Source: a virus. Taken from it: a stretch of 22,097 nt of DNA. Of this stretch, positions 1 through 22,097 are shown piece by piece. The first letter of the stretch is position 1. Each line of letters starts with the position of its first letter. The position numbers and the translations under genes were made by a program. The stretch lies in the IMG/VR virus record IMGVR_UViG_3300020174_001709, positions 1-22,097 of that record; one strand, given 5' to 3'. A model generated the notes under the pieces. It searched no databases, was not told where the DNA came from, and worked only from the letters and a program-made list of their open reading frames with translations.

Positions 1-1
1 A

Positions 2-604
2 ATGTATGACTTTTTTAAGTTTAAACAAGTTGCCAGATTTAGAAGTAATGAATTAGTAATAGAAGATTTTGCAAAAGTTTTGTATATTTTAGCAATAGAT
101 ATTTTCTATAGTGAAAATGTAAAACTAGTCATAGAATATAATACATATGGATCTGTACTATTTCAATATTTAAGAACTGTCTTTCCACAAAGAAATGATT
201 TTGATGAAGAAATGCTAGTACGATTTAAACATAGACATGATAGCAGAACTTTAAAACCTGGAATTAAAATAAAGTCAGATAATAAAGCAATATTCTGTCA
301 AAACTTCTCTAAGTTGTATAAAAATAATAGAATGGAAATAACGGATGAGTTTACAGTAGGAGAGGCAAGCTTATTTGGAACTCTTCCAAATGGAAGTTAT
401 GGTGCTCAAATGGGAAATGACGACTTAATAATGAGTTGTATAACTGCCACTGAATTCTTCAATACGACTGACTATGCTGACTACATCGAAGAGCTTTTAG
501 ACGTAATAGACCAAAGTATACATGCTAAAATGGAAGAAGTGCTTTATAAAGATTCTCAAGATGAAGGAGATCTTCAATATGATATTTATGATTTATTGAA
601 ATAA
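2..604 (+). CDS. Terminase large subunit, C-terminal (nuclease) part, 5' end outside window
   Basis: This is the C-terminal 200 residues of a T4 gp17-like packaging ATPase/nuclease, the motor that pumps and cuts DNA at the portal. The frame is open to the window edge, so the true start and the ATPase domain lie upstream. Seen here is the RNase H-like nuclease half: an acidic residue in VIEYNTYG (E45 of this fragment), a basic KIKSDNKA strand, and GNDDLIMS with D140/D141 near the end. In T4 gp17 the nuclease acids are D401, E458 and D542; E45 and D140/141 fit the last two, and the first would be upstream. The following gene is the tail sheath, the same neighbour as in T4. No ATPase motif is visible, so the call rests on the nuclease motifs and gene order. 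Confidence 0.85.
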   Translation: MYDFFKFKQVARFRSNELVIEDFAKVLYILAIDIFYSENVKLVIEYNTYGSVLFQYLRTVFPQRNDFDEEMLVRFKHRHDSRTLKPGIKIKSDNKAIFCQNFSKLYKNNRMEITDEFTVGEASLFGTLPNGSYGAQMGNDDLIMSCITATEFFNTTDYADYIEELLDVIDQSIHAKMEEVLYKDSQDEGDLQYDIYDLLK

Positions 605-618
605 AATCAGATTTTTAA

Positions 619-626
619 GATATATA
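619..626 (+). promoter_or_regulatory. Candidate late promoter element GATATATA upstream of tail sheath
   Basis: The octamer GATATATA begins 38 bases before the sheath start codon in a 52-base gap. The same octamer precedes the tail tube and tape measure genes at comparable distance. It is followed by an A-rich leader with no Shine-Dalgarno sequence. The role as a late promoter is inferred from recurrence and position only. Confidence 0.45.
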
Positions 627-656
627 CTATAGAAAAAAAAATAAAAAAGAAAAACT

Positions 657-3539
657 ATGGCATTAAGTCCTCAACTACAACAATTCAAGAGTTCAGGTGT
701 CTACCGTCTTGAATTTGACAAATCACAAACTGTCAATATCCCAGCAGAGACTATTAGGCTTGTAGTAGGTCACTCTAAGAAAGGACCATACAACACGCCA
801 GTATTTGTTGAAGATACTGAGACTTTTATCCAAATTTTCGGATCAATTGATAAGAATTTGGAAAGAAAGGGAATGTATTTTCACAGATCTGCAATTGAAA
901 CTCTATCTAGAGGTCCAATTATAGCACTAAACCTAACTTCTGCTAACGATACTGATAAATCTTACTGGGTTTCTCCAACAACAAACGGTTCCGAACAAGG
1001 AAACGGAGCAATTGATGGAGATACTCTATACAAAGATATTTTTAACAGAGATAAGTTTTGGATTCCAGAAGATGAAAAATTGCTAAATATTGCAGGAAAC
1101 ACATCTTCTCAATCTAATAACGCAATCACATTTACAAATATTAAACAAGAACCTATTACAGTAGTAGTTACTCAAGCTGGAGATACCAGAGGATTTGATG
1201 TAACTGCAAGAGAATGGTATGGTGAAGGAAATTCTCCAGAAGGAGTTGACGACCTAGACTACATCTCAGACTACATGGTAGATGTTTATGTATTTAAAGG
1301 TAGATTTGTAACTGATGAATTAAACAACGATCCAACGTTTGGAAACTACTTTAATTCAAATGGTATTATTCCTTCTCAATTCGGAGCATTTGCAAACCTA
1401 AGAGAAGTTTCTTTACTTGCTAAATACACTGGTTCTTTAATTCCTGATTTCCAAGATAATGAAGGAAGACAATACTATATTGAAACACTTATTAATTCTG
1501 AATCAAGAAGAACTGGTCTTTTTGCAGCAGTTAATGAAGATGCTCTTGATAGAATTGATTTTGTAGGTGAAGCATTCGATATTTACCAAGATTACGAACT
1601 ACTTTCACACTACCTAGTACAGCAACAGCCTCAACAATTAAATGACCCAAGAGACGGTGCATTTGAAAATATTATTGAAGTTGCTGGAGATACAATGTCT
1701 ATTCAAGTAGGCTCTGGTGATTTTGCAACAATACAGCAAAATGGATTAGTAGCTGGTAATTTCTTATATTCTGACGTTGCCGGAGAATATTCTCAAATCT
1801 TATCAGCAACACATGATGGAGCAGGACTTGCTACTGTTATTTGCGAAGAGAATATTAGCAAATCAAAATATGAAAAATTTGATGCTGAGGCAAACGATGC
1901 ATCTTACTCACAGGCTGGTTTTGCTGGAGTAAACTTAAATCTAACATATACTGGAGCATTTGCAGCTGGAGATTTAGCAGCTGGTAAATATTTAGAAAGT
2001 TCAAATGATGGTGAATTTACCGAAATCTTATCAGTAACTGATGATGGTAATGGATTGGTTACTATTGTTCCTGTTGGAAATGGCCAATTTTCTGCAGATT
2101 TAGCAGATTCACAAGCAGGTACTTTAACTTGCTACGATCAAGCAGACCAACTATTATTTGATGTATTCCAAATTGGAGTAAATGAAAGAACATTCTTCTT
2201 CCCATCTACAGTTAACACTGGGTACGGATGGACTTTTGAAAATGCAGCAACTGCTGGAGAATTTAAGTACACTTACACAGTAGCAGCAGGAGCACAAGAA
2301 GATACTTCAATTAAAGATAATATTAAAGTTGGAATGTATCTTCCAATTCAAGGAAGTGATAAACTTGCAAGAGTTCTAGAAATTAGAAGAAAGGCAGAAC
2401 TAGGAATAAATGGAGGATCTGATGACAGATACACATATACATTTATTTGCCACAGAGACGTACCTGCACAGCCTGAATATGCATTAGGATCTTTTAATGC
2501 AGCATCAGACGCGTACAGAGCATTCGTACTTGAAGGTTCTGAAAATAGTGAAAAAACTATTGGTGAATTATTAAATATGCTAATTCCTGGAAATGGAGTA
2601 TCTAATACGCTTGCGGATAAAGATGCAATAACATTTAGATATTTAGTAGATACCTTTGGATCTTACGAGCCAGCAAATGGTCTTTTAAATAAGAGACAAT
2701 TTACTATGCTTGCCAAAGAAAGACAAAACATATCTGCAATTCTAAATGCACCTATGGTAAAAGAGTTTAAAGCTTCTACCGATCCATCATTTATCGATGA
2801 GAATACTGGAGAATTTAAAACAAGTTATATTCCTACTGGAGGTAACTTAAACCTAAATCCACAGTCATTATATACATTACCTTCAATTAACGATGGTGCA
2901 AGTTATGGATTTTTCTATGGACCTGGATTAAATGTTGTTGAAAACGGAAGAACAAGAGTAATTCCACCAGCAGCATACGTATCAAATAATTATATCGATA
3001 AGTATTCTGATTCTCTTCCATGGTCAATTGTTGCTGGTCCAAGACGCGGCGTTGTTTCTGGAAGTGGAGTTCAAGGAATTGAATATGCATTTGATAAAAA
3101 TGATAGAGATAACCTAGAGCCATTCGGAATTAACCCAGTGGTATTCGAAAGAGGAGCTGGTATTGTTGTTAAAGGTAACAAAACATCGCAACAAACTATT
3201 CAATCTGCCCTTTCTTCAGCACACGTAAGAGAAGTTCTAATTTATATCGAAGACGGTCTTGCTGAAATCTTAAGAAATTACTTATTTGAGTTCAACACTG
3301 CACAGACTAGATTAGAAATTAAAACTCTTGCGGACTCATTCATGGAATCAGTTAAGAAAGATCAGGGTGTATATGACTATAGAAACATCATGGATTCTAC
3401 AAATAATACCAATGACGTTATTGATAATAACATGGGAGTTTTAGATACATATGTTGAACCGGTTAAAGGTCTTGAAATTCTAGTTTCTAGAGTAACAGTA
3501 CTAAACACTGGAGAAATTCAAACTGGTAATTTCGCATAA
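657..3539 (+). CDS. Tail sheath protein (T4 gp18-like), enlarged
   Basis: Contractile tail sheath subunit, which polymerises around the tail tube and contracts at infection. At 960 residues it is much longer than T4 gp18 (659). The N-terminal part (about 1-130) and the C-terminal part (about 640-960) resemble gp18-type proteins; the C-terminal part includes LNKRQFTMLAKERQNIS, PWSIVAGPRRGVV, VFERGAGIVVKGNKT and a long amphipathic region ending near VSRVTVLNTGEIQTGNF. The middle (about 345-500) looks like an inserted beta-rich domain built from two related units, LVAGNFLYSDVAGEYSQIL (from residue 364) and LAAGKYLESSNDGEFTEIL (from residue 440), each followed by a D-G-x-G-L strand. The ATG follows a run of A residues, as is usual in Bacteroidetes. 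The terminase lies upstream and the tail tube 33 bases downstream. Confidence 0.92.
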   Translation: MALSPQLQQFKSSGVYRLEFDKSQTVNIPAETIRLVVGHSKKGPYNTPVFVEDTETFIQIFGSIDKNLERKGMYFHRSAIETLSRGPIIALNLTSANDTDKSYWVSPTTNGSEQGNGAIDGDTLYKDIFNRDKFWIPEDEKLLNIAGNTSSQSNNAITFTNIKQEPITVVVTQAGDTRGFDVTAREWYGEGNSPEGVDDLDYISDYMVDVYVFKGRFVTDELNNDPTFGNYFNSNGIIPSQFGAFANLREVSLLAKYTGSLIPDFQDNEGRQYYIETLINSESRRTGLFAAVNEDALDRIDFVGEAFDIYQDYELLSHYLVQQQPQQLNDPRDGAFENIIEVAGDTMSIQVGSGDFATIQQNGLVAGNFLYSDVAGEYSQILSATHDGAGLATVICEENISKSKYEKFDAEANDASYSQAGFAGVNLNLTYTGAFAAGDLAAGKYLESSNDGEFTEILSVTDDGNGLVTIVPVGNGQFSADLADSQAGTLTCYDQADQLLFDVFQIGVNERTFFFPSTVNTGYGWTFENAATAGEFKYTYTVAAGAQEDTSIKDNIKVGMYLPIQGSDKLARVLEIRRKAELGINGGSDDRYTYTFICHRDVPAQPEYALGSFNAASDAYRAFVLEGSENSEKTIGELLNMLIPGNGVSNTLADKDAITFRYLVDTFGSYEPANGLLNKRQFTMLAKERQNISAILNAPMVKEFKASTDPSFIDENTGEFKTSYIPTGGNLNLNPQSLYTLPSINDGASYGFFYGPGLNVVENGRTRVIPPAAYVSNNYIDKYSDSLPWSIVAGPRRGVVSGSGVQGIEYAFDKNDRDNLEPFGINPVVFERGAGIVVKGNKTSQQTIQSALSSAHVREVLIYIEDGLAEILRNYLFEFNTAQTRLEIKTLADSFMESVKKDQGVYDYRNIMDSTNNTNDVIDNNMGVLDTYVEPVKGLEILVSRVTVLNTGEIQTGNFA

Positions 3540-3545
3540 TCAAAG

Positions 3546-3553
3546 GATATATA
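3546..3553 (+). promoter_or_regulatory. Candidate late promoter element GATATATA upstream of tail tube
   Basis: Exact GATATATA octamer 27 bases before the tube start codon, in the 33-base gap after the sheath stop. It is followed by an A-rich leader (AAATAAAGAAACAAAG). Same element as at 619 and 5660. It could allow tube expression independent of sheath; promoter function is inferred. Confidence 0.45.
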
Positions 3554-3572
3554 AAATAAAGAAACAAAGAAT

Positions 3573-4130
3573 ATGGCTTTACCACATTATAGAGAAGATC
3601 AAACAAGTAAAAAGAATAAACACTTTGAGCCAGTACAGGCGAATCTATTCGAAGTAAGTATACTTCCACCAGACGGAGTTGCAGGTTCTGATTTACTTCT
3701 ACAACATATCAATTCAATTGGAGGTTTAGAATCTCTAAACCGTGAAGTTGCTGCAGTTGAACAAAAGTACAAGTTTGCAACACGTTCTTATGCTGGTATG
3801 CCAGATGGAACAGCTCACGACATTACAGTTAACTTTTCACTTAACTTAAATGATTCTAATCAAGCATACGTTTATAAGACTTTAAGAGAATGGTATAGAA
3901 AACAATACAATCCAGAAACCGGTGAAATGGGTCTAAAAAAGGATTATGTTGGAACTATTGTTGTTGTGCAATTTAACAGATCTGGAGATATTTTTAGAAA
4001 AGTAACTCTTGAAGATTGTTTTATTACTTCGGCAGTTGGGTTTACAGGTACACTAGATTATAGTAACGCTGAACCAGAAGCATTAGAAATCACATGGAGA
4101 TGTGATACTTATGCTGAAGAATTAAATTAA
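3573..4130 (+). CDS. Tail tube protein (T4 gp19-like)
   Basis: Major inner tail tube protein, forming stacked hexamers inside the sheath. The 185-residue length is typical for the gp19 tube family (T4 gp19 is 163). The N-terminal half carries FEPVQANLFEVSILPP and the loop LNREVAAVEQKYKFATRSYAGMPD; the middle has the long beta strand HDITVNFSLNLND followed by the helix VYKTLREWYRKQYNPETG; the C-terminus ends in strands containing VTLEDCFITSAVGF and ALEITWRCDTY. This order matches T4-like tube proteins. A strong hairpin terminator follows within 12 bases. In T4 the next gene would be the portal; here the order moves on to a small RHH protein and the gp26-like gene, so the portal/capsid block must be elsewhere. 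Confidence 0.9.
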   Translation: MALPHYREDQTSKKNKHFEPVQANLFEVSILPPDGVAGSDLLLQHINSIGGLESLNREVAAVEQKYKFATRSYAGMPDGTAHDITVNFSLNLNDSNQAYVYKTLREWYRKQYNPETGEMGLKKDYVGTIVVVQFNRSGDIFRKVTLEDCFITSAVGFTGTLDYSNAEPEALEITWRCDTYAEELN

Positions 4131-4141
4131 TTACAATAAAA

Positions 4142-4174
4142 AAGGGAAGGATCCCAGGTCCTTCCCTTCTTTTT
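4142..4174 (+). terminator. Rho-independent terminator after tail tube
   Basis: A 10-bp perfect stem (AAGGGAAGGA pairing with TCCTTCCCTT) around a 7-base loop TCCCAGG, followed by C and five T. It lies 12 bases after the tube stop codon and closes the sheath-tube unit. Confidence 0.9.
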
Positions 4175-4206
4175 GCACAGAAAACATATTAAAATATCAA
4201 TATATT

Positions 4207-4434
4207 ATGTCTATAAAAAATCATAAGTTAACTAAAAAACTTCAGGTTCTTTTAACAGAAGATGAAGTCAATCAGGTTAATAGATTAATATTAATGGAAG
4301 CTGTAGAAACTGAATCTAGACCTGTTTCGGTGAGTGCTTTTATAAGAAGTCTTATACAAAAGGAATTAAGTTCTAATGTAATAGAACAGAAATCAATAAC
4401 TAAAGATCAAATTAGAAAAATTAGCAAAAAATGA
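4207..4434 (+). CDS. Small ribbon-helix-helix-like protein
   Basis: A 75-residue basic protein. The first part LTKKLQVLLTEDEVNQVNRLI looks like a beta strand followed by helix A, and RPVSVSAFIRSLIQKEL (residues 39-55) looks like the second helix of a ribbon-helix-helix DNA-binding fold, including the SVSAFIRSLI signature common in CopG/Arc-like proteins. If so it would bind DNA as a dimer. The last 20 residues are Lys/Ile rich. It sits between a terminator and the gp26-like gene, overlapping the latter by ATGA, so the two are likely co-translated. A DNA-binding protein inside a tail gene block is unusual; it may regulate this block, or be a small virion-associated protein. The fold call is by eye. 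Confidence 0.55.
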   Translation: MSIKNHKLTKKLQVLLTEDEVNQVNRLILMEAVETESRPVSVSAFIRSLIQKELSSNVIEQKSITKDQIRKISKK

Positions 4435-5414
4435 GCGAAGAAGTAAACAAGAATAGCGAGGAAATCGCTAGAGAATTAGATGCTAGAGAAATGAAAGCAT
4501 TTTCAACACCAACCGATCAAACTGAAGCAATGGAAGATGTCATTGATCGTCAGGGACTCGGTAAAGTAAACATGGACAAATTTAAGCCAGATAGTGCTGC
4601 CGCTCCTGATTTAGTTTTAGGATGGCATGAATTCCCAACGGCAAGTTTACCATCTGAAGGTAAATTTTACCCACAAGATGCTACTATCAAAATTAGAGCG
4701 GCTAAAGTTGCTGAAATTAGACATTTTTCAACAATCGATGAGACAAACTTACTCGATGTTGATGATAAACTAAATGCAATTGTTGAATCATGTATTCAAA
4801 TTTCTTCAAAAACAACTAGAATGTCATATAAAGATCTTTGTGAAGAGGATAGATTTATTTTAATTCTTTCAATTAGAGATTTAACATTCCCAGAGCCTGA
4901 AAATTCTTTAAAGGTAGATTACAGTGGAAAAAGTGGTAAGAAGTATGAGGTTGAAATTAAGAGAGATTACTTCGATTACTTCAGAGTTCCTGCAGAAGTT
5001 GAAAAATACTACGACCCAGTACTTAGAGGATATTTAGTTAAAACTAAAACTTATGGAGAAATATTCATGAGACCTCCATCAATTGGTGTAATGCAAGAGG
5101 TTACTAAGTATATTAAAGAAAGAAGAGATAACGATCAAAATATAGATCAATCTTTAATTCAAATAGCACCATATGTTGCTTCGGATTGGAGAAGATTTAA
5201 TCAAAAGAGATTATTTGAACTTGAAGTTGAAATGAATGGATGGGATAACAAAAAATATTTATTGTTATACAAGCTTGCAGAAAAAATTAAAGTAGGGATT
5301 AAACCAGAAATGAATGTTGTTATTGAGGATGAGGAGGCCTCAATTCCTATTAACTTTCGCGACGGCATCAAATCTCTTTTCATTGTTCAAGATCTCTCTG
5401 GAGAACTTCTTTAA
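4431..5414 (+). CDS. gp26-like baseplate/tail assembly protein
   Basis: A 327-residue protein resembling the T4 base-plate family (gp26 and relatives). The family-like core is FPTASLPSEGKFYP (68-81), IKIRAAKVAEIRHFS (86-100), the helical DKLNAIVESCIQ (112-123) and LCEEDRFILILSIRDLTF (136-153), which fits the LPSkG-xxY / EE / DR-xxLL-xIR pattern. The N-terminal 60 residues are charged and probably disordered. T4 gp26 itself is about 208 residues, so this version is longer at both ends. The gene lies between tube and tape measure, the position where many tailed phages encode tail assembly chaperones. The last codons read CTT CTT TAA immediately after GGAGAA, and an open +1 frame continues for 72 codons, so a minor fused product of about 399 residues is possible. 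The ATGA overlap with the RHH gene fixes the start. Confidence 0.75.
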   Translation: MSEEVNKNSEEIARELDAREMKAFSTPTDQTEAMEDVIDRQGLGKVNMDKFKPDSAAAPDLVLGWHEFPTASLPSEGKFYPQDATIKIRAAKVAEIRHFSTIDETNLLDVDDKLNAIVESCIQISSKTTRMSYKDLCEEDRFILILSIRDLTFPEPENSLKVDYSGKSGKKYEVEIKRDYFDYFRVPAEVEKYYDPVLRGYLVKTKTYGEIFMRPPSIGVMQEVTKYIKERRDNDQNIDQSLIQIAPYVASDWRRFNQKRLFELEVEMNGWDNKKYLLLYKLAEKIKVGIKPEMNVVIEDEEASIPINFRDGIKSLFIVQDLSGELL

Positions 5415-5415
5415 A
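5400..5415 (+). other. Candidate +1 programmed frameshift site (prfB-like)
   Basis: The bases read GGA GAA CTT CTT TAA A. The last sense codon CTT is followed by the stop TAA; a slip from CTT to TTT moves the ribosome to AAA ATT AGG in the +1 frame. Upstream, a purine-rich GGAGAA ends one codon before the slip codon. This has the layout of the bacterial prfB site (AGGGGG, one codon, CTT TGA). The +1 frame has no ATG or GTG between the gp26-like stop and codon ATG 5470 (only a TTG at 5461), although its protein already looks coding from the first codons. Frameshifting is inferred. Confidence 0.45.
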
Positions 5416-5631
5416 ATTAGGTTTTATATCTATAAACACCTACATATTCAGCCAAGTGAATTGGATAGAATGGATTACTATGAATACCATTATATCATTA
5501 AAGATCTTGCAGAATTTATTAAGAAGGAAAATGAAGCCCAGAAGGGTCAACAAGAACAAACAAACAGTGCAATGGGTAATATGAAAGTACCTAATATAAA
5601 GGTACCTAAGATGAACATGCCAAAAATGTAA
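5413..5631 (+). CDS. +1-frame extension of gp26-like protein, or small separate tail assembly protein
   Basis: The 72 codons in the +1 frame directly after the gp26-like stop encode KIRFYIYKHLHIQPSELD, then a helical aromatic segment MDYYEYHYIIKDLAEFIKK, a Gln/Glu-rich linker, and a C-terminal tail KVPNIKVPKMNMPKM. The frame is open back to ATG 5314 inside the gp26-like gene, but those upstream codons look like out-of-frame translation. Independent starts would be ATG 5470 (giving 53 residues) or TTG 5461; both would lose the first part. It could be the downstream half of a frameshifted chaperone pair, as in lambda G/GT, or a free small protein analogous in position to T4 gp51. A terminator hairpin begins at its stop codon. 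The tail resembles the end of the protein after the tape measure. Confidence 0.6.
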   Translation, partial: KIRFYIYKHLHIQPSELDRMDYYEYHYIIKDLAEFIKKENEAQKGQQEQTNSAMGNMKVPNIKVPKMNMPKM

Positions 5632-5659
5632 GAAAGGGGAGAGTAATCTCCCTTTTCTT
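5630..5659 (+). terminator. Terminator-like hairpin between the gp26-like unit and the tape measure gene
   Basis: A 13-bp stem (AAGAAAGGGGAGA with TCTCCCTTTTCTT, one G-T pair) around the loop GTAA. The T-rich 3' arm serves as the U-tract. It starts inside the stop codon of the small +1-frame ORF and is followed directly by a GATATATA element. Confidence 0.75.
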
Positions 5660-5667
5660 GATATATA
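5660..5667 (+). promoter_or_regulatory. Candidate late promoter element GATATATA upstream of tape measure
   Basis: Exact GATATATA octamer starting one base after a terminator hairpin and 43 bases before the proposed GTG start. A terminator followed at once by this element supports a new transcription unit. Third exact copy in the tail block. Confidence 0.5.
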
Positions 5668-5702
5668 ATACTAGAGTATATCTGCAAATATAAATTTTAC
5701 CA

Positions 5703-8531
5703 GTGGGCGGAAAAGAATTATTAACACTACTATCTCCAATGAATAAGCTATCTAAGGTAGCTGAAAAGGTGGAAGAAAAGGTAGAACTTATGTATGAACT
5801 AAATGTTCAAAATCTTAAAAATGCAGAAGTACAAGTTAGTGAACTTTCGCAGCAGACTGTTATTCTTAAAGACATTAGAGCAATTCTTAAGAATGGAGAA
5901 AAGAAATCTAAAGACTCTAAAGACGGTGATCAAAAAATGGGATCTTTTGATGGTCTTAAAAAGTTAGATAAAGGAACAATCGGTATAGCCGCGCTTGCAA
6001 TGTTAAGTATAGGTGCTGCGATTGTTGCAACTGCATTTATGTTTTCTTTAATACCTGCACTAAGTCCTATGCAGATTGTGACAGCAATTGCAATATCTGT
6101 TGCATTTATTCCAATGGCCATCGCTTTTGTTAAAATAGCAAGTATTCTGCAAGGAATGAAAGGAACGACAAAGGCAAATATTGAAGGTATACCTCTTCAA
6201 AAAACAGACGGAAGTGGAATATTCCAACTTGCAGCAGGTACATTAATTTCGATGCTTGGCGTGTCCGCTGCAATAGTTGCCACTTCATGGTTAATGAAAC
6301 TAATATTACCAGTTTCAGGTGCTCAGTTAGTGACTGCAATTGCTATTGCGATTGCATTTGTTCCAATGGCAATGGCATTTGGTAAGATTAGTAAAGTTCT
6401 GTTAAAAATGAAGGGAGTTACAAAAGCAGGTATTCAGGGAATGCCTTTCCAGAAAACAGACGGAAGTGGAATATTCCAACTTGCAGGTGGAGTATTAATG
6501 TCAATGATCGGAATGTCAGCGGCAATTACAGCTTCATCTTGGTTATTTAGACTAATATTACCAGTTTCAGGAGCTCAATTAATGACAGCAATAGGTATAT
6601 CTCTTGCATTTATTGGATTATCATACGCATATGCAAAAGTTGCGGTTGCTATTAATAGGATTAAAAGTAAAAATCCAATTAACATAGGAGGTGGAATTTC
6701 TTCAATAATGCAAACAGTGGGTACTGGAATATTAGCACTTGTTGGATTTACAGCCGCGGTTGCTATAAGTTCATGGGTAATGCAGTTAATTATGCCAGTA
6801 CATCCTATACAATTATTAACGGCACTTGCAATATCTGTAATTTTTATACCTGCAGCATATGCATATGTAAAAATATCTAAAGCTCTTAAAAATCTAAAAG
6901 GAGGTAAAACTGGAATCGGACCAGGTAATATATGGCAAGCAATGGGTGTAACATTATTATCAATGGTAGGTATTGCTGCTGCATTAACATTAAGTTCTAT
7001 GATAATGCAGTTAATTATGCCAGTTCAACCAGTCCAACTATTAACAGCTCTTGCAATCGCAGTCATAATGATCCCAGCGGCATTTGCTTTCGGTATTCTT
7101 TCAAAATCACTAAGAGGAACTAACATTAAAAATTTATTGTTTACAACCGCCGGAGTAGCTCTAATTGCTATTGGATTAGTTGCAGCAGCATGGGTATTTA
7201 CCTATTTACCATCTGCATTTAACGCACCGCCATGGGAATGGACTCTTAAAACAGGATTGGCTCTTGTTGTATTTGGAGCGGCATTTGTAGCACTAGCATA
7301 TACTGTTGGAAAGCTTCCAATAAAAGATATTTTATTTGGAGTTATTGGTGTAGCTGCAGTTGCAATCGCGATTCTCGCAACTGCATGGATATTTAGTATA
7401 TTACCAAGCACCTACTTAGCACCTGATATAGGTTGGTCATTAAGCGCAATGGTTTCAATTATCCTATTTGCAATTCCAGTAGGAATAATAGGAGCAATAA
7501 TTATGGCAACTGGTGGAACTGGTTTAGCAGCCGTCGCTCTTGGTGTAATTGGAATGATTATAATAGCAGCTGGTATATTAGCAATTGCATGGATTTTCTC
7601 ATATATTCCTGCAGGTAAGCTAGCATCTGTTGCTAAGGGATTAACCGAAGCAATTCTAGCACCTATGAATGGGATTGTTGATGTTCTTGTTAGAATAAAA
7701 AACGAATTAGGGGTTGAAACCCTAATACCTTTGGCAGTAGGAATTATTGCAATCTCAGTTTCACTTATGGCTCTTGCTGGAGCAACAGCAGGAGTAGCAG
7801 CGGGAGGATTATTATCTTCAGTTGCAAATGTTGGTAAAGCATTTTTTGATGGAGTTGCAGGATTCTTTGGAGCTGAAAAATCAAAAGGGCCGATGGATAT
7901 TCTAGAAGATCTTGTAAGAATGGGACCTCGAATAATTACACTTTCCGAAGGAATGGATTTACTTGCGGGATCATTAGGTAGAGTTATAGGATATGCAACA
8001 TTAGGAAATATTGAAAAGATTAATAAGATTGTAGATTCTGTAATTCTTACAGATATGGGAATGCAATTAAAAAATGGTTTTTCTGTAAGTGAATATTTTA
8101 CAGCGTATCCTAAATTCCTTCATGATGTTGCTAAAGGATATGATGCTATTAAAATTGCTCAATCTGGAATGAATGTTGAAATTTTAGATAAAACTACCGA
8201 AATGGTAAAAGCGCTAGCATATCTTAATGAAGTTGGAGGTGATAATGCAATGGCAAAACTTGGAGAATCTTTAGTTAAGGCAGTCGGTGAGCTATCTGAG
8301 ATGATAAAGAATTTTGGAGGAAGCGTAGATGCTCAAACAGAATCAGGTCAAAAAACAGCAGGCGCTCTTGAAGGAGTTGCAGGTAAACTAAAGAATTTAG
8401 TTGGTGTTGGTGGAAGTTCATCAAGCGGACAATCTCCAGTAGGTAATTTTGACAGCGACGAAATCGTATCGGCAATTGAAGATCTACAAAGAATTATTAA
8501 AAATCAAAAATCCGGTGGATTATTTGGATAA
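5703..8531 (+). CDS. Tape measure protein with tandem hydrophobic repeats
   Basis: A 942-residue protein in the tape measure position, the length-determining scaffold inside the tail tube that is often ejected into the host envelope. Residues 1-75 are charged and predicted coiled coil. From about 90 to 700 the protein consists of about eight diverged units of 60-85 residues, most with two strongly hydrophobic segments, for example LISMLGVSAAIVATSWLMKL and TAIAIAIAFVPMAMAF, joined by a Pro-containing turn such as ILPVSGAQL or IMPVQPVQL. The last 230 residues are more polar, with a Ser/Gly-rich stretch near 905-920 and an end rich in Lys and Gly. The start is taken as GTG 5703, as an in-frame TAA lies at 5691; ATG 5739 is an alternative. 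The stop overlaps the next ATG (TAATG). Confidence 0.8.
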   Translation: MGGKELLTLLSPMNKLSKVAEKVEEKVELMYELNVQNLKNAEVQVSELSQQTVILKDIRAILKNGEKKSKDSKDGDQKMGSFDGLKKLDKGTIGIAALAMLSIGAAIVATAFMFSLIPALSPMQIVTAIAISVAFIPMAIAFVKIASILQGMKGTTKANIEGIPLQKTDGSGIFQLAAGTLISMLGVSAAIVATSWLMKLILPVSGAQLVTAIAIAIAFVPMAMAFGKISKVLLKMKGVTKAGIQGMPFQKTDGSGIFQLAGGVLMSMIGMSAAITASSWLFRLILPVSGAQLMTAIGISLAFIGLSYAYAKVAVAINRIKSKNPINIGGGISSIMQTVGTGILALVGFTAAVAISSWVMQLIMPVHPIQLLTALAISVIFIPAAYAYVKISKALKNLKGGKTGIGPGNIWQAMGVTLLSMVGIAAALTLSSMIMQLIMPVQPVQLLTALAIAVIMIPAAFAFGILSKSLRGTNIKNLLFTTAGVALIAIGLVAAAWVFTYLPSAFNAPPWEWTLKTGLALVVFGAAFVALAYTVGKLPIKDILFGVIGVAAVAIAILATAWIFSILPSTYLAPDIGWSLSAMVSIILFAIPVGIIGAIIMATGGTGLAAVALGVIGMIIIAAGILAIAWIFSYIPAGKLASVAKGLTEAILAPMNGIVDVLVRIKNELGVETLIPLAVGIIAISVSLMALAGATAGVAAGGLLSSVANVGKAFFDGVAGFFGAEKSKGPMDILEDLVRMGPRIITLSEGMDLLAGSLGRVIGYATLGNIEKINKIVDSVILTDMGMQLKNGFSVSEYFTAYPKFLHDVAKGYDAIKIAQSGMNVEILDKTTEMVKALAYLNEVGGDNAMAKLGESLVKAVGELSEMIKNFGGSVDAQTESGQKTAGALEGVAGKLKNLVGVGGSSSSGQSPVGNFDSDEIVSAIEDLQRIIKNQKSGGLFG
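6201..6486 (+). repeat. 34-bp direct repeat within tape measure repeats 2 and 3
   Basis: The 34 bases at 6201-6234 recur exactly at 6453-6486, spaced 252 bases (84 codons), and encode KTDGSGIFQLA in both. Flanking segments are also near-identical, for example CTAATATTACCAGTTTCAGG near 6300 and 6551. This shows recent duplication of a repeat unit in the tape measure gene. Confidence 0.9.
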
Positions 8532-9211
8532 TGCCAGGAGAAGAAGCACATTTTAATGCGCCAAGTAGCGTACTAAGCCAAATAAACGGAGCTGGGTCAA
8601 CAAACCCATCAGTATCGGGTACAATGGGAACAGATACTACAACTGGAACTAATTCAAAAACATCTTCAACTGAAGATAAAACTAATAGTTTTAATAAAGA
8701 ATATCAAACAACCAAACAATCTGAATACCAAGATCCTTCCACTGCGTCTAACAAAGAATTAGGAACCATAAAATCTGCACAGCCACCAAGTTCACCAAAT
8801 ACAAATGACGTTGAAACTAGTGCAGAAACAAGTGGTGAGGTTTCAGGTAAGAATATAACGGCAAAGGTAAATACTTCTGAAAATAAAAAAGATAGACAGA
8901 GTAGTGATAGTGAGCAAGGTTGGTTAGAAAGACAGGCAATGAAGAAGATTTCATCTTCAATGTCTGATTCATCTGATAAAGTTGGTGATAATAAAGAAAC
9001 TGATAATAGAGATACTGATACTTCAATAAAAAAGAGTAAAAAACCAGGCGTTGGAAAAGTTCCAGCATTAGATCAATCTAGACCTTCTCCACCTGAAATA
9101 AATCCTACAAGACCTACACCAACCCACCCTAAATCTTCTTCAGGTCCTTCTCCAAAAATACCTAAACTTTCTACGCCTAAATTCAATATTCCAAAAATGA
9201 AACTAAGGTAA
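8531..9211 (+). CDS. Disordered Ser/Thr/Pro-rich protein after tape measure, function unknown
   Basis: A 226-residue hydrophilic protein with no hydrophobic core and very low sequence complexity: Ser, Thr, Asn, Lys, Glu and Asp dominate throughout. The final third is Pro-rich (SRPSPPEINPTRPTPTHP), and the C-terminus is a Lys-Pro repeat, KIPKLSTPKFNIPKMKLR. The ATG overlaps the tape measure stop as TAATG, so the two are likely translated together. The tail resembles that of the small ORF ending at 5631. It may be a tail or baseplate accessory protein, or a linker captured with the tape measure. Not recognised as a known family; the reading frame is supported by the tight overlap and consistent AT-biased codon use. 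Confidence 0.65.
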   Translation: MPGEEAHFNAPSSVLSQINGAGSTNPSVSGTMGTDTTTGTNSKTSSTEDKTNSFNKEYQTTKQSEYQDPSTASNKELGTIKSAQPPSSPNTNDVETSAETSGEVSGKNITAKVNTSENKKDRQSSDSEQGWLERQAMKKISSSMSDSSDKVGDNKETDNRDTDTSIKKSKKPGVGKVPALDQSRPSPPEINPTRPTPTHPKSSSGPSPKIPKLSTPKFNIPKMKLR

Positions 9212-9218
9212 CTTTAGT

Positions 9219-9226
9219 GATATAAG
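9219..9226 (+). promoter_or_regulatory. Weak late-promoter-like element GATATAAG
   Basis: GATATAAG, two differences from the GATATATA octamer, starts 25 bases before the KTSC gene in a 32-base gap. Included for its position; function is uncertain. Confidence 0.25.
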
Positions 9227-9243
9227 TATCAAATAAAGTTATT

Positions 9244-9486
9244 ATGATTACAACCACTCATTCAAACTATAATTCTTCTACGGTCAAGTCAGCAACTTAC
9301 AACGTTGAACATAAGACGCTAACAGTTCATTTTAGCCACGCAACATATGTTTATGAAGGTGTTGAGCTAACAGACTGGAATCTTTTTAATATGGCAGATT
9401 CACAAGGCAAAGCTTTGAATCAATTTATTAAAGGTAAATACGAGTTTAATAAGATTAATGAAACAAAGCAAGAGCAGGCTGTATAA
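9244..9486 (+). CDS. KTSC domain protein
   Basis: An 80-residue protein matching the small KTSC domain pattern: NSSTVKSATYNVEHKTLTV (10-28), the strand TYVYEGV (34-40), then the helix with SQGKALNQFIKGKY (53-66). KTSC domains occur alone or fused to tRNA synthetases and other proteins, and are thought to bind RNA or nucleotides; their role in phages is not known. The gene lies just before tRNA-Arg. The first residue ATG 9244 is preceded by an A/T-rich leader. Confidence 0.8.
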   Translation: MITTTHSNYNSSTVKSATYNVEHKTLTVHFSHATYVYEGVELTDWNLFNMADSQGKALNQFIKGKYEFNKINETKQEQAV

Positions 9487-9497
9487 GTAATAAATAT

Positions 9498-9571
9498 GCG
9501 CCGTTAGCTCAGCTGGATAGAGCATCTGCCTTCTAAGCAGACGGTCACAGGTTCGAATCCTGTACGGCGTA
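9498..9571 (+). tRNA. tRNA-Arg (UCU)
   Basis: Full cloverleaf: acceptor GCGCCGT pairs with ACGGCGT (first pair G-T), anticodon loop CTTCTAA gives UCU (AGA codon), T stem ACAGG/CCTGT with loop TTCGAAT, discriminator A. CCA is not encoded. AGA is the dominant Arg codon in the neighbouring genes, so this tRNA matches phage codon use. Confidence 0.95.
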
Positions 9572-9594
9572 CTAATCCCAGACGTGTATTCAAT

Positions 9595-10179
9595 ATGGCA
9601 GATTTAAACGCAATAATTATTGATAATTTTTACGACGATGCAATGTCTGTTCGTGAAATGGCTCTTAATATGGAATTTGAGGTAAATGGTAATTATCCAG
9701 GAAACCGAACAAAGCCCGCATATACCGAATCAGCAAAGCAACTAATCCAGGAAGCTATTCGGCCAGCAGCAGGCGAAATTACTTATTGGCCCGATAGTTA
9801 TACTGGATCGTTTCAATTTACCACAGCTAGAGATCGAAGCTGGATCCATGCTGATAGCGGAACAACTTGGGCAGGAGTAATATATCTTACCCCTGATGCT
9901 CCGCTATCGGCTGGAACTGGTCATTTTAGACATAAGGCAACTGGCCTTGATAAGGCGCCTAAGAATCCTGACGGTACTGTCAATGAAGAACTTCTTAATG
10001 AGATTAATAAAGATTCTCAGGATATGACAAAGTGGGAAATGACAGATAGGATAGCAAATAAATTTAACCGTCTAATTTTATATCGAGGAGATCTCTTTCA
10101 TATGTCTCTTGATTATTTTGGACAAGATAAATACGATGGAAGACTTTTTCAAACATTCTTTTTCAGTACGGAATACTAA
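9595..10179 (+). CDS. 2OG-Fe(II) oxygenase-like protein (DUF6445 type)
   Basis: A 194-residue protein with the double-stranded beta-helix dioxygenase signature: WIHAD gives H85-x-D87, a distal H169 in ILYRGDLFHMS, and R183 in GRLFQTFFF as the likely 2-oxoglutarate salt-bridge residue. The strand AGVIYLTPDAP and the region SAGTGHFRH fit this fold, and YPGNRTK near residue 34 is typical of the DUF6445 group. The substrate is unknown; related phage proteins may hydroxylate protein, nucleic acid or small molecules. It follows tRNA-Arg by 23 bases and overlaps a small ORF at its 3' end. All three iron ligands appear intact. Confidence 0.7.
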   Translation: MADLNAIIIDNFYDDAMSVREMALNMEFEVNGNYPGNRTKPAYTESAKQLIQEAIRPAAGEITYWPDSYTGSFQFTTARDRSWIHADSGTTWAGVIYLTPDAPLSAGTGHFRHKATGLDKAPKNPDGTVNEELLNEINKDSQDMTKWEMTDRIANKFNRLILYRGDLFHMSLDYFGQDKYDGRLFQTFFFSTEY

Positions 10180-10258
10180 GCCGGAAGTTCAATTTGTTTA
10201 TTGGGAAGATTCATGGAATGTTCCCACTGAAGAACATCCGAAAAAAGATGAAGAATAA
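10136..10258 (+). CDS. Small acidic ORF of 40 residues overlapping the oxygenase end
   Basis: Starting at ATG 10136 in another frame, this ORF overlaps the oxygenase by 44 bases and runs to TAA 10258. It starts with MEDFFKHSFSVRNTKPEVQF and then reads VYWEDSWNVPTEEHPKKDEE. The part beyond the oxygenase stop (from about residue 16) has the composition of a real protein and fills most of an otherwise empty 115-base gap. It may be a genuine overlapping small gene, or a C-terminal extension that was in frame before an indel. No family is recognised. Confidence 0.4.
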   Translation: MEDFFKHSFSVRNTKPEVQFVYWEDSWNVPTEEHPKKDEE

Positions 10259-10281
10259 TTTTTTAATTACATTTTTTTTTA

Positions 10282-10294
10282 TTATATTAGCTAT
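10282..10294 (+). promoter_or_regulatory. Promoter-like element TTATATTAGCTAT directly before the metallophosphoesterase
   Basis: TTATATTAGCTAT ends one base before the start codon ATG 10295 and follows a T-rich stretch. The same 13-mer occurs at 11628 and 18163. TATATTAG resembles the Bacteroidetes -7 box TAnnTTTG. If transcription starts about 5-8 bases after the box, the mRNA would be leaderless or nearly so. Confidence 0.5.
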
Positions 10295-10984
10295 ATGCTA
10301 AGAATAACATTTATCAGCGACACGCACACTAAACATAGGCAATTAGACTTGCCAGGTGGAGACCTCTTAATTCATGCTGGAGACATCATGAACAGTGGTT
10401 ATAGTGCCTATGAGATTCAAGACTTCTGTAAGTGGTTTGAGTCTCAGGACTATGATGTGTGTGCCTTTATTGCCGGTAACCACGATCGCATGTTTGAGAA
10501 TGAACCTGAAAAGGCTGCTGAAATCGTCAATTCTTATGGTGTTGATTATATGCAGGATAGTGGTTTTGAATATGGTCTTTTTCCAGATGAAATGGTTAAG
10601 ATCTATGGTGTCCCTTGGCAGCCTGAATTTTACCACTGGGCGTTTAATTTACCTAGGTGCGGTGAAGAATTGGCTAAAGTTTGGGAAGATATTCCAGAAG
10701 GCACTGATATTTTAGTCACCCATGGCCCTCCTCAAGATCATTTAGATGTTAGTGGGCCACCATGGAATACTCCACATTTAGGTTGTGAAATCTTAAGAGT
10801 GAGAGTAGATAAAATTAAACCAAAGATTCATGTATTTGGCCACATCCATGGTAGCTATGGGTATAAGTTCCACGATGGTACCCACTTTATTAATGCATCT
10901 GTTCTTAATGAAAAATATGACATGGTAAATAAACCAATCACTGTTGATTGGGATCCCAAAACAAATCAAATAGAATTTATATGA
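10295..10984 (+). CDS. Calcineurin-like metallophosphoesterase
   Basis: A 229-residue two-metal phosphoesterase with all family motifs: SDTH (D9, H11), HAGD (D30), GNHD (N62, H63), VTHGPP (H143) and GHIHG (H183, H185). It resembles the small cyclic-nucleotide-phosphodiesterase/UPF0046-like branch with the GPPQDHLD segment after the TH motif. Possible activities are hydrolysis of phosphodiesters or nucleotides; in a phage it could act in nucleotide turnover or counter a host nucleotide signal, which cannot be decided here. It overlaps the following exonuclease by ATGA, so the two are an operon. The start ATG 10295 is fixed by the beta strand LRITFISD immediately after it. Compare the degenerate paralogue-like protein at 14703. 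Confidence 0.9.
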   Translation: MLRITFISDTHTKHRQLDLPGGDLLIHAGDIMNSGYSAYEIQDFCKWFESQDYDVCAFIAGNHDRMFENEPEKAAEIVNSYGVDYMQDSGFEYGLFPDEMVKIYGVPWQPEFYHWAFNLPRCGEELAKVWEDIPEGTDILVTHGPPQDHLDVSGPPWNTPHLGCEILRVRVDKIKPKIHVFGHIHGSYGYKFHDGTHFINASVLNEKYDMVNKPITVDWDPKTNQIEFI

Positions 10985-11586
10985 AATATGTAAGTATAGA
11001 CATCGAAACCACAGGACTTAATTTAGAAACATGCCAAGTCCTCAGTATTGGGGCGGTTATTGAAGACACTCGCAATACTAAACCACTTAATGAATTACCA
11101 ATATTTCACGGAGTTATAGTTAGTGAACATATTTCAGGTCAGCCTTATGGAATTAACATGAATAAGGATCTAATTGAAGACATTGTTTATTATCAAACCT
11201 CGAATGATAGTGAGCGTTTTGATTTAGAAAAACTAAAAGGTGTAAAGTTTTATAAGAAGGATACTATTGTTAAGGCATTCTACGATTTTTTACTAGAAAA
11301 TGGAATTGAACCGGATGGAGATGTGGTACATATCACAGCAGCCGGAAAAAACTTTGCTACATTTGACCTAAAGTTTTTAGAAAGACTTCCAAGGTGGAAG
11401 CAATGGATTAGAGTTCGACAGCGTATTATTGATCCTTCTATTTTATTCACTGATTGGGATAACGATGAAAGTCTTCCTGGATTATCTAAATGCAAAGAGC
11501 GATGTGGATTACCTCCTGAGGTTGCACACGATGCTGTAGAAGATGCAATGGATGTTATATCGCTACTAAGATCTGAATATTGTTAA
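10981..11586 (+). CDS. DEDDh 3'-5' exonuclease (DnaQ/RNase T fold)
   Basis: A 201-residue exonuclease with the three Exo motifs: YVSIDIETTGL (D7, E9), a central AAGKNFATFDLKFLERL (D129) and HDAVEDAMD (H183, D188), giving the DEDDh set. It lacks any polymerase domain, so it acts as a stand-alone nuclease on DNA or RNA 3' ends; related small exonucleases occur in several phages of this type. The start is taken as ATG 10981, overlapping the metallophosphoesterase stop by ATGA, rather than an in-frame ATG 33 bases upstream that would add MGSQNKSNRIY ahead of the first beta strand. Transcribed with the phosphoesterase. Confidence 0.9.
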   Translation: MKYVSIDIETTGLNLETCQVLSIGAVIEDTRNTKPLNELPIFHGVIVSEHISGQPYGINMNKDLIEDIVYYQTSNDSERFDLEKLKGVKFYKKDTIVKAFYDFLLENGIEPDGDVVHITAAGKNFATFDLKFLERLPRWKQWIRVRQRIIDPSILFTDWDNDESLPGLSKCKERCGLPPEVAHDAVEDAMDVISLLRSEYC

Positions 11587-11600
11587 TAACTTTTTCACTT

Positions 11601-11640
11601 CAGATTTTTTTATTTGAAATATTTGTATTATATTAGCTAT
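11601..11640 (+). promoter_or_regulatory. Promoter region with CAGATTTTTTTATTTGAAA and TATATTAG
   Basis: A 19-base block CAGATTTTTTTATTTGAAA (11601-11619) is followed by TTATATTAGCTAT (11628-11640). The 19-mer recurs exactly at 15241 upstream of the sigma factor gene, with a TATATTTG box at the same offset. This strongly suggests a shared promoter class. The start codon is 22 bases after the block. Confidence 0.65.
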
Positions 11641-11661
11641 ATAAGTTAAAGACAAATCAAC

Positions 11662-11928
11662 ATGGCTAAGAAGAAAACAGAACAGAAGGTAATTGCGGTT
11701 AAACGTCCTAAAATTGGAGAAATCTATGAATTCTGGTTTGCTGGTGGAAAAAGCATTGGAAAATTAGTAGATACTCAAGATAAATTAGCCGATCATTATG
11801 GTGAGCCTTGGTTTAAGTTTTTTGTTCCAAAAGGAAAAGATACTAACCGAGATATGTGGTACCCTGTTTCTATTTATGCTATCGTACGCAAGGTAGAAAA
11901 CATTAAAATTGAGGTACCTGAAAAATAA
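11662..11928 (+). CDS. Hypothetical protein, 88 residues
   Basis: A small basic protein with an N-terminal Lys-rich start (MAKKKTEQK) followed by a compact beta-rich core, KIGEIYEFWFAGGKSIGKL and WFKFFVPKGKDTNRDMWYPVS, which could be an SH3-like or OB-like barrel. It has its own promoter-like region and A-rich leader. No family is recognised. It is separated by 79 bases from the next gene, which also has a promoter-like region, so it is probably monocistronic. Confidence 0.75.
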   Translation: MAKKKTEQKVIAVKRPKIGEIYEFWFAGGKSIGKLVDTQDKLADHYGEPWFKFFVPKGKDTNRDMWYPVSIYAIVRKVENIKIEVPEK

Positions 11929-11943
11929 TTTGAAAATAATTCA

Positions 11944-11982
11944 CTAAAAGTTTTTCCGTTTAAGAAAAAAGGTTTATATTTA
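11944..11982 (+). promoter_or_regulatory. Promoter region with CTAAAAGTTTT and TATATTTA
   Basis: CTAAAAGTTTT (11944-11954) and a TATATTTA box (11975-11982) spaced 31 bases start to start. The same 11-mer precedes the tRNA array at 18134 with a TATATTAG box 30 bases on. The likely target is the four-gene overlapping unit starting at 12008. Confidence 0.55.
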
Positions 11983-12007
11983 TACTGTAATTAAAGCTAT
12001 AATCAAT

Positions 12008-12394
12008 ATGAAAATTAATCAATTCGACCGTTCAAATCTTCGTCAAATCAATTCAGAGATTGAACAAGCAATGAAAGAAGTTGCAGCAAAGTATGGTTTA
12101 GAAGTAAAAATTGGAAACACTCGATTTTCAAGTAGTAATGCATCTTCTAAATTTGAGCTGATGACAATTTCTCAATCTGGAGAAGTAATGACTAAGGAAG
12201 CACTAGACTTCAACCGATACAAGTCATACAAAGGAATCCGAGCAAATCTGGGTGATTCTTTTCAACTTGATGGTAAAACATACACCATCACAGGATATAA
12301 AGCCAGAAGTCACAAGTACCCTATCCTGGCTAAATGTACCGAAGATGGTAAAACATATAAGCTTCCTATTAATCTTGTAAATTCTAAAGTATAA
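12008..12394 (+). CDS. Hypothetical phage protein, 128 residues
   Basis: The protein begins MKINQFDRSNLRQINSEIEQ, with a long N-terminal helix (about 8-30) followed by strands and a C-terminal beta-rich half containing LGDSFQLDGKTYTITGYKAR, which resembles a small SH3-like or barrel fold. Proteins with this MKI-x-x-FDR start and layout are familiar as uncharacterised phage proteins; no function is known to me. It opens a run of four overlapping genes (stop TAATG overlap with the next), so it is co-translated with them. Confidence 0.8.
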   Translation: MKINQFDRSNLRQINSEIEQAMKEVAAKYGLEVKIGNTRFSSSNASSKFELMTISQSGEVMTKEALDFNRYKSYKGIRANLGDSFQLDGKTYTITGYKARSHKYPILAKCTEDGKTYKLPINLVNSKV

Positions 12395-12723
12395 TGAATT
12401 TTGAAGTTATTCGCGATAAAGAAATCGCACTCGATAAGACTTACGGAACTTCATTGAAAGGATATATTAGAGGAGTTAAATATTCCGAACTTATTCGAGC
12501 AATTGGACAACCGACATTTGTCGAAGAATCTGGAGATGGAAAGATACAATTTGAATGGGTAGTAAATTTTAATGGAGATACCTATACCATCTATGATTGG
12601 AAAACATATGATGTTGAATATACGATAAACGAACTCGACACTTGGAATATAGGTGGTCACTCTATAGCATATGATTTTATTGACCATGTTGAGAATTTAA
12701 TTAGTCCAAAAAAGAATGCCTGA
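12394..12723 (+). CDS. Hypothetical phage protein, 109 residues
   Basis: A small alpha/beta protein with the segments GYIRGVKYSELIRAIGQPT, FEWVVNFNGDTYTIYDWK and TWNIGGHSIAYDFIDHV. This pattern of GxPT, EWxxxF, TIYDWK and WxIGG is typical of a widespread uncharacterised phage protein family. It overlaps the preceding gene by one base and the glycosylase gene by 8 bases. Function unknown; co-expression with a DNA glycosylase suggests, but does not show, a nucleic-acid role. Confidence 0.8.
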   Translation: MNFEVIRDKEIALDKTYGTSLKGYIRGVKYSELIRAIGQPTFVEESGDGKIQFEWVVNFNGDTYTIYDWKTYDVEYTINELDTWNIGGHSIAYDFIDHVENLISPKKNA

Positions 12724-13579
12724 ATTAGCAGAACTTAAACTAACCGCCGACTATATCAATAAATCCTCAAAGGGACGTACTTATAACGGTATTAAAAAGA
12801 ACCCAGCGCACAAGGGTGAGTTATTTGAGGTACCATATGCTGAATTTAGCATTAGTGCAAAGAGTCGTGGAAAGGAGATGGTTCTCTACATCCATGACAT
12901 ATTGACTGAAAATACTTTACCAGTTCGATGGACAATGGGAATGGCTGGTCACTTCAGACTTTCTAAAACTGGAGAGGAGAATAAACATGCACATATGATG
13001 TTTACATCAACCGATGGTTATACCTTGAGTTTTGTGGATGTACGTCGTTTTGGTAAATGGAAGCCAGGTTTTGAATGGTCAGATAATCGAGGACCAGACC
13101 CGACATCTGAAGAGGAAGCATTTAAACAAAACATTTACGATAACTTACACAAGCGTGAATTTGATAAGCCACTTAATGAGGTACTAATGAATCAAAAGTA
13201 CTTTAATGGGATCGGCAATTATCTACGCGCTGAAATTATCTATCGAATGGAAGACCTATATCCATTCACCGATACTAGATATGTGATTGAGAATCGCGGT
13301 GATGAGTTGTTTATGCTATGTAAAGCAGTTCCAGACCTAGCATATGTTATGGGCGGTGGAGAAATCAAGGACTGGAAGAATCCATTTAAGAATGAGACCG
13401 ACTACATGCGAACACGTTCCGACTTCTTTTTATGCTACGGAAATGAAACAATGTCGCAAATTGTGGATAAAACAGGTAGAAGATTTTGGTATCATCCTAA
13501 ATGGGACACTATTGATATGAACTCTGAATGGGACCATTATTCAGGATTACCAAACCCTAAAGCATACGAAAACATATGA
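12716..13579 (+). CDS. Fpg/Nei-family DNA glycosylase, zincless-finger type
   Basis: A base-excision DNA glycosylase/AP lyase of the Fpg/Nei family, 287 residues. The mature N-terminus PELAE supplies the catalytic P2 and E3; K53 in SRGKEM matches the conserved beta-hairpin lysine; VDVRRFGKW (108-116) is the family core strand; and NQKYFNGIGNYLRAEI (159-174) is the helix-two-turn-helix DNA-binding motif. The C-terminal hairpin FLCYGNETMSQIV...GRRFWYHPKW keeps the DNA-contact arginine but has only one cysteine instead of four, so it is a zincless finger like those of NEIL1 or plant Fpg. It would repair oxidised bases in phage or host DNA. It overlaps genes on both sides (8 and 4 bases), forming a tight unit. 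Confidence 0.9.
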   Translation: MPELAELKLTADYINKSSKGRTYNGIKKNPAHKGELFEVPYAEFSISAKSRGKEMVLYIHDILTENTLPVRWTMGMAGHFRLSKTGEENKHAHMMFTSTDGYTLSFVDVRRFGKWKPGFEWSDNRGPDPTSEEEAFKQNIYDNLHKREFDKPLNEVLMNQKYFNGIGNYLRAEIIYRMEDLYPFTDTRYVIENRGDELFMLCKAVPDLAYVMGGGEIKDWKNPFKNETDYMRTRSDFFLCYGNETMSQIVDKTGRRFWYHPKWDTIDMNSEWDHYSGLPNPKAYENI

Positions 13580-14049
13580 AATTAATACTTGTAGGAAAAG
13601 CAGCATCTGGAAAAGATCATTTAAAAACTAAACTTCGTAATAAGGGGTTTATTGCTGGAGTAAGTCATACTACCCGACCACCTAGAAAAGGAGAAGTTGA
13701 TGGGGTAGACTACCATTTTATTAAAGAAGATGAGTTTCGACAAATGATAAAAAACAATGAATTTGTTGAATATATGGATTTTAATGGCGGACTATATGGT
13801 CAAACCAAAGATGATTTTGCAGCAGCTGATGTCATGATTATGAGTAAAGAAGGATTAGATCTTTTACCAGATGAATATAGAAAACAATGTATTGTAATCT
13901 ATTTAGATATTGATCGACTTACCAGAATTGAAAGATTAAATCATCGAAAAGATAATAACGACACAATGGCCCGTAGACTACAGGCAGATGAAGATCAATT
14001 TAGAAATTTTAACGATTTCGAAATCCGGATCAAAAATAGTGATTTTTAA
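13576..14049 (+). CDS. Guanylate-kinase-like nucleoside monophosphate kinase
   Basis: A 157-residue P-loop kinase. The Walker A motif GKAASGKD (7-14) has Asp in place of the usual Ser/Thr, as also found in some phage dNMP kinases; the guanylate kinase signature SHTTRPPRKGEVDGVDYHF (30-48) binds the nucleotide base, and GLYGQTKDD (72-80) matches the YGT segment. A lid-like basic stretch RIERLNHRKDNNDTMARRL follows. It is shorter than bacterial Gmk (about 200). It probably phosphorylates GMP/dGMP or another dNMP for DNA synthesis. It overlaps the glycosylase by ATGA. Confidence 0.85.
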   Translation: MKLILVGKAASGKDHLKTKLRNKGFIAGVSHTTRPPRKGEVDGVDYHFIKEDEFRQMIKNNEFVEYMDFNGGLYGQTKDDFAAADVMIMSKEGLDLLPDEYRKQCIVIYLDIDRLTRIERLNHRKDNNDTMARRLQADEDQFRNFNDFEIRIKNSDF

Positions 14050-14087
14050 AAAACAAATAAATAAACTAGAATTTTAATTTTTATAAT

Positions 14088-14627
14088 ATGAGTAACATCG
14101 AAACACTTACACAGCAACGAGCTGAACTAGAAAAAAAGGTTGATGAGGTTCAAGTCCATCATGCCGAACACCTCTTTGAAGTTGACTTTGAAGACCGTAA
14201 AACCGTAAAATTGGTGATGGATCACCTAGACAAAGGATTTACGTGGAAGACTCAAAATGCTGCAGTTATCGTAACTTTATACGATAACCTTAAAAAACAG
14301 TATAAAGAATTGGCAACTTCTGATTCTAAAGAAACAGAAACGGCAGTAGTTTCTTTGCGAGCACATGAACTAAATGGACTTTATCAAGCTCTCCTTTCAG
14401 TTGAAGGAACTGGAGTTGAGAATGCACGCAGGTTCATTAGAATGTTAACCCTTGTCGGAGAAACAGTTACAAACGCAATGAAGGTTCTTGGTGAAATGAA
14501 TCAAGAAATTAAAGATCTTCATGTTGAGCTTTCAGAACTAGATTCTCGAATCGATGAGCTAGAAAAAGCTAATAACACTGAAGTTGTAGAACCGGTTCTA
14601 GAAGAAACCGAAACTACGGAAGGATAA
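14088..14627 (+). CDS. Coiled-coil hypothetical protein, 179 residues
   Basis: A mostly helical acidic protein: an N-terminal coiled coil (about 1-30, TLTQQRAELEKKVDEV), a central helical domain (35-130) and a second coiled coil (about 135-165, EMNQEIKDLHVELSELDSRI), ending in a Glu/Thr/Val-rich tail. No catalytic motif is visible and no family is recognised. A strong terminator follows 18 bases after the stop. Confidence 0.75.
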   Translation: MSNIETLTQQRAELEKKVDEVQVHHAEHLFEVDFEDRKTVKLVMDHLDKGFTWKTQNAAVIVTLYDNLKKQYKELATSDSKETETAVVSLRAHELNGLYQALLSVEGTGVENARRFIRMLTLVGETVTNAMKVLGEMNQEIKDLHVELSELDSRIDELEKANNTEVVEPVLEETETTEG

Positions 14628-14645
14628 TATCCTTTAGACTACTAT

Positions 14646-14688
14646 TCTACGAGCGGATTAATTTCTGCTCGTAGATATTTTTATTTAA
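14646..14688 (+). terminator. Rho-independent terminator after the coiled-coil gene
   Basis: A 9-bp perfect stem TCTACGAGC/GCTCGTAGA around a 12-base loop that can pair further (G-T, G-C and A-T pairs), followed by TATTTTTATTT. Confidence 0.85.
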
Positions 14689-14702
14689 AATCATTAGACC
14701 TC

Positions 14703-15218
14703 ATGAAACGATTTGTTATTTCTAACCTACAATTAGGTAGACCAAATGCAATAGATAATTATGATCGACCTTTCGATAGTGTAGATCAAATGGATAGTCA
14801 TATAATTAAAACATGGAATGAGGTAGTTGGACCTGACGACTTAGTTTATCATTTAGGTAATTTTGCATGGGATCCTAAAACAGCAGCAACTGCGATAGAC
14901 AAGCTTAATGGAACTATTTGGTTTATTCCAGGAGAACATGATAGTCCAATTATTGAGCTTGCAACCAAGCAAATGTTAATTAATGGAGCTGCGATTAAGC
15001 CCCATATAATGCCTCTTCATAAAATGAAAACAACAATCTCATATTGGCCTCTTAAAGAATGGCCAAATAAAAGAGATGGATATTGGTCTCTTGTTGGCCA
15101 CCCGGATAGGGCATATAAATCAGATCCTAAAGAAATGACCATTAACGTCAGTGCTGATTTGTGGAATTACAAGCCCCAAGATTTAGAGCATATTCTTGGA
15201 ATATTTCAAGACTTGTAA
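14703..15218 (+). CDS. Degenerate metallophosphoesterase (ligand-less, probable pseudoenzyme)
   Basis: A 171-residue protein with the layout of small phage metallophosphoesterases: RPFDSVDQMDSHIIKTWNEVV, DLVYHLGNFAW, LNGTIWFIPGEHDSP, ISYWPLKEW, VGHPDRAYK and NVSADLWNYKP. Intact relatives read SDTHFGH, HLGDF, GNHD, SHYP and GHxH at these places. Here they are SNLQLGR (N8, Q10), HLGN (N53), GEHD (E78), SYWP (Y114) and GHPD (D135). Of the usual metal ligands only H133, plus the catalytic-site H79, remain, so metal-dependent catalysis is unlikely. The reading frame is uninterrupted and the structural residues are kept, suggesting selection for a binding or structural role. An apparently intact relative is encoded at 10295. 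Confidence 0.8.
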   Translation: MKRFVISNLQLGRPNAIDNYDRPFDSVDQMDSHIIKTWNEVVGPDDLVYHLGNFAWDPKTAATAIDKLNGTIWFIPGEHDSPIIELATKQMLINGAAIKPHIMPLHKMKTTISYWPLKEWPNKRDGYWSLVGHPDRAYKSDPKEMTINVSADLWNYKPQDLEHILGIFQDL

Positions 15219-15240
15219 TTTTTTTTAAAATTTTTTAAGC

Positions 15241-15276
15241 CAGATTTTTTTATTTGAAAAAAAATGGTTATATTTG
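15241..15276 (+). promoter_or_regulatory. Promoter region with CAGATTTTTTTATTTGAAA and TATATTTG upstream of the sigma factor
   Basis: The 19-mer CAGATTTTTTTATTTGAAA (15241-15259) is identical to the one at 11601. The box TATATTTG (15269-15276) matches the Bacteroidetes TAnnTTTG consensus exactly. It lies 26 bases before the sigma factor start codon. Confidence 0.65.
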
Positions 15277-15302
15277 TATAGTTCTTTTAAACAAATAATC
15301 TT

Positions 15303-15914
15303 ATGAGCAAAAACAATCAAAAATCCTACCGTCAATTGGGTCAAGAATTCTTCAACACCCGTTCTGAAAAATCTTACAATGCACTTTATCAAAGAGTTCG
15401 ACCAGGACTTAAAAGTTACATTTGGAATATTCTTAAAGATGAAGAAGCAGTAGAAGATGTATTGGCTAATACTCTTCTTAAACTATGGACTAAAATTGAT
15501 CAGTACAAACCAGAATATCAAATTACTACATGGCTGTACCGTATTGCTTTTAACGAAAGCCTTGGATATATTCGAGAGCGTAATAAAAAATATAGTCTAG
15601 ATGGCATGAAAGATTTGGGAATTGAAGTTAGCCAAAATAAGTCTTTAAACGAGACTCTTTCTATGCTGATTGAAGAAGCCGATCAAAAATCAGAATCAGA
15701 TTTTTGGGAAGAAGAAAATGACTTGATGAATCGATATAACATGGCTCTTCAACTCATGAATAATCTCAAACCAATGTACCGCGATATTCTTGAAGATCGA
15801 CTAATTGGAAAAATGAAGTACGAAGATATTGCAGAAAAATATAATGTACCTCTTCAAACAGTTAAGAATCGAATTCGTCGCGGAAAGTCTCTAGTTGCTG
15901 GTGGCTTGAGCTAG
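15303..15914 (+). CDS. ECF-like sigma-70 family RNA polymerase sigma factor
   Basis: A 203-residue sigma factor with two recognisable regions. Region 2 (about 25-95) contains the core-binding and -10 recognition segments DEEAVEDVLANTLLKLW and TTWLYRIAFNESLGYIRERN. Region 4 (about 150-200) contains the helix-turn-helix KYEDIAEKYNVPLQTVKNRI followed by RRGKSLV. A charged linker of about 55 residues joins them and no region 3 is seen, as in ECF sigma factors. It would redirect host RNA polymerase to phage promoters; the GATATATA-type elements in the tail block are candidates, by inference. The gene starts a three-gene unit: one base separates it from the glycosyltransferase. Confidence 0.9.
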   Translation: MSKNNQKSYRQLGQEFFNTRSEKSYNALYQRVRPGLKSYIWNILKDEEAVEDVLANTLLKLWTKIDQYKPEYQITTWLYRIAFNESLGYIRERNKKYSLDGMKDLGIEVSQNKSLNETLSMLIEEADQKSESDFWEEENDLMNRYNMALQLMNNLKPMYRDILEDRLIGKMKYEDIAEKYNVPLQTVKNRIRRGKSLVAGGLS

Positions 15915-15915
15915 A

Positions 15916-16917
15916 ATGGAAAATAACAGTTCTATAAAGTATATTCCAGATCTTATTAGATCACAACATAGGAAGGATTTAAATAATTACATTTCTCCTA
16001 TATTTTGCGGTGGCCTCGGAAACAATTTATTCCAAATGGCCACCGCAATATCATATTCTATAGATTCAGGATTTAATTGTATTTTTGGTTATTGGAGTTC
16101 TTATAATTCTATTTCTAAATTACCAGAAAATCATAATTCAGAATGGGCAGGAAAGCCAAATCCTTTTTTTTCTAAATGGGCAGGTTGGAAATCTAAAAAT
16201 GATTTTAACCTTAAGGATTTATTTCCAAAAATAGAATGGTTTGATAATTTAGACTGTACTGCGAATGGTGATTTTTCTACAATAAAGGAAAGATTTGAGT
16301 GGGGTTTTGATTTTGACACCGGAACTGAAGGAATTTATAAACCTCTTGATATTCTTCCAGGTGAACAATTCTATGGATATTTTTTTAATAAGAAATATTG
16401 GCACCATAATAGGAATCAAATATTAGATATTTTAGCATTTGATCCTCATAGAGTAGAATATGTAAAATCAAAATATTCTAAAGTTTTAACTGAGAAGCCA
16501 ACAGTTTCTCTTAATCTTAGGATTATCGATAAAAGCGTAGCTTCAGAATCTGAAATGTTTGAGAGAAGTAAACATTTGGAACAATCGGAATTTATTCAGA
16601 ATGCTGTTAAGTTTTTTGGAAGAAATCATAGATTTATAGTTACTTCTAGTAATTGTGAAGTTGCGAAAAACATGATATATTCTAATAATGACTTAAAAAA
16701 TTACGATTTTTATTTTATAGATGAAGATTTTGATATTCAACTAATAATCTCAACGATGTGTAAAAATCACATCCTCACGAATTCTACATTTTCATTCTGG
16801 TCATGTTACCTAGATAAAAATATGGAAAATTCTGTGGTTGTTTTTGACGAGAGTTTTGAAACACTACATTCTAAAGAAATGACCCCTATTGAATGGATAA
16901 AATTAAAAACAATATGA
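15916..16917 (+). CDS. GT11-like (alpha-1,2-fucosyltransferase family) glycosyltransferase
   Basis: A 333-residue protein with GT11 landmarks: the N-terminal loop FCGGLGNNLFQMATA (30-44), GYFFNKKYW (154-162) and the C-terminal donor-site segment ISTMCKNHILTNSTFSFWSCYLD (278-300). In GT11 enzymes the central motif is HxRxGD; here VSLNLRIID has Asn200 in the His position and lacks GD, so the activity may be altered. A donor sugar cannot be assigned. Phages encode such enzymes to modify surface glycans or glycosylated virion proteins. It lies one base after the sigma factor stop and overlaps the M42 peptidase by ATGA. Confidence 0.75.
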   Translation: MENNSSIKYIPDLIRSQHRKDLNNYISPIFCGGLGNNLFQMATAISYSIDSGFNCIFGYWSSYNSISKLPENHNSEWAGKPNPFFSKWAGWKSKNDFNLKDLFPKIEWFDNLDCTANGDFSTIKERFEWGFDFDTGTEGIYKPLDILPGEQFYGYFFNKKYWHHNRNQILDILAFDPHRVEYVKSKYSKVLTEKPTVSLNLRIIDKSVASESEMFERSKHLEQSEFIQNAVKFFGRNHRFIVTSSNCEVAKNMIYSNNDLKNYDFYFIDEDFDIQLIISTMCKNHILTNSTFSFWSCYLDKNMENSVVVFDESFETLHSKEMTPIEWIKLKTI

Positions 16918-17984
16918 AAAAGAACAAGAAATTCCTTTATGATTATTTAAATGCATATGCACCCGTAGCACAAGAAGCCGAAGGTCAATCTGTATGGACT
17001 AATTATATTATGCCTTATTGCGATGAGGTTCAACAAGATGCATATGGAACTGCATATGGTATTCTCTATAAATCAGACGGCAGGGTAGATCCAAAACGAG
17101 TTGTGATTGAGGCACACTGTGACGAGATTGCATGGATTATTACACATATCGAAGAAAGTGGAATGATTAGAGTAAAAAGACACGGTGGATCTGATAATAT
17201 GATAGCACCTTCGAAGACTGTAATGATACATACACACGATGGTAAAAAGGTTAGAGGTCTTTTTGGATGGCCGGCAATTCATACAAGAGATAAATATACA
17301 TCAATGGGATATGACCAGCATGAATTATGGGTAGATACTGGCCTTAAAGATAAAGATGCAGTAGTTAATGCTGGTGTTGAGGTTGGTAACCTAATAACAT
17401 TCGATACTCAATTGGAAGAGATTGGAGACTATTATGTTGGAAGATCATTAGATAATAAGATTGGAGGTTACATTATAGCGGAGGCACTTAGAAAGATCTC
17501 TGAAGATAGTATTAAATTGCCTTATGACCTTTACATCGTAAATTCAGTGCAGGAAGAAGTTGGGCTTCATGGAGCTAAAAAGATTGCTAAGCTTTTAAAA
17601 GCTGATCTTGCGCTTGTGCATGATGTTTGCCATAATACTAATACCCCTAAAATTGATAAGGCCAAAGATGGTGACAATAAAGGAGGAGAAGGTCCTTGTC
17701 TAGAATATACGGCACAAAACCATCGTAAAATTAATCAAATGCTAAGATCTATTGCTAAATCTAAAAATATTCCAATTCAATTAACAGTTGGTTCGATGGG
17801 TAATGACACAATGGCATTTTTTATGGAAAATACGCCAACTGCAATTTTAGCAACCCCTCTTAAATACATGCATACCACTGTAGAGATGGCACATAAAGAA
17901 GACGTTAAATCTTGTATTAAATTATTTGTAGAATTTTTAAAGAATTTAACGCCATCTCAAATAGATGAAATTAATGCACGATAA
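16914..17984 (+). CDS. M42 family metallopeptidase (glutamyl aminopeptidase-like)
   Basis: A 356-residue cytoplasmic aminopeptidase of the M42/M28 clan with all expected zinc site motifs: AHCDEI (H68), RSLDNKIGG (D180), QEEVG (catalytic E214 and ligand E215), HDV (D237) and MHTTVE (H320). M42 enzymes usually form large tetrahedral complexes that trim peptides; whether this one does so cannot be seen. The length is typical for the family (about 340-360). The start is taken as ATG 16914, overlapping the glycosyltransferase stop by ATGA; an upstream ATG at 16893 would add seven residues. A host-type metabolic peptidase is unusual in a phage; it may supply amino acids from host peptides, or process a virion or host protein. 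Confidence 0.9.
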   Translation: MKKNKKFLYDYLNAYAPVAQEAEGQSVWTNYIMPYCDEVQQDAYGTAYGILYKSDGRVDPKRVVIEAHCDEIAWIITHIEESGMIRVKRHGGSDNMIAPSKTVMIHTHDGKKVRGLFGWPAIHTRDKYTSMGYDQHELWVDTGLKDKDAVVNAGVEVGNLITFDTQLEEIGDYYVGRSLDNKIGGYIIAEALRKISEDSIKLPYDLYIVNSVQEEVGLHGAKKIAKLLKADLALVHDVCHNTNTPKIDKAKDGDNKGGEGPCLEYTAQNHRKINQMLRSIAKSKNIPIQLTVGSMGNDTMAFFMENTPTAILATPLKYMHTTVEMAHKEDVKSCIKLFVEFLKNLTPSQIDEINAR

Positions 17985-18036
17985 ATATTGAAACTTTTTG
18001 ATAGTTTTTACTATTTAATATGTTCTTTATTTATTA

Positions 18037-18119
18037 GGAGAGGTGGCAGAGTGGTAATGCAGCAGCCTGCTAAGCTGTGATCGATCTTCGATCCCTGGGT
18101 TCGAGTCCCAGTCTCTCCG
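18037..18119 (+). tRNA. tRNA-Ser (GCU)
   Basis: Acceptor GGAGAGG pairs with TCTCTCC (last pair G-T), anticodon loop CTGCTAA gives GCU, a long variable arm with the hairpin GATCGA/TCGATC typical of tRNA-Ser, T stem CTGGG/CCCAG, discriminator G. It lies upstream of the array promoter, so it probably belongs to a separate unit. Confidence 0.95.
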
Positions 18120-18133
18120 CGAAAAAAACATTG

Positions 18134-18175
18134 CTAAAAGTTTTCAGATTAAAGAATTTTGATTATATTAGCTAT
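18134..18175 (+). promoter_or_regulatory. Promoter of the main tRNA array
   Basis: CTAAAAGTTTT (18134-18144) is followed by TTATATTAGCTAT (18163-18175), with the TATATTAG box 30 bases after the start of the upstream element. Same two parts as at 11944 and 11628. It lies 33 bases upstream of tRNA-Lys. Confidence 0.65.
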
Positions 18176-18207
18176 GTAGTTGTAGTTCTTTGAAATGAAG
18201 GTAAATT

Positions 18208-18280
18208 GATCTCTTAGCTCAGTTGGTAGAGCAATACACTTTTAATGTATGGGTCCAGGGTTCGAGCCCCTGAGGGATCA
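18208..18280 (+). tRNA. tRNA-Lys (UUU)
   Basis: Acceptor GATCTCT pairs with AGGGATC (one T-G pair), anticodon stem ATACA/TGTAT with loop CTTTTAA, T stem CAGGG/CCCTG with loop TTCGAGC, discriminator A. First tRNA after the array promoter. Confidence 0.95.
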
Positions 18281-18297
18281 CACATGCCATGCAAGCA

Positions 18298-18379
18298 GGG
18301 AGTATCGCATAGTGGCTATTGCAGCTGACTGTAAATCAGCCGTCGTAAGACATCGGTGGTTCGAGTCCATCTACTCCCA
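18298..18379 (+). tRNA. tRNA-Tyr (GUA)
   Basis: Perfect acceptor GGGAGTA/TACTCCC, anticodon stem GCTGA/TCAGC with loop CTGTAAA giving GUA, a long type II variable region, T stem GGTGG/CCATC (one G-T), discriminator A. Confidence 0.95.
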
Positions 18380-18385
18380 CAATAT

Positions 18386-18459
18386 TCCTCCTTAGCTCAG
18401 TTGGTTAGAGCATCTGACTGTTAATCAGAGGGTCCTTGGTTCGAGCCCAAGAGGAGGAG
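18386..18459 (+). tRNA. tRNA-Asn (GUU)
   Basis: Perfect acceptor TCCTCCT/AGGAGGA, anticodon stem TCTGA/TCAGA with loop CTGTTAA, T stem CTTGG/CCAAG with loop TTCGAGC, discriminator G. Only 6 bases separate it from tRNA-Tyr. Confidence 0.95.
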
Positions 18460-18469
18460 CAAATAATAT

Positions 18470-18543
18470 GGTGGTTATAGCTCAGTTGGTAGAGCGCTAG
18501 ATTGTGGTTCTAGTTGCCGTGGGTTCGATCCCCACTAATCACC
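18470..18543 (+). tRNA. tRNA-His (GUG)
   Basis: Acceptor GTGGTTA pairs with TAATCAC (one G-T), anticodon stem CTAGA/TCTAG with loop TTGTGGT, T stem GTGGG/CCCAC. The extra G-1 (18470) opposite C73 (18543), the hallmark of tRNA-His, is encoded. Confidence 0.95.
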
Positions 18544-18544
18544 C

Positions 18545-18652
18545 AAAGGAAGAGGTAGTGAAGCTGTTAGGTTGGCACCAAGAAAAAGGGTTTATAGTAA
18601 GGCCAGCACACCAGAAACCCCGAAAGACCCGAAGCCCCTTCCTTTTTATTTT
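18545..18652 (+). ncRNA. Structured non-tRNA RNA within the tRNA array, possible pseudoknot
   Basis: The roughly 175 bases between tRNA-His and tRNA-Met contain a compact GC-richer element. An enclosing 8-bp stem pairs AAAGGAAG (18545-18552) with CTTCCTTT (18638-18645), followed by TTATTTTT. Inside, GGTaGTG (18554-18560) can pair with CACACC (18607-18612), TTGGC (18572-18576) with GCCAG (18602-18606), and GGGTTT (18588-18593), in the loop of the latter, with AAACCC (18615-18620) outside it, making a pseudoknot. A C-rich single strand with CCGAAAG and CCGAAG follows. No T-loop or anticodon is present, so it is not a tRNA. It may be a stable phage RNA like T4 RNAs C and D, a ribozyme, or a regulatory RNA. 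Pairing was found by eye. Confidence 0.5.
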
Positions 18653-18720
18653 TGAAACTCTAACCTTAATCCCTATATAAATCATGTGGAACGGAGAATA
18701 CGAAGATTAAAATAATTTAA

Positions 18721-18794
18721 GCGCTTTTAGCTCAGTTGGTCAGAGCAACTGACTCATAATCAGTAGGTCGTAGGTTCGAGCCCTACAAGGCGCA
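18721..18794 (+). tRNA. tRNA with CAU anticodon (elongator Met, or Ile2)
   Basis: Acceptor GCGCTTT/AAGGCGC, anticodon stem ACTGA/TCAGT with loop CTCATAA, T stem GTAGG/CCTAC, discriminator A. The G-C first pair and the lack of three G-C pairs in the anticodon stem argue against initiator tRNA. Met and lysidine-modified Ile cannot be separated here. Confidence 0.9.
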
Positions 18795-18800
18795 CAACAT

Positions 18801-18877
18801 CGTCCAGTATCCCCTCAAGCTTATACCTTGTAGAAAGGGTAATTGGTTACATACGAGTTCGAGTCTCGTCTGGACGA
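18801..18877 (+). tRNA. D-arm-less tRNA-like element, possible anticodon UAU
   Basis: The ends are perfect: acceptor CGTCCAG/CTGGACG, T stem ACGAG/CTCGT with canonical loop TTCGAGT, discriminator A, total 77 bases. The middle is abnormal. No D arm follows the acceptor (only TATCCCC); a candidate anticodon arm CAAG-CTTATAC-CTTG (18816-18830) would give UAU (Ile, AUA). After AGAAAGG a hairpin GTAA-TTGG-TTAC (18839-18850) lies where the variable loop should be; its GG could substitute for the D-loop guanines. It may be an aberrant functional tRNA, a tRNA mimic, or a decaying gene, although the intact stems argue against simple decay. Confidence 0.55.
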
Positions 18878-18891
18878 CCGTGGATATTATT

Positions 18892-18962
18892 TGTCCTGTG
18901 GTGTAATGGCAGCACTAGTGGTTTTGGTCCACTCAGCCTGGGTTCGAGTCCTAGCGGGACAA
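18892..18962 (+). tRNA. tRNA-Gln (UUG)
   Basis: Acceptor TGTCCTG pairs with CGGGACA (one T-G), anticodon stem AGTGG/CCACT with loop TTTTGGT giving UUG, T stem CTGGG/CCTAG (one G-T), discriminator A. Last RNA gene before the terminator. Confidence 0.93.
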
Positions 18963-18963
18963 C

Positions 18964-18990
18964 AAAAAAAGGGGCTAATGCCCCTTTTTT
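18964..18990. terminator. Bidirectional terminator between tRNA array and minus-strand genes
   Basis: A perfect GGGGC/GCCCC stem with TAAT loop (18971-18984), flanked by seven A before and six T after, so it works as a U-tract hairpin on both strands. It closes the tRNA array from the left and the lipoprotein gene, whose stop is 17 bases away, from the right. Confidence 0.93.
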
Positions 18991-19006
18991 ATAAACTATA
19001 AAATAA

Positions 19007-19288
19007 TTATTGTGCAATTTCAGAAGGATCTGAAATTACAGTTATTATAAACTCACCTTTATTTCTAGGATCTTCTGTAAAAAAGAAACTAATAGTTTCA
19101 TATTGGAATACCAATTTTACTTTTTCTCCAGGAGCTGCTTTAACTACCCATTCAGTTCTCCATGGATTTGCTGAATAATCAAGAATTTCAATATCTTCAT
19201 TAAAATACCTTGGAGATCTTACTTGAGTATACGTTGCACACCCAAATAAAAGAATAGATCCTAATAAGAGACTCAATATTTTTTTCAT
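19007..19288 (-). CDS. Small lipoprotein, function unknown
   Basis: A 93-residue protein with a signal peptide MKKILSLLLGSILLFGC and lipobox LFGC, with C17 as the lipidated residue, so it is expected to be exported and anchored in a membrane. The mature part (about 76 residues) is beta-rich, with VKLVFQYETISFFF and GEFIITVIS, and no known motif. It follows the T9SS-domain gene by 15 bases on the same strand, with an A-rich leader, so the two are probably co-transcribed. In a phage it could act as an envelope protein blocking superinfection, as small lipoproteins of other phages do; that is inference from type and context. Confidence 0.8.
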   Translation of the reverse strand: MKKILSLLLGSILLFGCATYTQVRSPRYFNEDIEILDYSANPWRTEWVVKAAPGEKVKLVFQYETISFFFTEDPRNKGEFIITVISDPSEIAQ

Positions 19289-19303
19289 ATCTAATTTTTA
19301 TTT

Positions 19304-22097
19304 TTATCTAAACACGTTAATGTGTCCGCTCGTATTAAAGGTGTTTGCTGGAGAATATCCAACACCTCTTATGATATAAACATAAACACCGTCGGAAACA
19401 TAATAGTTTCCTCCGTTCATGTTTCCTATCCAAACCTCTCCGGGTGTAGTTGAATACCAGACTAACTGTCCCCATCTGTTGTATATAAATACTTCCCATT
19501 CTAACCAGCACTCTGGATCTGTTACCACCGTCCATCCATCATTTAAACCATCATTATTTGGTGTAAATGTATTTGGAGCAAAGTAATTACCATCTACGCA
19601 GGTATCATAAACACAACTACCGTCATCGATTACTGCTTGATAATTATAGTTTATTGCCATAGGATCAGTGCACCCTGCCAAATATACGACATATTCGCAG
19701 CTACCATCTTCTATATTTGCTTCTGGGTTATAATTAAGAGCACTTGGATCCGTGCAACCATATACATCATATAGACAAGAACCATTGTCCACGTTAGCTT
19801 CAGGATCATAGTTGTTTGCTTCAGGATCCGTGCAACCATATACATCATATAGACAAGAACCATTGTCCACGTTAGCTTCAGGATCATAGTTGTTTGCTTC
19901 AGGATCCGTGCAACCATAATTACATAAGTCATCAGCATTTCCTGCATAATTAATATTTACCTCTATTTCAGTCCATCCTCCTCCAAGATTGTTAATATTA
20001 TTAACTTGAATGTATACTCCTCCTAAACCATCTGCATATACTGGAGGAAATTGAAGATATAATACTTCACCTGGTAGAAGAGAACCTTCCCAGCATATTT
20101 CTTCATCATAAAGAGAACCATAAATGTTATATGTTCCACAAAAACTAGTAATTTCTAAGGTTCCAGTGTTCTCATAAATTATTTCAGGTATGTAATAACC
20201 ACCTTCTATAGAATCACATTCAAATATAGGATTGATGTCTATGTACGATAATTCTAAAATATCATACTCACAGCTGCCATCATCTTCCGTAGCTTCTGGA
20301 TTATAATTAATAGCATCAGCATCAGTACATCCTAAAATTTCACATTCTATTCCAGGATTTCCAACAATAAAGACTGACATATTATTAGAAATATTACTAT
20401 CCTCTCCAAAATCATTCCAAGAATCAGAACTTTCTCCATTTATATGAAGAACATGTACACTAACCGCTCCATATGAATAAATTGGTATTGGCCATTCTAT
20501 AGAAATTTCACCAAATGAATTTATAGTATAGCCCATTCCATTAAAACATATAGTATCATTCGTCTGTCCTAATACTTGAATCTTAACGCAATATTCATTA
20601 ATTGCAGGATTAGTTAGGTTAGAGAGGTGTATTGTTGGTATCCAATACGGATTTGATCCATCACATCCTTCAATAATAGTTAAAGAATCTAACGATAAAT
20701 CTGAAGAATATTCGCAACTACCGTCATCTTCGTTTGCAAATTGATTATAATTATTAGCATTTGGGTCAGTACATCCTAACACAGAGCATGGATTCCCATA
20801 AACTATATTTTGATATACTGTAGTATTGTTATACACAAAATCCGGATTTTCATCTTCTGCAAAATAAATATTTACCGTAAATTCAGAAATACTTTCTGGT
20901 ATCGAAACAGTTCCTACAGTTTGACCTTCTCCTGGAGGTATCCATAAAGCACCAATCAAATTACCATTAAAGCATTCATCATATCCTATTTCTGGAATTT
21001 CAATGCAATATGACCATAATGTATCGGTTGCATTACCGAGAGCAGGAAGTAAGTTTAAAATACTTACATTCCAAATATTTACAGGATTTCCAGAATTACA
21101 TGCCGTTTGATTGAAGCCAAAATTTGGAACTGCGTCTGGTGATGTAAAATCACATCCAAAAATACTAATGTACCAATCCCAATATGAATCATCATTATGG
21201 TATGCGTTACATATTTCAAGCCCCACTTCGTAAGGACTATCACAGTTTACACATGAATTATCGCTTACAGTAGCATTGGAGTTATAATTACATGCCGTAG
21301 GATCTGTACATCCATAGATAGGGGCATCCTCGCATGTTCCATCATCAAAATCAGCATCTGGATTATAGTTTAAAGCATCTGGATCTGTACATCCTGGATA
21401 AAGAGGGGCTGGAGAATCACATACATTAATTGAATTCATATCAATATTAATATCAGGATAAAATTGAGTTTGGTCAGCACATACACCACAAGTCGCAGCC
21501 CAGCCACCGTCTGATATTTCTAATGTTTTTGAATAGTTTATTTGCCAAATAACTATTTCTAGACATTCTTCTAATGTTTCATCTTCTAATAATTCTTGAA
21601 AACAGTCATCATATTGAGAGTTATCAGAAAACAGGTTGTAATTTATTGTATCTCCGCTATAAAACTCTGCAAATCCTATTGGATTGTCCCATGTCCAACC
21701 TTGATGATATTCAGCAGCAGTACATCCCCAATTATAATCCCAACCTGGAACATGTATTGCTAACTGAATCATATTTACATAATCGGTTTGCGAAGATAAA
21801 CCGGTATTAATTGAACTGCCACAGTTAAAGTGACTAACTATTTCTATACTTACGTCATATGATATTGGATCGAATCCTATAAAGTCAATATCACAATCAC
21901 ATAACGCGTCTGAATTAACATCAGGGCAATCAGAATTAAATGGTCCATAATATGGACTACCATCTGAATTATGGACCCAAGATCCGTCAGCAAGTCCACA
22001 ACTGCCTAATCTTAAATTAACTTGAGACCATGTTCCATCAAATCCATTTGGATTAGCTGAAAAATATGGCCATTCTAATGCCTCTACCCAATATTCA
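19304..22097 (-). CDS. Large Cys-rich repeat protein with C-terminal T9SS type B sorting domain, 5' end outside window
   Basis: The frame is open to the window edge: upstream of the ATG at 21772 another 108 codons continue without a stop, so at least 930 residues are encoded and the N-terminus, including any signal peptide, is not visible. Eight copies of a linker of the form GCTDPxAxNYNPxAxxDDGSC (coding around 19609-19918, 20267-20333, 20710-20785 and 21243-21395) separate beta-sandwich-like domains, two of which look CARDB-like. The Asp/Asn-rich linkers may bind calcium and form disulphides. The last about 95 residues (19307-19600) form a gliding-motility-associated C-terminal domain: FAPNTFTPNNDGLNDGW, FIYNRWGQLVWYS, then GVYVYIIRG and a final INVFR. 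In Bacteroidetes this domain directs export through T9SS. Secreted surface adhesin is the best reading; a phage structural fibre is the alternative. Confidence 0.85.
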   Translation of the reverse strand, partial: EYWVEALEWPYFSANPNGFDGTWSQVNLRLGSCGLADGSWVHNSDGSPYYGPFNSDCPDVNSDALCDCDIDFIGFDPISYDVSIEIVSHFNCGSSINTGLSSQTDYVNMIQLAIHVPGWDYNWGCTAAEYHQGWTWDNPIGFAEFYSGDTINYNLFSDNSQYDDCFQELLEDETLEECLEIVIWQINYSKTLEISDGGWAATCGVCADQTQFYPDINIDMNSINVCDSPAPLYPGCTDPDALNYNPDADFDDGTCEDAPIYGCTDPTACNYNSNATVSDNSCVNCDSPYEVGLEICNAYHNDDSYWDWYISIFGCDFTSPDAVPNFGFNQTACNSGNPVNIWNVSILNLLPALGNATDTLWSYCIEIPEIGYDECFNGNLIGALWIPPGEGQTVGTVSIPESISEFTVNIYFAEDENPDFVYNNTTVYQNIVYGNPCSVLGCTDPNANNYNQFANEDDGSCEYSSDLSLDSLTIIEGCDGSNPYWIPTIHLSNLTNPAINEYCVKIQVLGQTNDTICFNGMGYTINSFGEISIEWPIPIYSYGAVSVHVLHINGESSDSWNDFGEDSNISNNMSVFIVGNPGIECEILGCTDADAINYNPEATEDDGSCEYDILELSYIDINPIFECDSIEGGYYIPEIIYENTGTLEITSFCGTYNIYGSLYDEEICWEGSLLPGEVLYLQFPPVYADGLGGVYIQVNNINNLGGGWTEIEVNINYAGNADDLCNYGCTDPEANNYDPEANVDNGSCLYDVYGCTDPEANNYDPEANVDNGSCLYDVYGCTDPSALNYNPEANIEDGSCEYVVYLAGCTDPMAINYNYQAVIDDGSCVYDTCVDGNYFAPNTFTPNNDGLNDGWTVVTDPECWLEWEVFIYNRWGQLVWYSTTPGEVWIGNMNGGNYYVSDGVYVYIIRGVGYSPANTFNTSGHINVFR
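19746..19901 (-). repeat. Exact 78-bp tandem duplication in the T9SS-domain gene
   Basis: Bases 19746-19823 and 19824-19901 are identical, and the first 17 bases of the unit continue at 19902. Each unit encodes 26 residues: one GCTDPEANNYDPEANVDNGSC linker plus LYDVY. Perfect identity, while the other linkers have diverged, means a recent duplication. Confidence 0.95.

What the first reader, a model, noticed from the sequence alone, without database searches (positions are those of the whole stretch)
5394..5421. Possible prfB-like +1 frameshift at the end of the gp26-like gene
The gene ends GGA GAA CTT CTT TAA A. The slip codon CTT followed by a stop, with a purine-rich GGAGAA one codon upstream, copies the layout of the prfB frameshift (AGGGGG, codon, CTT TGA). 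The +1 frame continues for 72 codons and already looks coding right after the stop, with no ATG or GTG for 57 bases. Its place between tube and tape measure is where lambda-type phages frameshift to make tail assembly chaperones. Lambda uses -1 slippage; a +1 stop-slip in a T4-like tail gene, in a host with weak Shine-Dalgarno use, would be new to my knowledge.
Basis: partly seen in the sequence, partly recalled or inferred. Interest (0 to 1): 0.8.

Follow-up and report, generated by a model that had tools for sequence, protein, structure and literature searches.

The report
Frameshifted tail chaperone in Bacteroidota phages

Summary
In 78 distinct clade-1 junctions and 52 of a second clade, a homologous small ORF always lies in the +1 frame. 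However, the +1 frame is already read upstream of the stop. In the last 36 nt of the gp26-like gene, substitutions are silent in +1 rather than frame 0 (31:6, against 133:674 upstream; Fisher 6e-18). So the invariant CTT CTT TAA reflects two overlapping reading frames (E-L-L-stop / N-F-F-K), and the 'GGAG' is not conserved. The likely slip is UUU_C at window 5355-5358: TTT in 130/130, followed by rare CGC/CGT (2% and 12% of Arg codons) or CCC (1.2% of Pro codons). Neighbouring +1 stops bound the site in 5 loci. A covarying hairpin carrying AGGAGG in its loop (window 5322-5344) lies 10 nt upstream. The short product has the T4 gp26/gp51 hub-chaperone fold. T4 itself lacks the frameshift, but its gp26 and gp51 are paralogues, so it may have replaced the frameshift by gene duplication. 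Nothing here is experimental. New variant of a known kind (tail-chaperone frameshifting).

The parts
4431..5414 (+). Short product (G-like): gp26-like hub/tail assembly chaperone, 327 aa, stop TAA 5412-5414
   Evidence: PF12322 E=0.002, below gathering; phrog_36717 E=2e-25; AF2 pLDDT 81, Foldseek to 'baseplate hub' proteins E down to 6e-10; hhalign to the T4 gp26 family E 2e-6
5322..5344 (+). Upstream RNA hairpin: AUUGAGG (5322-5328), loop AUGAGGAGG (5329-5337), CCUCAAU (5338-5344)
   Evidence: 97% of cells paired, 3 of 7 pairs with double changes, 0/500 shuffles reach the covariation score; clade 2 hairpin; hairpins with different stems in nearly all lineages; synonymous-resampling test
5332..5337 (+). 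AGGAGG Shine-Dalgarno-like element in the hairpin loop, 17 nt before UUU
   Evidence: GAG is 84% and 94% of Glu codons here, against 21-23% background; also in L049, PAU, pT24, Lak-C1, L059, MaF61; absent from MA9V, PTm1 and L060
5355..5360 (+). Proposed slip site UUU_CGC: P-site tRNAPhe moves from UUU to UUC, rare CGC in the A site
   Evidence: TTT 130/130; CGC/CGT 78/78 and CCC 52/52 against background 2%, 12% and 1.2%; none of these pairs elsewhere in about 38,000 codons of the same genes; bounded by +1 stops in L003, L018, L145, L157, L159
5359..5631 (+). +1-frame extension (T-like), 90 codons from GCG 5359 to the stop 5629-5631; long product 399 aa
   Evidence: Substitutions silent in +1 from -36 through the stop; peptide FSLFKISLENFFKIRFYIYKHLHIQPSEL conserved
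5379..5414 (+).
   Evidence: frame0/+1 substitutions: S/N 6 vs N/S 31 in -36..-1; upstream 674 vs 133
5703..8531 (+). Putative tape measure protein, 942 aa, GTG start, hydrophobic repeats
   Evidence: position, length and composition; no PHROG or Pfam hit

Best explanation
The gene between tail tube and tape measure is a T4 gp26-family hub/tail-assembly chaperone that is decoded in two ways. Most ribosomes read frame 0 and stop at 5412, making the 327-aa short (G-like) protein. A fraction slip +1 at UUU_CGC (5355-5360): peptidyl-tRNAPhe re-pairs from UUU to the equally good UUC while the rare CGC codon waits in the A site. They then read 90 codons in the +1 frame, giving a 399-aa long (GT-like) protein with a helical C-terminal domain. 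The hairpin 10 nt upstream, with AGGAGG in its loop, probably stimulates slippage by refolding at the mRNA exit and/or by catching the 16S anti-SD. Shown by comparison: +1 coding before the stop, the bounds on the shift region, the invariant UUU_C plus rare codon, and the covarying SD-loop hairpin. Inferred: that slippage is by the P-site tRNA at UUU, its efficiency, the role of the hairpin, and the G/GT-like division of labour in tail assembly.
For: +1 ORF always at the junction in clade 1 and clade 2 and in distant phages. Phase switch before the stop; syn/nonsyn classes 31:6 vs 133:674, p 6e-18. UUU_C invariant although the next residue is R, Q or P, with rare codons. +1 stops just 5' of the UUU in L003/L018/L145 (-59) and L157/L159 (-65). 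Hairpin covariation and the synonymous-resampling test. SD-like element in most distant lineages. Fold match to T4-type baseplate hub proteins. Position between tube and tape measure.
Against: No protein or ribosome-profiling data. Between UUU (-57) and -37 clade 1 evolves like frame 0 (32 S/N vs 3 N/S, at a quarter of the usual rate), so in that clade a shift nearer -39 is not formally excluded; clade 2 is dual-coded there (8 vs 7, p 0.01 vs upstream). The 17-nt SD spacing is longer than the 3 nt of prfB. MA9V, PTm1 and L060 lack UUU_C at this place, so the signal is not universal. Bacteroidota ribosomes occlude the anti-SD (PMC8710568), so the role of AGGAGG is open.
Confidence: 0.8

Rival explanations
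1. prfB-like +1 stop-slip: the ribosome pauses at TAA 5412, peptidyl-tRNALeu slips CTT to TTT and continues as ...GELL-KIRFYIY.
For: GAA CTT CTT TAA R is invariant in 78/78 clade-1 junctions and CTT_T is the prfB slip codon.
Against: The +1 frame is under coding constraint before the stop. The GGAG spacer is lost in several members. Clade 2 ends AAA GAA TAA and others end TCT TAA, TTA TGA, TTT TAA: not a common slip sequence.
Confidence: 0.06
2. Slippage at CTT/ATT_TTC, 36 nt before the stop (+1 CTT to TTT, or -2 CTT TTC to CTC TTT), where clear dual coding begins in clade 1.
For: Strongest onset of +1 constraint in clade 1 is at -38..-33; TTC invariant; motif near-universal.
Against: Four loci have CTA/TTA TTC (L026, L041, L080, L104), which breaks re-pairing. 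It does not explain rare CGY/CCC and TTT in 130/130, nor the hairpin placed 10 nt before UUU. Clade 2 looks dual-coded further upstream.
Confidence: 0.12
3. The small protein is a separate overlapping gene with its own start codon (reinitiation).
For: ATG at -26/-29 in the +1 frame of clade 2; MaF61 has ATGAGTAAT over the stop and is annotated that way.
Against: No conserved start in clade 1: 13/78 have no ATG/GTG/TTG between the +1 stop and the onset of dual coding. Conserved +1 codons lie upstream of every candidate start, including FSLF before the clade 2 ATG and SLFQVDL before the MaF61 ATG.
Confidence: 0.05

Closest known systems
Lambda G/GT and related tail assembly chaperone frameshifts (Xu 2004; reviewed in PMC5009743)
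   Same: Gene between tail tube and tape measure; short protein plus frameshift-extended protein.
   Different: Lambda shifts -1; here +1 at UUU_C with an SD-loop hairpin; the chaperone has the T4 gp26 fold, and T4 is named in that review as the exception lacking the frameshift.
T4 gp26 and gp51 (hub assembly chaperones, PMC3004832)
   Same: Short product matches the gp26/gp51 fold. gp26 and gp51 are paralogues, gp51 having a 46-aa C-terminal addition.
   Different: T4 uses two genes and no frameshift. Homology of the +1 domain to the gp51 addition was not significant.
prfB (RF2) +1 frameshift, including F. johnsoniae AGGAGG UAU CUU UGA C (PMC8710568)
   Same: +1 direction; perfect SD-like element in a phylum that rarely uses SD.
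   Different: No stop codon at the inferred slip; UUU rather than CUU; SD 14-20 nt away and in a hairpin loop instead of 3 nt away.
+1 frameshifts in phage structural genes: Listeria PSA/A118/A500 (CCC_UGA, tail), HSTV-2 haloarchaeal myovirus (PMC5009743)
   Same: +1 direction in tail genes; HSTV-2 also has a contractile tail.
   Different: CCC_UGA stop-slip in the Listeria tail genes; the HSTV-2 site was not compared here.

Membership tests
prfB-type stop-slip frameshift | Frame switches at a sense codon immediately before the zero-frame stop | tested here: not met
   +1 frame constrained at least 36 nt before the stop
prfB-type stop-slip frameshift | SD-like sequence about 3 nt before the slip codon | tested here: not met
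   GGA replaced in several members; the conserved AGGAGG is 14-20 nt before UUU
prfB-type stop-slip frameshift | Dependence on release-factor level | not testable with these tools
   needs experiment
G/GT tail assembly chaperone system | Gene pair between tail tube and tape measure | tested here: met
   tube 3573-4130 (phrog_32623/phrog_45); long hydrophobic ORF 5703-8531 (tape measure assigned by position)
G/GT tail assembly chaperone system | Extended protein made by ribosomal frameshifting | tested here: inconclusive
   comparative evidence strong; product not seen
G/GT tail assembly chaperone system | -1 slippery heptamer as in lambda | tested here: not met
   extension is always in the +1 frame
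T4 gp26/gp51 hub chaperone family | gp26/gp51 fold | tested here: met
   Foldseek to baseplate hub proteins of T4-like phages, E 6e-10 to 8e-4; hhalign E 2e-6
T4 gp26/gp51 hub chaperone family | Pfam PF12322 above gathering score | tested here: not met
   18.2 bits against 24.5
T4 gp26/gp51 hub chaperone family | +1 domain homologous to the gp51 C-terminus | tested here: inconclusive
   hhalign E 0.03, same as controls; T-domain fold search nothing

The most novel reading that the evidence does not exclude
Contractile-tail phages of Bacteroidota, hosts whose ribosomes hide the anti-SD, use a hairpin that presents AGGAGG to a translating ribosome to drive +1 slippage at UUU_C before a rare codon; and T4's long-noted lack of the tail-chaperone frameshift is explained because it split the same short/long pair into two paralogous genes, gp26 and gp51.
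Probability: 0.4. Interest if true: 0.78.

Novelty: new variant of a known kind. Interest (0 to 1): 0.64.

Why it matters
T4-like phages have been the exception to the conserved tail-chaperone frameshift. A +1 frameshift in a gp26-family gene, conserved across much of the known diversity of large Bacteroidota phages including Lak megaphages, would fill that gap and suggest that gp26 and gp51 of T4 are the short and long forms. It also offers a natural, testable case of a Shine-Dalgarno element acting on elongating ribosomes in a phylum that does not use it for initiation, and shows that these genes are mis-annotated as unrelated small ORFs.

Tried and rejected
Slip at CTT TAA (rejected by codon-position patterns). 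Slip at CTT TTC (kept as rival). Independent start. Homology of the +1 domain with the gp51 C-terminus: eye alignment attractive, profiles not significant. Fold search of the +1 domain: nothing significant. Genome contigs and MA9V scans found no relatives. Paper searches found no description of this frameshift; only open-licence papers were searchable. Transcriptional slippage dismissed on sequence grounds: the site has only a run of three T.

Full report
Observation. The junction is as described. Gene 4431-5414 ends GGA GAA CTT CTT TAA A, and a +1 frame runs on for 72 codons to 5631. It sits between the tail tube (3573-4130) and a 942-residue hydrophobic ORF that I take by position to be the tape measure. 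The product hits PF12322, T4 gp26, only below the curated cut-off (18.2 bits against 24.5).

Conservation. IMG/VR scans gave 48 and then 80 loci. In 78 distinct junctions the core GAA CTT CTT TAA (A/G) is invariant and a +1 ORF of 65-80 codons follows. GGA, the supposed SD-like part, is replaced by GGC (4), CAA (3), ACA (1) and TCA (1). More distant phages (Lak-B5 and Lak-C1, MaF61, MA9V-1/-2, pT24, PAU, PTm1, and huge-phage assemblies LR756500, LR745206, LR756501, LR756504) also have an ORF in the +1 frame there, mostly with a recognisable QPSE..MPYYE-like motif, but with different zero-frame ends: TCT TAA, TTA TGA, TTT TAA, GAA TAA. A second clade of 52 distinct junctions (relatives of LR745206) ends AAA GAA TAA. 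So the +1 partner is ancient and the sequence at the stop is not.

Where the frame changes. I counted parsimony changes by codon position. Up to about 40 nt before the stop, frame-0 third positions change most. In the last 30 nt of clade 1, frame-0 third positions change 3 times and first positions, which are the silent positions of the +1 frame, 28 times. Classified by effect, -36..-1 has 31 changes silent only in +1 and 6 silent only in frame 0, against 133 and 674 upstream (Fisher p 6e-18; changes on a tree, not fully independent). The +1 frame is therefore translated before the stop. GAA CTT CTT TAA encodes E-L-L-stop and N-F-F-K at once, which explains its invariance without any slip there.

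Bounds and slip site. In L003, L018 and L145 a +1 stop ends at -60, and in L157 and L159 at -66, directly before the codon TTT at -57 (clade 1) or -63 (clade 2). So the shift lies at or after this TTT and before the onset of dual coding. That TTT is present in 78/78 and 52/52, and the next codon always begins with C although it encodes Arg, Gln or Pro in different lineages. In clade 1 the Arg codon is CGC (39) or CGT (39), against 77% AGA, 12% CGT and 2% CGC elsewhere in the same genes. In clade 2 it is CCC in 52/52, against 1.2% of Pro codons. TTT followed by CGN or CCC does not occur in frame elsewhere in about 38,000 codons of these genes. UUU_C is a perfect +1 re-pairing site for tRNAPhe, with a slow codon in the A site. 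TTT_C is also found at the corresponding place in L049, both Lak phages, PAU, pT24, L059 and MaF61. MA9V, PTm1 and L060 do not have it there.

Upstream element. About 14-20 nt before the UUU all close lineages carry GGAG or AGGAGG(T), with Glu encoded by GAG in 84% and 94% of cases against a 21-23% background. It lies in the loop of a hairpin whose stem differs between groups (AUUGAGG/CCUCAAU in the window, GGGGAC/GUCCCU, UUGAUG/CGUUGA, GUGUGG/CCACAC) while the arrangement stays. In 15 window-like sequences 97% of cells pair, three of seven pairs show double changes, and no shuffle of 500 reaches the covariation score. Clade 2 gives four double-change cells (1 of 500 shuffles). Folding energy beats most synonymous resamplings (mean p 0.036 and 0.065). 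GGAGG at similar spacing is seen in L049, PAU, pT24, Lak-C1, L059 and MaF61. MA9V lacks it; its host group (Weeksellaceae) has an altered anti-SD and lacks prfB frameshifting (PMC8710568), a suggestive natural control resting on one phage pair. No downstream structure stood out.

Function. The short product is predicted with pLDDT 81 and matches T4-type baseplate hub proteins, including 'baseplate hub assembly chaperone' and a gp51-like protein. The family aligns with T4 gp26 by hhalign at E 2e-6. The +1 part is predicted as three helices with modest confidence and had no significant match. By position and product structure the pair works like lambda G/GT.

T4. The review literature names T4 as the exception to the conserved tail-chaperone frameshift (PMC5009743). 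T4 gp26 and gp51 both match phrog_150, align with each other at hhalign E 2e-23, and gp51 is gp26 plus about 46 C-terminal residues. The simple reading is that T4 encodes the short and long forms as two genes. I could not show that the gp51 addition is homologous to the +1 domain, so this stays a hypothesis.

Limits. No experiment is involved. In clade 1 the 18 nt after UUU look mainly frame-0 constrained, with a fourfold lower rate, so I keep a shift at CTT_TTC as a rival although four loci break it. Literature was searched only in open-licence papers.

Noticed in passing
window 5590-5628 and 9150-9208: The +1 domain ends in repeated K-x-P-x-M motifs (MKVPNIKVPKMNMPKM), and the protein encoded just after the tape measure (8531-9211) also ends in ...PKIPKLSTPKFNIPKMKLR; a shared C-terminal motif suggests a common binding partner.
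   Followed up: partly
L050 (Lak-B5), about 5847: The +1 frame of Lak-B5 has a TAG where Lak-C1 has GAG (Glu), consistent with TAG read as Gln (code 15) in this frameshift extension.
   Followed up: partly
clade 2 loci L156-L235, 6 nt before the TTT: An in-frame ATG about 11 nt after AGGAGG is conserved, recalling T4 gp26' internal initiation; it may make a short C-terminal peptide or its frameshifted form.
   Followed up: no
window 19304-21772, - strand: An 822-aa protein with repeated CTDP.A.NYNP.A..DDGSC units and a C-terminal domain that looks like a T9SS/gliding-motility sorting domain, unusual for a phage.
   Followed up: no
L055 (BPT24_131), L053 (MA9V1_007), L056 (PAU_94), L057 (PTm1 ORF-023): In public records the +1 extension is annotated as a small separate hypothetical ORF with an implausible start.
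   Followed up: partly
window 12716-17984: Host-like genes by eye: formamidopyrimidine-DNA-glycosylase-like (12716), guanylate kinase-like (13576), sigma-factor-like (15303), fucosyltransferase-like (15916), M42-peptidase-like (16893).
   Followed up: no

Follow-up and report, generated by a model that had tools for sequence, protein, structure and literature searches.

A candidate cargo gene at the right end of the window

The window analysed here, the whole stretch of 22,097 nucleotides, is a complete IMG/VR record (IMGVR_UViG_3300020174_001709), and its right contig edge cuts a large open reading frame. The following features were delineated:

657-8531, plus strand: phage tail module (sheath, tube, baseplate-like and tape-measure-like genes), the context of the cassette
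657-3539, plus strand: tail sheath (PHROG tail sheath, E 1e-120)
3573-4130, plus strand: tail tube (tail-tube PHROGs, E 1e-8)
4431-5414, plus strand: baseplate-like gene (T4_baseplate match, below the cut-off only)
5703-8531, plus strand: tape-measure-like gene (942 aa)
9498-9572: single further tRNA
18037-18963, plus strand: array of seven tRNA genes (Ser, Lys, Tyr, Asn, His, Met, Gln), with the phage genes on one side and the cassette on the other
19007-19288, minus strand: putative small lipoprotein of 93 aa with LFGC at residues 14-17, immediately downstream of the cargo gene
19304-22097, minus strand: candidate T9SS type B cargo protein gene (at least 930 aa, 5' end beyond the contig)
19364-19579, minus strand: CHU_C / T9SS type B sorting domain (residues 840-911 by Pfam; terminal R at 19307)
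19595-21394, minus strand: eight GCTDxxAxNYxxxA repeats (residues 235, 262, 441, 589, 728, 754, 780 and 808)
21392-21895, minus strand: N-terminal 'CD...WQIN' domain (residues 68-235; alignment of 18)

A sequence-only reading of this DNA had proposed sheath, tube and tape-measure genes of a T4-like phage together with a tRNA array. The array was recovered, and the sheath and tube are borne out by their PHROG matches, but the tape measure drew no family match and is so called by its place and composition only. The term 'T4-like' is likewise fair only in a broad sense, the best-scoring named sheath relatives being those of Tenacibaculum, Flavobacterium and Prevotella phages, with Sphingomonas phage PAU further down.

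The cargo gene has no start codon of its own within the window. An ATG at 21772 was considered internal because relatives align upstream of it, and the closest full-length relative (among the best 80 of 335 matches) has 123 extra N-terminal residues, including a signal-peptide-like start. The four motifs from which a sorting domain on a large repeat protein had been proposed, namely FTPNNDGLND, YNRWGQLVW, GVYVYII and a final R, were all found in frame at the C-terminus of the 930-residue open-frame translation. Type B substrates are described as having five conserved motifs (A-E) within their last 100 residues (PMC12618676). Searched with the type B sorting profiles, as that reading had recommended, the domain scored 54.2 bits against Pfam CHU_C PF13585 (cut-off 27) and 37.4 bits against TIGR04131 (cut-off 35). 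Because curated cut-offs are exceeded in two libraries, the sorting domain is not a chance resemblance, and its C-terminal position and scores make the window protein a candidate type B substrate. Profile A3 also recognised Aureispira GhpA at its C-terminal end (E 3e-9), and a profile search of the window record gave no match to the type A domain PF18962. A PF13585 match below the cut-off in another record (G022) overlapped a better type A match and was assigned to type A.

Relatives in viral contigs and the phage origin of the gene

A sorting-domain tree was constructed from 135 viral and 80 cellular loci, the latter being the best 80 of 551 matches and thus the closest part of the cellular sample only. 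A regular expression passed 89 viral and 73 cellular domains, of which 73 and 70 respectively were left as rows after removal of near copies (at least 85% identity). The window domain sits in an all-viral clade in this tree (n=43, 100/95), which has few columns for many rows and a bootstrap that had not settled (0.979). Of 45 phage records selected by M42, only 7 had a type B domain scoring above the cut-off; the phage count covered 50 of 71 loci, these being 45 of the 66 M42-gene finds plus L002, L003 and L070-L072.

While the full 930-residue query recovered no relative from the viral contigs, short pieces and alignments did, and full-length relatives occur on viral contigs of up to 270 kb. 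Among the best 80 of 335 matches, L254 and L255 (1132 aa) share 55% identity across all 930 residues, and L256-L260 and L263 (998 aa) share 54%; all of these have signal-peptide-like starts. Of 80 loci, six had no open frame by the expression, nine were cut at the 5' end and one (L269, 148 aa, probably cut) was removed by hand; collapsing identical copies then left 50 distinct complete relatives. By our own heuristic, 49 of these 50 have signal-peptide-like starts, against 59 of 376 other genes from the same loci, the single exception (L253) showing no visible signal peptide. All 50 end in R; some viral type B proteins have no basic end (Y in L140 and L148, H in L117 and L118, N in L120). The signal peptide and flanking phage genes, which were to be sought by extending the contig, have counterparts in the relatives, namely a signal-peptide-like start of Sec type and flanking phage genes, the window gene itself being cut.

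For phage markers, the N-terminal domain and shuttles we used 50 of 126 loci (L110-L156 and L237-L315), mostly on long contigs. Matches to phrog_2 and/or the tail sheath were obtained in 26 of these 50 viral records with type B domains. A 270-kb record (G061) combines cargo, shuttle and M43 protease genes with sheath and terminase-type matches, an amidase, thymidylate synthase and DHFR. The suggestion that a phage gene carries the address of the host T9SS is upheld by the all-viral clade and by the full-length relatives in viral contigs, and relatives with the same sorting domain are present in many uncultured viruses. On this sequence evidence the cargo gene is a phage gene, lying in a phage genome.

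The N-terminal domain is nearly confined to viral records among the genomes searched. It was detected in 29 of the 50 viral records with type B domains (11 of the 50 supplied rows of the alignment and match by construction, and 18 of the other 39 match), in 1 of 299 order-level genomes and in none of 395 phylum-level genomes, with the same query finding positives in the viral and order-level sets. The lone cellular carrier (G137) has it at the extreme end of a 25-kb chromosomal contig, directly after a tRNA-Ser, and this copy could mark where an integrated element begins or ends. An AlphaFold2 model predicted a beta sandwich (pLDDT 79, pTM 0.78), for which comparison with the PDB gave nothing convincing: fold searches reached at best E 0.11 with Foldseek and a Z of 5.2 with VIA, which may reflect no more than a widespread arrangement, and the top sequence match had E 0.4. 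Cohesin was considered, and none was present among the 50 matches listed. The best viral structural match was A0A7S9STS8 of Virus NIOZ-UU157 (E 1.8e-9, 27% identity), known as a database entry only, under the name 'Gliding motility-associated C-terminal domain-containing protein', followed by A0A516LPX6, which has no name (E 1.3e-8).

Phage shuttles, a small putative lipoprotein and cargo-less proteins

The remark that type B domains work with PorP/SprF-type partners proved apt, as a gene for such a shuttle lies on the same contig as the closest full-length relatives (among the best 80 of 335). PorP/SprF genes were found in 5 of 100 viral records (G059, G060, G061, G063 and G066); all five belong to the 50 records with type B domains (G053-G102), and they are exactly the carriers of those closest relatives. 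None was found in the other 45 of these 50, many of them fragmentary, or in a second set of 50 records, few of which have type B domains and many of which are fragments; this second set includes the window and its sister contig, each of them a fragment. As a control of detection, shuttles were recovered from 5 of 5 host genomes (61 matches). The phage proteins of L257, L254 and L259 scored 179.6, 180.3 and 177.3 bits against TIGR03519 (cut-off 90.55), and the first two 154.9 and 156.2 bits against PF11751 (cut-off 22.3), which places them in the PorP/SprF family. In a tree with 12 of the 61 host shuttles, the phage shuttles form a single clade (100/100) next to the host proteins. Shuttle and cargo genes are not adjacent in G059 and G061, lying 6-7 kb apart on opposite strands.

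In F. johnsoniae, type B domains suffice for export and placement of fused proteins and depend on PorP/SprF shuttles; the shuttle is often genetically linked to its substrate, and orphan substrates exist (PMC12618676). PG1035 retains its domain and is bound by PorP (PMC9143113). We infer that phage cargo and phage shuttle form a pair; in the window phage a shuttle may lie elsewhere in the genome, window and sister contig being fragments. Use of host shuttles by most phages is an assumption, because shuttle recognition is specific (PMC12618676). The finding of phage shuttles raised our confidence in phage origin and T9SS export of the cargo protein, which we regard, taken together, as likely.

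The putative lipoprotein has been found in three phages only, its homologues in L089 (50% identity) and L110 (49%) likewise lying directly downstream of type B cargo genes. Lipobox-like letters were picked out by eye in all three (LFGC in the window and L089, LAGC in L110). It belongs to no Pfam or NCBIfam family, matches PHROG only weakly (E 0.007, unknown function), and its AlphaFold2 model (pLDDT 57) is too poor for a structure search. Small phage lipoproteins such as T5 Llp serve superinfection exclusion; the putative window lipoprotein, which like Llp would be a small phage lipoprotein of outer-membrane type, is likened to it by idea only.

Several lineages, with L111 and L118 as examples, have what may be called 'address label only' proteins, roughly 107-116 residues long, with a signal-peptide-like start, a type B domain and no cargo. 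Proteins below 130 aa account for 4 of 13 phage type B matches above the cut-off, whereas the 150 host matches listed, out of 211, include a single one (Fisher p 1e-4; taking G005 and G044 as one case gives 1e-3). In this count four records (G001, G002, W01 and W02) were picked by similarity, the hosts are five genomes, and the scan finding most of the short proteins used such proteins as query.

Proposed export, role and significance

Taken together, we propose that the cargo gene comes from a Bacteroidota phage with a contractile tail, and that the protein would be made in the infected cell and cross the inner membrane via the Sec pathway. The host T9SS would then take it up by its type B domain, and an outer-membrane shuttle of the PorP/SprF family would receive it and keep it attached to the cell surface. 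Such a shuttle is encoded in the same phage genome by the closest relatives' carriers (among the best 80 of 335), and other phages, perhaps including the window phage, would rely on a shuttle of the host. On such export and surface display, which we infer from sequence, the repeats and beta-sandwich domain would project from the cell. The remodelled surface could stop the adsorption of further phages, with the M43 protease and small lipoproteins helping in some of them. Superinfection exclusion by surface remodelling is the role that we prefer, speculatively and with somewhat less than even confidence; the protein may also coat the cell or block receptors, as the sequence-only reading had suggested. 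In F. columnare, mutations in gld and spr genes accompany phage resistance (PMC9233685). PADLOC matched no defence-system family, which is weak evidence, its library being one of host defences.

A quite conceivable alternative, differing on role and not on export, is that the protein serves as an adhesin or enzyme carrier, in proteolysis, matrix escape, aggregation or attack on competitors. In its favour, 18 of 61 distinct cases show a gene for a secreted M43-type protease adjoining the cargo gene in the same orientation, the protein of L110 fuses an M43 domain to the type B domain, and an M43 gene (motif HEMGHYCGLFH) is found in G061 about 28 kb from the cargo gene. The motif HExxHxxGxxH is present in four of the six M43-like frames inspected (L136, L299, L089 and L340, not L264 or L110), and dockerin- or EF-hand-like stretches, below cut-offs, were seen in three proteases (L136, L299 and L264). 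However, 43 of the 61 cases have no adjoining protease gene, although in ten of these the contig stops next to the cargo gene.

The sequence-only reading had also considered a virion fibre, and a fibre or decoration with borrowed domains now seems quite unlikely. Its contig does include tail genes, a Synechococcus phage S-CAM3 gene annotated 'virion structural protein' likewise has GCTDP repeats, and L283 and L308 have baseplate genes close to the relatives. Set against these are the excess of signal-peptide-like starts described above, the sorting domain at the extreme C-terminus, the strand of the window gene (minus, opposite to the tail genes on plus), and neighbours of the relatives, which include replication or nucleotide genes (L264 and L299) and, on the same contigs, a T9SS shuttle.

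It is highly improbable that the window runs into host DNA at its right end or is a chimera with its joint in the tRNA array. In favour of this, a 60-kb sister contig (G003, 99.96% identical across window positions 1-18226) ends within the tRNA-Lys gene, so that the assembly is fragile there, and five Flavobacteriales genomes have 29-54 type B domains each (211 in all). Against it, the right part is viral by its own phylogeny and N-terminal domain, and on a 212-kb contig (G017) the same lipoprotein and cargo pair follows a tRNA array, flanked by genes that the window phage also has and by an endolysin gene. The bacterial genes past a phage/host junction that would mark a crossing into host DNA were not seen in independent viral contigs, and such a crossing is largely excluded. 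A chimera of two phages is possible and would leave the reading unchanged.

Returning to exclusion by surface remodelling, a more far-reaching version, which we consider rather doubtful, is that phages of Bacteroidota maintain their own secretome via the host T9SS. This would comprise large type B surface proteins with a domain of viral making, in some phages a PorP/SprF shuttle as a private lane out of the host translocon, the M43 protease, lipoproteins and label-only proteins jamming or occupying shuttles; the T9SS-dependent surface of the host would be replaced and other phages shut out.

Phage-encoded cargo was known before as type A cargo in one phage: in Cryophage an endoglucanase, a GH39 and a PA14 protein bear type A sorting domains and are presumed to go through the host T9SS, superinfection exclusion having already been suggested there (PMC7468147). 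The present proteins resemble these in being phage-encoded with T9SS sorting domains, and differ in being of type B, in forming a virus-wide clade with a nearly virus-restricted N-terminal domain, and in having a PorP/SprF shuttle in some phages, a lipoprotein partner and cargo-less versions (PMC7468147). Sorting domains are likewise present in gut phage ORFs near BACON-domain ORFs (cluster 2), one fused to BACON domains; the part of that paper available names them without a mechanism and leaves the domain type unstated (PMC6949934). With the cellular pairs SprB-SprF and PG1035-PorP of Bacteroidota, the phage records share the C-terminal CHU_C domain and a shuttle family above the NCBIfam cut-off, whereas phage cargo and phage shuttles fall in clades separate from the cellular genes in the samples used. 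We saw no earlier report of phage-encoded type B cargo, phage shuttles or cargo-less versions.

Type B cargo forming a large clade specific to viruses, in some cases with a phage shuttle, would make the use of host secretion a general strategy and would provide a marker for Bacteroidota phages. It would also yield natural pairs of cargo and shuttle, as well as natural type B substrates of very small size, with a bearing on the current question of how shuttles choose their substrates. If the far-reaching version is true, it would represent a new kind of superinfection exclusion, by hijack of secretion.

The window phage and its cargo gene

At 22,097 bases, the window makes up an entire IMG/VR virus record, and family and profile matches mark its left 18 kb as phage genes.

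Genes and tRNAs of the window
Left 18 kb: terminase-like fragment
Left 18 kb: tail sheath
Left 18 kb: tail tube
Left 18 kb: baseplate-like protein (weak match)
Left 18 kb: tape-measure-like gene
15303-16917: sigma-factor-like gene, then family-11 glycosyltransferase
16893-17984: M42 aminopeptidase gene
tRNAs, eight in total
19007-19288, minus strand: lipoprotein-like gene (93 aa), right of the tRNA array, with the cargo gene directly upstream
19304-22096, minus strand: T9SS type B cargo gene, cut by the contig end

The named sheath relatives with the best scores come from Tenacibaculum, Flavobacterium and Prevotella phages and from uncultured huge phages, so the host probably falls within the Bacteroidota, the group that has the T9SS. 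Other phages of the group show a similar arrangement of the sigma-factor-like gene and some of the genes preceding it, and the M42 aminopeptidase, with relatives at 66 loci on viral contigs of up to 597 kb, is a conserved phage peptidase. The tape-measure-like gene contains an internal direct repeat (6078-6614) of about 286 bases, with an offset of 252 and about 75% identity. A 60-kb sister contig (G003), 99.96% identical over 1-18226, stops within the tRNA-Lys gene (18208-18281), a sign that the tRNA array is a weak point in assembly.

Read from its N-terminal side, the visible part of the cargo protein opens with a short stretch, followed by a domain of about 168 residues, then eight GCTDxxAxNYxxxA repeats set apart by intervening sequence, and lastly a type B sorting domain that scores above the Pfam and NCBIfam cut-offs; the protein's final residue is arginine. 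Its best full-length relative (L254/L255), 55% identical over all 930 residues, has 123 extra N-terminal residues that begin with a hydrophobic signal-peptide-like segment; hence, the window gene most likely lacks a start only through the contig end. The N-terminal domain is predicted to be a beta sandwich, for which fold and sequence comparison returned no clear relative of known function. When five protein queries were run against 50,697 GenBank phage records, the GCTDP repeats were the only part to match cyanophage-type records, and similar repeats are seen in a Synechococcus phage S-CAM3 gene (L320, 4569-6119) whose annotation is virion structural protein. The sorting domain matched only in LR745206.1, the unverified MT839536.1 and LR756502.1, a 642-kb uncultured huge phage with three type B domains.

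Viral ancestry and spread of the type B proteins

A tree built from 73 viral sorting domains and 70 cellular ones, the latter drawn from the closest 80 loci only, places the window domain within a clade of 43 viral and no cellular sequences with support of 100/95, given few columns and a bootstrap that had not fully settled. The window domain's identity to the six best cellular matches is 35-42%, as against up to 70-75% for viral ones. Across this tree the viral label needs 13 changes, at least 4 of them forced by well-supported branches; type B domains thus seem to have moved between hosts and phages several times. The N-terminal domain is almost exclusively viral in the genomes searched. Of the 50 type B viral records chosen, 29 contain it (11 of the 29 supplied alignment rows, and 18 of the remaining 39 records match), as do one of 299 genomes from the order of a Flavobacteriales genome and none of 395 genomes of the phylum. 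The sole cellular match (G137:C47:24050-24436, L317) sits at the end of a contig, directly behind a tRNA-Ser, and may mark the border of an integrated element.

Genomic context is also phage-like. On a 212-kb viral contig (G017) the lipoprotein and cargo pair has on one side a tRNA array together with genes that the window phage shares, and on the other an endolysin gene. On a 270-kb contig (G061) the cargo gene occupies about 138-141 kb and has a terminase-type match (121 kb) to one side and an amidase gene (about 158 kb) to the other; this contig also holds a sheath match at 58 kb, as well as genes for thymidylate synthase and DHFR close to 205 kb. Among the 50 chosen records, phrog_2, the terminase large subunit, was matched in 23 (also in 11 of 14 cellular controls), the tail sheath family phrog_23 in 15 (also in 2 of 14 controls), and one or both in 26.

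A scan of viral contigs with the viral sorting-domain alignment recovered 335 related stretches, and 7 of 45 phage records chosen only for their M42 gene have a type B domain that exceeds the cut-off. Nine others of the 45 have a type A domain (PF18962), likewise above its cut-off, giving either sorting type in 16, near-identical records included. Neither of the two cargo proteins tested matched a PHROGs family.

Among 61 distinct cases, the cargo gene has an M43-type metalloprotease gene as its same-strand neighbor in 18, a small secreted protein gene in 5, and the lipoprotein gene in 3 (the window, L089 and L110). Four of the M43-like proteins score 49.9 to 64.5 bits (cut-off 23); the G061 protein, a fifth, scores 54.0 bits and has an HEMGHYCGLFH motif. 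In L110 protease, N-terminal domain and sorting domain are fused in a single protein, followed by the lipoprotein gene; in L089 the protease gene is divided between two frames. A gene resembling poly(A) polymerase or CCA-adding enzyme (PF01743) lies near T9SS cargo genes at L092:6576-7730, L089:5440-6579 and L097:9870-11054, and two of these three phages also have the cargo-less proteins described below.

Export signals, cargo-less proteins and shuttle genes

By our own heuristic, a signal-peptide-like start is present in 49 of 50 distinct complete relatives of the cargo, compared with 59 of 376 other genes at those loci that are 150 aa or longer. All 50 relatives end in arginine; some less closely related viral type B proteins terminate in Y, H or N. 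Several phages further encode proteins of 107-116 residues made up solely of a signal-peptide-like start joined to a type B domain.

Cargo-less type B proteins, by locus
L090:9499-9822
L092:9355-9687
L097:9509-9859
L111
L115
L117-L120

Those of L111, L118 and L097 exceed the TIGR04131 cut-off (49.4, 43.0 and 42.1 bits), and the sorting-domain tree places such proteins in at least two lineages. In a relative of the window phage (G006) one is inserted between two genes that are directly adjacent in the window (gap 10180-10294). Host type B frames shorter than 130 aa are rare (1 of 150 listed). L135 has a 93-aa version with a lipoprotein-like start, and five phage records (L103-L107) have 133-aa open frames with a type A domain (PF18962), perhaps the type A counterpart.

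A profile search for PorP/SprF shuttles gave no match in 50 records including the window, its sister contig and the M42-selected phages; the same profile gave 61 matches in five Flavobacteriales genomes. In the set of 50 type B viral records, shuttles were found in five (G059, G060, G061, G063 and G066), which carry the closest full-length relatives of the window cargo.

Phage PorP/SprF shuttle genes
G061:C1:147458-148447 (= L257:15101-16090)
L254:14111-15103
L256
L259:14527-15537
L263:14160-15152

Three of the five score 177-180 bits (TIGR03519 cut-off 90.55), four group together as a single clade (100/100) when placed in a tree alongside 12 host shuttles, and the two tested had no PHROG. In G059 and G061 a distance of 6-7 kb separates the shuttle from the cargo gene, which is on the opposite strand. 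Scanning viral contigs with the phage-shuttle alignment recovered those five contigs and no others. A small lipoprotein-like gene adjoins the shuttle gene in L325 (8500-9009) and L326 (11010-11567); the one tested had no Pfam or PHROG family.

For export and placement in F. johnsoniae, the type B domain is both necessary and sufficient, a PorP/SprF shuttle is required, and one shuttle can serve orphan substrates jointly (PMC12618676); a P. gingivalis type B protein retains its domain and is bound by PorP (PMC9143113). Given the need for a shuttle and the five shuttle-bearing records, some phages seem to supply both cargo and shuttle, and others would have to rely on a host shuttle.

Putative export route and role

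In the best-supported account, cargo made in the infected cell would leave via Sec export, be captured by the host T9SS, be handed to a PorP/SprF shuttle that is phage-made in some cases and host-made in others, and end displayed on the cell surface. We consider phage origin together with T9SS export likely on sequence grounds, and the phage-encoded shuttles raise our confidence in export. They also weigh against the cargo being a virion component, which now appears very improbable.

As for its role, we tentatively favor surface remodelling against further phage adsorption, since phage resistance in F. columnare is accompanied by gld and spr mutations (PMC9233685) and the Cryophage authors name superinfection exclusion as one possibility for type A cargo (PMC7468147). 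The protease neighbors fit either receptor removal or another extracellular function. That phages run a whole secretome through the host T9SS, with cargo, own shuttle, protease and cargo-less jammers, excluding other phages, is a bolder and rather doubtful proposal, even after the shuttles raised its standing.

A search of open-licence PubMed Central, partly among the top matches listed, turned up no paper describing phage-encoded cargo of type B. Phage-encoded T9SS cargo is already known as a kind (PMC7468147) and is also mentioned in PMC6949934; what appears new here is a broad virus-specific family of type B cargo, some members of which are accompanied by a phage shuttle.
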